64,000 nucleotides of DNA from an uncultured Flavobacteriales bacterium (GTDB lineage Bacteria; Bacteroidota; Bacteroidia; CAIKAF01), in contig CAILUT010000056.1 in NCBI GenBank assembly GCA_903837495.1, positions 1-64,000 of the forward strand, in the 5' to 3' direction. Every line of letters starts with the position of its first letter. Within the stretch, counting starts at the first letter, position 1. Shown piece by piece: positions 1 to 64,000 of this stretch. Both the position numbers and the translations under genes were made by a program. Below the pieces are notes generated by a model. The model had not been told where the DNA came from. It saw nothing but the letters and a program-made list of their open reading frames with translations, and did not search any database.

Positions 1-1
1 C

Positions 2-3000
2 GGCGGCGCAGGCGGTGGCGGTTGGTTTGGCGGTGGCGGTTCCAGCTATGGCGGTGGTGCCGGCGGTTCCAACTATGCCGACCCCAACCTGTGTACCGGT
101 ATTGCACATTCCCGCGGCACCCGCCAAGGGCATGGCATTGTTACCATTAACTATACATCTCCTTTCTGTACCAGCACTCGGGTTCCTGTTAACCTAACCG
201 TTAACCCCCTTTCTGCTCCTACGGCCAATCCCATCAGCGCTACCTGCGGAAGCAACATTACAGCATCTGCTTCAGGTTCTACCGGTTGGTACCATTGGTT
301 TGCTGCCCCTACCGGCGGTTCACCTTTGTCAACCCAGTCCAACTACTCTATGTCGTTTGTAACTCAAACCGATACAATTTATGTTGAAGCGGTTTCTGAC
401 CCCAACCCATCGGGTACTCAAACGTTCAACTACACAGGTAGCCTTCAAACTTGGACGGTGCCTGCCGGTGTGTTTTCGCTCGCATTTGATGTGCGCGGTG
501 CCCAAGGCGGAACAAACACTTGGAACAACGGCGGTAAGGGCGGTAAAGTAACCGGAACCTTGGCTGTTACTCCAGGGCAAACCTTGAATATTTACGTGGG
601 TCAACAGCCTGGAAGCGGCGGATGCTGCACCAATATCTGGGGACCTGGCGGTTACAATGGGGGAGGCCAAGGTCATGCATGGAGTGGTGGAGATCAGGCC
701 CGTGGAGGCGGTGGTGCATCTGACATTCGCATTGGTGGCACCAACCTGAACAACAGGGTTGTTGTGGCCGGCGGCGGCGGCGGTGCCGGTGGTCAGGCTT
801 GCAATGGCAATCAAGATCGAGGTGGAGATGGCGGTGGAAGCGGAAACGCTCAAAATGGATTTTATTGCGGAGGCAATTCAACGTGTTATGTTGGTAATGG
901 TGGAACGCAAAGTGCGGGCGGTCAGGGTGCTCAATGTGGTCCCGGACAGCCTGGTCAGGCTGGTGTAGGCGGCAATGCATGGGGCGGCTGTTGTGGTTGG
1001 ACTGGCGGCGGCGGTGGCGGCGGCTGGTTCGGTGGTGGCGGTGCCTACTACTATGGCGGCGGTGGCGGCGGTTCTAGCTACGCCAACCCCAACTCAACCA
1101 GCAACGTAAGCCACACTCAAGGCGACCAAAACGGAAATGGACAAATCGTTGTCAGTTTTGTGAAATCGTATTGCTCCAGCACCCGCGTGCCTGTGGCCAT
1201 CAACGTAGCTCCTTTGGCGGCTCCTGTTACCCAAGGCGACTCTGTAACCTGCGGAACTCCGGTTACCCTAACAGCAACCAGCAACAGCGCGGTTTCTTGG
1301 TTCGATGCTCCTACCGGTGGCAACCTAATCGCCATTGGCCCCAGCATTTCTTTGCCCCCCATCTTAGGTTCTGATACCTTGTTTGCCGGTTCACAACTGA
1401 CCAGCAACCTAAGCGGTACACAAACCTTTAACTTTACCGGTGCGCCTCAAACCTATACGGTTCCTGCCAACGTTACGGCCATAACGGTAGATGTTCAAGG
1501 CGCACAAGGCGGCGGCTCACTTCCTAGCCCAGGCAACAACCCCGGAGGTTTAGGCGGTCGGGTTCAAACAACCTTGAGCGTTACTCCCGGTGAGGTTCTT
1601 GCTGTGAACGTAGGTGGAACAACCAGCACAACAGGAGGTGGTTGGAACGGCGGCGGCAACGGAACCAGCAATGGTGCCGGCGGCGGCGGCGGTTCTGATA
1701 TCCGCAGCGGCGGTACAGGTCTTGCCAGCCGCATTGTTACCGCCGGTGGCGGTGGCGGCGGAGGCTGGAACTGCGGTTCTGGCATGAACGGTGGACATGG
1801 AGGTGGATCGGGTGCTGCACAAGATGGTTTCAATTGCGGAAGCAACAGCTTTGGTAGTTGTGTGGTAGGTGGTGGCGCATCTCCTACCGCAGGTGGTGCA
1901 GCCCCTGGTTGTGGTTGTGGTACTGCAGGTGTTTCCGGTGTGGGCGGACAAGGTGGCACCTGCGGCAACAGCGGCGGTGGCGGCGGCGGCGGTCAATTCG
2001 GCGGTGGCGGCGGTTACTATGGCGGTGGCGGTGGCGGTTCTAGCTTTGCTAGCCCAACCCGCTCTTCTTCAACCACCCACACCCAAGGATTCCGCTCCGG
2101 AAACGGTCAGATTGTGGTTTCATACAACGTAACCCTCGTTTGCGCAAGCCCAAGGGTTCCTGCCGTTATTTGGTTGGATTCACTTCCAGCTCCTACCGCC
2201 AGCGGCGATACCGCCTTCTGCGGAAGCGGTTCGGCTAGCCTTTCGGTTACCGGCCCCAACGGAAACTATTCTTGGTACGACAACTGGGGAGGAAACCTGG
2301 TGAACATCGGTCAAAACTGGGCTACGCCTTCTTTAACTCAAACCATCAACTACCACGTAAACTACAAGGTAAACGGTTGTCCTTCTAAATTCGATACCGC
2401 TTTGGTTCAAGTTACTCCTATTCCGGTTGCGCTTTTGAGCGACCCCGGAATTGTGTGTGTAGGCAATGGTTTGGTGGATCTAGGTTTTGATCCCCCATTG
2501 CTTTCGGATTCCAAAACCTTTAGCTCTTGTGGGTACAATGGTGATTTTGGTCCTACTCAGGGGGCAGCCGACAGTACCTACGGCCCAGGGTTTGTTTCTG
2601 TTCAAAACGGAATTCAATTGTGGACCGTGCCCTACAATGGAGTTTATGAATTTATTGCTGCAGGAGCAGATGGTTCGCATGGTGGTCTTAATCCTTCAGG
2701 ATTTGGTGGCGGTGGCCGTGGAGCCATCATGCAAGGAAAAATCCAATTGACTGCCGGTACAGTACTCAAGATTTTGGTAGGTCAACAGGGCAAGCATGGA
2801 ACCAGTGCCGGTGGCGGTGGCGGTGGCACATTTGTTGCCACATCAAACAATACCCCTCTAATTGTAGCTGGAGGTGGCGGGTCTTCTCGGTCTGGTCCGA
2901 ATTTGAATCTATCAATAATGGATGCAGCAACGGCCCCCTGCGGTAAAACAGGTACGGGTGGTGCAGGCGGTTGCGCAGGCAACGGTGCTCCTTTTGCCAA

Positions 3001-5767
3001 TTCCGGACCTGGTGGTGCAGGTTTCCTAACCGATGGCCCACTAACTTCCGATAACCGTCCCATGTGCAACAAAGACGTGGCTCTGTCTTTCCTGAATGGG
3101 GGGCGCGGTGGAAAATTATTGTACTCTTGTGGAAATGCCCCAGCCAACTTGGTTCTTGGTGGATTTGGGGGTGGTTCTGCCTCCGGTTGGGGTGGTTCTG
3201 CCGGCGGCGGCGGATATTCCGGTGGAGGATCTGGGACAAATTCAACCGTCGGTTATGGCGGTGGCGGCGGCTCATATCTTGCCCCTGCAATTTTCGATGT
3301 GGCTACTTCAGACGGATTTTATGACAATCTTTCTCAACATAACAACGGCCCTATTGGAAACCTTGCTTCTGTAAATCAAGGTCAAGGCTATTTGATTGTC
3401 AATTACAGCATCCCTCAGCCCTCCGATACCAACGGGGTTTGGTCTGGTGTTACCATCACCGATACCCTACTTGGAACCTTTAACCCTCAATTGGGTGTAT
3501 TGGGCAACAACACCGTTGTTTACACTGTAAGCAATAACGGTTGCACCTTTACCGATTCCTTAATCATCAATGTGGTTCAAGGCCCAGATGCCTCCATTAC
3601 TACGGCTTCTACCCAATTGTGCGACTACGACAACAGCATCAGCCTTGCTGCGCTGAACAGCGGCGGCAACTGGACTGGCAATGGACTAAGCGTAGTTGGA
3701 AGTAACGTGAGCTTCGACCCAGGTTCGGTGAATGCCGGTACCTATCAAGCCTATCACAGCATTTTTGATGCCGCTACCGGTTGCTTAAGCACCGACAGCG
3801 TTCAAATCGTGGTGAATCCAACTCCCGATGCCTCGGTTGCGGCTCCCAACATCATTTGCTCGGCCGACGCTCCCTTTAATTTGGTTCCCGTAACCAATGG
3901 AGGTGTGTTCACCGGCGCTGGAGTAACCGATACGGTAACGGGGGTATTTACTCCCAATGCCAATTTGGTTGGAAACACCATGGTGTATTACAACGTTACC
4001 GCCAACGGCTGTGTAAACAACGACAGCACCCAATTGACGGTGTTTGTTTCGCCCAATGCGAACATCAACAACGCTCCTCAGCAGCTTTGCGCCAACGCAG
4101 GTTTGGTTCAACTAATCCCCGCTCAACAAGGCGGCTCTTGGTACGGCGGCGGTATGGCCAACCCAAACAGCGGAGTATTTGACCCTCAGTTGGCAGGCAC
4201 CGGAACCGCTCAGGTGGTGTACCTGATTTCCAATGCGAATTGCATCAACAGCGATACGGTGAACATTGTGGTGAATGCCTTGCCAACGGTAAGCGTTTCT
4301 CCCAACACCATTCAACAGGTTTGCGCCGGTTCTACCCTGCCCTTAACGGCTTCGGGCGCCAGCAGCTACCAGTGGTTGAACAACAGCAGCCCAATCAGCG
4401 GAGCCAACACGGCGACCTATGCGCCTTCAACCGCAGGTTCATACAGCGTTGTAGGTGTGGATGCCAACGGTTGCTCTTCAACTTCGTCTGGAGTTCAAGT
4501 AAACGTAGCTCCGAACCCTGTTGTTCTGCAAGTGAATGCCCCAACGGTATGTCAGGGCAACGCTACGGCCTTTACTCAAACCTCGGCCATTGGTCAGGGC
4601 GGCATTATTACCGGTTACAACTGGGATTATGGCGACGGCAATACCGGAACGGGCTTCGCGCCCAACCACGTGTATGCCGCAGCCGGCACGTACACCGCTC
4701 AATTGATTGTGGTTAGTGCTTCAGGTTGTACCGACACCTTAGCCCAATCGGTTACCGTGAACGCCAGCCCCGTACTTGACTCGGTTCTTGTTACCAACGC
4801 ATGTTTCCCCAACCCCACCAACTTCCAGGCTTTTGTGTCGGGTGTAAACGTGGGCAACTACCAGTGGAACTTCGGCAACAACGCCTCGGGTACCGGTTCT
4901 TTGGCCACCCATACCTATGCGGCTGCTGGTACCTATTACTATCAGTTGCTGGTGAATTCTGTGGAAGGTTGTACCACGGTGCAAAACGGAACGGTTCTGG
5001 TCGAAAACCAGCCTACGGCAAATTTCTTGCCTACCGATGGCTGTACCGATCAACCCCTTAGTCTGGTAAACACTTCAACGGGCAACATTACAGGTTGGGA
5101 TTGGAACTTTACCACAGGTACATCAAATACCCAGGTTCCAGCCTACACCTATACTCAAGCGGGAACGTATCCGGTGAGCTTGACAGTAACCACTCCTGGC
5201 GGTTGTACCGATACCCATACGGAATTGCTAACCATTCATCCTACGCCAAATGCTAGCTATTTGGCTACAAACCAAGGATTGAATTTGGTGCAGTTCTCGC
5301 CCGGAAACTTGCTGAATCCAGCCGGGTATTTGTGGACCTTTGGCGACGGAACTTCGAGCAACCTAAGCAGCCCCTTGAAGCAATATGCGATCTCAGGAAG
5401 CTATCAGGTTTGCTTAACCATCTCGGCCAACGGTTGCTCCAACACCAGCTGTCAGAACATCGAGGTGCGCGACATCACCTCTATCTCTGAGCAAAACGGT
5501 TCGGGTGTTGCTTTCAGCGCCTATCCAAACCCGGTAGTTGACGCCTTTAATGTAAGCATTCGACTGGATGCCGCCTCGAAGGTTGAGCTGAAGGTGTTTG
5601 ATTTGGCAGGCAAAGAGATTTCAACCGTTGATGCAGGCACCTTGGCCGCAGGTATGAATCAATTGTCATTGAGTGCCGACGCACTAGGCATGGCCGAGGG
5701 GGTTTATGTGTTAACCCTATATGTGGAAGGTCAGCCATTCAGTTTGCGTATGGTTCGCAACAAATAA
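2..5767 (+). CDS. Giant glycine-rich, Ig-like and PKD surface protein, T9SS cargo (5' end outside window)
   Basis: The frame is open from base 2 with no start codon or signal peptide in view, so the gene is cut by the window edge; about 1,920 residues remain. It begins inside a Gly-rich domain, then alternates Ig-like linkers (TCG...SGSTGWYHWF type) with Gly-rich domains starting near 420, 1410 and 2510. Each Gly-rich domain opens with an aromatic beta-strand (QTFNYTG...TWTVPAG) and continues with GGGGASDIRIGG and VVVAGGGGGAGG segments, the pattern of the Pfam ALK/LTK-like glycine-rich family (PF12810). After 3420 come further Ig-like repeats, four PKD-type units (WDYGDGNTG and relatives) and a type A T9SS sorting domain (AYPNPVVDAF...). 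Inference: a secreted, surface-anchored adhesin or matrix protein. It is a tandem paralogue of the next gene. The first in-frame ATG lies inside a domain, so it is not a real start. Confidence 0.9.
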   Translation, partial: GGAGGGGWFGGGGSSYGGGAGGSNYADPNLCTGIAHSRGTRQGHGIVTINYTSPFCTSTRVPVNLTVNPLSAPTANPISATCGSNITASASGSTGWYHWFAAPTGGSPLSTQSNYSMSFVTQTDTIYVEAVSDPNPSGTQTFNYTGSLQTWTVPAGVFSLAFDVRGAQGGTNTWNNGGKGGKVTGTLAVTPGQTLNIYVGQQPGSGGCCTNIWGPGGYNGGGQGHAWSGGDQARGGGGASDIRIGGTNLNNRVVVAGGGGGAGGQACNGNQDRGGDGGGSGNAQNGFYCGGNSTCYVGNGGTQSAGGQGAQCGPGQPGQAGVGGNAWGGCCGWTGGGGGGGWFGGGGAYYYGGGGGGSSYANPNSTSNVSHTQGDQNGNGQIVVSFVKSYCSSTRVPVAINVAPLAAPVTQGDSVTCGTPVTLTATSNSAVSWFDAPTGGNLIAIGPSISLPPILGSDTLFAGSQLTSNLSGTQTFNFTGAPQTYTVPANVTAITVDVQGAQGGGSLPSPGNNPGGLGGRVQTTLSVTPGEVLAVNVGGTTSTTGGGWNGGGNGTSNGAGGGGGSDIRSGGTGLASRIVTAGGGGGGGWNCGSGMNGGHGGGSGAAQDGFNCGSNSFGSCVVGGGASPTAGGAAPGCGCGTAGVSGVGGQGGTCGNSGGGGGGGQFGGGGGYYGGGGGGSSFASPTRSSSTTHTQGFRSGNGQIVVSYNVTLVCASPRVPAVIWLDSLPAPTASGDTAFCGSGSASLSVTGPNGNYSWYDNWGGNLVNIGQNWATPSLTQTINYHVNYKVNGCPSKFDTALVQVTPIPVALLSDPGIVCVGNGLVDLGFDPPLLSDSKTFSSCGYNGDFGPTQGAADSTYGPGFVSVQNGIQLWTVPYNGVYEFIAAGADGSHGGLNPSGFGGGGRGAIMQGKIQLTAGTVLKILVGQQGKHGTSAGGGGGGTFVATSNNTPLIVAGGGGSSRSGPNLNLSIMDAATAPCGKTGTGGAGGCAGNGAPFANSGPGGAGFLTDGPLTSDNRPMCNKDVALSFLNGGRGGKLLYSCGNAPANLVLGGFGGGSASGWGGSAGGGGYSGGGSGTNSTVGYGGGGGSYLAPAIFDVATSDGFYDNLSQHNNGPIGNLASVNQGQGYLIVNYSIPQPSDTNGVWSGVTITDTLLGTFNPQLGVLGNNTVVYTVSNNGCTFTDSLIINVVQGPDASITTASTQLCDYDNSISLAALNSGGNWTGNGLSVVGSNVSFDPGSVNAGTYQAYHSIFDAATGCLSTDSVQIVVNPTPDASVAAPNIICSADAPFNLVPVTNGGVFTGAGVTDTVTGVFTPNANLVGNTMVYYNVTANGCVNNDSTQLTVFVSPNANINNAPQQLCANAGLVQLIPAQQGGSWYGGGMANPNSGVFDPQLAGTGTAQVVYLISNANCINSDTVNIVVNALPTVSVSPNTIQQVCAGSTLPLTASGASSYQWLNNSSPISGANTATYAPSTAGSYSVVGVDANGCSSTSSGVQVNVAPNPVVLQVNAPTVCQGNATAFTQTSAIGQGGIITGYNWDYGDGNTGTGFAPNHVYAAAGTYTAQLIVVSASGCTDTLAQSVTVNASPVLDSVLVTNACFPNPTNFQAFVSGVNVGNYQWNFGNNASGTGSLATHTYAAAGTYYYQLLVNSVEGCTTVQNGTVLVENQPTANFLPTDGCTDQPLSLVNTSTGNITGWDWNFTTGTSNTQVPAYTYTQAGTYPVSLTVTTPGGCTDTHTELLTIHPTPNASYLATNQGLNLVQFSPGNLLNPAGYLWTFGDGTSSNLSSPLKQYAISGSYQVCLTISANGCSNTSCQNIEVRDITSISEQNGSGVAFSAYPNPVVDAFNVSIRLDAASKVELKVFDLAGKEISTVDAGTLAAGMNQLSLSADALGMAEGVYVLTLYVEGQPFSLRMVRNK
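1221..2410 (+). repeat. Long direct repeat, copy 1 (within first giant gene)
   Basis: This 1.19-kb block aligns with 8534-9723 at a constant offset of 7,313 bases at both ends. The Ig-like linker DNA is almost identical (about three differences over roughly 115 bases near 1281-1400), while the Gly-rich stretches differ mainly at synonymous sites. The pattern fits recent duplication or gene conversion. Confidence 0.85.
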
Positions 5768-5788
5768 TGGATTGTAGGTTTTGATTGA

Positions 5789-5822
5789 ACGGGAGGCGAG
5801 AAATTGCCTCCCGTTTTTTTTT
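5789..5822 (+). terminator. Rho-independent terminator of first giant gene
   Basis: A 9-bp stem (ACGGGAGGC with GCCTCCCGT), an 8-base loop and a run of nine T. It begins 22 bases after the stop codon. Confidence 0.9.
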
Positions 5823-6160
5823 GGGCTGTGTGGCCGTTTGTCTTGGTGAGAACCCATGGAATTCACGCAGAGACGCAGGGTTATGCGTTTTCAATCCCAA
5901 GGGCGGGGTTGTGGCCGGTTGGAATTCTCTTTTTTGAAAACAATCCGCAAACAGCAGAAATCCTTGCTCGGCCTTAGATTTGCTTCCTTACCCAACCCAG
6001 GGCACCTTTGGGTGTTGCTCAGGTGCATTTTAAAGGAATTGAAATCTATTTTTGCTCTTTTTTCAAAAAAAAGTACCTGAAAATCAAAGCACTAAAACAA
6101 TTTCATATAGAAATGAACATGGTGTTGTGAATATTCTATTTAATTTTTTTTAACTTAGCT
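5823..6160. other. Intergenic stretch between the giant genes, no gene seen
   Basis: A short open frame at 5856-6080 has no recognisable protein features. The stretch includes an ACGCAGAGACGCAG direct repeat near 5866, a motif type often seen scattered in Bacteroidota intergenic DNA, and becomes AT-rich toward the promoter of the next gene. Confidence 0.5.
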
Positions 6161-6170
6161 GTTCGTAAAC

Positions 6171-6178
6171 TATCTTTA
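6171..6178 (+). promoter_or_regulatory. Probable -7 box of second giant gene
   Basis: TATCTTTA matches the Bacteroidota TAnnTTTG -7 box at seven of eight positions and lies 38 bases before the ATG, in an AT-rich stretch. I see no clear -33 TTG at the usual distance. Confidence 0.5.
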
Positions 6179-6216
6179 ATCAATACCATAACAATTAACC
6201 CTAATCGTTAACAAAC

Positions 6217-9200
6217 ATGTCTATGAAGAAAGGAATTACTCTTCGACGTTGGTTCACGCATCTGTCGCTTTTTGCGGCCTTGATGGGTGCAACCATGGCC
6301 ATGGCTCAATGTCCGACTCCTTCGGCCTTGAGTTCAGCCGCGACCTGTGGTCAGGCGGCCACGCTTACAGCCTCTGGTTCCACCGGATTGTACCGATGGT
6401 ATAGCCAGCCCAGCGGCGGCTCTGTGCTTGGAACGGGCGGTTCGTACACCACTCCGGCCATGTACTTGCAAGGAACGTATTATGTTGAGGCTGTAAACAG
6501 CTACAACAACCCCAACTGCATTAGCCCTCGGGCCGCTTTGGTGGTTACGGTAAACCCCTTAGCAATGCCTAGCATTGTGGGCGATACTGTTACCTGCGGC
6601 GGCACGGCTACCTTATCGGCTTCCGGCTCTACCGGTTTGTACCGGTGGTATGCAGGCCCAACTGGCGGCGCGGTGTTGGCTACAGGAGCGAACTTTACGC
6701 CTCCTGGAACCCTGCAATCTACTACCTATTATGTAGAGGCAACCAACAACCTAAACCCCATTGCCACCGTTAACTTCAACTTCACCGGTGGACAGCAAAG
6801 TTGGACCGTTCCTGCGGGCGTCTTTTCTATTTTAGTGGACATGGAAGGTGCCGAAGGCAGCCGAACCACAAACTACGGCAACCGTGGCGGTTTTGGTGGT
6901 AAAGTAGTGGCCAATGTGGCTGTTACTCCTGGCCAAACCATCTTTGTGTTTGTAGGTGGATGGCCTGGCGACAACAACACCAATGGCGGTTACAACGGTG
7001 GTAATTATACCCAAGCATGTTGCGGTTACGCGTACGGCGGCGGTGGCGCCACCGATATTCGCATTGGCGGAACTGCTTACGGAAACCGCGTGTTGGTTGC
7101 CGGCGGCGGCGGCGGCGGCGGTTGGCAATGCGGAACCGATGGTTCGCGCGGCGGAAACGGCGGCGGTACTACCGGTGAAGACGGTTTTTATTGCAGCAGC
7201 ACAGGAAATACCAGCTACACCGGTCGCGGTGGCTCTCAAAACGCAGGTGGTGCTGCCGGCGGCAACTGGTGCTGCCCCAGTGCTGGAGCTTTGGGCGATG
7301 GAGGCTATGGTAGCTTCCGCGGTGGCGGTGGCGGTGGCGGCTACTACGGCGGCGGCGGCTCTAGCTACGGCGGCGGCGGCGGCGGTTCAAGCTTTGCCAA
7401 TGCCAACCTATGCTCCAACATTGCGCACACTCAAGGTACGCGCCAAGGACATGGCCAGGTAAGCTTTACCTACTCCTCTCCTTTCTGCGTTAGCTCGCGC
7501 GTTCCCGTTCCCTTAACGGTAACACCCTTGGCCACGCCAACAGCCAACCCCATTAGTGCTTCTTGCGGAAGCAACATTACCGCTTCTGCTTCGGGTTCTA
7601 CCGGTTGGTACCATTGGTTTGCTGCCCCTACTGGGGGTTCTCCTTTGTCAACCCAGTCCAACTACGCTATGTCGTTTGTAACTCAAACCGACACCCTTTG
7701 GGTTGAGGCGGTTTCTGACCCCAACCCATCAGGTACTCAAACTTTTAACTATACCGGTGGCCAACAAACTTGGACCGTTCCTGCGGGTGTTTTCTCTGTC
7801 TCCTTTGACGTGCGTGGCGCTCAAGGCGGAACAAACACTTGGAACGATGGCGGTAAAGGGGGCAAAGTAAGCGGCACCCTTGCCGTTACTCCAGGTCAAA
7901 CCCTGAATATTTATGTGGGCGGACAGCCCGGCAGCGGCGGTTGCTGCACCGGCATTTGGGGCCCAGGCGGCTGGAATGGCGGTGGCCAAGGTTACGCTTA
8001 TTATAGCGGCGACCAAGCCCGCGGCGGTGGCGGTGCATCCGACATACGCATTGGAGGTGTTACCCTGAACAACCGAGTTGTTGTTGCCGGCGGCGGCGGC
8101 GGTGCCGGTGGTCAATATTGCAACGGCAACCAAGATAAAGGTGGAGCCGGAGGTGGTTCTGGTGCTGCCGGAAATGGTTTGGTGTGCAATGGATACAACA
8201 GCTGTTACTGCGGTACAGGAGCCACTCAGGCGGCCGGTGGAAACAACGGTTGTGGCGGACAAACAGGCCAATTCGGCGTGGGCGGTAACGCTTGGGGCGG
8301 CTGCTGCGGATATCCCTCAGGCGGCGGCGGCGGCGGCTATTATGGTGGTGGCGGTGGCTACTACTATGGCGGCGGTGGCGGTGGTTCTAGCTATGTTAAC
8401 CCTAGCTTGACCAGCAACGTAACCCATACTCAAGGAGACCAAAACGGCAACGGACAAGTTGTTGTAAGTTTTGTAAAAACCTACTGCTCCAGCACCCGGA
8501 TTCCTCTACCCATCGCTGTAACTCCGTTGGTGGCTCCTGTTACCCAAGGCGACTCTGTAACCTGCGGAACTCCTGTTACTTTAACAGCAACCAGCAACAG
8601 CACGGTTTCTTGGTTCGATGCTCCTACCGGTGGCAACCTAATCGCCATTGGCCCCAGCATCTCTTTGCCCCCCATCTTAGGTTCTGATACCTTGTTTGCC
8701 GGTTCAGAATTGACCAGCAACCTAAGCGGAACACAAACTTTTAGCTTTACAGGAGCGGCCCAAACCTATACGATTCCTGCCAACGTAACCTCAATTACAG
8801 TAGATGTATTGGGAGCACAAGGCGGCGGCTCACTTCCTAACCCAGGCAGCAACCCCGGAGGTTTAGGCGGTCGGGTTCAAACAACCTTGAGCGTAACTCC
8901 TGGTGAGGTTCTTGCTGTGAACGTAGGTGGAACAACCGTCAGCAATACAGGCGGTTGGAACGGCGGCGGCAACGGCAGCTCAAACGGTGCCGGCGGCGGC
9001 GGCGGTTCTGATATCCGCAGCGGCGGTACAGGTTTGGCCAACCGCATTGTTACCGCCGGTGGCGGTGGCGGCGGCGGCTGGAACTGCGGTTCTGGTATGA
9101 ACGGCGGCCACGGCGGTGGCTCTGCCAATGCTCAAGATGGCTTTAACTGCGGCAGCAACAACTTTGGTAGTTGTGTAGTTGGTGGTGGCGCAACGCCCAC

Positions 9201-12200
9201 CGCCGGAGGTCAACAACCCGGTTGCGGCTGCGGAACAGCAGGTGTTTCTGGTGTGGGCGGACAAGGTGGAACTTGCGGCCAGTCTGGCGGCGGCGGCGGC
9301 GGCGGTCAGGTTGGCGGCGGCGGCGGTTACTACGGCGGCGGCGGCGGCGGTTCTAGCTTTGCTAGCCCAACCCGAGCTTCTTCAACCACCCACACCCAAG
9401 GATTCCGCTCCGGAAACGGTCAGATTGTGATTTCATACAACGTAACCCTCGTTTGCGCAAGCCCAAGGGTTCCTGCAGTTATTTGGTTGGATTCACTTCC
9501 AGCTCCTACTGCCAGCGGCGATACCACGTTCTGCGGAAGCGGTTCGGCTAGCCTTTCGGTTACCGGCCCCAACGGAAACTATTCTTGGTACGACAGCTGG
9601 GGTGGAAACTTGGTGAACATCGGTCAAAACTGGACCACTCCAACAAACACTCAAACCATCAACTACCACGTAAACTACAAGGTAAATGGTTGTCCTTCTA
9701 AATTCGATACCGCTCTGGTTACGGTTAACCGGATTCCTTTCGCCTATCTAACCGATCCCGGTGTTCTGTGCGCCGGAAATGGAAATGTGGATTTGGGTTT
9801 TGAACCTCCCTTGCTGCAAGGCAGTATGTCGTTCACCAACCTAGGTAAAACAGGAAATACAGGTCCAGACCAAGCAGCTGCCGATGCAGCCTACGGCCCA
9901 GGTATGGTTACGGTAAACAGCGGCGTACAGCGCTGGACCGTTCCTTACACCGGCGTTTATACCATTGAAGTGGCCGGCGCCAAAGGCGGTGGCAACCTGA
10001 ACAACGCAGGCGGAAAGGGGGCCCAAATGCAAGGCAACTTCCAGTTGACTGCGGGCACCCAACTTGATATCATTGTAGGTCAAATGGGCGTTGATGCCGG
10101 TGGCAATACTTGGCAAGGTGGCGGTGGCGGCGGCGGTTCCTTCGTATGGAACGCCAGCAACCTGAACCAGCCTTTGATCGTTGCCGGCGGCGGCGGCGGT
10201 GGTGGCAACAACCAATCCAACAACAAAAAAGATGCTTGGACCAACAACGACGGCCAAACCAATGGCGAAAACGCTCCCGGCGGTACAGGTGGTAGCGGCG
10301 GTGGCGTCGGCAACACCGGCAGCTGGGGCGGCGGCGGCGGCGGTTTCTTGACCGACGGTCTTTCTGATGGTTCTTTCGGTAAAGGCGGAAAAGCAGCCGT
10401 GAATGGAGGCAATGGTGGCCAATCCGGTGGTAACTCTAACAATTCCGGTGGTTTTGGTGGCGGTGGCTCTGACGGCTACGACGGCGGCGGCGGCGGTGGC
10501 GGCTACTCCGGTGGTCGCGGTGGCGGTTACTCCGGACATACCTTCCGCAATGGCGGTGGCGGCGGTTCTTTCAACCTCGGTACCAACCAAATCAACCAAG
10601 CTGCAGCCAACAACAACCATGGATTTGTAAACATCAACTATTTCATCTCCCAGCCTTCAGATACCGCTGGTGTATGGACTGGAACCATGGTTACCGATAC
10701 CATCAATGGTATTCTGGATCCTTTGTTGGGTCAAGTTGGTACCAACATGGTTTACTACACCGTTAACTTGAACGGTTGCGTACACTCTGATTCCTTGTCT
10801 ATCACTGTAGTTCAAGGTCCAGATGCCTCCATCACTACGGCTCCTACCCAATTGTGCGACTACGACAACAGCATCAGCCTTGCTGCGCTGAACAGCGGCG
10901 GCAACTGGACGGGCAGCGGACTAAGCGTAGTAGGAAACAACGTGAGCTTTGACCCAGGATCGGTAACTGCCGGTACCTATCAGGCTTATCACAGCATTTT
11001 TGATGCGGCTACCGGTTGCTTGAGCACCGACAGCGTTCAAATTGTGGTGAATCCTACTCCCAACGCGTCATTGGCTCTACCTTCAACGGTTTGTTCTGCC
11101 GATGCTCCGTTTAACTTGGTTCCCAGCACCCCCGGCGGTGTATTCACAGGAACCGGTGTAACCGATACCATCAACGGGGTGTTTACTCCTTCGTTGAATA
11201 CGGTTGGAACTCAAACCCTAACCTATCAGGTAACAGCCAACGGTTGTTTCAACACCGCGAACACCAATGTAACTGTGTTTGCTTCACCAAACCCAACCAT
11301 TTCAAATGCGCCTCTGCAATTGTGCGAAAATGCGTCCAACGTATTGCTGCAAGCTGCAACCGTAGGTGGCAACTGGTATGGCAGCGGAATGGCCAACAGC
11401 AACAGCGGTTTGTTTAACGTTCAATTGGCTGGAACAGGTTCTGCCCAGGTTATCTATGTGGTTTCCAACGCAAACTGTACCAACAGCGATACGGTAAACA
11501 TCGTGGTGAATCCTTTGCCTGTGGTGAACGTTAGTCCTAACACCATTCAACAGTTGTGTTCTGGTTCCAACATTCCCATGTCGGCCAACGGAGCCATCAG
11601 CTACCAATGGACCAACAACGGAAGCCCAATCAGCGGCGCCAACACCGCCAACTATACGGCCACAACTGCCGGTAGCTACAGCGTTATTGGTACCGATGGC
11701 AACGGTTGCGTAAGCACTACCGCTGCGGTTCAGGTGAACGTTCTGCCCAACCCAGTTATCTTCCAGGTCAACGCCTCTACCGTTTGCGAAGGCAATTCAA
11801 CGGTGTTTGGCCAAAACTCTGGCATTGGCCAAGGTGGGGTTATTACCAACTACAACTGGAACTTTGGCGACGGCAACAACGGCTCTGGTTTCTCAACCAA
11901 CCACGTATATGCTACGGCGGGTTCCTACACCGCTCAGTTGATTGTATCAACCCCCGAAGGCTGTACCGATACCTTGGCTCAAAGCGTAACCGTAAAAGCC
12001 AACCCATCGGTTGACTCAGTTATGGTGAGCGGAGCTTGTTTCCCAAGCCCTGCAAACTTCCAAGCTTTTGTGAGCGGAACCCCAATGGGTACCTACTCTT
12101 GGAACTTTGGCAACGGAATCAACGGTAACGGTGTAATTGCTCAGCACCAGTATTCTACCCCTGGGGTGAAATACTACACGCTGAACGCACTGGCCTTGAA

Positions 12201-12999
12201 CGGTTGTTCTACCACCTTCAATGGAACGGTTACTGTGGACGAAGTGCCAACTGCGGCTTTCCTAAGCCAACGCGGTTGCACCAACACGCCAATCAATGTA
12301 ACCGATGTGTCAACCGGCAACATTTCAAACTGGAGCTGGAACTACGGACAAGGAACAACCACCGGTCAAGCACCAAGCATCAGCTTTGCGACCGCAGGTA
12401 CCTATCCGATTAGCTTAACGGTTACTACGCCCGCCGGTTGCAGCAATACTACCACTCAAATGGTAACCATTGCTCCTTCTCCAAACGCCACATACAACTG
12501 GGCCAATCAAGGTTTGAACTTGATTCAGTTCGCTCCTCAAAACCCTGTAGTAGGTGCATCTTACTTGTGGAACTTAGGCGATGGCACCACCACTACGGTG
12601 TTGAGCCCCTTGCATCAGTACAACCTGCCTGGCAACTATCAGGTATGTTTGACCATGGATGTGGACGGTTGCAGCAGCACCGAGTGTCAGGTAATCGAGT
12701 CGCGCGACATCACTTCGTTCGAGGGCAATCAAGCCAACGAATTCGGATTGAGCGTGTACCCGAACCCATTCCAATCTCAGTTCTTTGTAGGCATGATGCT
12801 GAAAGAAGCGACCGAGGTTAAAGCTACCCTGCGCGACTTGACAGGCAAGCAGTTGGCGGCCTACACCTTTGGTGTGGTTCCTGCCGGCAGCCACAACCTG
12901 CCTGTTTCGACCGCAGCACTTCAGTTGTCAACCGGAGTGTATGTAGTGGAAATGAACCTGAACGGCGCGGTGTACTCTACCCGCATCATCAAGGAATAA
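6217..12999 (+). CDS. Giant glycine-rich, Ig-like and PKD surface protein, T9SS cargo
   Basis: A complete 2,260-residue secreted protein. Residues 1-30 form a signal peptide ending AMAMAQ; a second ATG two codons in is equally possible. Two Ig-like units (about 32-180) are followed by four glycine-rich domains at about 185-421, 505-753, 838-1073 and 1203-1478, separated by Ig-like linkers. Each Gly-rich domain has an aromatic opening strand (TWTVPAG), runs of 5-9 glycines, paired cysteines (GGCCG) and an AGGGGG segment. They resemble the ALK/LTK-like glycine-rich family, whose animal members form polyglycine II helices. Residues 1490-2170 hold more Ig-like repeats and four PKD-type units; the last 85 residues are a type A T9SS sorting domain (VYPNPFQSQF). 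The binding target is unknown. Inference: a surface adhesin or matrix component exported by the T9SS, for which porW, porQ and porG-like genes lie in this window. Confidence 0.92.
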   Translation: MSMKKGITLRRWFTHLSLFAALMGATMAMAQCPTPSALSSAATCGQAATLTASGSTGLYRWYSQPSGGSVLGTGGSYTTPAMYLQGTYYVEAVNSYNNPNCISPRAALVVTVNPLAMPSIVGDTVTCGGTATLSASGSTGLYRWYAGPTGGAVLATGANFTPPGTLQSTTYYVEATNNLNPIATVNFNFTGGQQSWTVPAGVFSILVDMEGAEGSRTTNYGNRGGFGGKVVANVAVTPGQTIFVFVGGWPGDNNTNGGYNGGNYTQACCGYAYGGGGATDIRIGGTAYGNRVLVAGGGGGGGWQCGTDGSRGGNGGGTTGEDGFYCSSTGNTSYTGRGGSQNAGGAAGGNWCCPSAGALGDGGYGSFRGGGGGGGYYGGGGSSYGGGGGGSSFANANLCSNIAHTQGTRQGHGQVSFTYSSPFCVSSRVPVPLTVTPLATPTANPISASCGSNITASASGSTGWYHWFAAPTGGSPLSTQSNYAMSFVTQTDTLWVEAVSDPNPSGTQTFNYTGGQQTWTVPAGVFSVSFDVRGAQGGTNTWNDGGKGGKVSGTLAVTPGQTLNIYVGGQPGSGGCCTGIWGPGGWNGGGQGYAYYSGDQARGGGGASDIRIGGVTLNNRVVVAGGGGGAGGQYCNGNQDKGGAGGGSGAAGNGLVCNGYNSCYCGTGATQAAGGNNGCGGQTGQFGVGGNAWGGCCGYPSGGGGGGYYGGGGGYYYGGGGGGSSYVNPSLTSNVTHTQGDQNGNGQVVVSFVKTYCSSTRIPLPIAVTPLVAPVTQGDSVTCGTPVTLTATSNSTVSWFDAPTGGNLIAIGPSISLPPILGSDTLFAGSELTSNLSGTQTFSFTGAAQTYTIPANVTSITVDVLGAQGGGSLPNPGSNPGGLGGRVQTTLSVTPGEVLAVNVGGTTVSNTGGWNGGGNGSSNGAGGGGGSDIRSGGTGLANRIVTAGGGGGGGWNCGSGMNGGHGGGSANAQDGFNCGSNNFGSCVVGGGATPTAGGQQPGCGCGTAGVSGVGGQGGTCGQSGGGGGGGQVGGGGGYYGGGGGGSSFASPTRASSTTHTQGFRSGNGQIVISYNVTLVCASPRVPAVIWLDSLPAPTASGDTTFCGSGSASLSVTGPNGNYSWYDSWGGNLVNIGQNWTTPTNTQTINYHVNYKVNGCPSKFDTALVTVNRIPFAYLTDPGVLCAGNGNVDLGFEPPLLQGSMSFTNLGKTGNTGPDQAAADAAYGPGMVTVNSGVQRWTVPYTGVYTIEVAGAKGGGNLNNAGGKGAQMQGNFQLTAGTQLDIIVGQMGVDAGGNTWQGGGGGGGSFVWNASNLNQPLIVAGGGGGGGNNQSNNKKDAWTNNDGQTNGENAPGGTGGSGGGVGNTGSWGGGGGGFLTDGLSDGSFGKGGKAAVNGGNGGQSGGNSNNSGGFGGGGSDGYDGGGGGGGYSGGRGGGYSGHTFRNGGGGGSFNLGTNQINQAAANNNHGFVNINYFISQPSDTAGVWTGTMVTDTINGILDPLLGQVGTNMVYYTVNLNGCVHSDSLSITVVQGPDASITTAPTQLCDYDNSISLAALNSGGNWTGSGLSVVGNNVSFDPGSVTAGTYQAYHSIFDAATGCLSTDSVQIVVNPTPNASLALPSTVCSADAPFNLVPSTPGGVFTGTGVTDTINGVFTPSLNTVGTQTLTYQVTANGCFNTANTNVTVFASPNPTISNAPLQLCENASNVLLQAATVGGNWYGSGMANSNSGLFNVQLAGTGSAQVIYVVSNANCTNSDTVNIVVNPLPVVNVSPNTIQQLCSGSNIPMSANGAISYQWTNNGSPISGANTANYTATTAGSYSVIGTDGNGCVSTTAAVQVNVLPNPVIFQVNASTVCEGNSTVFGQNSGIGQGGVITNYNWNFGDGNNGSGFSTNHVYATAGSYTAQLIVSTPEGCTDTLAQSVTVKANPSVDSVMVSGACFPSPANFQAFVSGTPMGTYSWNFGNGINGNGVIAQHQYSTPGVKYYTLNALALNGCSTTFNGTVTVDEVPTAAFLSQRGCTNTPINVTDVSTGNISNWSWNYGQGTTTGQAPSISFATAGTYPISLTVTTPAGCSNTTTQMVTIAPSPNATYNWANQGLNLIQFAPQNPVVGASYLWNLGDGTTTTVLSPLHQYNLPGNYQVCLTMDVDGCSSTECQVIESRDITSFEGNQANEFGLSVYPNPFQSQFFVGMMLKEATEVKATLRDLTGKQLAAYTFGVVPAGSHNLPVSTAALQLSTGVYVVEMNLNGAVYSTRIIKE
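8534..9723 (+). repeat. Long direct repeat, copy 2 (within second giant gene)
   Basis: Partner of 1221-2410. A further shared block continues around 10816-11060, matching 3581-3820 at an offset of 7,235 bases; the different offset reflects indels in the less conserved fourth Gly-rich domain. Confidence 0.85.
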
Positions 13000-13019
13000 T
13001 TCCTAAAATTGAATTGAAA

Positions 13020-13056
13020 GGGTCCGGACACTTAGGTGTTCGGGCCCTTTTTTTTT
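13020..13056 (+). terminator. Rho-independent terminator of second giant gene
   Basis: A 12-bp stem (GGGTCCGGACAC with GTGTTCGGGCCC, two G.U pairs), a TTAG loop and nine T. It lies 20 bases after the stop codon and directly abuts a structured repeat element. Confidence 0.9.
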
Positions 13057-13059
13057 GTG

Positions 13060-13198
13060 GCGGCCGCGGGCTTTCACCGGTAGTCCGCGGTGCTTGCCCA
13101 AGGGCCCAGCGGGCTTGCGGGGGCTCCTAAAGTCGCCTCCGCGCCACGCGGGCCCTAGGGCAAGCCCCCTTTGGGCTACCCGGTTCAATCCCTGCCGC
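13060..13198 (-). repeat. 140-nt structured element, copy A1
   Basis: One of six related elements. Read on the minus strand: outer stem GCGGC-A-GGG with CCC-GCG-GCCGC, flanking boxes ATTGAACC and GGTGAAAG, variable arms (CTTGCCCTAGGGCCCGC with GCCCGCTGGGCCCTTGGGCAAG), and the central motif GGAGGCGACTTTAGGAGCC at 13140-13122. It forms an inverted pair with copy A2. Function unknown; see findings. Confidence 0.85.
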
Positions 13199-13252
13199 GG
13201 GCCGCTCGGGGCCTTGCTGTTGTAATAAAACTATTTTTAGCTGTGAGGCGCT

Positions 13253-13392
13253 GCGCCAGGGATTGCAGCGGCAGGCGGCGAAGCCGGCAAAACAAGCAGC
13301 AGGCCGCCGGGGCGGGCGACCTTGTGGAGCCACGCCGCGGCCCTGCTGCTTTTTGCCGGCGAGCCAACTACAGCGGAAAGCCCGTTTGGCGC
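13253..13392 (+). repeat. 140-nt structured element, copy A2
   Basis: Outer stem GCGCC-A-GGG with CCC-GTTT-GGCGC, variable arms GCCGGCAAAACAAGCAGCAG and CTGCTGCTTTTTGCCGGC, and central motif GGGCGACCTTGTGGAGCC at 13314-13331. It is followed by CCCC and an A-tract. Together with A1 it fills the convergent gap between the giant gene and the atpZ/porW cluster. Confidence 0.85.
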
Positions 13393-13407
13393 CCCCCAAA
13401 AAAACCG

Positions 13408-13803
13408 TTAAGAAGCCTTGTTTGCCTCGCTTTTGTACCAGCGCAATGCCAGCATCTCGAAGCCTGTGTACACCAAGTAACAAAGGAAAAACAGCAGTAC
13501 AAAGGTCATGGTGATGCCATCGGTGCTGATGTAAAACATCAGGCCTAAAAACGCCAAGTAAGCCAGCATTTTGAAGGCCATGGCCATCATAAAATTCATT
13601 TGAAAGCGGTTGGGATTGGCGCTTACCGACCGCAACAAGAGCTGGTGGCTGATGCCTGTAATGAGGTAAAATGCGGGAATGACGAGAAAGTTTTCGTCAA
13701 CCAGCGTAAGGCCTGAGGCTTTACGAAAGGCAATGTAGCCGGCGCTGAGTCCCAGCGAAATCAAAGAAAGTACAAGGAAGTACCTGTTGCTGTTGTTTTT
13801 CAT
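13408..13803 (-). CDS. Small four-helix membrane protein downstream of atpZ
   Basis: 131 residues with about four hydrophobic segments and a charged C-terminus (RWYKSEANKAS). I chose the ATG at 13803 because it overlaps the atpZ stop as ATGA, the usual coupling in this operon; upstream in-frame codons give an implausible Cys-rich extension. In many Bacteroidota a short uncharacterised membrane protein sits here, between atpZ and atpB. Its role is unknown; by position it may help ATP synthase assembly. No atpB follows: the cluster ends in two structured repeats. Confidence 0.8.
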   Translation of the reverse strand: MKNNSNRYFLVLSLISLGLSAGYIAFRKASGLTLVDENFLVIPAFYLITGISHQLLLRSVSANPNRFQMNFMMAMAFKMLAYLAFLGLMFYISTDGITMTFVLLFFLCYLVYTGFEMLALRWYKSEANKAS

Positions 13804-14006
13804 GGTTTGCTTAATTTTTTTGCCACATAGGCAATGGAAAGCAGCACAAAGATAAGAATGCAAATGGGCGAGGCGACTTCGGTATGCCAGCGGGAGTCTA
13901 GGTAATGGCCTAAAAATGCACCGAGGGCAATAAATCCCAGCATTTGCAAACCCAAACCTGAATAGATAAGGGCTTGCTTTAGCCCTGTTTTTTGGGAATT
14001 ATTCAC
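13800..14006 (-). CDS. atpZ: AtpZ/AtpI-family ATP synthase accessory protein
   Basis: 68 residues from a GTG at 14006, which overlaps the bactofilin stop as GTGAATAA. An ATG 54 bases upstream would overlap bactofilin by 62 bases and is less likely. It has two transmembrane helices (about GLGLQMLGFIALGAFLG and ICILIFVLLSIAYVA) joined by a short loop with H-Y-L-D, typical of the AtpZ/AtpI family. Members assist c-ring assembly of F-type ATP synthase or Mg2+/Ca2+ handling. The structural atp genes are not in the window. Confidence 0.8.
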   Translation of the reverse strand: MNNSQKTGLKQALIYSGLGLQMLGFIALGAFLGHYLDSRWHTEVASPICILIFVLLSIAYVAKKLSKP

Positions 14007-14355
14007 CGGTTTTTGCGTTGAGCATGCTGCATTTGCCTTGAAATTGAGCCCCACTTTCAATGCTCAGCAAGGTAGTACTTAGGTTGCCGATCAGCTGCGT
14101 GCTGCTGCGCAGGGTGCAGCTTTCGTTGGCTAAGACCTCTCCGGTAACTTTTCCGAGCAGTTCCAAGTGTTGGCAAACGATGTTGCCTTGAATTTCGGCG
14201 TTTTTTCCGATGATGAGTCGTGCCGAACAGTGGATGTCGCCATCCACCTTTCCATCGATGCGCAGGCTTTCAGAAGCCTCAATGTTGCCTTGAATTCGAG
14301 TAGTTTCGTTGATGAGGTTTGGCGAATCGGGGCTGGGCAATCGGCGTTTTAACAT
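13999..14355 (-). CDS. Bactofilin family protein
   Basis: 118 residues made almost wholly of one bactofilin (polymer-forming cytoskeletal) domain: short beta-strand repeats such as IQGNI, IDGKVDGDI, IIGKNAEIQGNI and LLGKVTGEV, with proline and polar residues at both ends. Bactofilins form non-polar filaments on the inner membrane and act as scaffolds for wall or envelope enzymes. It starts 11 bases after the porW stop and overlaps atpZ. The order porW-bactofilin-atpZ recurs in this phylum. Confidence 0.9.
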   Translation of the reverse strand: MLKRRLPSPDSPNLINETTRIQGNIEASESLRIDGKVDGDIHCSARLIIGKNAEIQGNIVCQHLELLGKVTGEVLANESCTLRSSTQLIGNLSTTLLSIESGAQFQGKCSMLNAKTGE

Positions 14356-14366
14356 GGCTGAACTTT

Positions 14367-16910
14367 TTATTTGTAGTTCTCGTTGGTCCAGCGCCGAAAG
14401 GCTGCCACATCTTGTTCTTTAAACAGCAATCCTAAATTTGGAATGGAGGTGGGCAGCAGAATAAGTTCTTTTTTTCCAAACGCAGCGCGAATGGCGGGGT
14501 CTTTTTCGGCGGCTTGCACGTAATTCATAGCGTCTTTGGCGTCGTTGAATTTTCGCAGGGTAAGCAGCTGGGTTTTATTGCCCAAAACGGTGTTCGAGAT
14601 GGTCAGGTTTTTGCTTTTAAAGGCCAGGGCATTGAAATTGCTGATGGCGGTTTTTAGGGCTTCGGGGTTGAATCCGGCATCGTCAATAACGGCCACCACC
14701 ATGTGTTGCAGGTTTTCTCGGTAGGCGTAGGGTAGGGGCTTGTCGGTTTTGGCTGCGGTGTCGGCGGGAAGTGCTTCAGCCTTTGCTTCGGGGGCGGCTG
14801 CTACGCCCAGCAAGCTCAGCAACCGTTCGGCGGTTTCGGCCGACTCGGTTTTTGGGTGTTTGCTAACAATGCCTTTGAGTCCTTCAATAAACGCCGGATT
14901 GTTTGCGGTATCGCGCAGGGCGAGCACTTCAAGCAGATCGAAGCGGTGCAGCATTGGGCTTTCTTTAAGCTGGCTTTGGGCGGAACGAATGGTTTTTAAG
15001 CAGGCCGGCATGTTTGCTGAAATGTAATGCTGGTATGCTTCTCGGTACAACGGTTGGGCCTTGTTCGCTTCTTCTTCAAGCCGAGCCAAATAATTTGGGT
15101 CGGTCAGCAGTTGGGCATACTGGCTGCTGGGATACTCGGCAACAATGCGATTTTTAATGGCTTGGGCGGGGGGGTTCTGGTTGTTGCTAAGCAGGTTTAA
15201 ATACCATTGGTATAAGGCCAAGGGGTAGTGTCGGCTGGGATTGAAACGGGCATCGAGTTCCTTATAGGTTTGAATGGAGCGGTTTTCATCTTGCAGTTTT
15301 TCTTTGTACACCTGTGCCAATGCAAAGAGGGCGTCTTCGATTTGGAGCAGGGAAGTTTGTTTGGCCGAATCGCTTAGGGGCAGTTCCAGCAGGTAGGTAT
15401 CGGGGTTGTATCGTTGGGCTAAGAGGTTTTCGGAGCTGTCGATTTTGTCTTCTCCGGGGGCCGAGGCCCCACCGCGGTAGCGCCTCCAGTGATCGACCAA
15501 TGGGCGGTTGCCCCAGACCTTTTTAAATTCTTCGGCTCCCATTATTTTGGCTTGGGGGTTGGCAAAGTACCAACTTCCGGTAGGCCCATCGGTTCCCACC
15601 GCTTGGTTTCCTTCTTCCTGCTTCTTTTTGGCTTCTTCGTCGTTGCGTTGCAGTTGTTCAACGTATTGTTCAGCCCAACGCCTGCGTTCCTTTTCGGGCA
15701 GGGCCGCCAATTTTAGCAGGCTGTCTTGAAGTTGAATGGTTTTTAGGTGTTGTACGGCTTCCGACAGGTTGTCTCTAAGCCGCAGCACATCTTCGTAGCG
15801 GGGGTGTTCTTTGTTTAAGATGCTGCCACAGGAGTCGTAGTATGCCTGAGCTTCGGTGTAGTTGGGCAATTCCAGCGACAGGTCGGCCAGTTTTAAATAG
15901 GCCGAAGATTTTTGGTCTGCGTTTTCGGTGGAGGCGGCAATGGATTTTTTAAGGTGGTCAATGGCCTGTACGCGTTTGTTTTCTTTTAAATCAAGAAGGG
16001 CTAGGGCGTAATAAATCTGGTCGCGGTACTCAATGTTTTTGTCGTCTTTGAGCATTTTAGCAAACATCTTTCTCAGCGTTTCGGCGTTTTTGTTGCCGGC
16101 ATTGCTGGCCATGCGAATTTGAGCCTGAAATTCCATGGCATATTCGGGCTTGGTTTGCAGGCAGGCTTCAAAGGCCTTGTAAGCGGGATCGGCCTCCTTC
16201 AACGCTTCGTGCAACTGGCCCAAGATAAACCAGTAGCGCGACAGGTGGGCTTTGCGTTTTTCCATTTTAACGGCATCGGACAGCAGGTCCACGGCTTCGG
16301 GGTATCGGTTTTGCAGAATAAAGTATTCGGCTTGGGCGGCGTAGAAATCACTGCCCTGTTGGTTGTCAAGGCTTTCGGTGTTTACTGCCCGGATTGCCGC
16401 CCTAGATTGTGCGAATTCTTTTTGTTGGTTGTACAACCGAATCAGCCAAATTTTAGAGGTATTCCGGCTTTTTTCGGATTCGGTTTCGGCGGCGGCGTAG
16501 GTGAACTGCCCTCCCGCCAAGAAATATTCTTTTTTGTAAAAATTCCCAATGGCCATGATGCGGTAGCAATCGTCAATCCATGAATTGCGTTGCTTTCCGT
16601 TGATCAGCATGCTGTGTTTTTTAATCATAAGCCCCCCTTTTTCAATGGCCTTTTCGGCAAAAGAATTGATGGGCGTCCATTGGTCTTCTCGGCCTTCAGG
16701 AAAAACGGGCAGCACCAAGGCATAGTTGTCTTTGCGGTCTTTCAAAATTGCCTGATAGCCTTCTTTTAAAGCTTCATTTCCGTTGAAATAACCGTTGTAA
16801 CGGGTATTCATGCGGTGCCAAAACCGACTCAATTTGGTGTCTTTGCGCACCGAACACGCACTAAGAAAAACCAACAGCAATACCAAAAATCTCAGCGCGA
16901 TTTGCTTCAT
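14367..16910 (-). CDS. porW: T9SS periplasmic lipoprotein PorW/SprE
   Basis: 847 residues. A lipoprotein signal ends at Cys19 (LSAC). The rest is helical TPR-like repeats (residues about 110-400 and 560-700) with a charged stretch near 420-450 and a small C-terminal alpha/beta domain. The N-terminal RYNGYFNGNEAL segment is characteristic of the PorW/SprE family. PorW/SprE is needed for T9SS secretion and for gliding in flavobacteria; family work places it between the PorK/PorN ring and the translocon. It has an ATGA overlap with the upstream small lipoprotein gene. Confidence in the family rests on lipobox, length, TPR content and neighbours. Confidence 0.87.
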   Translation of the reverse strand: MKQIALRFLVLLLVFLSACSVRKDTKLSRFWHRMNTRYNGYFNGNEALKEGYQAILKDRKDNYALVLPVFPEGREDQWTPINSFAEKAIEKGGLMIKKHSMLINGKQRNSWIDDCYRIMAIGNFYKKEYFLAGGQFTYAAAETESEKSRNTSKIWLIRLYNQQKEFAQSRAAIRAVNTESLDNQQGSDFYAAQAEYFILQNRYPEAVDLLSDAVKMEKRKAHLSRYWFILGQLHEALKEADPAYKAFEACLQTKPEYAMEFQAQIRMASNAGNKNAETLRKMFAKMLKDDKNIEYRDQIYYALALLDLKENKRVQAIDHLKKSIAASTENADQKSSAYLKLADLSLELPNYTEAQAYYDSCGSILNKEHPRYEDVLRLRDNLSEAVQHLKTIQLQDSLLKLAALPEKERRRWAEQYVEQLQRNDEEAKKKQEEGNQAVGTDGPTGSWYFANPQAKIMGAEEFKKVWGNRPLVDHWRRYRGGASAPGEDKIDSSENLLAQRYNPDTYLLELPLSDSAKQTSLLQIEDALFALAQVYKEKLQDENRSIQTYKELDARFNPSRHYPLALYQWYLNLLSNNQNPPAQAIKNRIVAEYPSSQYAQLLTDPNYLARLEEEANKAQPLYREAYQHYISANMPACLKTIRSAQSQLKESPMLHRFDLLEVLALRDTANNPAFIEGLKGIVSKHPKTESAETAERLLSLLGVAAAPEAKAEALPADTAAKTDKPLPYAYRENLQHMVVAVIDDAGFNPEALKTAISNFNALAFKSKNLTISNTVLGNKTQLLTLRKFNDAKDAMNYVQAAEKDPAIRAAFGKKELILLPTSIPNLGLLFKEQDVAAFRRWTNENYK

Positions 16911-17128
16911 CGGTTGGCGGGTTCACAGCCCTGTTCTATGGCTCGGTTGCTAAATTCAGACCAAGACAATTTGGGCGTTTCGGGCAAGGCCTCGTAGGTG
17001 TCTTGGCAAATTAGGGTTTTAGGTAGGTCGCCGCTGTGCTGAGTGCAATCGATGCATGCCGGCACAGTGCAAGCCTGGAAAAGCATGGCAGAGCAAATCA
17101 GCAAAAGGATACATAGTCTGTTCAGCAT
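16907..17128 (-). CDS. Small Cys-rich lipoprotein upstream of porW
   Basis: 73 residues from the ATG at 17128. A hydrophobic leader ends FQAC with Cys20, a probable lipobox. The mature part is short and has five further cysteines (PACIDC, ICQD, QGCEP), suggesting disulfides in the periplasm. The stop overlaps the porW start as ATGA, so the two are translationally coupled. I do not recognise the family; a T9SS accessory role is only a guess from position. Confidence 0.7.
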   Translation of the reverse strand: MLNRLCILLLICSAMLFQACTVPACIDCTQHSGDLPKTLICQDTYEALPETPKLSWSEFSNRAIEQGCEPANR

Positions 17129-17150
17129 AACAGGCAAGAATGCATGTGTT

Positions 17151-17897
17151 TTAGTGCTGAACAATAAGGCGTCCGCTGCCCAGGGATTGATTTCCGCGTT
17201 GAATGGACCACAAGTACAAACCCGATTTTACTTGGCTTGTTGAGATGTGTACTTGGGCTTGCTCCTTTTTTAAGGGTTGCAGCAGAACGGTTTTGCCGCT
17301 TAGGTCAAAAATGCGTAGGCTTTCGCTTCCTTGTAGGTTTAGGGCCGAGGTCTGAAACCCAACAAACTGGTTTGCGGGTACAGGACCAACAGGAATGGAG
17401 GCAAATGCGTTCTGATTTTGGACGGAGGTGTTTCCTCCGCTTACGTCGAAATTGATGGTAACATGCACCGAATCGTTCGGATTCAAGGCATCAAAAAATA
17501 CGTATCGAATGGTCCAAATGCCGTTGCTGCCTCCAGGGAAAAAATAGGAATAAAAAGACCCCTCGGTGTCGGCTGCAGCAATATCAACGGTATCGGTGGC
17601 TTGATTGGCCGCTGGGGAGTAGCATTGAATAGACCAGCAAAACTGATTCTCGGAGCCGTTGGGAACGTTTAAAACTTGACGTTTTACCAGCACCGGTTTT
17701 GTTGCCATGCTTTGGTTGGTTATCAATCCCTGCCACTTTAGGGGCTCGTCGTTGGGGAAAAATAGGTTTGCACTGCCCGTTACGGTTACGGTGCTGTTGG
17801 TAACATCAACACCGTTTTTATCAGAAACAGAAAACGAGGATTGGCTAAAGCCTAAGCCAGACAAGAAAAGGAAACCAATTGAAAATAGATTTTTCAT
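17151..17897 (-). CDS. Secreted protein with type A T9SS sorting domain
   Basis: 248 residues. Signal peptide 1-18 (LSGLGFSQ), then a beta-rich domain (about 20-155) with two Cys in FCWSIQCYSPA, and a C-terminal T9SS type A domain from about 170 (GPVPANQFVGF, LRIFDLSGKTV, GLYLWSI, RLIVQH). No catalytic motif is visible. Probably the first gene of the minus-strand cluster, 22 bases upstream of the small lipoprotein gene. Function unknown beyond being T9SS cargo. Confidence 0.85.
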   Translation of the reverse strand: MKNLFSIGFLFLSGLGFSQSSFSVSDKNGVDVTNSTVTVTGSANLFFPNDEPLKWQGLITNQSMATKPVLVKRQVLNVPNGSENQFCWSIQCYSPAANQATDTVDIAAADTEGSFYSYFFPGGSNGIWTIRYVFFDALNPNDSVHVTINFDVSGGNTSVQNQNAFASIPVGPVPANQFVGFQTSALNLQGSESLRIFDLSGKTVLLQPLKKEQAQVHISTSQVKSGLYLWSIQRGNQSLGSGRLIVQH

Positions 17898-18093
17898 GCG
17901 TAGTGGGGTTATTTCAAACAGAGTTCAAAGGTAATGAAAACCGATGGAGCTGGCAAGTCGGCAAGTGGCCTCAATGCCAATCTTTGCTGAGGAATGGCTT
18001 GTATTTTTTCTGTCTGCCTTCAATTTGGGTTGTTTGTAAGGTTTTTTAATGATTTCGTGGGTTTAACCCTGTTCATGGTTGAATTAAAGCAGC

Positions 18094-18101
18094 TACCTTT
18101 G
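18094..18101 (+). promoter_or_regulatory. -7 box of the family 3 binding protein gene
   Basis: TACCTTTG, a perfect TAnnTTTG. It lies 15 bases before the ATG at 18117 and therefore supports that start over upstream in-frame codons. Confidence 0.65.
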
Positions 18102-18116
18102 TGCAAAATCCTGTGT

Positions 18117-18974
18117 ATGCGTATTCTATCTGCTTTTTTATTCAGCTTATTGTTGATGCCCTTAACGGCTCAATCTACCCTTAGTTCTTCTGGCAGTCAA
18201 ACTTCAACTCCCGAGCTGAAGTTTGTAACCGTTCATTATTTGGTGCGGCCACCTTTAGCCATGAAGAGCGAATCCAGCGGCGCATCTATGCCCAAAGGCC
18301 TGGAAGTTGATATTTTTATGCAGTTTGTAAACTGGATGAAAGAAAACAAAAACATTGCCCTAAAACCGACGTGGAAAGCCCAAACCGATTTTGATGTGTT
18401 TTACACTTCGGTTCGCGAAGGCGATGCTCTAACTATAGGGTTTGGAAATGCAACCATTACCGAGCGGCGCAAACTCGAGGTCGCCTTTTCTCCAGCGTAC
18501 TTAAACAATGTCAGCGTTTTTATAACGGGGGGTTCTGTACCCACCATTACCTCTGATGCCCAAGTGCCCGAAGCTTTGAAAGGGCTTAGCGGCGTTTCTT
18601 CTGCCGGCTCTACCCACGCCGGTTACATGGCCGAACTCAAACGAACCCTGATGCCCGGTTTGTCTATGGAATTTGTGGGCGACCAAAACAACATTCCCCG
18701 GAAAATTTTGGCCAAACCCGGTTATTGCGGTTATGTGGACATCATTACCTACTGGAATTTTATTCGAGAAACCAAAGGATACCTGAAAATGCACCGGCAC
18801 ATGAGCAAAGGCCAAGAATCCATCGGATTTATTATGCCCAAAAGCGGTGAGCTAGAAGGCTACCTAAATGAGTTTTTTGAGTCTGGATTCGGCTTTACCT
18901 CCACCAAAAAGTACCGGGAAATCCTCGAGGCCTATTTGGGTTATGAAATTATCTCTACGGTTGAGGTGAATTAA
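18117..18974 (+). CDS. Periplasmic substrate-binding protein, family 3 type
   Basis: 285 residues from the ATG at 18117, where a normal signal peptide begins (MRILSAFLFSLLLMPLTAQ). The mature part resembles the bacterial extracellular solute-binding family 3 fold: a first lobe ending in DVFYTSVREGDALTIGFGNATITERR with the usual 'TxxR..xxxFSPAY' segment, a hinge, a second lobe (LSGVSSAGSTHAGYM), and return strands near GYCGYVDIITYW. There is no neighbouring ABC permease or ATPase, so it may serve as a sensor or work with a distant transporter. The ligand (amino acid or similar) cannot be told from sequence alone. Confidence 0.75.
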   Translation: MRILSAFLFSLLLMPLTAQSTLSSSGSQTSTPELKFVTVHYLVRPPLAMKSESSGASMPKGLEVDIFMQFVNWMKENKNIALKPTWKAQTDFDVFYTSVREGDALTIGFGNATITERRKLEVAFSPAYLNNVSVFITGGSVPTITSDAQVPEALKGLSGVSSAGSTHAGYMAELKRTLMPGLSMEFVGDQNNIPRKILAKPGYCGYVDIITYWNFIRETKGYLKMHRHMSKGQESIGFIMPKSGELEGYLNEFFESGFGFTSTKKYREILEAYLGYEIISTVEVN

Positions 18975-19079
18975 TGGGCAAGGGCCAAGCTGCTATTTTG
19001 CCGGCGCTTGCAAGCCCAAAATCCAAAATCTTGGCCAAAATCGGCTATTCTCCACTTCGGTTTGAATCCTTTGGCCCGT

Positions 19080-19110
19080 TTGGAATATCAAACCAAGCTG
19101 CCTACTTTTA
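19080..19110 (+). promoter_or_regulatory. Promoter of the Cys-rich protein / TonB receptor operon
   Basis: A -33 TTG at 19080-19082 and a -7 TACTTTTA at 19103-19110, separated by 20 bases as in Bacteroidota sigma-ABfr promoters. The -7 box ends only 6 bases before the ATG, so the transcript may be leaderless. Confidence 0.65.
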
Positions 19111-19116
19111 CACCGT

Positions 19117-19734
19117 ATGAAGCGCCAGATTCTTGCATGGGTATTGCTCCTTTTATTCTGCACAACCAATGCAGGAGTGGTGGTGGGTTCCCATACCTGC
19201 CTTAAATACAATCAAACCGAATTCTCCTTGTTTCCCAGCTCGCATTCAGGGGGCTGTTGTGAAAGTAAAAGTTCTTTCATGGCAGGCAATGTACTGGAAT
19301 GCGCTGAGGCACTAAATTCCAGGTCCAAGACTTCGGGCTGCTGTTCCCTTCCATTGGAATCGGAGCCCAAACCTACATCTTGTTGCAGCTCGACTCAAGG
19401 CAGAGTCGGTGCTGCAAACATGAATGGCCCTGCAGAACAAAATGCCCAGCCTCAGGCATTGGATTGTCTTTTTCTCGATTCAGGCGAAGGCAATTCCGTT
19501 TGCGCAGCTGAGTCGTGTTGCCGGGTGAGTCAAGTTGCCTTGCTTGATTTGCATTTACGCAGCCTGCCTGAAAAAGGGGCAACCCAAGCCTTGGCGCTTT
19601 TCTTGCCCACAGGTGTTCGGTTTGTGTGTCCCGGTTTTTTTGCCGCCGCCAAAATCAAGGTTGGACTTTGGGAGAAGGGGCGTTCTTTGCCAAGCGTTCG
19701 CACTGCCAGCCGCCTGCAGGTTTGGCGCTTATGA
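19117..19734 (+). CDS. Cys-rich secreted protein, HYC_CC_PP-like
   Basis: 205 residues. A signal peptide (about 1-20) is followed by an HTC motif and four separated CC pairs (GGCCE, SGCCS, TSCCS, ESCCR), then a Leu/Phe/Pro-rich C-terminal third. Gene position and the H-x-C ... CC pattern fit the HYC_CC_PP family, found upstream of metal-type TonB receptors in Bacteroidota. Inference: it binds or chaperones a soft metal such as copper in the periplasm or at the surface. The next gene, a TonB-dependent receptor, starts 66 bases downstream. The metal is not known from sequence. Confidence 0.65.
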   Translation: MKRQILAWVLLLLFCTTNAGVVVGSHTCLKYNQTEFSLFPSSHSGGCCESKSSFMAGNVLECAEALNSRSKTSGCCSLPLESEPKPTSCCSSTQGRVGAANMNGPAEQNAQPQALDCLFLDSGEGNSVCAAESCCRVSQVALLDLHLRSLPEKGATQALALFLPTGVRFVCPGFFAAAKIKVGLWEKGRSLPSVRTASRLQVWRL

Positions 19735-19800
19735 AAATGGAAAGTGATTTTCTGGGCTAGGGCCCTATGTTCTTCATTCACCCATTTTTAGTTTTTGATC

Positions 19801-22017
19801 ATGAAAACATTTCCTTTCCTTTTGCGCTTGGGCCTATTGTTTATGTCCACCTCAGCGGCTCATGCCCAAAATTTTCAAGGCAGCGTCCGCGATTCTTTAG
19901 ACCGCCCTTTGCCCTCGGCCCGGGTTGTTTGGCTGCTGAGCCAAGGCGGAATTGGCGGTGGACATTACACCGATAGCTTAGGGCGCTTTTCCTTTGCACT
20001 CAAAAGCCAGCCTGAATCGGTTCGAGCCATTGTATCGGCACCGAATTATTTCGCCGACACCGTTTTGCTGCAGTCGGGCATTCCCTATCCGGTTCGCTTG
20101 CAAGCCATAACCTTGAATGCCTATGAATTGGTGGTGGAGTCGTTTTCTACCTCTTTATATACGGCCAAACCCCAGTTTATTGAAAACATTGGTTCCAGGG
20201 AATTGCGCCGGGCCGCCTGCTGCAATTTATCGGAATCGTTCGAAACCAACGCCACGGTTGACGTAGGCTATACGGATGCGGTTACCGGAGCCAAAACCAT
20301 TCAATTGCTGGGGCTTGATGGGCGCTACGTTTCCATTACTTCTGAACAAATGCCTTCGATCCGGGGCCTTGCCTCGGCCTATGGCATTGGTTACATTCCC
20401 GGCCCATGGATGGAATCCATTCAAATTTCAAAGGGCTCGGGTTCTGCCGCCAACGGCTTTGAATCGATGGCCGGGCAAATCAATGTGGAGCTAAAAAAGC
20501 CTGAAACCGCCGATCGGTTTTACCTGAATGCTTTTTTGAATCACTTAGGTCGGTTCGAAATGACCTTGCAGCATGCCGAACGCCTGAACCCACGCTGGTC
20601 GGTGCTTACCTTAGCTCACGGCGAATATTTTGAAACCATCACCGACCGCAACGCCGATGGATTTTTGGACATTCCTTTTAAGAAATCGGTAAGCGGTATG
20701 CACCGCTGGAAATTCCAAGGCAAGCGCATGGAAGCCCAATTTGGGGCAAAAGTATTGGCCGAAGACCGAAAAGGAGGGACCCTTTCCGCCTTTCAAAAAC
20801 CCTCTTTAGGGCCTATATTTCTGGCTGCCGCTTCAACCTTGCGGGCCGAGGCATTTGGGAAAACCGGTTTTTTCTTTGCCGGCAAGCCTTACCAATCCTT
20901 GGGCCTGATGTTCTCGGGTACTTTTCATGACCAGCGCGGGCCCATTGCAGGCCGAAATTACCTGGGCCAAGAATACACCGGATATTTCAATTTGGTTTTT
21001 CAGTCGCGGATTCGCAACGACAACCACAGCTTCAAAACCGGAGCCTCGATGTTGTACGACCAAGTAGAAGAGGGTCTTGACACTCAGGTTTTTGCCCGCA
21101 CCGAAGCCGTACCTGGCGTTTTTCTGGAATACACCTGGAAACCCCTGAGTTCTCTTCAGCTGGTAACCGGCGGCCGCCTTGATGCGCACAACTTGTTTGG
21201 CTTGATTCCCCAGCCGCGCTTTCATTTGCGCTGGGAACCCCAATGCGGCTATATTTTTCGGCTCAGTGGCAGCCGCGGATTTCGCAGCCCCAATCCCTTT
21301 GCCGACCGCATGGGAATGCTGATGACCGGCCGCGAAATAACGGTAGATATTCCAGAATGGAAGCCCGAATTGACGTGGACCTATGGGGGCGGATTTCAGT
21401 GGGTGCGCACCTTGTTTGGCCGCGATGCCCAGGTTACCCTCGATTTCTTTGAAACCCGGTTTGAGCGGCAGTTTGTTGCCGACCGCGAACAGAGCGGGCA
21501 GCTGCGCATGTATTATGTGGAGGGCAGTGGATTTTCGCGGGTGGCGCAGGCCAACGTTTCGTTTTTTCCTTTAGAGCGCTTTGAGCTTCGGTTGGGTTGG
21601 AAATGGCAAGACGTGCAGGCCGAGTTTCAGGGGCAGCTGCAGGCCATGCCTCTAATGCCAATGCACCGCGGCGTTTTTACCGCCGGCTACAACTGGAAAA
21701 AGGCAGGGTTTACGGTTGATGCCACGGTGCAACTCATGGGCCCAGGTCGATATCCGGTGGTTATTGATCCGGGATTGTTGGAAAATCGGCCCCTCGAAAC
21801 ACCTTGGTTTGGCATTGTTCTGCTGCAAATGACCAAGAGCATTGGTCCGGTTGAGTTGTATGCCGGGGTTGAAAATTTGTTGGATTACCGGCAAGAGAAT
21901 CCGCTGGTGGATGCCGGCAATCCGAACGGAGGCAATTTTGACGCTTCGCTGGTGTTCGCGCCCATTTTTGGCCGAACCTTTTATGCAGGGGTGCATTGGA
22001 GTCCTTTTAAAAAGTAG
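19801..22017 (+). CDS. TonB-dependent outer-membrane receptor, probably metal-related
   Basis: 738 residues from the ATG at 19801. Signal peptide (STSAAHAQ) at about 1-22; carboxypeptidase-D-like regulatory domain (FQGSVRDSLDRPLPSARVVW) at about 23-100; plug domain at about 105-230 with ELRRAACCNLSESFE, LLGLDGRYV and SMAGQINVELK; then a 22-strand type barrel to the end (PIFGRTFYAGVHW). The CC in the plug, just before NLSESF, occurs in receptors linked to HYC_CC_PP proteins and heavy metals. Role: energised uptake across the outer membrane by TonB-ExbBD, encoded elsewhere. Substrate, perhaps copper or a copper chelate, is inferred only from the upstream gene. Confidence 0.87.
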   Translation: MKTFPFLLRLGLLFMSTSAAHAQNFQGSVRDSLDRPLPSARVVWLLSQGGIGGGHYTDSLGRFSFALKSQPESVRAIVSAPNYFADTVLLQSGIPYPVRLQAITLNAYELVVESFSTSLYTAKPQFIENIGSRELRRAACCNLSESFETNATVDVGYTDAVTGAKTIQLLGLDGRYVSITSEQMPSIRGLASAYGIGYIPGPWMESIQISKGSGSAANGFESMAGQINVELKKPETADRFYLNAFLNHLGRFEMTLQHAERLNPRWSVLTLAHGEYFETITDRNADGFLDIPFKKSVSGMHRWKFQGKRMEAQFGAKVLAEDRKGGTLSAFQKPSLGPIFLAAASTLRAEAFGKTGFFFAGKPYQSLGLMFSGTFHDQRGPIAGRNYLGQEYTGYFNLVFQSRIRNDNHSFKTGASMLYDQVEEGLDTQVFARTEAVPGVFLEYTWKPLSSLQLVTGGRLDAHNLFGLIPQPRFHLRWEPQCGYIFRLSGSRGFRSPNPFADRMGMLMTGREITVDIPEWKPELTWTYGGGFQWVRTLFGRDAQVTLDFFETRFERQFVADREQSGQLRMYYVEGSGFSRVAQANVSFFPLERFELRLGWKWQDVQAEFQGQLQAMPLMPMHRGVFTAGYNWKKAGFTVDATVQLMGPGRYPVVIDPGLLENRPLETPWFGIVLLQMTKSIGPVELYAGVENLLDYRQENPLVDAGNPNGGNFDASLVFAPIFGRTFYAGVHWSPFKK

Positions 22018-22041
22018 GATTTTGGTTTTTTGGCGGCAGTT

Positions 22042-22520
22042 CGATGGGGCTGCGGCTTATCGATGGTGTATTGCGCCTTGATGGGGTTGCGGCCTATTGT
22101 TGATGTATTGCGCATCGATAGGGTTGCGGCCAATTGTTGGTGTATTGCGCCTCGATAGGGTTGCGGCCAATTGTTGGTGAATTACGCCCGTCGATAGCCT
22201 CGATAGGGCTGCACCCTATCGCTGACGTATTGCGCCCCTTCAGGGCTGGTCTTTCGCTAACGTATTACGCCCGTCGATAGGGCTGCGGCCTATTGTTGAT
22301 GTATTACGCCCCTTCAGGGCTGGTCTTTCGCTGACGTATTGCGCCCGTCGATAGGGTTGCGGCCTATTGTTGATGTATTACGCCCGTCGATAGCCTCGAT
22401 AGGGCTGCACCCTATCGCTGACGTATTACGCCCCTTCAGGGCTGGTCTTTCGCTGACGTATTACGCCCGTCGATAGGGTTGCGGTCTATTGTTGATGTAT
22501 TGCGCCCCTTCAGGGCTGGT
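22042..22520. repeat. Tandem array of about 12 short hairpin units
   Basis: About twelve units, each ending in a variant of GTATTRCGCC (R = A/G), spaced roughly 36-45 bases. Three kinds alternate: CGATAGGGYTGCGGCCTATTG, CGATAGGGCTGCACCCTATCG (a perfect 8-bp stem) and CCCCTTCAGGGCTGG. The array fills the convergent gap between the TonB receptor and dps. There are no unique spacers, so it is not CRISPR. Confidence 0.85.
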
Positions 22521-22540
22521 TATGAAAGGGTGGGATGGAA

Positions 22541-23017
22541 TTAACGGTTTAAAAAGGAAGAGTACATCCACACCATTTTTTCTTGGGCGCGAATGTAATC
22601 GCTCATTAGGGCGTTGGTTCCTTCGTCAACAGCGTCGGCCGAAAGGGTTAGAATTTCACGTTGCAAAGAAATAACCACCCGAAAGGAGTTTAAAATGTCT
22701 TTGACCGACAACACGCCATCGCTTACATGCTGGCTTTCTTTGATTTCAGATAGGCGTTCGTACTCTGAAAAGCAATGGGCAGGCGCGTATCCTAGGGTTA
22801 AAATGCGCTCGGCCACTTCGTCGATTTTCAAGATTAAATCGGTGTACAGTTCCTCGAATTTTAAATGCAATTCAAAGAACTTCTCGCCTTTGATGTTCCA
22901 ATGGGCACCTCGGGTATTTTGGTAAAAAACCGAGTAGTTTGCCAACAGCAGGTTGAGTTTTTCGGCCAGCACTTTCGATTTTTCGGCGTCGAGGCCAATG
23001 GAGTTCAATGTTTTCAT
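22541..23017 (-). CDS. dps: Dps family ferritin-like DNA-protection protein
   Basis: 158 residues, normal Dps length, a four-helix bundle throughout. The inter-subunit ferroxidase ligands are present: His39 (RGAHWN), His51 (ELHLKF), Asp66 and Glu70 (KIDEVAERI). Dps dodecamers oxidise Fe2+ with hydrogen peroxide, store the iron and shield DNA in oxidative stress or stationary phase. The N-terminus is short with few basic residues, so DNA binding by an N-terminal tail is doubtful. Transcribed alone; its 3' end runs into the hairpin array. Confidence 0.93.
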   Translation of the reverse strand: MKTLNSIGLDAEKSKVLAEKLNLLLANYSVFYQNTRGAHWNIKGEKFFELHLKFEELYTDLILKIDEVAERILTLGYAPAHCFSEYERLSEIKESQHVSDGVLSVKDILNSFRVVISLQREILTLSADAVDEGTNALMSDYIRAQEKMVWMYSSFLNR

Positions 23018-23545
23018 GGGGGTGTTTGTTTGGGTTAATGTAATTTAAGAACAGATGTTTTGGGTTGGGTTGGCAGCCGCGGCCAACAAAGAAGCATTCA
23101 GGCAGAAGCAGAGCGGGGATTCAGTCGGGTTGAGCCGGCTATTCTTGGATGTTGAAGCGGCAAAAAAAGGAAAAGGTGGTTTCATTGTTGATTCATCTGG
23201 GCCTTTAAGCTTCGTTTTTGGTGTTCCCGCTTGCATAGTTCCGCAAAGTTGCCTGCGGTGTTTTTTGGGAATAGGCCTTGAGCACTTTGGAAAATCTTGG
23301 GAATCCGTTCGGACATCTTTTGAATTTCAATCGTACTTCCAGCTTAAAAAACCAGAGGTGTGCTTGGACAACCCAAACGCAAGGGAGCAGGTACAGGACA
23401 TTGCAAAGAATGCATTTAAGGACTGTGTGTAAAGTTAGGGACCTGCCTTAGGCTTGTCAAGGTAAAATCATTCTTTTTTAAATTTTTATGAAAGGGTTTT
23501 TTTTGATGGCTTGGGGCTTTACAAACTTGGATTGTGGCGTTTTTT
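23018..23545. other. Intergenic stretch upstream of dps, no gene seen
   Basis: The stretch must hold the dps promoter. An open frame on the plus strand (23055-23432) and a shorter one on the minus strand show no family features and no promoter with the usual spacing; I treat both as chance. T-rich sequence at 23471-23505 leads into structured element B. Confidence 0.5.
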
Positions 23546-23558
23546 GGGGGAGGTGGCT

Positions 23559-23700
23559 GCGGGCGGGATTGAAGCAAGTGGCCCGCAAGGGTGTCGGGCC
23601 ACGGCCCCGCGAGGGGCGGAGGCGACTTTAGGAGCCACCGCAACCCCGCTGGGGCCGAGGCCTGCACCCGCGGACCACTGCTGAAAGCCCGATTTCCCGC
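23559..23700 (+). repeat. 140-nt structured element, copy B
   Basis: Outer stem GCGGG-C-GGG with CCC-GATTT-CCCGC; inner continuation AGC-A-AGTGG with CCACT-GCT; G/C-rich variable arms ending GCCACGGCCCC / GGGGCCGAGGC; central motif GGAGGCGACTTTAGGAGCC at 23618-23636. An outer TTTTTTGGGGG / CCCCCCAAATAAAA inverted repeat flanks it. It ends 72 bases before the next gene and upstream of that gene's -7 box. Confidence 0.87.
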
Positions 23701-23758
23701 CCCCCAAATAAAATCCCAAATTTGGCCTATGTGCATTTCAAATTCAGTGGGATTTATG

Positions 23759-23766
23759 TACTTTCA
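23759..23766 (+). promoter_or_regulatory. Probable -7 box of the AlbA_2 gene
   Basis: TACTTTCA, matching TAnnTTTG at six of eight positions and ending 6 bases before the ATG at 23773. This implies a nearly leaderless transcript. Confidence 0.45.
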
Positions 23767-23772
23767 GCGTAG

Positions 23773-24423
23773 ATGAAAACGGGTGTTGAACACGCGGAGC
23801 AGCTGCGAAAATGGATTGCCGAGGGCGAGCATGCAAGGCAGGATTTTAAGTTTTTGGTTGCGGATGCGCGAAAAATAGCTCGCACCTTGTGTGCTTTTGC
23901 CAATGCCCAAGGGGGGCGGCTGCTGATTGGGGTAAAAGACAATGGAAGCATTTCAGGCATTCGGTCGGACGAAGAATTTTACATGCTGCAGACGGCTTCG
24001 CAGCTTTTTACGTTGCCCCGGGTTTCGTTTAAAACAGATGTGCTGCTGTCGGCAGGAAAACAAGTGCTTTGTGTTCAGGTATCCGCTTCGGCTCAGCGTC
24101 CGCATTTGTTCCGCAACGAAGCGGATGAATGGGTTCCGTATTATAGGTTGGGCGACCGCGATGTGCGGGCCGATGCGGTGCTGCTTCGAAATTGGGAGCT
24201 AGAGCAGTTGCCGCGTGGCAATGTTCGGGCTTTTGGGCAAGCCGAGGCACGGCTGTTGGAGTTTTTGCAGACCCACCCCTACATTACTGTTTCCCGTTGC
24301 CGAAGGGTAACGGGATTGAAAATTGGGCCTAGCATAGAACTTTTAGCTACCCTTTTGCGTTGGAATATCATCGACATACTTCCACATTTAGAGGGTGTCG
24401 CTTACCGGTTAAAACCAAATTAA
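23773..24423 (+). CDS. AlbA_2 (Schlafen-type) domain protein
   Basis: 216 residues. Residues about 10-125 match the AlbA_2/Schlafen DNA-binding domain: E-x-x-x-x-DFK near 20-27, KIARTLCAFANAQGGRLLIGVKDNG, and HLFRNEADEWVPYYRLGDRDV. A helical, winged-helix-like segment follows (about 145-210). Such proteins are usually described as ATP-binding or helix-turn-helix regulators, but their biochemical role in bacteria is mostly unproven. It is monocistronic, with structured element B just upstream and sucD 75 bases downstream behind its own promoter. Confidence 0.85.
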   Translation: MKTGVEHAEQLRKWIAEGEHARQDFKFLVADARKIARTLCAFANAQGGRLLIGVKDNGSISGIRSDEEFYMLQTASQLFTLPRVSFKTDVLLSAGKQVLCVQVSASAQRPHLFRNEADEWVPYYRLGDRDVRADAVLLRNWELEQLPRGNVRAFGQAEARLLEFLQTHPYITVSRCRRVTGLKIGPSIELLATLLRWNIIDILPHLEGVAYRLKPN

Positions 24424-24444
24424 CCTTAAAAATCAAACCTTGTA

Positions 24445-24474
24445 TTGCAACTCCGAGGGCGGAGTGTATCTTTA
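24445..24474 (+). promoter_or_regulatory. Promoter of sucD
   Basis: TTG at 24445-24447, a 19-base spacer, and TATCTTTA at 24467-24474; the start codon follows 23 bases later. The layout fits the Bacteroidota consensus. Confidence 0.65.
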
Positions 24475-24497
24475 GACCTTCAAAATAAAAAATATAC

Positions 24498-25379
24498 ATG
24501 AGCGTACTGGTTTCTAAGACTTCTAAAATTATTGTCCAGGGTTTTACCGGCAATGAGGGCACTTTTCATGCTTCTCAAATGATTGAATATGGAACTCAAG
24601 TGGTGGGTGGAGTTACGCCGGGAAAGGGGGGCAGTATGCACTTAGACCGCCCTGTTTTTAATACGGTGGCCGATGCTGTTTTGCAGACAGGAGCTGACGT
24701 GTCCATCATTTTTGTGCCGCCCGCTTTTGCTGCCGACGCAATTATGGAGGCTGCCGATGCGGGGGTTTCTGTGATTGTGTGCATCACCGAAGGAATTCCT
24801 ACTTCCGATATGATTCAGGTAAAAGCATATTTGGATGAGAAGCCCTGCAGGCTTATTGGTCCAAACTGCCCAGGGGTAATTACCGCTGAGGAGGCCAAAG
24901 TGGGTATTATGCCCGGCTTTGTGTTTAAAAAAGGAAACATTGGAATTGTGTCAAAAAGCGGCACCTTGACCTACGAGGCTGCCGACCAGGTGGTGAAAGC
25001 CGGTTTGGGAATAACCACCGCCATTGGAATTGGTGGGGACCCCATTATTGGAACCACCACCCGCGAGGCGGTTGAATTGCTGATGAACGACCCAGAAACC
25101 CACGGAATTATAATGATTGGAGAAATTGGGGGGGGCATGGAAGCCGAGGCAGCGCGTTGGATCAAAGACCACGGAACCAAGCCGGTGGTAGGATTTATTG
25201 CGGGGCAAACGGCCCCAGTAGGCCGACGGATGGGACATGCCGGAGCCATTGTTGGGGGCGCTGAAGATACCGCCGCCGCAAAAATGGCCATTATGGAAGC
25301 CTGTGGCATTCATGTAGTTCATTCTCCCGCCAGCATTGGGGCTAAAATGGCTGAAGTTCTTCAACCCGTTTCGCTGTAA
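24498..25379 (+). CDS. sucD: Succinyl-CoA synthetase (ADP/GDP-forming), alpha subunit
   Basis: 293 residues, normal length. The N-terminal CoA-binding Rossmann domain ([24 protein letters not shown]) is followed by the ligase domain, with the phosphorylated His247 in GHAGAIVGG and the GPNCPG loop near 121. With SucC it makes ATP or GTP from succinyl-CoA in the TCA cycle. sucC is not adjacent, which is common in this phylum. The following subtilase gene starts 20 bases after the stop and may be cotranscribed. Confidence 0.97.
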
Positions 25380-25399
25380 CTTTAAAATCAAAAACCGCC

Positions 25400-28273
25400 A
25401 TGAGGTACTTTTTATCGCTCACGCTGTCCTTTTTTATTGCCTTCAGTTCCTTGGCACAACAGGTTCATCCAGATTATTGGGATGGACAGGTGTACGTTAA
25501 ATTGGAGTCCTACCGCGATTTGGGTGTGTTTTCTGAAGATGTGCATTTAAAGGAAGCCGGGTTTTTAACGGATTTGGCAGCCGAATTTGGAATTTACCGC
25601 CTGCGGAAACCATTTTACCGTGCCTCAAGCACCGATGTTTCTCACATTTACCAGGTGTATTTCACCGAGTCGGCCAAAGTTCAAGGCTTGATACAAAAGC
25701 TGCAGCGCCATGGATTTGTGGCTTATGCCGAGCAAGTGCCCATTTTACGTCCTACTTTAACCCCCAACGACATTGGCCCGCAATCGGGCACCAACAGCCA
25801 GTGGTTTTTGTATCAGATTTCAGCTTTAACCGCTTGGGATATTTCAACGGGCTCAAGCAACATTAAAGTGGCTATTGTTGACGATGCGGTTAAAATCAAC
25901 CACCCCGATTTGGCTCCGGTTATTTGGACCAATCCGGGTGAAATTGCCAACGATGGTATTGACAACGACGGCAATGGCTACATCGATGATGTGAACGGAT
26001 TTGATGTTGCCGACAACGACAACAATCCAATGCCTCCAACCTCAAGCTTTAGCCATGGCACCCACGTTGCGGGTTGTGCCGGTGCCGCCACCAACAACGG
26101 AGTTGGCGTCGCCTCTATTGGTTTTGGAATTCGATTGATTCCCGTAAAATCTACCGACCAAGCTCAATATGTTACCGATGGGTACTCTGGGGTGGTGTAT
26201 GCTGCCGATGCAGGAGCCGATGTGATTAACATGTCTTGGGGCGGAAGTGGCGGAGGCCAAACTGGGCAGAACATCATTGATTATGCCCGGAATAAGGGCT
26301 GTGTGCCCGTAGCGGCCGCCGGAAACAACAACAGCACCTCCATTTTTTATCCAGCTGGATATACCGGCGTGATTACCGTTGCGGCCACCACCACCGGCGA
26401 CGCCCGTGCTTCGTTTTCAAATTACGGTTCATGGATCAAAATTTCGGCTCCAGGCACCAACATTCGCGCTACCTATATAGGAAGCAGCGGTTCTACCATA
26501 ACGGATACATACGGAAGTTTGCAAGGAACTTCTATGGCCTCTCCCATCGTAGCTGGCCTCTGCGGTTTGATGTTAAGTCTAAACCCGAATTTAACACAAC
26601 AGCAAATTGAGAACTGCTTGTACTCAACGGCCGACCCGGTTACCACAAACTCAGGTCAAATGGGAGCCGGTCGAATTGATGCCACGGCAGCCATGCAATG
26701 CGTGGCCAGCAGCATCAATACCGCTCCGGTTTCCAATATCGGCTCAGATGTTCAGCAAATTTGCCCGGGCAGCAGCATTCAGTTTTTTGGAAGCAGCAGC
26801 AGCGGAGTCGCAACCACCTTTGCCTGGACCTTCCCCGGAGGTGTTCCTGCTACCTCAACGGCTCAAAACCCGGTTGTAACCTACGCCAGTGCAGGAAATT
26901 ACAATGTATCTTTAACCACGGGAAACAATTTCGGGTCCGATGCCTTAACCTCGAACAATTACGTCAGCGTGGGAAGCAATGCCCTAGAGGAGATTTTTTA
27001 TGAGGATTGGGAAACCAACAGCCCAACCATTTCGTCTTGGGGCGTTTCCAATCCCGACAACGGCAATACCTGGAGCCTGTTCACAACGGGTGGGAACCTC
27101 TCTGGAACGCGTTCCATTGGCATGCGTTTCTTTACCTACCAAAATGCATTGGGTCAGCGGGATTATCTGGTTTCTCCTAAGTTGGATTTTAGCAACAATT
27201 CCAGCATTGAAATGACCTTTTCGCATGCCCACCGCAGGTATTCTCAGAATGAAACCGATTCCTTGATTGTTTCTGTTTCCACAAACGGGGGCGGTACTTG
27301 GGTTCGGATCTTTGCCGAAGGTGAATCTGGTCAGGGCACCTTTGCCACGAATTCAATTACAACCACCGAGTTTGTGCCAAGTACCTCAACCGATTGGTGC
27401 TTTGGCGGAAACATTGGGGCAAGCTGCTTCACCCTAGATTTAAGTGCCTTTGATGGGGCCGACAGTGCCTACATTATGTTTGAAAGCGTGAATGCATTCG
27501 GCAACAACTTGTTTTTAGACGACATTTCAGTGCGGGGTGTTTGCGGTGTTCCACCCAGCAATGTGGTTGCGTCCTTTTCCGCCTCAAATACCAGCATTTG
27601 TGAAGGAGACAACGTGAACTATACCGATGCAAGTCAAAATGCAACGGCATGGGCTTGGAGCTTTCAGGGTGGAACGCCGGGCAGCTCAACCCAACAGAAC
27701 CCCACCATACAATATCTAACTGCGGGGAACTTCACAGTCAGTTTAACGGCCACCGGAAATTCGGGGTCTGATACCGAGGTTCAGTCTGGACTTATAACGG
27801 TTAATTCGGCTCCAACAGCAAGTATTGGGATGAATGGCTCTATATTGCAGGCTGTTCCCGCGGGAATGACCTATCAATGGTATTTAAACGGTGTTGCTAT
27901 TCCCGGTGCTACAGCGGTCAATTTTACTCCCAGTCAAAATGGTGCTTACACTGTGGTTGTAACCAACACGGCGGGCTGTTCCTCCACTTCTCCGGCCTTT
28001 AATTTTGTAAGCAGCATCGACCAAGTGTATGTACAGGCCTTGATTTATCCGAATCCGGCTTCTCAATTGGTTTGGGTTAAACTCCAGAATGCACCTTCGG
28101 GAAGCATGCAGGTTGAATTGCTCGATGTTTCAGGAAGGACAGTGTGGCAAAGGACAGGGGCCGCGGAGCAAGAGTTTAGCGTTCCAGTGATTGGATTGGC
28201 AGACGGCAGCTACACCCTTCGCCTGCAAACGGAGTTGGGAAGGTTGGTTCACCGAATACAAATTTTGAATTAA
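25400..28273 (+). CDS. Secreted subtilisin-like (S8) protease with PKD domains and T9SS sorting domain
   Basis: 957 residues. Signal peptide 1-20 (SSLAQQ), a propeptide-like region to about 135, then an S8 catalytic domain with a complete triad: Asp161 (VAIVDDAV), His219 (HGTHVAG) and Ser378 (GTSMASP), plus the oxyanion Asn309. A PKD domain lies at about 460-530, a jellyroll-type region (YEDWETN...WSLF) at about 535-710, a second PKD near 720-800, an Ig-like unit to about 870, and a type A T9SS sorting domain (IYPNPASQL) at the end. Role: extracellular protein degradation for nutrition. The next gene, an aminopeptidase, could act on the released peptides. Confidence 0.95.
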   Translation: MRYFLSLTLSFFIAFSSLAQQVHPDYWDGQVYVKLESYRDLGVFSEDVHLKEAGFLTDLAAEFGIYRLRKPFYRASSTDVSHIYQVYFTESAKVQGLIQKLQRHGFVAYAEQVPILRPTLTPNDIGPQSGTNSQWFLYQISALTAWDISTGSSNIKVAIVDDAVKINHPDLAPVIWTNPGEIANDGIDNDGNGYIDDVNGFDVADNDNNPMPPTSSFSHGTHVAGCAGAATNNGVGVASIGFGIRLIPVKSTDQAQYVTDGYSGVVYAADAGADVINMSWGGSGGGQTGQNIIDYARNKGCVPVAAAGNNNSTSIFYPAGYTGVITVAATTTGDARASFSNYGSWIKISAPGTNIRATYIGSSGSTITDTYGSLQGTSMASPIVAGLCGLMLSLNPNLTQQQIENCLYSTADPVTTNSGQMGAGRIDATAAMQCVASSINTAPVSNIGSDVQQICPGSSIQFFGSSSSGVATTFAWTFPGGVPATSTAQNPVVTYASAGNYNVSLTTGNNFGSDALTSNNYVSVGSNALEEIFYEDWETNSPTISSWGVSNPDNGNTWSLFTTGGNLSGTRSIGMRFFTYQNALGQRDYLVSPKLDFSNNSSIEMTFSHAHRRYSQNETDSLIVSVSTNGGGTWVRIFAEGESGQGTFATNSITTTEFVPSTSTDWCFGGNIGASCFTLDLSAFDGADSAYIMFESVNAFGNNLFLDDISVRGVCGVPPSNVVASFSASNTSICEGDNVNYTDASQNATAWAWSFQGGTPGSSTQQNPTIQYLTAGNFTVSLTATGNSGSDTEVQSGLITVNSAPTASIGMNGSILQAVPAGMTYQWYLNGVAIPGATAVNFTPSQNGAYTVVVTNTAGCSSTSPAFNFVSSIDQVYVQALIYPNPASQLVWVKLQNAPSGSMQVELLDVSGRTVWQRTGAAEQEFSVPVIGLADGSYTLRLQTELGRLVHRIQILN

Positions 28274-28275
28274 AC

Positions 28276-28308
28276 AACAAACCCGCTTCGGCGGGTTTGT
28301 TTCTTTAA
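28276..28308 (+). terminator. Terminator after the subtilase gene
   Basis: An 11-bp perfect stem (AACAAACCCGC with GCGGGTTTGTT) with a very stable TTCG tetraloop and a T-rich tail. It lies 3 bases after the stop and 4 bases before the next start codon. Confidence 0.9.
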
Positions 28309-28311
28309 ATT

Positions 28312-30870
28312 ATGCGTTTAGGTATTTATTTCTTTTTGGCCTTAAGCTTTGCTTGGTCTTGCAAGTCCAACCAATCTTCGGCTTACAGTGAACTTGAGGA
28401 TTTTGATGTTCGGGCCGAATCCGGTTCAGGTACTTCTTTCGTAGTTGTGCCCAGTGCTCCGCGGCTCATTGATTTAAATCATTTGGATTTGACCATTGAG
28501 CCCAATTGGGAACAACGAACCATAGAAGGCAGAGCACGCTATGTGGCGAAAATGGGTCCGCGCGGGGGCAACAAGATTTTGTTGAATGCCAAAGGCATGT
28601 TGATTCGTAGGGTTCTTCTTTTTCAAGGAAGCGACACCTTGAATTTGGAGTTTACCTACAATTCTTATGTGTTGGATATTCCCTTGCTGCGAGCGTACCG
28701 CGGCGGCGAAGAAGTTCGTTTTCAAATAGATTACTTAGCACGGCCTCATGCCCTTGCCGAACATTGTCCGGATTTGGACGCATACGAAAGGGGGTTTTAT
28801 TTTATAAATCCAGACGAGTACACCAAAACCAAGCCCAAGCAATGCTGGACACAGAACGAACCCGAAGCGGCGTCGGTCTGGTTTCCCACGTTCGATGTTC
28901 CCAACCAGCAGTTTACCCACAGCTTAAAGGCCCTAATTCCGGCGGGCATGGTTAGTTTGTCCAATGGAATTCAAAAGCCAACAACCTTAGGTTCAAAGCC
29001 CGGTACCGAATGGCACCACTGGGAAATGAATATGCCCCATGCACCCTACTTGGTTATGTTTGCCGCAGGCCCCTTTGCTGTGGTGAAAGACCAGTGGCGG
29101 GGCATTCCTGTTCACTATTACACCGATTCGGCCTACGCGGGTCAAGCATCGCACATATTTCGCAAAACACCCGAAATGTTGGATTTCTTTAGCCAACTTC
29201 TAAAAACACCGTATCCCTGGCCCAAATACCACCAGGTATGTGTGCACGACTTCAGCTCGGGAGCCATGGAAAATACCACCGCCGTGGTGTATGGGGAGTT
29301 TGTGCAAAAGGATTCCACCGAAATGGAAGCATTCGGAAACGAACTGATTGTAGCTCATGAAATGTTTCATCATTGGTTCGGCGATTTGGTTACCTGTGAA
29401 TCTTGGGCAAACCTGCCCTTGAACGAATCGTTTGCCAATTATTCAGAGTATTTATGGCTTGAACATGCCTACGGAAAGGCAATTGCCGACCAGCAGCATT
29501 ACGAGGACCTTCAGGGATATTTCTTTGAAACCTATTTTTACGGAGGCAGTAAAATCGAGCCCCTAATTCGGTATTCAAATTCGAATCCCCACGACATGTT
29601 CGACAGCCATTCCTACAACAAAGGGGGCAGGGTATTGCACATGCTGCGCCGCGAATTGGGTGATTCTTTGTTTTTTGAAGGGTTGCGGGTGTATTTGCAC
29701 GAAAACAAACACCAGCCCGTAGAGGTGCATGATTTGCGTTTGGCCCTAGAAAAGGTAAGCGGCAGCGATTTATTGGTCTTTTTTAATCAATGGTTTTTAA
29801 CCAAAGGGCACCCCAATGTAAACATAAAGTACAGCTGGAATGCAGATTCTCGGGTTTTGAGATTGGTCTTACGCCAAAACCAGATTGAACTGGAGCGAAG
29901 CCCTTTGGTATTCAAACTCGATTTAACCACGGCCATTTATTTGAAAGACACCACCCTTTTTGTTCCTTGGTCAACCTCTAGCGCCGAAGATTCCATTGAT
30001 TTTGTTTTGACCGATTATCCTTTGGCCGTTGATTGGGACCATGGGCGCTACACCCTTGCCGAGTCCACCGAAAATACCCCATTGGAATGGACCAGCTATT
30101 TGTTTCGGCACAGCTCGGATTTTTTGGTACAGATGAGCATGTTGGAACATGCCCTTACAAACTTTGCGGGGCAACCCGCTGTAGATGAACTTCTGTTGGA
30201 GGCGACCCACTCAGAGCTTGAAGGCATTCGAGCGAGGGCTGTAGAGTCCCTTCAGCAATCATCTTCGGCCTGGCGCATGCCAAGGCTTAAATCACTGGCC
30301 TTTGAGGATGCCAGTGACAACGTTCGGCTAACGGCGTCCCAAATTCTTATCGACAGCCTAGACCCAGCGGAAAGAGTACGCTTTGCCCGCCGACTGTTCA
30401 ATGAAGACCCCTCTTTAGATATGAAAGCCTTCGCCGTAGAATTGGATCCGTTGCTTGCTTCTGAAATACAGTTGAATGCAGATCGGCCTCAATCTACGCT
30501 GATTGTAGCACAAGCCAATGCTTGGATTGAAAACGCCCAAGGTCGAGATTGGACATGGTATCGGGACCACTTTACTTTGTTGAGCGATGCAAACTCCGAA
30601 AATGAGTTCTTGTCTAGAATGGCCACATTTGTATTGGCACGTTCGGTTCAAGAACAGCGTCAAGGGTTTAACATGCTAAAGGCAATTCTGATTGAAGATC
30701 CTTCTTGGATTGTTCGATTGGGGATTTATGAAGCTTTTTATCAGCTCTTAAATGGGTTAAATAAAAGCAAAGAATTGGGGGCGGAGGCGTTGGCTGCCGA
30801 GGTTGAAGCGACCTTCATGGGTTATGTACAGGCTGAAAAATCTCCCGATATATTGAAGTATTTGCGCTAA
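28312..30870 (+). CDS. M1 family metallo-aminopeptidase (lipoprotein)
   Basis: 852 residues. The leader ends WSC, with Cys17 a probable lipid attachment site. Peptidase M1 domain: GAMEN exopeptidase motif at 317-321, zinc ligands His349, His353 and Glu372 in HEMFHHW ... NESFANY, with catalytic Glu350. The C-terminal part (about 560-850) is helical and HEAT-like, with repeats such as LEGIRARAVESLQQ. It removes N-terminal residues from peptides, probably in the periplasm or at the cell surface. The strong terminator only 4 bases before its ATG leaves little room for a separate promoter; expression may depend on read-through. Confidence 0.93.
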   Translation: MRLGIYFFLALSFAWSCKSNQSSAYSELEDFDVRAESGSGTSFVVVPSAPRLIDLNHLDLTIEPNWEQRTIEGRARYVAKMGPRGGNKILLNAKGMLIRRVLLFQGSDTLNLEFTYNSYVLDIPLLRAYRGGEEVRFQIDYLARPHALAEHCPDLDAYERGFYFINPDEYTKTKPKQCWTQNEPEAASVWFPTFDVPNQQFTHSLKALIPAGMVSLSNGIQKPTTLGSKPGTEWHHWEMNMPHAPYLVMFAAGPFAVVKDQWRGIPVHYYTDSAYAGQASHIFRKTPEMLDFFSQLLKTPYPWPKYHQVCVHDFSSGAMENTTAVVYGEFVQKDSTEMEAFGNELIVAHEMFHHWFGDLVTCESWANLPLNESFANYSEYLWLEHAYGKAIADQQHYEDLQGYFFETYFYGGSKIEPLIRYSNSNPHDMFDSHSYNKGGRVLHMLRRELGDSLFFEGLRVYLHENKHQPVEVHDLRLALEKVSGSDLLVFFNQWFLTKGHPNVNIKYSWNADSRVLRLVLRQNQIELERSPLVFKLDLTTAIYLKDTTLFVPWSTSSAEDSIDFVLTDYPLAVDWDHGRYTLAESTENTPLEWTSYLFRHSSDFLVQMSMLEHALTNFAGQPAVDELLLEATHSELEGIRARAVESLQQSSSAWRMPRLKSLAFEDASDNVRLTASQILIDSLDPAERVRFARRLFNEDPSLDMKAFAVELDPLLASEIQLNADRPQSTLIVAQANAWIENAQGRDWTWYRDHFTLLSDANSENEFLSRMATFVLARSVQEQRQGFNMLKAILIEDPSWIVRLGIYEAFYQLLNGLNKSKELGAEALAAEVEATFMGYVQAEKSPDILKYLR

Positions 30871-31031
30871 GCGGGTGTAGGCGGCTTTTAATCCGAGAAA
30901 TTCGAGGGCAACCAAGGCTTGGAAACACCATCAAAAAGGCTGTTTGCTTGCATTTTTAGGTGGTTTCGGGCTTTCCGCTCCTGTCCGTGCTGCGGAAACG
31001 CTGGGGCAGTGGGTGCACAATCAACCGTCCT

Positions 31032-31470
31032 TAAAACCGGGTTGAACCTAGAAGGTGCGAGATAGTGCGTCTCTAGGTTAAGGCCTCGGCCCCACACCAT
31101 CAATCCGCTTCAAAACTGGGTTGAATTTAGAATGTGCAAGATAGTGCGTCTCTAGGTTAAGGCCTCGGCCCCACACCATCAATCCGCTTCAAAACTGGGT
31201 TGAATTTAGGATGTGCAAGATAGTGCGTCTTTGCGTTAAGGCCTCTTCAAAACCGGGTCGAGCCTAGAAGGTGCAAAATAGTGCGTCTCTAGGTTAAGGC
31301 CTCGGGCCACCACCATCAATCCGCTTCAAAACTGGGTTGAACCTAGGAGCCGCAAAAGAGAGCGTCTCTAGGTTAAGGCCTCGGGCCCACACCATCAATC
31401 CGCTTCAAAACTGGGTTGAACCTAGGAGCCTCAAAAGAGAGCGTCTTTGCGTAAACGCCGCACACCAACT
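31032..31470. repeat. 79-bp tandem repeat array with RNA-like hairpin
   Basis: Units begin at 31032, 31111, 31190, 31248, 31327 and 31406: period 79, except one unit of 58 that lost 21 bases. Each holds AAAACYGGGTTGAAYYTAG, a GTGCGTCT core and a CTAGGTTAAGGCCTC segment. AACCTAGA pairs with TCTAGGTT; in units 2 and 3 the left arm is AATTTAGA, which still pairs through G.U. The array fills most of the convergent gap after the aminopeptidase. Bases 30871-31031 hold nothing recognisable. Confidence 0.88.
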
Positions 31471-31506
31471 TCAAATCCCAAAAGACAAAGGGCCTTGAGG
31501 TTTGTG

Positions 31507-31995
31507 CTATTTATTGTTGAAATCCCGCTGATCGATGCGCCGCTGTTCTTGTGCATGGATGAGTTCGCGCAGGGGCGATAAGCCCGACTTACCCCATCCG
31601 TTCACCCAACCCACCATGGTATCGGCCCCCAACCGCTCGCATTGAACTACAAATAAAATAGTGTCTTGGTTTGGATGCCTGTCCCAAAAAACCATCAGCG
31701 GCATTCTTAAGGGCAGGGCAGATTGGGGGGTTCCTTTTGGGGGGCTAAAGGAGAAAATCGCCCCGTTTTTTTGCACATCGTTTTTGCTGGCCACTTTGCC
31801 GGCAAAGGGTTTTGTTTTCATGACCTGTGAGTATGGGGTAGGGGGCAAAGGGCGGGGTCTGTTTTTTGCCTGGGGAATGCTGTCCAATGTGCTTGGATCT
31901 AGGGTTTCGGTTTCGGGGTTGTTGGCCGCAGTCTTTTCCCCGCAGGCCAACATCAAAGAGCAAAGAGCCACAAAGGCATACACGTGTATTTTCAT
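31507..31995 (-). CDS. Putative lipoprotein of unknown function
   Basis: 162 residues. The leader ends LMLAC (Cys18), followed by a Pro/Thr-rich linker (about 20-60) and a small domain with two Trp-containing strands (MVFWDRHP, MVGWVNGWGKSG). It starts 11 bases after the rnr stop and is probably the last gene of a pdhB-rnr-lipoprotein operon. I recognise no family. Its 3' end faces the 79-bp repeat array. Confidence 0.75.
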   Translation of the reverse strand: MKIHVYAFVALCSLMLACGEKTAANNPETETLDPSTLDSIPQAKNRPRPLPPTPYSQVMKTKPFAGKVASKNDVQKNGAIFSFSPPKGTPQSALPLRMPLMVFWDRHPNQDTILFVVQCERLGADTMVGWVNGWGKSGLSPLRELIHAQEQRRIDQRDFNNK

Positions 31996-32006
31996 GGGTT
32001 TTGAGA

Positions 32007-34175
32007 TTAAAAGTCCTCCAAGTTAAAATCCAATTGCCGCCGCTGTAAATCGCTTCTTTTTACGCTGACGCTCAGGCGGTCGCCAAGGCGAAAAATCTGT
32101 CCTTTTTTTTGCCCACGGACGCAGAAATTTTTTTCATCAAAGAAATAATAATCGCTTTCAATGTCGCGGAGGCGAACCATTCCTTCGCATTTATTTTCGA
32201 TAATTTCTACGTACATGCCCCATTCGGTTAGGCCGCTGATCATTCCATCGAAGACTTCGCCCCGCCGTTCGCTCATGAATTCAACCTGTTTGTATCGTTT
32301 GCTGGCCCGTTCCGCTTCGGCCGCTTTTTTTTCCATCGCGCTGGAATGTTTGCAGGCAATTTCTAGCGGGCCAACATTGGCCGAAGGCATTCCGTTCAGG
32401 TAATCGGCAATCAAACGGTGTGCCAACACATCGGGATAGCGTCGAATGGGCGAGGTGAAATGGGAATAATAATCGAAGCCTAGTCCATAATGTCCGATAT
32501 TTTCGGTGGTATAAATGGCTTTTGCCATGCTTCGGACGGCCAAGGATTCAATGGTTTGCTGTTCGGGTTTTCCTTTGATTTCGTCGAACAGGGCATTGAG
32601 GCCTTTGGTAATGTTTTTGGGGTGGGTTAAATCTAGGCTGTAGCCGAACAGGGCTATAAACCGTTTGAATTCCTTTAATTTTTCCTGGTCTGGCAAATCG
32701 TGAACCCGATATACAAACGTTTTAACTTGTTTGTTGGGTTTGTCTTTCTTTCCTGAGTACTCGGCCACGGCTTTATTGGCCAACAGCATAAATTCCTCAA
32801 TCAGGTGGTTTGCTTCTTTGCTTTGTTTTACAAATACGCCTAGGGGTTTCCCCTTTTCGTCTAGTTTGAATTTAATTTCGGTCGATTCAATGCGCAAAGC
32901 TCCGTGTTCAAATCTGCGTTTGCGTAGGGCCAGTGCCATTTGGTGCAAAACCAAAACGGGTTCAGAGGGTATTTTTTGCCCCTCGGTTTTACCGGTTTCA
33001 ATAATTTCTTGGGCTTGTTCGTAGGCGAACCGCTGGTCTGAATGAATAAGGGTTCTACCAATCCAGGTGTTGGATATACTTCCTTCGGCATTGATGGTAA
33101 AAACCACCGAGAAAGTAAGTTTGTCTTCGTGTGGGCGGAGGCTGCACAGGCCGTTGGAGAGTTTTTCAGGCAGCATAGGAATGGTGCGGTCCACCAAATA
33201 AACGCTGGTGGCCCGTTTCAGGGCCTCTTCTTCCAGAGCCGACCCTGGGCGTACATAGTGCGAGACATCAGCAATGTGAACACCAACCTCCCACAATCCT
33301 TCTGACAGGGGTTTTATGGACAGTGCATCGTCAAAGTCTTTGGCGTCTTCAGGGTCAATGGTAAAGGTGAGAACCTCTCTCATATCGCGTCGGCGGGCAA
33401 TTTCTTGGGCCGAGATTTCAGCATCGATGGCCTCGGCTTCATGTTCAACGGCTGGGGGGAATTCGACTGTAAATCCAAATTCCGCCAGAATGGCATGCAT
33501 CTCGGTTTCGTTTTCTCCGGGATTTCCCAGAACCCGAATGACCTTCGCGGTAGCGTTTTTTCCTTCTGAAGGCCAATCTACAATTTCAACAACCACTTTC
33601 TGACCGTTTTTTGCATCAGCCAGCCATTTTCCGGGCACAAAAAAGTCTTGTTGAACTTTGTCGCTATTGGGGACCAAGAAAGCATAGTTCTCAGAAACTT
33701 GCAGGGTTCCTACAAATTGGTTTTGAGCCCGTTCTAGTACTTCCACAATTTCGCCTTCCATTCGGTTTCCTTTTCGGCGCACCGACAAAAAAACACGCAC
33801 TTTATCGCCGTGCATGGCCGAGCTCAGCTTGCGGGCGGGAATATACACATCGTCTGCTTGGCCTTCTACGATCACAAACCCATTTCCTGATGAAACCAAA
33901 GCGAGTTGGCCTTCCACATACCCTTGGGGGGCGGTCCAGCGGTATTTTCCGCGTTCCACCTCTTCAAGATCTGCTTTTAACAGCAAAGCGTCTAGGCATT
34001 CCTGCACCCCCAGTCGTGAAAACTGATCGGCAGGGTCAATTCCCAATCGGGCGGCAACCTGTTTGTGGTTTAGAGCAAGAGTGGGATTTTCTTCGAAGAC
34101 AAAGCGAATGTCCTTTAGCAATTGCTTCCGAACTTTGCTGAGTTGTTGGTGAACGTTTTTTTTCTTTTTTGGCAT
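32007..34175 (-). CDS. rnr: Ribonuclease R (RNB family 3'-5' exoribonuclease)
   Basis: 722 residues. Order: winged-helix-like N-terminus (about 15-80), cold-shock/OB domains (about 85-235), RNB catalytic domain from about 262 with the metal-binding Asp274, Asp280, Asp282 and Asp283 (TIDPEDAKDFDDAL), SPIRRYPD near 560, and a C-terminal S1 domain (FDGMISGLTEWGMYVEI). A basic N-terminal tail (MPKKKKN) is usual. It degrades structured RNA processively, including mRNA and rRNA fragments, in the cytoplasm. It starts 19 bases downstream of pdhB. Confidence 0.96.
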   Translation of the reverse strand: MPKKKKNVHQQLSKVRKQLLKDIRFVFEENPTLALNHKQVAARLGIDPADQFSRLGVQECLDALLLKADLEEVERGKYRWTAPQGYVEGQLALVSSGNGFVIVEGQADDVYIPARKLSSAMHGDKVRVFLSVRRKGNRMEGEIVEVLERAQNQFVGTLQVSENYAFLVPNSDKVQQDFFVPGKWLADAKNGQKVVVEIVDWPSEGKNATAKVIRVLGNPGENETEMHAILAEFGFTVEFPPAVEHEAEAIDAEISAQEIARRRDMREVLTFTIDPEDAKDFDDALSIKPLSEGLWEVGVHIADVSHYVRPGSALEEEALKRATSVYLVDRTIPMLPEKLSNGLCSLRPHEDKLTFSVVFTINAEGSISNTWIGRTLIHSDQRFAYEQAQEIIETGKTEGQKIPSEPVLVLHQMALALRKRRFEHGALRIESTEIKFKLDEKGKPLGVFVKQSKEANHLIEEFMLLANKAVAEYSGKKDKPNKQVKTFVYRVHDLPDQEKLKEFKRFIALFGYSLDLTHPKNITKGLNALFDEIKGKPEQQTIESLAVRSMAKAIYTTENIGHYGLGFDYYSHFTSPIRRYPDVLAHRLIADYLNGMPSANVGPLEIACKHSSAMEKKAAEAERASKRYKQVEFMSERRGEVFDGMISGLTEWGMYVEIIENKCEGMVRLRDIESDYYFFDEKNFCVRGQKKGQIFRLGDRLSVSVKRSDLQRRQLDFNLEDF

Positions 34176-34194
34176 ACTGTGGTTTGCGGGCCGC

Positions 34195-35175
34195 TTAGTC
34201 CCGGTACATCACCCGTTTGGCGGCCCGAACAATTCGGTCGGCGTTGGGGAGAAATGCATCAACCAAGGTTGGGGCATACGGAAGAGGGGTGTCGGCCCCG
34301 TTTACCCTAAGGGCGGGAGCATCTAAATAGTCAAAAGCGTGCTCTTGAACATGAAATGTTAATTCTGTACTGATGTTTCCCAGGGGCCAACTCTCTTCGA
34401 CGCAAACCAATCGGTTTGTCTTTTTTACAGAATTTACCACCGAAGCATAATCAATAGGGCGTACCGACCTAAGGTCGATTACCTCGGCCGAAATGCCTTC
34501 TTTGGCTAATTCATCGGCAGCTAGGACCAGTTGTTTCATCATTTTTCCGTAGGAAACGAGCGTTACATCGGTTCCTTCGCGTTCAATCCGGGCAAGGCCC
34601 AATGGAATCAAGTATTCTTCCTCAGGAACCATTCCCTTGTCTCCATACATTTGTTCCGATTCCATAAAAATAACCGGGTCGTTGTCGCGGATGGCTGTTT
34701 TAAGCAAACCTTTGGCGTCGGCTGGATTGCTGGGAACGACCACTTTCAAGCCAGGGCAATTGGCATACCAATTGTCGAAAGATTGACCATGGGTGGCGGC
34801 CAATTGACCTGCCGACCCGGTGGGGCCTCTGAACACGATGGGCACATTTACTTGCCCGCCCGACATCTGATACATCTTTGCGGCATTGTTGATGATTTGA
34901 TCAATCGCCACCAAAGAAAAATTAAAGGTCATAAACTCTACAATTGGACGTAGGCCATTCATGGCAGCCCCGATGCTAATTCCAGTAAAACCAAGTTCGG
35001 CAATGGGGGTGTCAATTACCCTTTTTGAACCGAATTCTTCAAGCATACCTTGGCTTACTTTATAGGCTCCATTGTATTCGGCTACTTCTTCGCCCATCAA
35101 GTATATGGACGCATCGCGCCGCATTTCTTCGTTCATCGCCTCGCGAAGGGCTTCCCTAAATTGAATTTCTCGCAT
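34195..35175 (-). CDS. pdhB: Pyruvate dehydrogenase E1 component, beta subunit
   Basis: 326 residues from the ATG at 35175 (MREIQFREALREAMNEEMRRD). An upstream in-frame extension would run through the promoter. Transketolase-like pyrimidine-binding domain (about 4-180; LMGEEVAEYNGAYKVSQG, RGPTGSAGQLAATH) and C-terminal transketolase domain (about 195-315; VIDLRSVRPID, WPLGNISTE). With the alpha subunit it decarboxylates pyruvate using thiamine diphosphate and acetylates lipoyl-E2. The alpha subunit is not adjacent. It is divergent from etfB with a shared 101-bp promoter region. Confidence 0.93.
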   Translation of the reverse strand: MREIQFREALREAMNEEMRRDASIYLMGEEVAEYNGAYKVSQGMLEEFGSKRVIDTPIAELGFTGISIGAAMNGLRPIVEFMTFNFSLVAIDQIINNAAKMYQMSGGQVNVPIVFRGPTGSAGQLAATHGQSFDNWYANCPGLKVVVPSNPADAKGLLKTAIRDNDPVIFMESEQMYGDKGMVPEEEYLIPLGLARIEREGTDVTLVSYGKMMKQLVLAADELAKEGISAEVIDLRSVRPIDYASVVNSVKKTNRLVCVEESWPLGNISTELTFHVQEHAFDYLDAPALRVNGADTPLPYAPTLVDAFLPNADRIVRAAKRVMYRD

Positions 35176-35198
35176 GATTTCCGTGTACTTAACTGGAG

Positions 35199-35206
35199 CA
35201 AAAATA
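35199..35206 (-). promoter_or_regulatory. -7 box of pdhB
   Basis: TATTTTTG on the minus strand (35206 to 35199), a perfect TAnnTTTG, 23 bases before the pdhB ATG. Confidence 0.6.
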
Positions 35207-35227
35207 CAGATTAAAGCGAGATTTATG

Positions 35228-35235
35228 TACTTTTG
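35228..35235 (+). promoter_or_regulatory. -7 box of etfB
   Basis: TACTTTTG, a perfect TAnnTTTG, 41 bases before the etfB ATG. It lies back-to-back with the pdhB promoter, so the two may compete or be co-regulated. Confidence 0.6.
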
Positions 35236-35276
35236 CACAGCATGTTTAAAGCCATGTAAATTTAAAACCGAGGCGT

Positions 35277-36020
35277 ATGAATATTTTAGTCTGCATAGCC
35301 AAAGCTCCCGATACCACCACCAAGATTAAGTTTAGTCCAAGTGCCAATGCCTTGGACGGAAATGGCGTTACGTGGATTGTCAATCCATCGGACGAATGGT
35401 ATGCCCTAGTTCGGGCATTGGAATTAAAAGAGGCGGCGGGGCAAGGTAAAGTGAGTATTGTAACGGTAGGGCCCGCAGAAGACGATTCCATTATTCGCAA
35501 AGCATTGGCGGTAGGAGCCGACGAGGCTTTTCGCATCAACATGCAGCCCGATTGTGCCGCTTCGGTGGCGGCTCAAATTGCAGCTTGGATACACCAACAG
35601 CCATTTGATTTTATTTTGACCGGCAAAGAAACCATTGATTACAACGGTTCGGTAATGGGCGGATTGCTCGCCGCCGAATTGGATTTGCCCTACATTCCTT
35701 TGATTGAAAAACTAACCGTACAATCCGGTTGTGCAACCCTGTCTCGCGACATTGGCGGAGGTACAGAAGAAGTTCAAGTTCAAGGCCCCTTCGTTGCCTC
35801 GGCCACCAAAGGTTTAGCAGAACAACGCATCCCCAATATGCGGGGAATTATGGCCGCCCGAACCAAACCCATTCATGTTGTAGAACCACAGCCCTTAGAA
35901 TCAACGGTTCAGTACCTTGATTTCGCCTTGCCCGCCGAAAAAGGAGCCTGTAAAATGATTGACCCAGACAACATGGACGAACTGGTTCGCCTGTTGCATT
36001 CCGAAGCCAAAGCCCTTTAA
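35277..36020 (+). CDS. etfB: Electron transfer flavoprotein, beta subunit
   Basis: 247 residues, normal length. ETF beta fold: MNILVCIAKAPDTTTKI, NPSDEWYALVRALELKE, GPAEDDSIIRKALAVGADEA, then the TGKETIDYNGSVMGGLLA segment and the AMP-side loop GPFVASATKGLAEQRIPNMRGIM. With EtfA it forms a soluble FAD/AMP heterodimer that takes electrons from acyl-CoA and related dehydrogenases and passes them to ETF:quinone oxidoreductase. It is followed by etfA after 9 bases. Confidence 0.96.
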   Translation: MNILVCIAKAPDTTTKIKFSPSANALDGNGVTWIVNPSDEWYALVRALELKEAAGQGKVSIVTVGPAEDDSIIRKALAVGADEAFRINMQPDCAASVAAQIAAWIHQQPFDFILTGKETIDYNGSVMGGLLAAELDLPYIPLIEKLTVQSGCATLSRDIGGGTEEVQVQGPFVASATKGLAEQRIPNMRGIMAARTKPIHVVEPQPLESTVQYLDFALPAEKGACKMIDPDNMDELVRLLHSEAKAL

Positions 36021-36029
36021 TTTTAGCTG

Positions 36030-36986
36030 ATGAACGTACTTGTTTATATCGATTTGCAGCTGGGAAGACCCAGAAAAAATGCAGCCGAACTTCTGACCTA
36101 TGCACATAAAATGGCAGCAGGTGGAGCGGTTACAGCCCTTGTTTTAGGTCCATGCTCTGAGGATTTGGTTCAGCTGGGCGATTTTGGTGCGCAGCGGGTT
36201 TTGCACCTCAGTGCACCCGAGTTGGCATCCTTCGACGGGTTGGTTTACGGCAAATTGCTTGCCGAAGCCGTTGCGTTTAGTCAAAGCGATGCCCTGCTTC
36301 TGGCTTTTGACCACAGCGGGAAGGCCATTGCCCCCGTAGCTGCCGCAAAATTAAAGGCCGGCCTAGTGGCAGGGGCCGTGGGGCTTCCCCAGGGAAATCT
36401 GTTCCCCGTTAAAGCATTCTCAGGCAAGGCATTAGCTAAGGTGCGCGTTTTAACCGCCCAGTGGATAATCGCTTTGACCCCCAATTCTATTCCGGCTGAA
36501 CGAAATTCGTGCCCAGCCGCCGTTGAAGCTTGGACACCCACCTCCATTCCGGTTTCCAAGATTCAGGTGATTGCCAAGCATAAAAACGATTCCGATATTC
36601 CTTTGCCCGAGGCCGAGCGCGTCGTTTCGGGCGGACGTGGTTTGAAGGGCCCCGAAAATTGGGGCCTGATTGAAGAGCTAGCTCATGAACTGGGTGCCGC
36701 TACCGCTTGTTCTCGGCCTGTTTCTGATATTGGTTGGAGGCCACACCACGAACACGTTGGGCAAACAGGCATAACCATTCGCCCCAACTTGTATATCGCC
36801 GCCGGAATCAGTGGGGCAATTCAGCACTTGGCTGGCGTCAACAGTTCGAAAACCATCGTGGTAATCAATTCTGACGCGGAAGCTCCCTTTTTCAAAGCCG
36901 CCGATTATGGGGTTGTGGGCGATGCCTTCGAGGTACTGCCTAAGCTTACTCAAGCCATTAAAAAATTCAAGGCAGAACAAGCCTAA
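36030..36986 (+). CDS. etfA: Electron transfer flavoprotein, alpha subunit
   Basis: 318 residues. The N-terminal ETF domain (about 1-185) is followed by the FAD-binding C-terminal domain (about 195-318), with the typical RPVSDIGWRPHHEHVGQTG, YIAAGISGAIQHLAG and INSDAEAPFFKAADYGVVGD motifs. Partner of EtfB in the same operon; together they feed fatty- and amino-acid oxidation electrons to quinone. The bifunctional nuclease gene follows after 18 bases. Confidence 0.96.
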   Translation: MNVLVYIDLQLGRPRKNAAELLTYAHKMAAGGAVTALVLGPCSEDLVQLGDFGAQRVLHLSAPELASFDGLVYGKLLAEAVAFSQSDALLLAFDHSGKAIAPVAAAKLKAGLVAGAVGLPQGNLFPVKAFSGKALAKVRVLTAQWIIALTPNSIPAERNSCPAAVEAWTPTSIPVSKIQVIAKHKNDSDIPLPEAERVVSGGRGLKGPENWGLIEELAHELGAATACSRPVSDIGWRPHHEHVGQTGITIRPNLYIAAGISGAIQHLAGVNSSKTIVVINSDAEAPFFKAADYGVVGDAFEVLPKLTQAIKKFKAEQA

Positions 36987-37004
36987 CGCCATTTTGGGCC
37001 GATT

Positions 37005-37598
37005 ATGAAGAAAATTGCGTTGGAAATTGTCGGACTTCAGTACAGCCAAACCCAGTCGGGAGCCTATGTACTGGTTCTAGGTGAAATGGGCGGCTCGCGC
37101 CGACTCCCCATTATTATTGGAAGCTCCGAAGCCCAAGCCATCGCCATTGGCTTAGAAAACATGGTGCCCTTGCGCCCAGTTACCCACGATTTGTTCAAAA
37201 CCTTCGCCCAAGAATTCGGAGTTAAAATGACTCAAATCTTGATTCATGAATTGCGCGAAGCCGTATTCCACGCCACCCTTTTTTGTGTCGATGCATCGGG
37301 GCGGGAAATCAGCGTAGATGCCCGAACCAGCGATGCCGTAGCCCTCGCAGTTCGGTTCGCCTGCCCCATTTTTATTTACGAGAAAATACTGGAAGATTCC
37401 GGCATTCGGATCAATGAAGACGATGCAATCGCTTCCGATTTAGAGGAAGGATTAGACCCCGAACCCCTTGACGATTCTTTGTCCGAATTGAGCGATGATG
37501 TGCTGCAAAAACGACTGCAATACCTGCTCGATAACGAAGAATACGAAGAGGCATCGCGGGTTCGCGACGAACTAAGCCGCCGCAAAGGATTGGCCTAA
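37005..37598 (+). CDS. Bifunctional nuclease (BFN/DUF151) domain protein with UVR motif
   Basis: 197 residues. Residues about 1-140 are the BFN domain (RLPIIIGSSEAQAIAIGLE, RPVTHDLF, EISVDARTSDAVALAVRF); residues about 162-195 form a UvrB/UvrC motif (LQKRLQYLLDNEEYEEASRVRDEL). BFN proteins were described as DNA/RNA nucleases in plants and their bacterial homologues are poorly studied. The BFN-UVR architecture is usual in Bacteroidota and hints at a DNA-repair link. It is the last gene of the etfBA operon, before a terminator at 37703. Confidence 0.88.
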   Translation: MKKIALEIVGLQYSQTQSGAYVLVLGEMGGSRRLPIIIGSSEAQAIAIGLENMVPLRPVTHDLFKTFAQEFGVKMTQILIHELREAVFHATLFCVDASGREISVDARTSDAVALAVRFACPIFIYEKILEDSGIRINEDDAIASDLEEGLDPEPLDDSLSELSDDVLQKRLQYLLDNEEYEEASRVRDELSRRKGLA

Positions 37599-37702
37599 GT
37601 CAACCAAAACCACTCTTCCCTCAACTTTCCCTTAAAGCCCCACAGCTGTTGGTCGCCTTTGCCTCCTTTTTCGTTCCTTTGTATGCCCGCTCTTGCTTAA
37701 GC

Positions 37703-37727
37703 CCCGTTGAATTTTAACGGGATTTTT
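37703..37727 (+). terminator. Terminator of the etfB-etfA-BFN operon
   Basis: CCCGTT / AACGGG stem, 7-base loop and ATTTTT tail, about 105 bases after the BFN stop. Confidence 0.7.
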
Positions 37728-37776
37728 GGGAAAGCTCTTTTCTAAATATACCCTTTTTCCTGCCAAAATCTTGTTC

Positions 37777-37784
37777 TACCTTTG
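37777..37784 (+). promoter_or_regulatory. -7 box of the class III aminotransferase operon
   Basis: TACCTTTG, a perfect TAnnTTTG, 32 bases before the ATG at 37817 and after the upstream terminator. Confidence 0.65.
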
Positions 37785-37816
37785 TTCATTCCTTTCATCA
37801 TTAATCCCATTTCTAA

Positions 37817-39151
37817 ATGGCAAATACAGTTAACCTAAACCAAGATTATCCTTCGATTTCTGCTTCGCTGAAATTATATGAACAGGCTAGAGCGATTATG
37901 CCCCCGGTTACCCAAACCATGGCCAAAGGCCCCGGCCAATATTCGCTGGGTGCCGCCCCTATTTACCTAAAACGAGGCAAGGGTGCCCGGGTTTGGGATG
38001 TGGACGGCAATGAATATCTGGACTGGAACGCCGCTATTGGCCCGCTTTCTTTGGGGTATGGCTGGCCCGCAGTCGATCAAGCCATCATCAATCAGCTGGG
38101 CGACGGAATTACCTTTTCGCTGATGCACGAATTGGAATACCGCGTTGCAGAACGCTTGCATAAAATCATTCCCAATGCCGAATCCATTCGCATCAGCAAG
38201 TCGGGCGCCGACGTATGCTCCGCAGCCGTACGCATCGCACGTGCACATACCGGACGCGAAAAAATCCTGTGCTGCGGTTACCACGGTTGGCACGATTGGT
38301 ATATCGCTGTTACCTCACGCGCCAATGGAATTCCCAGCTCGGTCGGAGCCCTCACCAACACCTTCGATTACAACAACATTGATTCCTTAAAAGAATCGCT
38401 AGACTCTTCTGTAGCCGCAGTGATTATGGAACCCTTTGTGTTTGATCGCCCTGCCGAGGGATATTTGCACGAAGTAGCGCGCCTGTGCAAAGAAAATGGA
38501 ACCTTGCTTATTTTTGATGAGATGTGGAGCGGATTTAGGCTGGCACTGGGGGGCGCTCAAGAGTACTTTGGATTGAAGCCCGACTTGGCCGTCTATTCAA
38601 AAGCCGTCGCCAATGGAATGCCCATCGCCTTTTTAACCGGACGCCGCGATGTGATGGAACACTTCAATACCGATGTGTTCTTCTTCACTACCTTTGGTGG
38701 GGAGGCCCTTTCGCTGGCCGCTACATTGGCGACTTTAGATGAATTAGAACGGCTGAATGTTCCTGCCGATTTAGCCAACAAAGGAAAGGTGCTGATGGAC
38801 GGATACAATGCCTTGGCCGAATCCTTAGGCATGCAACACCTTACAAAATGCAAGGGTTTTCCCTGCCGTACCACCATTACCCTAGAGGCCGGTGTTGGGA
38901 ATGCCCTAGAGGTGAAAGCCTATTTTCAGCAAGAAATGATCCGCAGGGGCGTATTGTGGCAGGGAAACCACAACATGATGGCGGCCCATTCCATGGAAGA
39001 CATTGAATATACCCTTAAGGCCTATGCCGATGTGCTTCCCTTGGTAAAAGACGCAATTGAAAAAGGCGATGTAGCCGCTCGATTGAGGGGCAAACCCCTA
39101 GAAGCTGTTTTTCGCAAAGTGGACAACTTTAACATGAAACCCAAGGCATGA
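37817..39151 (+). CDS. Class III PLP-dependent aminotransferase (GSA aminomutase-like)
   Basis: 444 residues. Fold type I class III features: GARVWDVDGNEYLDWNAAIGP near the N-terminus, SGADVCSAAVRIARA, the GYHGWHDW segment, FDEMWSGFRLALGG, and the PLP lysine Lys262 in YSKAVANGMPI. It resembles glutamate-1-semialdehyde 2,1-aminomutases and related nucleotide-sugar or amino-acid aminotransferases. True HemL is a possibility, but no heme genes are nearby, so I leave the substrate open. The stop overlaps the next start as ATGA, so at least two genes are coupled. Confidence 0.88.
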   Translation: MANTVNLNQDYPSISASLKLYEQARAIMPPVTQTMAKGPGQYSLGAAPIYLKRGKGARVWDVDGNEYLDWNAAIGPLSLGYGWPAVDQAIINQLGDGITFSLMHELEYRVAERLHKIIPNAESIRISKSGADVCSAAVRIARAHTGREKILCCGYHGWHDWYIAVTSRANGIPSSVGALTNTFDYNNIDSLKESLDSSVAAVIMEPFVFDRPAEGYLHEVARLCKENGTLLIFDEMWSGFRLALGGAQEYFGLKPDLAVYSKAVANGMPIAFLTGRRDVMEHFNTDVFFFTTFGGEALSLAATLATLDELERLNVPADLANKGKVLMDGYNALAESLGMQHLTKCKGFPCRTTITLEAGVGNALEVKAYFQQEMIRRGVLWQGNHNMMAAHSMEDIEYTLKAYADVLPLVKDAIEKGDVAARLRGKPLEAVFRKVDNFNMKPKA

Positions 39152-39402
39152 GAATTCAGGTAATGGGCGGGGGCATTGCAAAACGATGGATGCTCTCATC
39201 AGGCTTGTTTCTGATTTTGTTGGCCCTATTCGTCTTTGAATTCCCCCGTTTCTTCGCCTATATCTTGGGGGGATTCATTATGCTTTTCGGGGCATTGCTC
39301 TTTATTGGTGGAATGTTGGCTCCTAAGCAGCCCAACGGTGGCCGGGCCATGCCCAGCCAAGGCAATAAAACCGAAGATGGAACATGGGAAGATCTTTCCT
39401 AA
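39148..39402 (+). CDS. Small two-helix membrane protein
   Basis: 84 residues: a short charged N-terminus, two hydrophobic helices (SSGLFLILLALFVFEFP and FFAYILGGFIMLFGALLFIGGML) and a polar tail ending EDGTWEDLS. It overlaps the aminotransferase by 4 bases and the next gene by 19 bases, so coupled translation is likely. I recognise no family. Confidence 0.75.
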   Translation: MRIQVMGGGIAKRWMLSSGLFLILLALFVFEFPRFFAYILGGFIMLFGALLFIGGMLAPKQPNGGRAMPSQGNKTEDGTWEDLS

Positions 39403-40964
39403 TAGCCCTGTTTTGCCTGAGTTCCCTTTTGGGTGCATGGGCACAGTCGCTTACCCTAAAATGGGGGGCAGGAATGGGGTTTTCAAGGAACGAAACCCTG
39501 AGCAAATTTTACCCCATAGGCAGCGGTGAAGTAGCTTGGCTCAGATTAAAAGATCCAACCTTAGGTTACCACAAAGCCTTTTTAGATGTCTTTGACCTAT
39601 ACACCTTGCAAGAGGAACGGAGCCTTGAACTTCACCACGGCAAAACCATTCAGGAACGCTATCGGTTTTACCGGCCACGGTTTGCCGGATTGGCCTTCCA
39701 ACAAAATCGCTTTTTGGTCTTTCAAACCGGGTATGACCCCAACCGCAAACAAGCCCTTGCTTTCATTCATCCCTTAGACAGCGACGGCAGAGAAGAGGGG
39801 AAACCTCGGTTGATCTTTGAGAATCAGATTGAATCAAAACTGAAGCTGCCCGCCGTACGCTTTGTCTCGGATTCGGCCCAAGGCCGAGTCGCCCTTTTTC
39901 TGGTAAATTCCCCCGACAAGCAATTGGGGGTAGAGGTCGAGGTGCTGGTGGTTGACAGCAACCTGAATTTGGAATGGACCAACAAAGCCACGCTGCCCTT
40001 CCAACGTGCCGAACTGGGGCCCGAAGCAATCCAAATGAATGCCAAAGGAGCACTTTGGGTCCTGACTCAAATACGGCCTAAAGAAATCAACCTCTTTGGC
40101 AGCCGCGAAGACAAAAGCTATTTTCAGCTTATGTCGTTTTCGCCCGACGACAGTTTGGGCGAATTTTACAGCCAAACCTTGCAATATGGGGAGCGTAAAA
40201 TTTTGGGCGCTTCTCTTGATACCGTTCAAGGTGGCGTGTGGTTGTGCATGACCTATGAAATTCCACAAAAAAAAGCGGCCGCAGTTTCTGGAATTCTGCT
40301 TCAACCCCTTCCTTTAAATCCACAGGATCCCTGGCCCAATTCCATCGACCTAGCGGTTGACCCTGCCTTTATTTCCGATTTTAAGACCGATGCTCTTATT
40401 CAAAGCCGGGCCGACAAAGAATCCGCATTTGTAGAGGTTTTGCGTGTTTTTTCTGCCCCAGGGGGCAATAAATTCGTGCTGGCCGAGCACCGGCTGAATA
40501 CAGAACATTGCTATACCGATTACCGCACGGCTCAGCAATTTTGCACCTATACCTATTATAGGAACGACATCCTTGTATTTGCTTTGGACTCCACGAATCA
40601 ATCAATCTGGAACATGAAGCTGCCCAAAAGGCAGGTAAGCCGAAACGACAATGGAATGTTTTTGTCGGTTCTAACGGCCATGTCGAACGACACCCTGAAA
40701 CTGGCTTGGCTGGAACACCCAGAAACCACCGAATTTACGCCCGAAAAAGAACTGCAGTTTATGGACAATCCCCGAAAAGCGGAACTGCTAACCTGGAAGC
40801 TGCCCCCCGCTGGACGTCCAGAACGGCAACAAATTCCCCTTCCTAAACAGGGCAAATTTCCGGTTGTTCCCATGCTCAACAAAGGGTTAATTGTGGGCGA
40901 TGGCGCTGTGTTTCTCACCGGAATTTTGCGCCGAAAGGTGCTGCCTGGATTGCTGCGTTGGTAA
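39384..40964 (+). CDS. Secreted protein of unknown function
   Basis: 526 residues from an ATG inside the end of the previous gene. Signal peptide 1-20 (LLGAWAQ). The mature part is beta-rich with recurring short strands ending in acidic or polar turns (LDVFDLYTLQEE, VDSNLNLEWTNKA, VFALDSTNQSIWNM), which could be a beta-propeller; this is inferred from pattern only. It has no T9SS sorting domain, so it is probably periplasmic. Convergent with the next gene across a 28-base gap. Confidence 0.75.
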   Translation: MGRSFLIALFCLSSLLGAWAQSLTLKWGAGMGFSRNETLSKFYPIGSGEVAWLRLKDPTLGYHKAFLDVFDLYTLQEERSLELHHGKTIQERYRFYRPRFAGLAFQQNRFLVFQTGYDPNRKQALAFIHPLDSDGREEGKPRLIFENQIESKLKLPAVRFVSDSAQGRVALFLVNSPDKQLGVEVEVLVVDSNLNLEWTNKATLPFQRAELGPEAIQMNAKGALWVLTQIRPKEINLFGSREDKSYFQLMSFSPDDSLGEFYSQTLQYGERKILGASLDTVQGGVWLCMTYEIPQKKAAAVSGILLQPLPLNPQDPWPNSIDLAVDPAFISDFKTDALIQSRADKESAFVEVLRVFSAPGGNKFVLAEHRLNTEHCYTDYRTAQQFCTYTYYRNDILVFALDSTNQSIWNMKLPKRQVSRNDNGMFLSVLTAMSNDTLKLAWLEHPETTEFTPEKELQFMDNPRKAELLTWKLPPAGRPERQQIPLPKQGKFPVVPMLNKGLIVGDGAVFLTGILRRKVLPGLLRW

Positions 40965-40992
40965 AATACAGCCTGAATTTGGCACCGATGAT

Positions 40993-41760
40993 TTACCGTT
41001 TTTTTAGATGGGCGGCTTCTACCCCCATACCAAACAAAGCATAATCTAGGAAGGCCGGGTCCTGTGGCAATACCTGTCTAGCCCTGGTAGTAAGTTCTAC
41101 CACCGACTGCCAATCGTTTTGTTTGCGGGATAGCAAGCCCAATTCTCGAGCCACTGTTCCCGAATGCACATCCAGAGGCAGGTGAAGTTGGCTGGCCGAT
41201 ATAGAACCCCACAATCCAAAATCGACCCCCTCTTGATCGCTGCGCACCATCCAGCGTAAAAACATGTTGATGCGTTTGGCCGCTGAACCTCGAACTGGGT
41301 CGGAAAGGTGTTTTCCACTGCGCCCCGGGTCTTGCCCCTGCAAAAATCGGATTCTGAATTGCTGCAGCCCCCGGCCAAAGTCCGATTCCCTTTTTAGTGC
41401 CAATGAAAAACAGGCTTCCAGTCCTTCTTGCTGGTACATGCTGCGCAACCGCAAAACCAACCATTTGGCATCGGTACCATTAAAGGTGCGGTGCACAAAT
41501 CCATTTAGGCTGTTCAAATCCGATTCCTTGGCCTGCATTACAAATTCATAGGGGCTATCCCACATTAAGTGCATCCAATGCTGGGCCGACCTAAGTATGC
41601 TCCGTCGATTGCCCCAACTAATCAATGCCGTGCAGAAGGCCGCAATTTCGATGTCTTCCTTCTGGGTATAGCGGTGGGGAATGGAAATCGGGTCGGCCTC
41701 AATAAAGTCAGGGCCGGCGTACCTTTCAGCCAGTTTAATCAGGTCTGAATCGCTCAGCAT
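40993..41760 (-). CDS. TIGR02757 (DUF2400) family protein
   Basis: 255 residues, normal length. Typical segments are DPISIPHRYTQKEDIEIAAF, ISWGNRRSIL, AAKRINMFLRWMVR, and the LPLDVHSGTVARELGLL region with DPAFLDYALFG near the end. The RINMFLRWM and PLDVH parts recall the helix-hairpin-helix/GPD DNA glycosylase fold, but the conserved enzyme residues cannot be confirmed here. Function unproven; a DNA or RNA-base role is inferred from fold resemblance. It sits 80 bases downstream of cmk. Confidence 0.87.
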   Translation of the reverse strand: MLSDSDLIKLAERYAGPDFIEADPISIPHRYTQKEDIEIAAFCTALISWGNRRSILRSAQHWMHLMWDSPYEFVMQAKESDLNSLNGFVHRTFNGTDAKWLVLRLRSMYQQEGLEACFSLALKRESDFGRGLQQFRIRFLQGQDPGRSGKHLSDPVRGSAAKRINMFLRWMVRSDQEGVDFGLWGSISASQLHLPLDVHSGTVARELGLLSRKQNDWQSVVELTTRARQVLPQDPAFLDYALFGMGVEAAHLKKR

Positions 41761-41840
41761 GCCGGCAACGAATTTGGGTTTAAGGTCAGGGGTTTATGGT
41801 TTTTTATAAACCCAGCGTATTTGAATGGGTTGCCCACCGT

Positions 41841-42563
41841 TTATTCTTGCTGCAGGGCTTGCTTTACCCATTCTAAAGCCCATTTCAATTGCTGTTCGGC
41901 GCTCAAATGGGTGTTGTCCAAAACCAGGGCATCTTCAGCCTGACGCAAGGGGTCTTCTTTCCGGTGTGCATCTTCATAATCTCTGGCAATTTGCTGCTCT
42001 AGCACCGTTTGCAAATCCATGGGTTTGCCTTGGTTTTCCAATTCCATTTGCCGGCGCAGCGCTCGAACTTGGGGCTCGGCCGTCATAAAAATTTTCAATT
42101 CAGCCTGAGGCATAACCACAGTTCCAATGTCGCGTCCGTCCATGACCACTCCTTTTTCGCTGGCCATTTGCTTTTGCAAGATTTGCACATAATCGCGAAC
42201 CGCTCTAATTTGACTAACCTTGCTGGCCAGCGTGGCAATTTGCAGGTTTCGGATAAAGGGTTCTACGGTTTTGCCTTCCAAGGCAACCAAGGAGGCTCCG
42301 CTTTGGGCGTCCAAAACAAAGCCAACCTGCATGTTGGGAAGCAAGGGTATTAATTGGGCGGTTTTAACCTGACCATCTAGGGCAATCAAATTTTTTTGCA
42401 GGGCAAAATACGCCACCGCTCGGTACATGGCACCCGTATCTAAATATCGATAGTGCAAGGTGCAGGCTAGGGCTTTTGCTAGGGTGCTTTTGCCACAAGA
42501 GGAAAAGCCGTCGATGGCTATGTTGATGTGCTTTAGGGGCTTAGATTCCGGTTCGGGGGGCAT
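41841..42563 (-). CDS. cmk: Cytidylate kinase
   Basis: 240 residues from the ATG at 42563, which overlaps the porQ stop by 23 bases; a TTG 27 bases further upstream is less likely. Walker A is GFSSCGKST, followed by the CMP-binding YLDTGAMYRAVAY, DGRDIGTVVMP and the lid-type RDYEDAHRKEDPLRQAEDALVLD. It phosphorylates CMP and dCMP with ATP. In Bacteroidota cmk is often next to T9SS genes such as porQ or porT, as here. Confidence 0.95.
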   Translation of the reverse strand: MPPEPESKPLKHINIAIDGFSSCGKSTLAKALACTLHYRYLDTGAMYRAVAYFALQKNLIALDGQVKTAQLIPLLPNMQVGFVLDAQSGASLVALEGKTVEPFIRNLQIATLASKVSQIRAVRDYVQILQKQMASEKGVVMDGRDIGTVVMPQAELKIFMTAEPQVRALRRQMELENQGKPMDLQTVLEQQIARDYEDAHRKEDPLRQAEDALVLDNTHLSAEQQLKWALEWVKQALQQE

Positions 42564-43638
42564 CGGTGGCGGGTAGTTTCTTTTTAGCAAATAGTTTGCC
42601 GGCGTTGATTTGTAAAGTCAGGTGGTTGGGCGATCCCACCGCATGGTAGGTGGCTCTGGAATACGAAAACGTAAAATGCGAAATTCGAACTCCAAGCCCC
42701 CAGCTTAGACCGGCTGCGGCATCTGATTGCAATGAGCTTAGCTCGCCACCCCGCAAAAAATTGTAGCTGATTCTAAAAAACAAACGCTGCTTAAAGGGCA
42801 TCAATTCGGCACCAATAATAAAATGCCTTAGAATGTTGTCGCCCACACTAATGCGGTTTACACTGCTGTCGTTGGTTAAAGGGTCTATATTTATTGGGTT
42901 GTCGATGTCTAAAAAACTCAAGTCGGGCTGCTGCAAGTTGTTTGCGGTTGCTGTGAACCGCAAGGGCAGATGTTCTAGCTGATGCGCGAAACCCAACTGA
43001 ATTTGAAAAGGCAGAGGTTCGTAGTTGTTGGTGGTGTAAGGGTCAATCATGCTGCCCATGTTTTTGAATACCAGGCCCAAAACGGTTCTTTTGTTTTTGC
43101 TTCGATAGGCCAAGCCCAGATCTACTGCGGCTCCGATGCTGGTAAATCCGGCATAGGCACTGAAAACCGCTTTAAAATGCCCGCCCACATGCCAGGTGCT
43201 GTCTAAAATGGGTTGAGCATACCCCAAGTAAATGGCTTGATCGTTGGCCCTAACTTCTCCAATAATTTGCCCGGTTTCTTGTGTTTCGGTAAAACTTCCG
43301 TAGTCGAAATACTGTACGCCCCCAAACAGGGTGCCTTTCTTTTTGAATCGGTGTGCCACGGCAAAGGACCCATATCCGATGTTGGCAAAATAGGCATTGA
43401 AATCTAAGGCGGCTTGCAGGTGCATGCTGCGATTTAACAAGGCCGGATTTTGAAAGGCCATGCCCGGGTCGTTGTCCATTATAGCCACTTGACTTCCGCC
43501 CAGAGCTTCGATTCGGGCCGATTGAGGCAGCTGCAAAAATGCATAGGTAAAACTGCCTCCAATTTGGGCCGTTAGCCCACAAGCTGAGCCTGCCCAAACC
43601 AGGAGACTTCCCCTTAGGTATGCAAAAATCGCCTTCAT
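42541..43638 (-). CDS. porQ: T9SS outer-membrane protein PorQ
   Basis: 365 residues. Signal peptide about 1-25, then a beta-barrel of the FadL/PorV-like type: GSFTYAFLQLPQSARIEALGG and the DNDPGMAFQNPALLN box are hallmarks of PorQ/PorV-family proteins. PorQ belongs to the T9SS attachment complex with PorU, PorV and PorZ, which cleaves the C-terminal sorting signal and links cargo to the cell surface. The overlap with cmk is a known arrangement. The gene is the likely machinery for the type A cargo proteins in this window. Confidence 0.9.
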   Translation of the reverse strand: MKAIFAYLRGSLLVWAGSACGLTAQIGGSFTYAFLQLPQSARIEALGGSQVAIMDNDPGMAFQNPALLNRSMHLQAALDFNAYFANIGYGSFAVAHRFKKKGTLFGGVQYFDYGSFTETQETGQIIGEVRANDQAIYLGYAQPILDSTWHVGGHFKAVFSAYAGFTSIGAAVDLGLAYRSKNKRTVLGLVFKNMGSMIDPYTTNNYEPLPFQIQLGFAHQLEHLPLRFTATANNLQQPDLSFLDIDNPINIDPLTNDSSVNRISVGDNILRHFIIGAELMPFKQRLFFRISYNFLRGGELSSLQSDAAAGLSWGLGVRISHFTFSYSRATYHAVGSPNHLTLQINAGKLFAKKKLPATDAPRTGI

Positions 43639-43646
43639 TCTTGCCC

Positions 43647-43654
43647 TAAAGGTA
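43647..43654 (-). promoter_or_regulatory. -7 box of porQ-cmk
   Basis: TACCTTTA on the minus strand (43654 to 43647), ending 8 bases before the porQ ATG. Confidence 0.55.
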
Positions 43655-43741
43655 CAAGACTGCCGTAAATTTTCAGGTTCTGCCGGCTTTTCTTTTTAAT
43701 GGCCTGTTGGGTAGGAATTTGGTTTATGGAATTCGGGGCCC

Positions 43742-43880
43742 GCGCCCCCGATTGAACCGGCAGGCGGCGCCGGGGAACCGGCATCGGCAAGCCGGCGAGG
43801 AGGCGACTTTAGGAGCCACCGCAGCCGGGATTGCCGACCGGTTGCCCAAGCCGACTACAGGTGAAAGCGGGATTAGGCGC
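43742..43880 (+). repeat. 140-nt structured element, copy C
   Basis: Best-conserved copy. Outer stem GCGCC-CCCG with CGGG-ATTA-GGCGC; boxes ATTGAACC and GGTGAAAG; variable arms GGGGAACCGGCATCGGCAAG / GCCGACCGGTTGCCC; core GGAGGCGACTTTAGGAGCC at 43799-43817. It is followed by CCCC and an A-tract and ends 63 bases before the purB start on the same strand. Confidence 0.88.
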
Positions 43881-43943
43881 CCCCTTAAAAAAATCCCACG
43901 ACCCAGAAATTTCCTTCGTAACTTCGTGCCTTAGATTGTGTTT

Positions 43944-45302
43944 ATGAGTGCCTTGAATTCCCTGAAATCCATTAGTCCGATTGACGGTAGGTATGCCGGA
44001 ATTACGGCCGCAGCTTCTTCTTATTTTTCTGAATATGCCCTAATTAAGTACAGAATTCGGGTAGAAACTGAGTATTTTTTGGCCTTGTCGGATGCGCATT
44101 TGCCCGGCTTTCCACCTTTGCTGCGTGCACAAAAAGTAGGGTTGCGCGAACGGCTGCTCAAAATTCAAGATCAAGACGTGGTTTCTGTGAAAGAAATTGA
44201 AGCCCGGATAAACCACGACGTGAAAGCCGTAGAATATTTTATGCAGCAGGTCTTTGACGAGCTGGGAATGCCCCCTAAAAGCAAGGCTTTTATTCACTTT
44301 GGGCTTACCTCGCAAGACATCAACAATACCGCCATTCCCCTGTCGATTAAAGAATGGCAAGAAGAAGTGGCCGAGCCGTTGCTGCAAGACTTGATTCAGC
44401 ATTTGCGCGTGCAGGCCGAAGCTTTCAAGGACGTACCGATGCTGGCCCGCACGCACGGGCAACCGGCATCGCCGACCCGAATGGGCAAGGAGTGGATGGT
44501 GTTTGTAGAACGCCTCGAGAATCAAGCAAAGATGCTTCAATCTATTGATTTTCAATGCAAATTTGGGGGTGCAACCGGGAATTTCAATGCCCATTATGCG
44601 GCCTATCCGGAGCAGAACTGGCCGGCTTTTGCCGATCGGTTTTGCCGCGAGCACCTGGGTTTAGAGCGGCAACGCTTTACCACTCAAATTGAACACTACG
44701 ACATGTTGGGTGCTTTTTTTGATGCATGGAAGCGCATTGCCGTGATTCTTATCGATTTTTGCCGCGACGTTTGGCAGTATATTTCTATGGATTACTTCCG
44801 GCAGCGCATCCGCAAAAACGAAGTAGGCTCATCGGCTATGCCTCACAAAGTCAATCCGATAGACTTTGAAAATGCCGAAGGAAATTTACTGTGGAGCATT
44901 CCCATGCTGGAGTTTTTTCCGGTCAAGTTGCCCATAAGTCGTTTGCAGCGCGATTTGACCGACAGCACAGTGCTGCGCAATGTGGGCGTGCCCTTTTCGC
45001 ACTTGATGATAGCCCTAGTCTCGATTAAAAAAGGGTTAGGAAAAATAAAATTGAACGCCCAGGCTATTATGGACGATTTAGACCGGCATCCCGAGGTGAT
45101 TGCCGAGGCCATTCAGACAATACTGCGGCGCGAGGGCTTGGCCGATGCCTACGATAAACTAAAGGACTTTTCGCGCACCGGCGAATCGCTAAGTCTGCAG
45201 CATTTGCAGGCCTTTGTGCGCAGTTTGCAGTTGAATTCTGAGCTTGAAAATGAATTGATGGCCCTGCAACCCCGCCAATATTTGGGCGATTTTTTGCATT
45301 AA
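43944..45302 (+). CDS. purB: Adenylosuccinate lyase
   Basis: 452 residues from the ATG at 43944. Fumarase/aspartase superfamily: SPIDGRYAGIT at the N-terminus, TSQDINNTA near 120, the catalytic His region LARTHGQPASPT near 170, and the signature loop SSAMPHKVNPIDFENAEGN around Ser296-Ser297. It cleaves SAICAR and adenylosuccinate in purine synthesis. Length and C-terminus match the E. coli-type long form. Structured element C lies just upstream, but I see no purine riboswitch core. Confidence 0.97.
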   Translation: MSALNSLKSISPIDGRYAGITAAASSYFSEYALIKYRIRVETEYFLALSDAHLPGFPPLLRAQKVGLRERLLKIQDQDVVSVKEIEARINHDVKAVEYFMQQVFDELGMPPKSKAFIHFGLTSQDINNTAIPLSIKEWQEEVAEPLLQDLIQHLRVQAEAFKDVPMLARTHGQPASPTRMGKEWMVFVERLENQAKMLQSIDFQCKFGGATGNFNAHYAAYPEQNWPAFADRFCREHLGLERQRFTTQIEHYDMLGAFFDAWKRIAVILIDFCRDVWQYISMDYFRQRIRKNEVGSSAMPHKVNPIDFENAEGNLLWSIPMLEFFPVKLPISRLQRDLTDSTVLRNVGVPFSHLMIALVSIKKGLGKIKLNAQAIMDDLDRHPEVIAEAIQTILRREGLADAYDKLKDFSRTGESLSLQHLQAFVRSLQLNSELENELMALQPRQYLGDFLH

Positions 45303-45343
45303 AAACGCAGCGTTTTTTAAAGGCTTTGGGTTGAAAAATTGGG

Positions 45344-45481
45344 GCGCCTTTTCCCGCTTTCACCTGTAGTGAACGGCGGCCCAACCTGCAAACAGGGCCT
45401 TGCGGTGGCTCCCAAGGTCGCCTCCTAAGGCGCTGTTTGCTGGGTTGGGCCGCCGTTCACTGCCGGTTCAATCGGGGGCGC
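45344..45481 (-). repeat. 140-nt structured element, copy D
   Basis: Read on the minus strand: outer stem GCGCC-CCCG with CGGG-AAAA-GGCGC, ATTGAACC and GGTGAAAG boxes, and the longest arms of the family, about 27 bp, nearly perfect (GTGAACGGCGGCCCAACC with GGTTGGGCCGCCGTTCAC). The core GGAGGCGACCTTGGGAGCC is at 45425-45407. It sits between the purB and mdh 3' ends. Confidence 0.88.
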
Positions 45482-45544
45482 GGGCCGCCTTCAAGTTCAA
45501 CACAGTTTGTTTTTTTTTACTGTGAGTTGCTTTGTCGTTTTTGC

Positions 45545-45580
45545 AAAAAAAAAGGCGACCCCGCCATGTGCGGGGTCGCC
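45545..45580 (-). terminator. Terminator of mdh
   Basis: An 11-bp perfect stem (GGCGACCCCGC with GCGGGGTCGCC), a 5-base loop, and nine A on the plus strand that read as a T-tract after the hairpin for the minus-strand mdh transcript. Confidence 0.9.
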
Positions 45581-45601
45581 TGTAAAACGAAATTGAAACG
45601 C

Positions 45602-46534
45602 TTAGGCGTTCATGTTGTCCAACACATTCATGACCTCTTTTACAGATTTGGCCGATTCCTTGACCAATTCCATTTCGGCCTCGGTCAGGTCTAATTCTAT
45701 GATGCGTTCAATGCCTTTGGCACCTAAAACAACGGGAACGCCCAGGTAAATGTCTTTCAAGCCATACTCTCCTGAAAGCCAAGTGCAAACGGGGAAAATC
45801 CGTTTTTGGTCGCGCACAATGGCTTCCACCATTTGAGCGGCTGCCGCCCCGGGAGCAAACCAAGCACTGGTTCCCATGAGGTTGACCAGCTCGCCGCCTC
45901 CTTTTTTGGTGCGTTCTACGATGGCGTCCAACGCTGCTTGGTCAATCATTTCGGTAACAGGAATTCCGCTCACCGTGGTGTATCGGGGTAGGGGAACCAT
46001 GGTATCGCCGTGGCCGCCCAACAGCATTGCTTGAATGTCTTTGGGCGAAACGTTTAGGGCTTCGGCCAAAAAGGCACGGTAGCGGGCGGTATCTAAGATT
46101 CCGGCCATTCCCATTACCCGCTGCGAAGGGATTTTCGCGGTTAGGTAAGCACAGTAAGTCATTACATCTAAGGGGTTTGAAACCACAATGATGATGGCAT
46201 CGGGGGAGTATTTAATGATGTTTTCGGTTACCGACTTAACAATTCCGGCATTGGTCGCAATCAAATCGTCGCGGCTCATGCCCGGTTTGCGTGGCAGGCC
46301 TGAGGTAATAACCACCACATCGGAACCGGCGGTGGGTTCGTAGTTGTTGGTGTAGCCTTTTACTCGGGTGTTGTAGTAATTCACCGGAGCTGTTTGCCAC
46401 ATATCCAGCGATTTGCCTTCGGCAAGACCTTCTTTAATGTCAATTAAAATGACCTCATTGGCCAGTTCTTTGTGGGCAATTACATCGGCGCATGTTGCTC
46501 CAACGTTGCCAGCTCCTACGACAGTGATTTTCAT
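45602..46534 (-). CDS. mdh: Malate dehydrogenase, NAD-dependent
   Basis: 310 residues, LDH-like MDH type. Rossmann motif GAGNVGAT, Asp32 after the second strand (LIDIKEG) selecting NAD, substrate residues Arg82 and Arg88 (PRKPGMSRDD), Asp149/Arg151 (LDTARYR) and catalytic His175 (GGHGD). Arg at position 82, where lactate dehydrogenases have Gln, supports malate. It oxidises malate to oxaloacetate in the TCA cycle. Monocistronic, with its own promoter and terminator. Confidence 0.96.
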   Translation of the reverse strand: MKITVVGAGNVGATCADVIAHKELANEVILIDIKEGLAEGKSLDMWQTAPVNYYNTRVKGYTNNYEPTAGSDVVVITSGLPRKPGMSRDDLIATNAGIVKSVTENIIKYSPDAIIIVVSNPLDVMTYCAYLTAKIPSQRVMGMAGILDTARYRAFLAEALNVSPKDIQAMLLGGHGDTMVPLPRYTTVSGIPVTEMIDQAALDAIVERTKKGGGELVNLMGTSAWFAPGAAAAQMVEAIVRDQKRIFPVCTWLSGEYGLKDIYLGVPVVLGAKGIERIIELDLTEAEMELVKESAKSVKEVMNVLDNMNA

Positions 46535-46565
46535 AAGCTACGTTTGATTAATTTTGACGTTCAGG

Positions 46566-46573
46566 CAAAGATA
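46566..46573 (-). promoter_or_regulatory. -7 box of mdh
   Basis: TATCTTTG on the minus strand (46573 to 46566), a perfect TAnnTTTG, 31 bases before the ATG. Confidence 0.65.
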
Positions 46574-46638
46574 AAAAACCATAAGCATTGGCCCCGAAAA
46601 TCCACCATCTTTTTGTTTTTTTTCGTACACTTGAGATA

Positions 46639-48522
46639 ATGAAGGGTTTTATCCGTTCTGTTGTTTTCGCATTGGTGCTTTTTGTGCTGGGTTTTGCTGG
46701 CCAAAAGACCTATGCCCAAACCCCCACCACTTCCGATTGCCTCGGGGCAACTCCTGTGTGCAACAGCCTGTACGATGTTCCGGTGTTAAACCCCCAGCCC
46801 AATAATTTTCTCAACGAAATCAGTTCCTCCTTGAGTTGCTTGAATGGAGAAACCAACGGGCAGTGGTATGTTTTTACCATACAATCGAACGGGAATTTAG
46901 GTTTTAACATTATTCCATACACTGGAACCAGCGATTACGATTGGGCTTTGTTTAATCTGACCAATTTCAACTGTTCTGATATTGCCAGCAATGCGGCCTT
47001 GGAAGTCATTTGCAATTTCAGTGCCCAAACCACGAACAACGGAATAACGGGGGCCAATGGGCAATTGGGCGACCAGAACGAGCCAATGCTGCCGGTGGTT
47101 CAGGGCCAAACCTTTGCTTTATACATTTCAAACTATACGTTTGGTCAAAATCAAAGTGGATATCAATTGGATTTTTCCATTAGTACTGCCGCTGTTCCCG
47201 ATAATACGCCCCCTTCTTTGGTCTCGGTTTCGCCTTCGGCGGCCTGCAATGCACAACGGTTGGTGTTGGAATTTTCTGAAAACATAGAGTGCAGTTCGGT
47301 TCAAGCCGCCGATTTTCAGGTGCAAGGCCCCAATGGGCCGGTGGGCGTTTTGTCGGTTTTTTCGTCGGATTGCGCTGCTGGAGCCAGCTACGGCCGAACC
47401 TTTGAACTTGTACTTGCGAGCCCCCTAACGGGCAGCGGGCAGTTTTCGGTTCAGGTGCTGGGCTCCATTTCAGATGTGTGCGGGAATCTGTTGTCGGGCG
47501 CACCGCCGTTCAACTTTGATTACATCAGTTTGCTGCTCAACATGGGCAGTACCGATTCGCAGTGCCCTGTTGACGATGGAACGGCCAGCGTCAATGTGGT
47601 TGGGGGCATAGCTCCGTATTCCTACGTTTGGAACGATCCAGCGGCTCAAACCACCCCTACAGCAACAGGGCTGCCCCGCGGCTACTACACCGTAACCGCA
47701 ACCGACGCTCAGGGCTGTTCGGCTTCAGATAGCGTTTACGTTGGCGACCCTACGGCCTTTGTTTTGCAGGTGCTGTCCATAAGCGATACCTGCTACCAAG
47801 GTTTTGGTCAATTCCAAATTGTGCCGGTGGGGCCAACAGCTCCCTTTGCTTATATTTGGAACGATACCTTGCCGGGCGGCGATGTTTTGGCGAATTTAAT
47901 GGGCGGGCAATGGATCAAGGTGCAGGTTGTTGATGCCAACGGTTGCAAACGCGATACCCTGCTTCAAGTGGGCGTTGAATTGAACGACAGCCTGACGGCA
48001 TATTTTACGGTGGACCAAGATGTGGTGGATTTTTTGACTCCCGAGGTTAGCTTTAGCAATGCCTCGCTTTTTGAAACCAGTATTTTTTGGGACATGGACG
48101 ACGGTTCCAGCTACGTGTTGCCCTTTTTTACCCACAGTTTCGACAGCATAGGCAAGTTTGAAGTAACCTTGTATGCCTACGACCGCAACGGCTGTGTAGA
48201 TACCTTTACCCAAGTAATTGAGGTGGACTATCATTTTTCTTTGTTTGTACCCACGGCCTTTACCCCCAACCAAGACGGGAAAAACGAGCGGTTTAGAATA
48301 ACAGGAGTAGGAATGAACCCCAATGCCTTTCGCATGTGGATTTTTGATCGATGGGGCCAAGCCATCTATGAAACCAACAATATGGATTACGGCTGGGACG
48401 GCAGTTGGCATGGCTCAGCTCCAGGAGCAGCTCCGGCAGGAGTCTATGCCTACAAAATTGAGGTTGATGAAATGGACGGAACCCCTAGGGACTTTTTGGG
48501 GAAAGTGGTTTTGATTCGGTAG
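46639..48522 (+). CDS. Secreted protein with type B (CHU_C, gliding-associated) T9SS sorting domain
   Basis: 627 residues from the ATG at 46639; a TACACTTG box ends 5 bases earlier. Signal peptide about 1-27 (QKTYAQ). Domains: an N-terminal beta-sandwich with four Cys (about 30-200), an Ig-like 'SVSPSAACNAQRLVLEFSENI' unit (about 205-310), two SprB-type repeats (GTASVNVVGGIAPYSYVWND and FGQFQIVPVGPTAPFAYIWND), a PKD-like unit (about 470-540) and a C-terminal CHU_C domain (FVPTAFTPNQDGKNERF, RWGQAIYET, PAGVYAYKIEV). CHU_C proteins are T9SS type B cargo, which needs a PorP/SprF-type partner; none is adjacent. Role: surface adhesin or gliding-associated protein. Confidence 0.92.
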   Translation: MKGFIRSVVFALVLFVLGFAGQKTYAQTPTTSDCLGATPVCNSLYDVPVLNPQPNNFLNEISSSLSCLNGETNGQWYVFTIQSNGNLGFNIIPYTGTSDYDWALFNLTNFNCSDIASNAALEVICNFSAQTTNNGITGANGQLGDQNEPMLPVVQGQTFALYISNYTFGQNQSGYQLDFSISTAAVPDNTPPSLVSVSPSAACNAQRLVLEFSENIECSSVQAADFQVQGPNGPVGVLSVFSSDCAAGASYGRTFELVLASPLTGSGQFSVQVLGSISDVCGNLLSGAPPFNFDYISLLLNMGSTDSQCPVDDGTASVNVVGGIAPYSYVWNDPAAQTTPTATGLPRGYYTVTATDAQGCSASDSVYVGDPTAFVLQVLSISDTCYQGFGQFQIVPVGPTAPFAYIWNDTLPGGDVLANLMGGQWIKVQVVDANGCKRDTLLQVGVELNDSLTAYFTVDQDVVDFLTPEVSFSNASLFETSIFWDMDDGSSYVLPFFTHSFDSIGKFEVTLYAYDRNGCVDTFTQVIEVDYHFSLFVPTAFTPNQDGKNERFRITGVGMNPNAFRMWIFDRWGQAIYETNNMDYGWDGSWHGSAPGAAPAGVYAYKIEVDEMDGTPRDFLGKVVLIR

Positions 48523-48581
48523 GGGTGCATTTTAGAACAACCCTAAGTAAAAATTTAGTGTAAAATTAGCACCTTTGTGGC

Positions 48582-49604
48582 ATGCGAATAGTATTGACAG
48601 GTGCCGCCGGCTTTATTGGTTCACACACCCTAGTTGTTCTGCAAGAACTGGGACACCAAGTGGTTGCCATTGATGATTTTTCAAACTCAGAACCCCATAT
48701 TCCTGCGCGAATTCAGGAAATTACGGGCAAGGCTGCCGAATGGATTGAAGTGGACATTGCTCGCCCCGGAGCCCTGGTGCAGGCCTTGAAATCGGGACCT
48801 GCGGTGGATGGAATCATTCATTTTGCCGCATTCAAAGCCGTTGAAGAATCGGTAAACCAGCCTTTAAAATACTACCGCAACAACCTGTATGGATTGGTCG
48901 AAGTGTTGGATTGCATGCGGGAACTTCAAATCCGCAATTTGGTGTTTTCTTCTTCTTGTACCGTATATGGAAATCCCGAGCGGCTTCCGGTTGATGAATC
49001 GGCCCCATTTCGTCCGGCCGTTTCGCCCTATGGCGAAACCAAACAAATGGGCGAACGGATATTGGTAGATAGCTTAAAGGCCCACCCAGAATTGCGGGCC
49101 TGCATTCTTAGGTATTTCAATCCCATCGGAGCCCACCCCAGCGGTTTAATCGGGGAGCTTTGCCGAGGCGTGCCCAGCAACCTAATTCCCTACATTACCC
49201 AAACTGCCATCGGCAAACGAGAGCGTTTGCGCATTTTTGGGAACGATTATTCGACCGCAGATGGAACCTGCATCCGCGATTTTATTCATGTCAGCGATTT
49301 GGCCGATGCCCACGTTCGGGCTTTGGATTATTTGAAAACGACCGATACAAACCCCTGTATTTTTAATGTTGGTACCGGGAATGGGGTCAGCGTGCAAGAG
49401 GCGGTTGATACGTTCAGTGCCATTTGGGGCAAGCCCCTGCCGGTAGAATATGCGCCAAGAAGGGCCGGCGATGTGGAGCAGATTTGGTCGGATACCCAAA
49501 AAATTGAGCGGGAATTGGGCTGGACAGCCCAGCGCAATTTGGCCGACGCCCTTCAAGATGCTTGGCGTTGGGAGCAAAACCTAGCCAAAGATCGGCGGAA
49601 ATAG
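48582..49604 (+). CDS. galE: UDP-glucose 4-epimerase
   Basis: 340 residues, normal length. Extended SDR: NAD motif GAAGFIG (7-13), Asp31-Asp32 (AIDDFSN), catalytic Ser124/Ser125 with Tyr150 and Lys154 (YGETK), and RYFNPIGAHPSG in the substrate domain. It interconverts UDP-glucose and UDP-galactose for envelope polysaccharides. The box CACCTTTG (48570-48577) ends 4 bases before the ATG, suggesting a leaderless transcript. The gene follows the CHU_C gene by 59 bases but probably has this separate promoter. Confidence 0.95.
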   Translation: MRIVLTGAAGFIGSHTLVVLQELGHQVVAIDDFSNSEPHIPARIQEITGKAAEWIEVDIARPGALVQALKSGPAVDGIIHFAAFKAVEESVNQPLKYYRNNLYGLVEVLDCMRELQIRNLVFSSSCTVYGNPERLPVDESAPFRPAVSPYGETKQMGERILVDSLKAHPELRACILRYFNPIGAHPSGLIGELCRGVPSNLIPYITQTAIGKRERLRIFGNDYSTADGTCIRDFIHVSDLADAHVRALDYLKTTDTNPCIFNVGTGNGVSVQEAVDTFSAIWGKPLPVEYAPRRAGDVEQIWSDTQKIERELGWTAQRNLADALQDAWRWEQNLAKDRRK

Positions 49605-49627
49605 CCTTCAACTATTCTGGAAAGGCA

Positions 49628-49658
49628 TTGCCGTTCCCCATGTCCCTTCCTATCTTTA
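49628..49658 (+). promoter_or_regulatory. Promoter of polA-fluC
   Basis: TTG at 49628-49630, 20-base spacer, TATCTTTA at 49651-49658. The ATG follows after only 4 bases, so transcription should begin at or next to the start codon. Confidence 0.65.
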
Positions 49659-49662
49659 CCCC

Positions 49663-52482
49663 ATGAATTCAAACGGCAGCCCATCTAATTTGGTCTTGAT
49701 CGATGGCTATGCCATGGTGTATCGGGCCTATTTCGCCTTTATTAAAAATCCCAGGGTGAATTCAAAGGGCATAAATACTTCGGCCTCCTTTGGTTTTACC
49801 AATTTGCTCAACGATTTGCGGCGCAAATTGCGTCCAACCCACCTGGCGGTTGTGTTTGACCCCGCCGGCGATCACGGGGAGCGTGCGGAAATATACCCAG
49901 AATACAAAGCCCACCGAGAGGCCATGCCGGAAGATTTGCGGAACTCCTTGCCGCACATTGTAGCCATTTTGGACGCGCTGAATATCCCACTGATTCAAGT
50001 AGAAGGCTTCGAGGCCGATGACGTAATCGGCACCCTGGCCATCCAAGCCGAAGAACGGGGGTTAATCACCTACATGGTAACCAGCGACAAAGATTATGGG
50101 CAACTGGTTAGTGAAAAGCGATTGTGGTTCCGCCCAGGCCGAATGGGCAGTCCAGACCAAATTTTGGGCCCAGCCGAAGTATGCGAAAAATTCCAAGTCA
50201 ATCAACCCATTCAAGTGATTGATTTGCTGGGTTTGATGGGCGACGCCTCAGACAACATTCCCGGCATTCCGGGGGTGGGCGAAAAAACAGCCGTAAAATT
50301 GCTGGCCGATTATGGAAGTGTAGAAGGCGTCTTGGAAAAGCAGGCTGAGATATCAGGAAAGCTTGGAGAGCGCATCCGTGAACATGCGCACCTGGCTTTG
50401 GTATCGAAAAAACTCGCCACCATTGTGCTGGATGTCCCAATAGAATGGACAGAAGAAGGACTGCGCTGCCGCGAGCCGAATGCCGAGGCGTTGGGCAGGG
50501 TTTTTGGGGACTTGGAATTTCGGAATTTGGCCGAGCGAATGTTGGGCAATGCCATTCCTGCCCCCGCCCCTTTAGCCATTCCAAAGGCCGCAACACAAGA
50601 TTTGTTTAGTTATCAAGAAGAGTGGGAGGCAAGTCCGGTGGAACTGCCAAGGACAGAGCCCCTGAAATGGAAAACCATACAAACGGAGCCGCATCAGTAT
50701 TTCGTGGTAAACGATTCCAATTGGAGGGCCGACCTGCTGCATCAACTGATGCAAGAGCCCAGCCTTGTTCTGGACACCGAAACCACCAACATCGACCCCT
50801 TGAAGGCCGAATTGGTGGGATTGGTTTTTAGCATACAACCTGGGCAAGCATTTTATTTGCCCATGCCAGAAGACCAAGGGCAGGTGCAGGTTTTGGTTCA
50901 AGAGTTTGCCCCCTTGTGGGCACGTACCGACTTGGAATGGATTGGGCAAAACATAAAATACGACCTGCTGGTGCTTCGGAACTACGGTGTTGCCTTGAAG
51001 GGAAAACTCTTTGATACCATGCTGGCGCATTACGTAATGGAGCCAGAACTAAGGCACAACTTGGATTTTATGGCCCGAACCTATTTAGGCTATGAAACCA
51101 TACCTACCGAAGCCCTGTTGGGTCCTAAAGGGAAACAGCAAAAAACCATGCGTGATGTTGCGGTGAAAGAGGTGGCGGATTATGCCTGCGAAGACGCCGA
51201 TATTACTGGGCAATTGGCTTCGCATTTTAGGCCTCTGTTGGAGAAAGCCGGGGTAAGTTATTTGTTTAACGAAGTTGAAATGCCCTTGGTTGGAGTTTTG
51301 GCCGATATGGAATGGGAAGGGGTGAACATAGATTCGGAACGGCTGGCCGAGCTAAGCCTTACTTTTGGAAAGCAAATTGAGAGCGAAGACGGCATTATTC
51401 AAGAGATGGCAGGCATGCAATTCAATACGGCTTCGCCGAAGCAATTGGGAGAAGTGCTTTTTGACCATCTAAAGCTAGATGCAAAAGCAAAAAAAACCCG
51501 AACGGGTCAGTATGCCACCAACGAAGAAACCTTAAAGAAATTGGAAGGGAAACATCCGATTGTGGAGCATATATTTGAGTTGAGGGAGCTGCAAAAATTG
51601 AAAGGGACCTACTTGGATGCCTTGCCCGATTTGCGTTTGCCCCGCAGCGGGCGGGTTCATACCAGTTTTAATCAGGCGGTAGCGGCAACCGGTCGATTGA
51701 GCTCTACCAACCCCAATCTGCAGAACATTCCCAACAGGACCGCCCGGGGGCGCGACATTCGTACCGCCTTTGTGCCTCGTTCTGCCGAATTTCGACTGGT
51801 TTCGGCCGACTACAGCCAGGTGGAATTGCGGCTGATTGCGGAGTTGAGTGGGGAAGAGCGGATGAAGGAGGCCTTTCGACTTGGTCAGGATATTCATTCC
51901 GCAACCGCCGCCCGGATTTTTGGTGTGCCGCTTGAACAGGTAGAAAAAAGCATGCGGAATAAAGCTAAAATGGTGAATTTTGGTATTATTTATGGCATTT
52001 CGGCTTTTGGCTTGGCACAGCGTTTGGGCATACCGCGCGGGGAAGCGGCCGACATCATTTCGGCCTATGTGGCGACCTACCCAGGAATTCGCGATTACAT
52101 GGATTCGCAGGTGGAATTTGCCCGGAATCACGGCTATGTAGAAACCTTAATGGGGCGGCGGCGCTACCTTAGAGACATCGCCTCGGCCAACCATACCGTG
52201 CGCGGATTTGCCGAACGAAACGCCATCAATGCCCCCATTCAAGGCTCGGCCGCCGATATTATTAAGCTGGCTATGATTCGAATTCAACATGCCATGCAGC
52301 AAGAGCAGCTTAAAAGCCGATTGGTGTTGCAGGTGCACGATGAATTGGTGTTTGATGCCCATGTTTCGGAACTTGACCGCGTGGTTGAATTGGCCAAAAC
52401 ACACATGCCGGCGGCGTATCCGCTGTCGGTGCCCTTAGAAGTACAGGTTGGAATAGGAAGCAATTGGCTTGAAGCACATTGA
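49663..52482 (+). CDS. polA: DNA polymerase I
   Basis: 939 residues, full length. 5'-3' exonuclease domain about 1-300 (FDPAGDHGERAEIYPEYKAHR, GDASDNIPGIPGVGEKTA); 3'-5' exonuclease domain from about 365 with an intact DTE motif (Asp371, Glu373), so proofreading is likely retained; polymerase domain to the end with motif A DYSQVELRLIAELSG, the O-helix RNKAKMVNFGIIYGISAFG and motif C QVHDELVFDA. It fills gaps in repair and removes Okazaki primers. fluC starts 4 bases after its stop. Confidence 0.97.
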   Translation: MNSNGSPSNLVLIDGYAMVYRAYFAFIKNPRVNSKGINTSASFGFTNLLNDLRRKLRPTHLAVVFDPAGDHGERAEIYPEYKAHREAMPEDLRNSLPHIVAILDALNIPLIQVEGFEADDVIGTLAIQAEERGLITYMVTSDKDYGQLVSEKRLWFRPGRMGSPDQILGPAEVCEKFQVNQPIQVIDLLGLMGDASDNIPGIPGVGEKTAVKLLADYGSVEGVLEKQAEISGKLGERIREHAHLALVSKKLATIVLDVPIEWTEEGLRCREPNAEALGRVFGDLEFRNLAERMLGNAIPAPAPLAIPKAATQDLFSYQEEWEASPVELPRTEPLKWKTIQTEPHQYFVVNDSNWRADLLHQLMQEPSLVLDTETTNIDPLKAELVGLVFSIQPGQAFYLPMPEDQGQVQVLVQEFAPLWARTDLEWIGQNIKYDLLVLRNYGVALKGKLFDTMLAHYVMEPELRHNLDFMARTYLGYETIPTEALLGPKGKQQKTMRDVAVKEVADYACEDADITGQLASHFRPLLEKAGVSYLFNEVEMPLVGVLADMEWEGVNIDSERLAELSLTFGKQIESEDGIIQEMAGMQFNTASPKQLGEVLFDHLKLDAKAKKTRTGQYATNEETLKKLEGKHPIVEHIFELRELQKLKGTYLDALPDLRLPRSGRVHTSFNQAVAATGRLSSTNPNLQNIPNRTARGRDIRTAFVPRSAEFRLVSADYSQVELRLIAELSGEERMKEAFRLGQDIHSATAARIFGVPLEQVEKSMRNKAKMVNFGIIYGISAFGLAQRLGIPRGEAADIISAYVATYPGIRDYMDSQVEFARNHGYVETLMGRRRYLRDIASANHTVRGFAERNAINAPIQGSAADIIKLAMIRIQHAMQQEQLKSRLVLQVHDELVFDAHVSELDRVVELAKTHMPAAYPLSVPLEVQVGIGSNWLEAH

Positions 52483-52486
52483 TGGT

Positions 52487-52870
52487 ATGATGAGTTTAAA
52501 GAATGCGGTTTGGGTGTTTTTGGCGTGCGGCAGCGGAGGCTTGGTGCGCTTTGCCATTCAATGGGGCTGTTCGCTTTGGATTCCGATGGCTTGGCAAGGT
52601 TGGGGAACCGTATTGAGCAACGGCTTGGCCTGTTTTTTGGCCGGACTGTTAAGTGGGGTTCTTGCGGCGGGAAGCAATCTGCGTTTGGCTTTGCTGACCG
52701 GATTTTGCGGTGGGTTAAGTACCTTTTCGGCCTTTGCCTTGGATTATTTGCCTTTGGTGCGTGAGGGGCAATGGGCGGCTTGGGTGTATTTGGCGGCTCA
52801 GGTTTTGTTCGGATTGGCAATGGCCTGGCTTGGCTTGGCCCTAGTAGGAAATCTAAGAACCGTGGCTTAA
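52487..52870 (+). CDS. crcB: Fluoride channel FluC/CrcB
   Basis: 127 residues from the first of two adjacent ATGs at 52487. Four transmembrane helices; family motifs GSGGLVRFAI, GTVLSNGLACFLAGL and GFCGGLSTFSAFALD (usually GxxGGxTTFSTF). Fluc proteins are dual-topology dimers that export fluoride. Two small changes from consensus are seen: Ser for the first Thr in STFSAF, and Ala for the second. It is cotranscribed with polA, so I find no fluoride riboswitch. Convergent with dinB across 12 bases. Confidence 0.9.
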   Translation: MMSLKNAVWVFLACGSGGLVRFAIQWGCSLWIPMAWQGWGTVLSNGLACFLAGLLSGVLAAGSNLRLALLTGFCGGLSTFSAFALDYLPLVREGQWAAWVYLAAQVLFGLAMAWLGLALVGNLRTVA

Positions 52871-52882
52871 GGCCTGTTTTTT

Positions 52883-54058
52883 TTAGTGTTGGGCGTTTTT
52901 TTGCGTTTTTAGGTCGAGCGAACTGGCTCGAAGTATGGCAGCTTTTCCAAAGCGGTTGCGCAGTTCGTCCATCGCTTGGTATAGCTTCTGCTGTGGGGCG
53001 GGGTTGTCGAACAAGGAGAGTAGAGGAGGGGCCGAAACCCAGCCACTGAGGCGGAGTCCGATAAGCCGTACTCGGCTGCGCCGAACAAACAAGAGCTTGA
53101 GCAGTTCGCCTGCAGTTTGAATGAGTGCTTGGTCGGCACAAGTAAAGGCGGTTTTTCGTTGCTTGGTATGGGTTTGAAAATCGGAGTAGCGGATTTTCAC
53201 CGAAATTTCGCTGCACATGCGGTTTCGTTCCCGAAGCTCTTGCCCCAGCCGTTCTGCCATACCAACGAGGTGCCGCCGCAACTCCGATGGGTCGGCCAGG
53301 TCTTGATCAAATGTGATTTCGGCACTCATGGATTTTTGCTCTCGGTAGGGCGTAACCGGCATGGGGTCGATGCCCCGGGCTTTTTGACCCAGTTCTATGC
53401 CCTGCTTGCCGAAGGCCTGCCCCATCCAATGAAGCGGGATTTGTTGTAGCCGCTCAATTTGAACGATGCCCATGTTTTCGAGTTTGGAGGTAATAACGGG
53501 GCCGGCCATGGGAATGCTGCGTACAGGCAGGGGAGATAAGAACGGAATTTCTTGGCCTTGGGGAACCGTTTTGCTGCCGCTGGGTTTGGCCTGCCCAGTG
53601 GCAATTTTTGATACGGTTTTGTTGATGGACATGCCAAAGGAAACGGGTAGGCCTAGTTCTTGAATCATAGACTGCCTAAGTTCTTGGGCGTATTGTACAC
53701 CCCCAAAAAAGCGTTCCATGCCGCTGAGGTCGGCATAAAACTCATCGATAGACGCCTTCTCAAGGCAGGGTAAGCGTTGTTGAAGCAGTTCGGTAATTTC
53801 CTGCGAGGTTCGGGTGTACAAATCCATGTCGCCCCGTAAAATCAAGGCTTCAGGGCATAGCCTGCGGGCAGTAGAAAGCGGCATTCCAGACCGAATGCCC
53901 AAGGCCCTTGCCTCGTAACTGCATGAGGCTACAACGCTGCGTGCCGAGTGCCCCCCAATCAATAAGGGCCTATTTTTAAGGCGGGCATCCCGGCGCTGTT
54001 CTACAGAAACAAAAAAAGAATCCATGTCAATGTGAAGAACCAAAGGTGAAAATGCCAT
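52883..54058 (-). CDS. dinB: DNA polymerase IV (Y family)
   Basis: 391 residues. Palm motifs HIDMDSFFVSVEQ and KASIDEFYADLSG carry the metal-binding carboxylates (DEFY instead of the usual DEAY/DEVY); the thumb helix-hairpin-helix (LENMGIVQIERLQQIP) and little-finger domain follow (SMSAEITFDQDL). It carries out error-prone synthesis across lesions. The gene is divergent from a LexA-like regulator, with 127 bp between start codons, a pairing that suggests damage-controlled expression. Confidence 0.95.
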   Translation of the reverse strand: MAFSPLVLHIDMDSFFVSVEQRRDARLKNRPLLIGGHSARSVVASCSYEARALGIRSGMPLSTARRLCPEALILRGDMDLYTRTSQEITELLQQRLPCLEKASIDEFYADLSGMERFFGGVQYAQELRQSMIQELGLPVSFGMSINKTVSKIATGQAKPSGSKTVPQGQEIPFLSPLPVRSIPMAGPVITSKLENMGIVQIERLQQIPLHWMGQAFGKQGIELGQKARGIDPMPVTPYREQKSMSAEITFDQDLADPSELRRHLVGMAERLGQELRERNRMCSEISVKIRYSDFQTHTKQRKTAFTCADQALIQTAGELLKLLFVRRSRVRLIGLRLSGWVSAPPLLSLFDNPAPQQKLYQAMDELRNRFGKAAILRASSLDLKTQKNAQH

Positions 54059-54099
54059 AAAAACTGTCTTTTTAACGACAACAATTTAAACAAATTTGC

Positions 54100-54120
54100 G
54101 TATGTTTGTAGTCGGCATAC
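54100..54120. promoter_or_regulatory. -7 box and inverted repeat in the dinB / regulator gap
   Basis: TATGTTTG at 54101-54108 is a perfect -7 box for the regulator gene. The inverted repeat GTATG-N11-CATAC (54100-54104 and 54116-54120) overlaps it, and AATTT-AAAC-AAATT lies at 54083-54096. Either could be an autorepressor operator; no experiment supports this. Confidence 0.4.
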
Positions 54121-54185
54121 AGCTTTTTTGTCCTTTGCTCTGTTGTTTGCCCGGCTTTATTTTCTCTAACCAACACCGAAGTATC

Positions 54186-54992
54186 ATGGAAACACATTTG
54201 GCCGACAACCTGAAGTTTTTGCGGCAAAACCGAAAGCAGTCTCAAGAGGCCTTGGCCGCCATTTTAGAAGTAAAGCGCACCACCTACAGCGCATATGAAC
54301 TGGGCAAGGCCGAGCCAAATTTAACGACCTTATTAAAAATCGCAGAATGGGCTCAACTAAGCTCCGATTATCTAATATCTAGGGCCTTGCGCCACACCTT
54401 GCCTTCTACGATAGCCGAATGGCAGGGTTCGTATCGGGCCGATGTGCGTGGTAAAAACATTCGGATATTGACGGTTCGAGAGGTGGATCCGGAGTTGGCG
54501 GGGCCTTCTTTTGATGCGGTGAAAACCACCGCCAGTGCCGGATACACGGCAGGGTACGCCGACCAAGAATTCATTCAAGCGCTGCCAACCTTTCGTATGC
54601 CGTTCTTGCGGCGCAGGCTGAATGGGCGGACCTTCCAGATTAAAGGCGACAGCATGCCGCCCGCCCCAGATGGGTCGTGGGTGGCCGGAACCCATTTGCT
54701 AGATTGGACCCTGATTCGCAGCGGAATGCCTTATATTGTGGTAACCCGTGAGCATGGAATCGTATTTAAGTTGGTCGAAAACAAACTCAACGAGGGGGGC
54801 TTTCTGCGTTTGTCTTCAACCAATGCCTTTTATAAGCCCTTCGATGTTCCCAGCCATGAAATCGTTGAAGTGTGGGAATTTAGCTTTTATATTACCGAGG
54901 AATTTTGCCCACAAGACGACCCCGCCCAGGCCATCAACCAAGCCGTACGTATGCTGCAAATTGAAGTGGAAAACCTAAAGTCCAAAGCTTAA
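54186..54992 (+). CDS. LexA-like transcriptional repressor (XRE HTH + S24 peptidase)
   Basis: 268 residues from the ATG at 54186; upstream in-frame codons give a Cys-rich extension over the promoter and are rejected. XRE-type helix-turn-helix at about 5-60 (KFLRQNRKQSQEALAAILEVKRTTYSAYE type), a hinge with an Ala-Gly site (TASAGYTAGYAD) near 120, and an S24/LexA peptidase domain with the Ser-Lys dyad Ser156 (KGDSMPP) and Lys195 (VFKLVE). Spacing of the dyad (39) is close to LexA (37). Inference: self-cleaving repressor of dinB and itself during DNA damage; RecA dependence is untested. Confidence 0.85.
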   Translation: METHLADNLKFLRQNRKQSQEALAAILEVKRTTYSAYELGKAEPNLTTLLKIAEWAQLSSDYLISRALRHTLPSTIAEWQGSYRADVRGKNIRILTVREVDPELAGPSFDAVKTTASAGYTAGYADQEFIQALPTFRMPFLRRRLNGRTFQIKGDSMPPAPDGSWVAGTHLLDWTLIRSGMPYIVVTREHGIVFKLVENKLNEGGFLRLSSTNAFYKPFDVPSHEIVEVWEFSFYITEEFCPQDDPAQAINQAVRMLQIEVENLKSKA

Positions 54993-55040
54993 AACGCCTT
55001 TTTTTTGCAAAGCACCGTGTAAAATGTGTGATGCAATTGT

Positions 55041-55048
55041 TATCTTTA
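55041..55048 (+). promoter_or_regulatory. Probable -7 box of the GEVED / beta-helix gene
   Basis: TATCTTTA, seven of eight matches to TAnnTTTG, 67 bases before the chosen ATG at 55116. Confidence 0.45.
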
Positions 55049-55115
55049 CGTTAGGAATAGGTGAGGTCTTATGCCATGCATCTATTCCCTGCACCTTAAA
55101 TTAGATCCCATTTTT

Positions 55116-58100
55116 ATGAAAACAATCCGTACTCTCTTACGTGCTTTTGCAGGAAAAGTAGCCCTGGTTGGCGGGCTTTTGTTTGCAGGCGGAACCCTGC
55201 AAGCCCAGTATTGCGTTCCAGCCGGCAATTGCTCATTTGGCGATGAAATTCAAAACTTCACCCTTAACACCATCAACAATACTTCGGTGTGTGCCGGTGG
55301 CTATTCTGATTTTAGCGGCAGCATTAGCACCACGCTGAATGCCGGAGTGCCCTATCCGTACTCAGCCTTATTCGGCTACTCTAATCAAGGCTTGGGATTG
55401 TGGTTGGATATAAATCAAGACGGCGATTTTGACGATGCTGGCGAGTTTGTGTCCTCTGTCCCCTTTGTGACGGGTTCTTTTTCTGGCAGCGGTTCTTTAA
55501 CCATTCCAGGTTCCGTCAATTCTGGCACCTATCGGTTGCGGGTTCGGAACTGGTGGAACAACAACTTTACTGGCTTGGCTGGTGAATCATGCCAGGCGGT
55601 AAGTTATGGAGAAACGGAAGATTACACCGTGGTTGTGGTGAACAACAACTGCACTGCTCCGCCCACTCCAGGCACAGCCAATGCACCTGCTTCGGTGTGT
55701 TCAGGAGTGAATTTTAACGTAACCCTTAGCGGCAACTCGATTGGAAACGGACAAACCTATCAGTGGCAGTCTTCCACCAATGGAAGCACTTGGGCCGATA
55801 TTCTGGGTGCCAACAACATCAGCATGACCACCTCGGCCAACGTTCCCACGTACTACCGTTGCGTGGTTACCTGTTCGGGCCAATCCGATACATCCACGGT
55901 TGATTTTTTAGCCACCATTATCCCTTCCAACATTTGCAACGCCTGTGTTTCTTCCGCTTCTTTTAATGGAGACACCTATTTAGAAGGAGTTCAGCTGGGC
56001 AGCATCAACGCCATAAGCACCGCATGTGCCAACTACACGAACAACACCAACCTTTCGACCCTTGTGATTAAAGGCGGCAATTATACCGGCAGCATTATAC
56101 ATGGCGATTGCGATGGGGGGGGAACCTACACCCGTGGGGTTATGGTTTGGGCCGATTGGAATGCCAATGGCGATTTTACCGATCCAGGCGAGCAACTCAT
56201 GTCGATTACTTCTCCCGGAACCGCAAGCCAAGCCGAAGTCTTGAGCTTTACCGTTCCAGTCAACGCCGCCAATGGCCCCATTTTGATGCGCGTAATTGCC
56301 TCAGAAGACGGAGTTACAACGCCCTCATGCGGCACCTATGGCTACGGGGAAACCGAAGATTATGTGTTGATTGTGGCCGATCCCCCCTACAACGATGCCG
56401 GCATTGCTCAACTTATTTCGCCCTCCTCCAGCCTGTGTTTTGTTTCTGACACCATTCGGGTGCGCCTAGAGAACGTAGGGCAGGTTGCTCTTACCACTTG
56501 CCAATTCAACGTAACGGTAAACAACAGTGCCGTTCAAACCTTTAACTGGACAGGCAACATTGGTCCCAACACCGCTCAAAACGTATTTGTTGGCAGCACC
56601 GTTTTGAACGATGGCGATTTCTTGAAAATTTGGACAAGTTTGCCAAACGGCGTTCAAGATTCCTTGAACTTCAATGACACCCTGCAGCAGAATGTGTACC
56701 AGTCTATGGCAGGCACATATACCATTGGAGGAAGCAATCCAAACTTCAACACCATCAACGATGCCTTAACTGCTCTTCAAGTTCGGGGAGCTTGCAGCGA
56801 TGTTGCCTTGAACATCCGCTCAGGAACCTACACCGAACAAATGAAACTAGAAACATTCACCGGCAACAGCGCAGTGAATGTGGTTTTGCAGTCGGAAGCC
56901 CTCGATGCCGATTCCGTACGCATTCAATTTTCCTCTACCTCCTTGGCCGGAAACTACGTGGCTTGGTTTGAAGACGTTGAGAACTTTAGCATCAATGAAG
57001 TAACCCTAGCGGCTACCGGCTTTACCTTTTCTACCTCGGTATTGTTGAGTGGAGCAGGCCGCGACAACAGCATCCGAAATTCAAGAATCATAGGCGATAC
57101 CACAGCGAGCTTCGACAGCAACAATTCCTTTAACATCAAATCGCTGGTTGACAACGACAACAACTTTAGCCTGTTGAACAACACCATTTGGGGTGGTTCT
57201 AGGGCGGTAAGTTTGTCGGGAACTTCTGCGGCCGATCCTGAAAGGGGAATCCGAATCATCGGCAATACCATCGATAAATACCATTTTGTGGGTATTGGCT
57301 TGTTCAATCAAGAAAATCCTGTGATAGAAAACAACACCATACTTTCACGCAGCAGCAATGCCAATGTGTTCCGTATTTATTTGAATACCGTGTACAATGG
57401 GTGTACGGTGAGCGGCAACCAAATTGGCGGCAACAACGGTGGATTTGGCATCAACATAGACGGCGTTAGCGGCAGCCTAACCAACTCGGCTGTTGTTTCA
57501 AACAATTTTATCCGAATGGGAGATACCCTAAGCGCACAAAATTCCGAAGCCATTTTCATTCAAAACGGTTCTAGCCTGTTGAATGTGTACCACAACAGCG
57601 TGGCCGTTTACTCTCAAACTGTTGCCTCGGCCGGTTTAACCATTGGTGTTGGTGCCAACGTTGACATCAACATCAAAAACAACATCATTGCCCATTATGG
57701 ACAAGGGGCTGCCTACGAAATTGATGGTTCGTTGAGCATTGCTTCTTCCAACCACAACGACCTGTATGTAGCCAACGGTCCTTTGGCCCGCTATGCCGGT
57801 ACTGCCCATGCCGATTTGGCTGCCTACAATGCCGCCACTGGCCACGATGCGAATTCCATTTCGGTGGATCCGATGTTTGGTGGATTAGATATGCATACCT
57901 GTCTAGTTGATTTTGACAACACCGGTATTGGTGTTGGCGTGGTTTCAGATATTGATGGAGATACCCGCAATTCGGCGACACCCGATATGGGGGCTGACGA
58001 GTTTGTGCTACCTGCCACCTTTACCTTGGGCAACGACATCTATAAGTGCTCTTCAGACAGCGTAATGTTGGGCGCCGAGGTCATTCTAAATGGAACCTAT

Positions 58101-58721
58101 TATTGGAGCACCTTTAGCAATGACCCCAGCATTTATGTGAGTGCTCCGGGCGAGTATAGCTTAACATTGGTGAGCAGCTGTGGAACCGTGGACGACTCCA
58201 TTGAGGTGTTTAACATTGCAGCTCCGGTTGCCAATTTCACCAACATCAACAGCTTCTACACCTATGTATTTACCAATACATCGACCAACGCGACCTCGTA
58301 CAGCTGGGATTTTGGCGATGGAAACACATCGACCGATGCGAATCCGTTGCACATTTACGCGGCCGATGGAACCTACACCATAACCTTAACTGCTACCAAT
58401 TCATGCGGAGAAACCAGCACCAAGACCATGCAGGCAACGGTGAATGTAACCTCGATTGAGGAGGCGGGCCTAGCCCACCTTCAGGTGTATCCAAACCCAA
58501 CCTCAGGAACAGCCATTCTGCGCCTTCAAGGCTTAAGCGGCACCGAAGCCAGCCTGCAATTGATGGACTTGACTGGAAGGGTTTTGATGGCCAAGCAGAT
58601 TTCTGGAACCTCAGAGGGCATTGAAGCTGCATTGAACCTGAGCAAATATGCTGCAGGCGTGTATTTGGTTCAGATACAAAGCGGAGATTATTCGGCCGTA
58701 CGCCGCATCGTACGGAAGTAA
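55116..58721 (+). CDS. Surface protein with GEVED, Ig-like, parallel beta-helix and PKD domains, T9SS cargo
   Basis: 1,201 residues from the ATG at 55116, where a regular signal peptide starts (MKTIRTLLRAF...TLQAQ). Order: GEVED domain at about 45-180 (LWLDINQDGDFDDAGEF, YGETEDYTVVV); Ig-like unit to about 280; second GEVED to about 420 (WADWNANGDFTDPGEQ, YGETEDYVLIV); CARDB-like unit to about 535; a right-handed parallel beta-helix at about 540-960 (NNTI, NFIRM, VYHNSVAV rungs) as in pectate-lyase-like proteins; PKD near 1045-1110 (YSWDFGDGN); and type A T9SS sorting domain (VYPNPTSGTA) at the end. No catalytic residues are evident in the helix, so polysaccharide binding or breakdown is only a possibility. 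Confidence 0.92.
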   Translation: MKTIRTLLRAFAGKVALVGGLLFAGGTLQAQYCVPAGNCSFGDEIQNFTLNTINNTSVCAGGYSDFSGSISTTLNAGVPYPYSALFGYSNQGLGLWLDINQDGDFDDAGEFVSSVPFVTGSFSGSGSLTIPGSVNSGTYRLRVRNWWNNNFTGLAGESCQAVSYGETEDYTVVVVNNNCTAPPTPGTANAPASVCSGVNFNVTLSGNSIGNGQTYQWQSSTNGSTWADILGANNISMTTSANVPTYYRCVVTCSGQSDTSTVDFLATIIPSNICNACVSSASFNGDTYLEGVQLGSINAISTACANYTNNTNLSTLVIKGGNYTGSIIHGDCDGGGTYTRGVMVWADWNANGDFTDPGEQLMSITSPGTASQAEVLSFTVPVNAANGPILMRVIASEDGVTTPSCGTYGYGETEDYVLIVADPPYNDAGIAQLISPSSSLCFVSDTIRVRLENVGQVALTTCQFNVTVNNSAVQTFNWTGNIGPNTAQNVFVGSTVLNDGDFLKIWTSLPNGVQDSLNFNDTLQQNVYQSMAGTYTIGGSNPNFNTINDALTALQVRGACSDVALNIRSGTYTEQMKLETFTGNSAVNVVLQSEALDADSVRIQFSSTSLAGNYVAWFEDVENFSINEVTLAATGFTFSTSVLLSGAGRDNSIRNSRIIGDTTASFDSNNSFNIKSLVDNDNNFSLLNNTIWGGSRAVSLSGTSAADPERGIRIIGNTIDKYHFVGIGLFNQENPVIENNTILSRSSNANVFRIYLNTVYNGCTVSGNQIGGNNGGFGINIDGVSGSLTNSAVVSNNFIRMGDTLSAQNSEAIFIQNGSSLLNVYHNSVAVYSQTVASAGLTIGVGANVDINIKNNIIAHYGQGAAYEIDGSLSIASSNHNDLYVANGPLARYAGTAHADLAAYNAATGHDANSISVDPMFGGLDMHTCLVDFDNTGIGVGVVSDIDGDTRNSATPDMGADEFVLPATFTLGNDIYKCSSDSVMLGAEVILNGTYYWSTFSNDPSIYVSAPGEYSLTLVSSCGTVDDSIEVFNIAAPVANFTNINSFYTYVFTNTSTNATSYSWDFGDGNTSTDANPLHIYAADGTYTITLTATNSCGETSTKTMQATVNVTSIEEAGLAHLQVYPNPTSGTAILRLQGLSGTEASLQLMDLTGRVLMAKQISGTSEGIEAALNLSKYAAGVYLVQIQSGDYSAVRRIVRK

Positions 58722-58739
58722 TACAACAGAAACGATTGG

Positions 58740-58776
58740 AAGGGCAAGCCGCACAAGCGGTTTGCCCTTTTTTATT
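58740..58776 (+). terminator. Terminator of the GEVED / beta-helix gene
   Basis: A 13-bp stem (AAGGGCAAGCCGC with GCGGTTTGCCCTT, one G.U), an ACAA loop and a T-rich tail, 18 bases after the stop. Confidence 0.9.
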
Positions 58777-58808
58777 TTTTAAAATCGCTTTTGGTGGTGG
58801 ATGGCTTT

Positions 58809-58948
58809 GCGGCCCGGATGGAGCCGGCACCGCGGGCGGCCCTTGGGCCGCAGTGCGGAGCAGGGTGGGGGCGACCAGGGGGAGCCACCACACGGCCCGC
58901 ACTGCCCCAAGGGCCAACCAAGGTACAGGCGACAGCCGGAATAGCCGC
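58809..58948 (+). repeat. 140-nt structured element, copy E (divergent)
   Basis: Most diverged in sequence, but the same structure. Outer stem GCGGC-CCGG with CCGG-AATA-GCCGC; internal loop ATGGA / GACAG where the family has ATTGA / GAAAG, a compensated U-A to G-C change; next GCC / GGC instead of ACC / GGT. Arms GGCCCTTGGGCCGCAGTGCG and CGCACTGCCCCAAGGGCC. Core GGGGGCGACCAGGGGGAGCC at 58867-58886. Confidence 0.8.
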
Positions 58949-58993
58949 CCCAAAAAACCATGATTTCTGCCTTATTCCTGTCTTTTCTTCTTT

Positions 58994-59023
58994 TTGGCCG
59001 ATTGAAAAAAGAATGTAAATTTG
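58994..59023 (+). promoter_or_regulatory. Promoter of the 495-residue helical protein gene
   Basis: TTG at 58994-58996, 19-base spacer, TAAATTTG (perfect TAnnTTTG) at 59016-59023, 19 bases before the ATG. Confidence 0.65.
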
Positions 59024-59042
59024 ATAACATTAACTCCATGTT

Positions 59043-60530
59043 ATGCCCAAACGGGACAAGCTTTTTCAGCTGGTGCGCTCGCTGACCAAAACCGAAAAAC
59101 GGTATTTTAGTATTTACACCCAGCTGCATGCCAAGAGCGAGAACAACGACTATTTAAAATTGTTTCGGGAACTTGAGCGGCAAGAAACCCTAGACGAAAG
59201 CCGCATAAAACAAAATTTGGCCGGGGAGCGGTTGTTGGACCATTATGCGGTAACCAAAAGCTACTTGTACGATTTGATTTTAAAGGCCATGCGTTCGTAC
59301 AGCAAGCATTCGGAAGACAAGCGTGTGCTGGACCTGATTCAGGATGTAGAATTTTTGAGCAGCAAAGGGATTTTTGACCAAGCCATGCAGCTGTTGCTTA
59401 AGGCCAAAGAAATTGCAGAAGAAAATGGATTGTTGGCCAATTTAGATTTGTTGCTGCATTGGGAAAAGCGCATTCACATGGCTTCTGACTTTGTATTGTT
59501 TGATGAACAGCGATTGCATGCCTTGGGGGCCGAGCAAAGCCAAGTGCAGCTAAAGCGCCGCATGCAAAATCGATTGTGGATAAAAAATGCCATGCTGACG
59601 GGGAAACGCATGGGAAGAAATTACCCTTTTGATCCGCTGCAAGGCATGTCGGAAGAGGAGCAACAGGCCCTGCGAGAAATTCAAGAACATCCGCGGAACC
59701 TATTGCCGGCTTTTTTTATAGAGGTGCAGTCCATGATTTCGCAGGGCCTCTATTCTGAAGCTTTTCAGGCCTTGCATTCCATGAAAAAGGAATGGTTGGA
59801 GCGGGGGTACTACTTGGAGTTTCCCTTGTTGTTTATTCGGATTCAAAAAATGATTTTAGAGGTTCTTTTTGAGCTGGGAAGGACAAAAGAACTCGAATTG
59901 GAACTTCAAACCTTGGGGGTGGATGCAGATTGGGCAAGCCTGAACGACTTTATAGCTGCCTGGGTTCGCAGTACGCCATTGTTTTACTCTGGATACAAAG
60001 CCTTGGTTCAGGGCGATGAATTGCAGCTAAGGCAATTTGCTCAATCCTGGGAACGCCGGCCCATTTTAGATCAACTGTATCCCTTCGGTTATGAAACAAA
60101 GGCCGCCTTTTTTACCGGGTATGTCTTCTTTTTAAAAGGGAAGCATGAAGATGCAGAACAGGAATTTGCTAAAATTTGCCGGGCTCCCGGCGAATGGCCT
60201 TGCTTGCAAACCTTATATGCAGCATGGATTTTTAGATTGGTTTGCCACATTGAAATGGGCAGCTGGAAAAAGGTAGTTCGGGTGGCAGGGCGTTTTAAGG
60301 AACGGGTTCAAAGCGACGCAGAGAACCGCTGTGTGGATTTGGGTTCAGGGCTAGATGCCCTTTGCCGGTGCTTAGATGGTTCCGAATCTTTAGCGGCAAT
60401 AGATCGTTTAAAGCAGGTCGATTTTGAGCACTGCTTTGGGGCTCTGGGCCGCGGCAGTTTGTTTGCGTTGGCCACCCGTGTTTTTTGTGCACTAAACCCA
60501 GTCGATTTGAATCCGTTGGATTGGAAATGA
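59043..60530 (+). CDS. Helical repeat protein of unknown function
   Basis: 495 residues with no signal peptide or membrane segment; cytoplasmic. It opens with a basic helix (MPKRDKLFQLVRSLTKTEKRYF) and continues as helical pairs resembling TPR repeats (GIFDQAMQLLLKAKEIAEENG, LYSEAFQALHSMKKEW, GKHEDAEQEFAKI). I recognise no named family. It has its own promoter, lies 95 bases after element E, and is followed 34 bases later by nadK. Possible roles are a scaffold or regulator; sequence gives nothing more. Confidence 0.8.
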   Translation: MPKRDKLFQLVRSLTKTEKRYFSIYTQLHAKSENNDYLKLFRELERQETLDESRIKQNLAGERLLDHYAVTKSYLYDLILKAMRSYSKHSEDKRVLDLIQDVEFLSSKGIFDQAMQLLLKAKEIAEENGLLANLDLLLHWEKRIHMASDFVLFDEQRLHALGAEQSQVQLKRRMQNRLWIKNAMLTGKRMGRNYPFDPLQGMSEEEQQALREIQEHPRNLLPAFFIEVQSMISQGLYSEAFQALHSMKKEWLERGYYLEFPLLFIRIQKMILEVLFELGRTKELELELQTLGVDADWASLNDFIAAWVRSTPLFYSGYKALVQGDELQLRQFAQSWERRPILDQLYPFGYETKAAFFTGYVFFLKGKHEDAEQEFAKICRAPGEWPCLQTLYAAWIFRLVCHIEMGSWKKVVRVAGRFKERVQSDAENRCVDLGSGLDALCRCLDGSESLAAIDRLKQVDFEHCFGALGRGSLFALATRVFCALNPVDLNPLDWK

Positions 60531-60564
60531 AGCGGGCAAGCGGCGTTTTTTCTACTTTTAGGGC

Positions 60565-61437
60565 ATGAAAGTCTTGTTGTTCGGAAAAAGCCTAGGCAAG
60601 GAAGACATCGCCTTGTTGATAAACATGCGGGATTTTTTGTTGAGCCGAAACGTTCAAGTTTACGTTTATAGTCTTTATCAAAGCTACCTACAAGAGCAGC
60701 ACAGCTTAGATTTGGGCTTGCCTCAATTTACGGCGTTGAACCTGCCTTTGGACGCCGATGCATTGATTGGATTGGGTGGAGATGGAACCATGCTGGAAGC
60801 GGCGACAGTGTTGAAAGCAAGCGGCATACCCATGCTGGGCATAAATTTGGGAAGGCTTGGGTTTTTATCGCCCGTTCCCAAGCCTTTGGTTGAACAAGCC
60901 TTGACCTTGTTGACCGAGGGGAATTACAGCATTGAGCATAGGGGCGTTTTGTTGGCCGAGGCCGAGGGTATTCCTGCTGAGGCACAAATGGCCTTGAATG
61001 AAATTACGGTGTTAAAGCGCGACAGTGCTTCTATGATTGAGTTGCGGTGTTTGTTGGATGGGCAGTACTTCAATACTTACCGGTCGGACGGACTTATTGT
61101 ATCTACCCCCACGGGCTCTACCGGGTATTCATTGAGCTGCGGCGGGCCGATTGTTCACCCCTCATCGCCTGTTTTGGTCATTACTCCCATTGCCCCCCAC
61201 AACCTAACCCAGCGCCCTTTTGTGGTGTCAGACGATGCCGTAATTGAGCTGCAATGTTCCTCGCGTACGGGCGATTACCTGCTTAGTTTGGATAGCCGAA
61301 GCCATCGGTTGCCCGACAGTTCAAACATCCGCATTCGAAGGGCAAATTATAAGGTGGGATTCGTACATTTAAAGTCCATGAATTACCTGCAAACCCTGCG
61401 CAATAAATTGCTTTGGGGCCTTGACCCACGAAACTAA
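60565..61437 (+). CDS. nadK: NAD kinase
   Basis: 290 residues, normal length. The GGDGTML motif near residue 70 carries the catalytic Asp; NLGRLGFLSPV, the NEITVLKRDSASMIEL region and the TPTGSTGYSLSCGGPIVHP signature follow. It phosphorylates NAD to NADP. A TACTTTTA box (60553-60560) ends 4 bases before the ATG. In Bacteroidota nadK is commonly found upstream of porG and uppS, as here. Confidence 0.96.
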   Translation: MKVLLFGKSLGKEDIALLINMRDFLLSRNVQVYVYSLYQSYLQEQHSLDLGLPQFTALNLPLDADALIGLGGDGTMLEAATVLKASGIPMLGINLGRLGFLSPVPKPLVEQALTLLTEGNYSIEHRGVLLAEAEGIPAEAQMALNEITVLKRDSASMIELRCLLDGQYFNTYRSDGLIVSTPTGSTGYSLSCGGPIVHPSSPVLVITPIAPHNLTQRPFVVSDDAVIELQCSSRTGDYLLSLDSRSHRLPDSSNIRIRRANYKVGFVHLKSMNYLQTLRNKLLWGLDPRN

Positions 61438-61444
61438 ATCTGGG

Positions 61445-61475
61445 TTGGTTTATTCGATAATGCTTCCTACATTTG
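61445..61475 (+). promoter_or_regulatory. Promoter of the porG-like genes
   Basis: TTG at 61445-61447, 20-base spacer, TACATTTG (perfect TAnnTTTG) at 61468-61475, 24 bases before the ATG. Confidence 0.65.
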
Positions 61476-61499
61476 TAGGGTATACCTATTCCTACTCTT

Positions 61500-62450
61500 A
61501 TGAAACGTTTTGTTGCCGTATTGTCCTTGATTTTTACATTCGCATTTTCTACTTTGGGAATGGCTCAATCGCGGCGATATGCCACCGAGCAAAGCTGGAA
61601 GGAGAATTTTCGAGTGGTTACTGGGGTTGGCACCATGAATTTTTTAGGAGATTTGGGCGGGTCGAACGACATAGGTCGTTCCTTTTTGGCCGACTGGGAT
61701 TGGGAGGCTGTACGTCCTGTAATTCAGGTGGGTGCTCGGTATCAGTGGCATCGCCGATTTGCCACCCGGGCTTCGTTTAATTTTGGTTGGACCATTGGCA
61801 AGGACGCATGGTCTGAAGATCCGGCCCGGAACGCCCGAAATTTGTCTTTTCATTCGTTCAACTTTGAGTGGGGCTTTTTGCCTGAATTTTATTTCTTGCC
61901 CGATGTTCCATTGAAAGGGCGTTACCGCCGCCGTGGGGTTACCGGAAAATCCGGTCGCCCAGTTTTGGGTTACATCTACAGCGGTATTGTTGGTTTTACC
62001 ATGAATCCAATGGCCCGAAATCCCTACGACGGGCAAACCTATGCCCTTCAACCGCTGGGCACCGAAGGGCAGTTTGTGTTGCCTACCCGCGACCCATACA
62101 GCTTGGTTCAAATTGCCATTCCCATTGGAGTTGGGTTCTCGTTTAAACTGACCAACGAAATTAACCTGGACGTTGAAGTGGGTTGGAGAAGAACCTTTAC
62201 CGATTACATGGACGACGTATCTTCGACCTATGTTGACCCCAATTTGTTTGACAGCGACGTGGCCAAACAACTTTCGATCGGAACTCAAGCCTATTATTTG
62301 GACCAAACTCCCGAGCCCGGTGTTCAGATTTTTGGCCCCGGCGACCAACGTGGCAACCCCCAAGACAACGACACCTACATGTTTTTTGCTTTTAACCTAA
62401 GTTGGAAACTCACCGCTTTCCAAAATTCCGCACCCAAATACCCACGTTAA
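61500..62450 (+). CDS. PorG-like outer-membrane beta-barrel protein (DUF6089), first copy
   Basis: 316 residues. Signal peptide 1-22 (STLGMAQ), then an eight-strand-type barrel: GVGTMNFLGDLGG, VGARYQWHRRF, LPEFYFLPDVPL, IAIPIGVGFSFKLTNEINL, VEVGWRRTFTDYMDDVSSTYVDP and a final aromatic strand (FAFNLSWKL). The FTDYLDDVS-type motif and gene order nadK-porG-uppS mark the DUF6089/PorG family. PorG is a T9SS outer-membrane protein that contacts the PorK/PorN ring. Two adjacent copies occur, so one may be the PorG proper and the other a variant; I cannot say which. Confidence 0.82.
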   Translation: MKRFVAVLSLIFTFAFSTLGMAQSRRYATEQSWKENFRVVTGVGTMNFLGDLGGSNDIGRSFLADWDWEAVRPVIQVGARYQWHRRFATRASFNFGWTIGKDAWSEDPARNARNLSFHSFNFEWGFLPEFYFLPDVPLKGRYRRRGVTGKSGRPVLGYIYSGIVGFTMNPMARNPYDGQTYALQPLGTEGQFVLPTRDPYSLVQIAIPIGVGFSFKLTNEINLDVEVGWRRTFTDYMDDVSSTYVDPNLFDSDVAKQLSIGTQAYYLDQTPEPGVQIFGPGDQRGNPQDNDTYMFFAFNLSWKLTAFQNSAPKYPR

Positions 62451-62504
62451 TTCGTTCGGAGGGCACCAAACCCTTCGAAACGCCGTTTGCCTACTGAGCA
62501 TATT

Positions 62505-63335
62505 ATGAGGCTATCCTTGGGTTTTCTTTTTGGTCTTTTTTTGCCTTTTCTTTTGAAAGGTCAAACCCATGAACTAGGGTTTGGACTGGGGGGTATGTAC
62601 TATCAGGGCGACATAAATCCAGAGGTTCCCTTTCAGCAATCTCAATGGGCCTTTCAGGCTTTTTACCGAAAGAACTTTGGTTACCATTGGTCTATTCGGG
62701 CCGGTGGATTGATTGGCAAGGTGCGGGGCGACGATTCCCTTGGAAGCTATGATTTCCAAACCTACCGGAATTTGCGTTTTGAAACCGCCATATACGAAGG
62801 GCATGGGCTGCTGGAATTTAACTTTTTGCCCTACAGGCCCGGAAGAACAAACAAAGGTGGGGCCTGGACTCCCTTTGTTTTTGCAGGTCTAAGCTTGTTT
62901 TATTTTTCGCCCCAGGTTCAATACAACGGCAGCTTGATTGATTTGGCAACACTGAATACCGAAGGGCAAAACCTACCCGGTTCTACCTTAGAGGACTATG
63001 GATTTGTTTCCATGGCCATTCCATTTGGTGCCGGAATCAAATTGAAGCTGTCGAATCGATTTAGCTTGTTGGGCGAATGGGGCATGCGCATGACCTTTAC
63101 CGATTACCTTGACGATGTTAGCTATCGGTATCCCAACCAGGCCCAAATGGTTATTATTAACGGGCAGCTGGCCTCCGAATTGTCAGACCCATCTATGGGC
63201 GGAACGGTAGGCGGAAGCACCTTGAGTGGCTACCAACGGGGCACCTCAAATAATTTAGACTGGTATTCCTTTTTCAATGTATCTTTGGTGTTCAAATTTA
63301 ACGACCCTAGTATCTGTTACATGAATGGTCTTTGA
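62505..63335 (+). CDS. porG: PorG-like outer-membrane beta-barrel protein (DUF6089), second copy
   Basis: 276 residues from the ATG at 62505; upstream in-frame codons would spoil the signal peptide (MRLSLGFLFGLFLPFLLKGQ). The barrel has GFGLGGMYYQGDINP, FQAFYRKNFGYHWSIRAG, GLLEFNFLPY, IPFGAGIKLKLSNRFSLLGEWGMRMTFTDYLDDVS and a C-terminal aromatic strand. It matches PorG in length and motif more closely than the first copy. A 9-bp hairpin (62455-62479) without T-tract lies between the two copies. It ends 16 bases before uppS, so the genes are probably one operon. Confidence 0.85.
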   Translation: MRLSLGFLFGLFLPFLLKGQTHELGFGLGGMYYQGDINPEVPFQQSQWAFQAFYRKNFGYHWSIRAGGLIGKVRGDDSLGSYDFQTYRNLRFETAIYEGHGLLEFNFLPYRPGRTNKGGAWTPFVFAGLSLFYFSPQVQYNGSLIDLATLNTEGQNLPGSTLEDYGFVSMAIPFGAGIKLKLSNRFSLLGEWGMRMTFTDYLDDVSYRYPNQAQMVIINGQLASELSDPSMGGTVGGSTLSGYQRGTSNNLDWYSFFNVSLVFKFNDPSICYMNGL

Positions 63336-63351
63336 CCAACAGGCAAAGCGT

Positions 63352-64000
63352 ATGGGATTTAAAGAGCACATTCAATTAGAAATATTGCCTCAGCATGTTG
63401 CCATAATAATGGATGGCAATGGCCGATGGGCCAAGCAAAAAGGCCGGTTGCGGACCTTTGGGCATAAGGTAGGGGTGAAAGCCGTGCAAGAAACTGTTGA
63501 AGGTGCTGCCGAAATTGGTCTAAAGGTGTTGACTTTATATGCTTTTTCGACCGAAAACTGGAATCGCCCTAAGGTCGAAATCAACACCCTGATGAATCTG
63601 TTGGTGGAAACCATTCACCAAGAAACGCCCCGTTTGATTGAAAATCGGATTCAGCTTCGAGCCATGGGCGACCTGAGCCAGCTGCCACTCAGTTGCCAGC
63701 GCCAACTTCAAAAAAGCATAGATAAAACCGCCGACCAAACTGGAATGATTCTGAATCTAGCCTTGTCTTATTCCGCCCGTTGGGAAATATTAAGGGCTGT
63801 AAAAGAACTGGCCAATCAGGTTAAAGACGGCAAGCTGAATCCCGAAGACATCAGCGAAGAGGTGTTTAGCAAACACCTGTGTACGGCCGAATTTCCTGAC
63901 CCTGAATTGCTCATTCGTACCAGCGGAGAACAACGCATCAGCAACTATTTGCTGTGGCAAATCGCCTACAGCGAATTGTATTTTACCTCATGCCTATGGC
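63352..64000 (+). CDS. uppS: Isoprenyl (undecaprenyl) diphosphate synthase, 3' end outside window
   Basis: The ATG at 63352 begins an open frame that runs off the window edge (216 of about 245 residues seen). cis-Prenyltransferase motifs: IIMDGNGRWAKQKG with the catalytic Asp, LTLYAFSTENWNRP, and LLIRTSGEQRISNYLLWQIAYSELYF near the end. The usual NYGGR motif is SYSARWEI here, as in many Bacteroidota. It makes the lipid carrier for peptidoglycan and polysaccharide synthesis. In related genomes bamA usually follows, so that gene is expected just past the window. Confidence 0.95.
   Translation, partial: MGFKEHIQLEILPQHVAIIMDGNGRWAKQKGRLRTFGHKVGVKAVQETVEGAAEIGLKVLTLYAFSTENWNRPKVEINTLMNLLVETIHQETPRLIENRIQLRAMGDLSQLPLSCQRQLQKSIDKTADQTGMILNLALSYSARWEILRAVKELANQVKDGKLNPEDISEEVFSKHLCTAEFPDPELLIRTSGEQRISNYLLWQIAYSELYFTSCLW

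Follow-up and report, generated by a model that had tools for sequence, protein, structure and literature searches.

Positions 45344-45481 of the window, i.e., the whole stretch of 64 kb analyzed here, form a single long hairpin (DNA fold z = -8.0, equaled by none of 200 shuffled sequences) and are the exact limits of its basal helix. This hairpin, copy D, belongs to a family of ~140-bp intergenic hairpins present in about 200 copies per genome. In these elements the pairing and the length of the arms are conserved, the arm sequence is free, the loops are constant and one of the two strands matters. The elements are probably long-armed relatives of Flavo-1 (RF01705), carrying purine-rich loops in their boxes and apex and linked by an arm helix selected for pairing and length, its sequence being free; recognition by a protein would be a further step.

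Architecture and functional strand of the hairpins

The window carries six copies, A to F (Table 1). Copies A and D lie on the plus strand and B, C, E, and F on the minus strand, the Flavo-1 strand being the opposite one in each case. In copy D, the two boxes pair with each other, leaving an A.G and tandem GA mismatches. Its apex, GGC-TC-CCAAGG-TC-GCC when read on the plus strand, places a tandem GA beneath a small loop on the Flavo-1 strand. Canonical Flavo-1 boxes are found in copy B (GGATTGCAGCGGCAG ... ACTACAGCGGAAAGCCC), and the boxes of copy E carry compensatory changes (TG/CA and GCC/GGC) with the same mismatches as the other copies.

Table 1. Coordinates of copy D, of its parts, and of the other copies in the window.
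Feature	Position	Flavo-1 strand	Evidence
Copy D, whole element	45342..45481	minus	R1 match 67 bits, E 3e-11, on plus; hairpin z -8
D, basal helix, one side, GCGCC (partner GGCGC 45477-45481)	45344..45348		sequence, fold
D, unpaired TTTT bulge, one side only (Flavo-1 strand AAAA)	45349..45352		sequence, fold
D, box CCCGCTTTCACC (Flavo-1 strand GGTGAAAGCGGG)	45353..45364		conserved at orthologous loci
D, variable arm, first side, 42 nt	45365..45406		sequence, orthologues
D, apex GGCTCCCAAGGTCGCC (Flavo-1 strand GGC-GA-CCTTGG-GA-GCC)	45407..45422		195 genome-wide pattern matches
D, variable arm, second side, 42 nt	45423..45464		sequence, orthologues
D, box GGTTCAATCGGG (Flavo-1 strand CCCGATTGAACC)	45465..45476		sequence, orthologues, alignment
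D, basal helix, other side, GGCGC	45477..45481		sequence, fold
Copy A	13058..13198	minus	R1 149.7 bits
Copy B, inverted beside A	13253..13394	plus	R1 49.8 bits
Copy F	23559..23701	plus	R1 133.4 bits
Copy C	43742..43882	plus	R1 64.5 bits
Copy E	58809..58948	plus	sequence, fold

Genome-wide, the apex pattern gave 195 matches in the genome of the window, against 0-1 for a reversed-pattern control, and 166-212 in three congeners (G002, G003, and G005); the same search of viral contigs gave none. The elements have a GC content of about 70%. Some occur as inverted pairs about 50 bp apart, as illustrated by A/B in the window and by two further loci (L082 and L202). Contig ends repeatedly fall within elements (C13, C16, C17, C22, C24, and C25 of G000; C10 and C26 of G003), as expected for strong DNA hairpins, which suggests that the hairpins interrupt sequencing or assembly. 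At one locus (L006, G000_049), the start of a gene is duplicated to the right of the element, and a second, partial element end comes after it.

Mismatch types provide independent evidence that the selected fold is that of the minus strand of D. On the Flavo-1 strand (minus in D), every fixed mismatch of the boxes and apex is purine-purine, in the order A.G, UU/AA, tandem GA at the foot, with a tandem GA at the tip. The plus strand, which would carry pyrimidine mismatches, was rejected as the functional strand of D. Counting isolated sites only, separately from fixed mismatch sites and alignment slips, new mismatches between orthologues read on the Flavo-1 strand comprise 6 G.U and no A.C, and 21 purine-purine against 5 pyrimidine-pyrimidine; within copies, outside the recurrent mismatch sites, there are 15 G.U and 3 A.C. 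G.A is commoner than G.U among the new mismatches, both counts being small. The share of G.U among the predicted pairs of this strand is 2.4%, against 12% in shuffled sequences, the sole comparator. Such a low share would be unusual for RNA.

Pairing, length, and drift of the arms

According to the original prediction, each copy carries arms of 20-30 bp (about 27 in D) that differ between copies and pair within each copy. The length has to be revised: it is nearly constant, the left arm measuring 45-47 nt and the right arm 45-48 nt in almost all of 185 copies (mostly 46-47 per side), with 42 nt in D. The pairing within copies is confirmed. Indeed, the arms of the same copy form on average 36.8 Watson-Crick pairs in these 185 copies, against 30.1 when arms are swapped between copies and 27.9 when they are shuffled. 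Among 34 non-redundant copies of equal length, 89% of 1258 cells (37 column pairs) are Watson-Crick, and 223 cells are double-changed, where shuffling gives 60 on average and 82 at most. Sliding the partner by 1-2 positions lowers the Watson-Crick share of these copies to 30-35%. In a near-gapless alignment of 28 copies over 143 columns, double changes that keep the pair occur at 24 of the 40 predicted pairs. Interruptions recur at left index 8, 15, 18, and 24, so the architecture exceeds a plain helix.

The supposed lack of arm similarity between copies stands only in part. Most arms do differ, 53 of 92 copies of this genome being singletons at an identity of at least 85%, but random pairs of copies are about 61% identical once aligned, against 46% after shuffling, and 31 of the 92 fall into two families. 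With about a third of the copies in two families, some arm similarity is due to descent.

Orthologous copies, assigned via their flanking sequence, allowed the evolution of the arms to be followed. An element is present at almost every orthologous intergenic site in the related genomes; one clean presence/absence site was found, with no visible target duplication at the empty site. The same arms are kept at these loci with slow drift, and arms diverge further than boxes: identity between orthologues is 91-100% for boxes and apex and as low as 57% for arms. This is illustrated by the D locus, where most of the arm is common to G000 and G005, the outer arm is largely rewritten and mostly still pairing in G002 and G003, and the boxes are constant across the four genomes except for one base. 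In the closest species pair (G002-G003, flanks 88-99% identical), 354 of 358 pairs are unchanged, 4 carry a single change and none a double change. Between G000 and G005 (flanks about 83%), 606 pairs are unchanged, 72 carry single changes, 31 double changes that keep the pair and 12 that break it. Comparisons at ~77% flank identity give in sum 105 doubles kept and 29 broken, in counts that share lineages and are non-independent.

Since single changes come first and doubles accumulate later with divergence, the arms change by stepwise compensatory drift and not by concerted copying. The covariation and these stepwise changes support the earlier proposal that the helix is kept by selection regardless of its sequence. 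Its companion, an active diversification of one arm copied to the other side, is not supported, given the absence of double changes in the closest pair. The slow ordinary drift that had been named as evidence against the proposal is indeed observed at orthologous sites, and tells against diversification only. Hence, many mutually unlike arms in one genome need not imply active diversification.

Relation to Flavo-1 and to other repeats

Flavo-1 is a candidate structured RNA of Bacteroidetes classed as not cis-regulatory (Weinberg et al., 2010, PMC2864571, Table 1); it has been listed since 2010 with no function assigned. In the F. psychrophilum transcriptome, Flavo-1 shows no preference between sense and antisense orientation to transcripts, many of its loci fall outside transcribed regions, and no functional clue emerged (PMC9723704). 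RF01705 matches were found in 27 of 198 genomes of the phylum, several with at least 22, and in none of the control genomes; G036 has 34 copies, G024 27, and G012 14.

The window elements resemble Flavo-1 in their foot boxes (GATTG..AGCGG / AGCGGAAAGC, canonical in B; GATTGAACC / GGTGAAAG, covarying in C and D), in the order of the A.G, UU/AA, and GA loops, in the 3' bulge, the A-run and the variable hairpin, and in their dispersal as many copies per genome in Bacteroidia. In other high-copy genomes, Flavo-1 likewise shows a variable hairpin between constant ends, and in several of these genomes it has a 3' A-run and a 3' bulge like the elements here. Further palindromic repeats, e.g., GGCTTCGACAGGCTCAGCCTGACAG, sit at the tip of the Flavo-1 hairpin in other genera (L242, L244, L247, L262, L269, L272, and L275), as though small repeats had nested in the loop.

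A covariance model built from copies of the genus retrieved full-length homologues in two congeners (G001 and G004) and in other families (G055, G127, and G123), as well as short homologues in G131, G190, and G217. Three of the homologues it found (L198, L196, and L193) match RF01705 with 32.6, 31.6, and 31.2 bits (E 0.002-0.005), the alignment being full-length, on the expected strand and correctly placed. In the genome of the window, three copies (L084, L080, and L033) align to RF01705 model positions 1-76 on the predicted strand with 24-26 bits, and copy B scores 17.4 bits over 13235-13391 on the same strand as its Flavo-1 strand; short elements of this genome match too (e.g., L235). Scores range from 17.4 to 29.3 bits in this genome and from 17 to 26 for copies of the window genus. 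The Rfam gathering score of RF01705, 42 bits, is thus reached neither by these copies nor by the linked homologues (31-33 bits). The Rfam search of the window at the gathering threshold returned no match, and copies C and D had no RF01705 match even in E-value mode; miRNA-type hairpin matches for C and D in that mode were regarded as chance. Elsewhere, a sub-threshold match to Acido-Lenti-1 (RF01687, 31.7 of 37 bits, E 0.0004) lies at 141-185 of locus L062, near or overlapping its element.

The window elements differ from Flavo-1, whose Rfam model is 76 nt, by arms of 46-47 nt per side, a conserved GA apex, GC richness and about 200 copies. Because they score below the cut-off, they are best described from their sequence as a putative lineage-specific, long-armed, high-copy Flavo-1-like variant, the closest known kind, and not as a formal member of RF01705.

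The likeness to integron attC sites put forward in the original prediction survives as an analogy, in the conserved foot, the variable palindromic middle and the strand-specific fold with unpaired features; Flavo-1, a known family with conserved foot boxes and a variable hairpin, agrees in boxes, bulge and strand. Unlike attC, the elements have a conserved apex, a fixed arm length and apparently unrelated boxes, and they occur at orthologous sites singly or in pairs, flanked by ordinary chromosomal genes, with no cassette arrays seen. Correia/NEMIS/ERIC-type repeats are likewise intergenic hairpins of 100-160 bp in 100 or more copies. Copies of those repeats share arm sequence, whereas here pairing is conserved instead.

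Genomic context and alternative explanations

Among 120 elements placed in stretches of G000, G002, G003, and G005, only 8 have their center within a large ORF. Between called ORFs, gaps of at least 180 bp hold 41 elements per 57 convergent, 44 per 97 tandem and 13 per 40 divergent gaps; these counts are of elements, a few gaps holding two, and the length cut favors element-bearing gaps. In tandem gaps, the Flavo-1 strand is antisense in 29 cases and sense in 15, an odd excess for a cis-acting RNA. The Bacteroidetes -7 promoter motif is not enriched beside the elements. In 68 of 122 copies, the Flavo-1 strand is bordered just beyond its 3' end by a T-run of at least 5 (plus-strand reading). 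The idea that this run ends a terminator lying upstream was rejected, a strong upstream hairpin being found in only 12 of 99. In 77 of 122 copies of the four genomes, orientation is opposite to the sign of the local GC skew (p 0.005).

In the best reading of these data, the hairpin would present GA motifs to a protein, a partner we purely infer. On the Flavo-1 strand, the conserved boxes and apex form internal loops rich in purines (A.G, UU/AA, and tandem GA), and the arms form a helix linking foot to tip, which might serve as a spacer. In this reading, arm sequence is free, pairing and length are selected, and each of the roughly 200 intergenic sites, most of them fixed, drifts on its own as ordinary point mutations arise in the arms and are later compensated. 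Each copy has its own arm sequence because base pairing, and not sequence, is preserved during this slow drift. The GA platforms at its foot and tip might serve a host protein as recognition sites once the strand, RNA or single-stranded DNA, has folded; the element may act locally, mostly in regions adjoining gene ends.

In the main rival, the element would function at the DNA level without transcription, either in single-stranded form or as an extruded cruciform, and might be a nucleoid, replication or recombination site. It accounts for the scarcity of G.U, the predominance of G.A among new single-step mismatches, the missing promoter enrichment, the mixed orientation to genes, the indifference of F. 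psychrophilum Flavo-1 to transcripts (PMC9723704) and the contig ends within elements. Yet the G.U and G.A counts are small, and strand-specific purine mismatches mean that the fold of one strand matters, a feature that a symmetric cruciform does not need; we hold this rival to be possible and no better than tentative. A version covering Flavo-1 and its long-armed relatives together, as DNA-level sites and not classical RNAs, whose single-stranded fold with GA platforms would be read by a conserved host protein, the arm sequence being free, appears rather doubtful, even though a low G.U share and mixed orientation would follow from it.

A REP-like or MITE-like mobile repeat, its arms maintained through the transposition mechanism, is unlikely, and its present-day activity is largely refuted. 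Like REP/BIME elements with RAYT, the hairpins are dispersed between genes with some inverted pairs, and the T-run at one border, the two families with similar arms at different loci and the single presence/absence site would fit. However, they are much longer, their arms differ, their sites are stable across species, and orthologues show compensatory drift; the Y1 (RAYT) transposase PF01797 gave no match in G000 and G005, both rich in copies, and no target duplication is visible at the one empty site. Templated correction within the hairpin (quasi-palindrome repair by template switching), as the copying idea of the original prediction suggests, could maintain complementarity without selection, in line with the high complementarity, the rarity of persisting one-sided changes and the many double changes that are transversions. 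It is very improbable given that doubles lag behind singles with divergence, being absent from the closest species pair, that fixed mismatches stay uncorrected and that mismatch types are strand-asymmetric. Finally, chance or compositional palindromes, for which the high GC content might speak, are refuted by the reversed-pattern control, the shuffles and the orthology.

About 200 orthologous and independently drifting copies per genome amount to thousands of natural double mutants, which define which strand is functional, which loops are required and which mismatches are tolerated. Counting G.U, A.C, and G.A in them makes the choice between RNA and DNA testable.

Other repeats were observed in the window. 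A tandem array with a unit of ~37 bp (GATAGGG.TGCGGCC...TATTRCGC) and a second, interleaved unit occupies 22041-22520, after the ORF at 19795-22017, and tandem-like repeats with a 79-bp spacing lie between ORFs at 30949-31538. At 326-12999, glycine-rich repeated segments are encoded by two ORFs of very large size, 1813 and 2260 aa, and long stretches of them are 74-90% alike.
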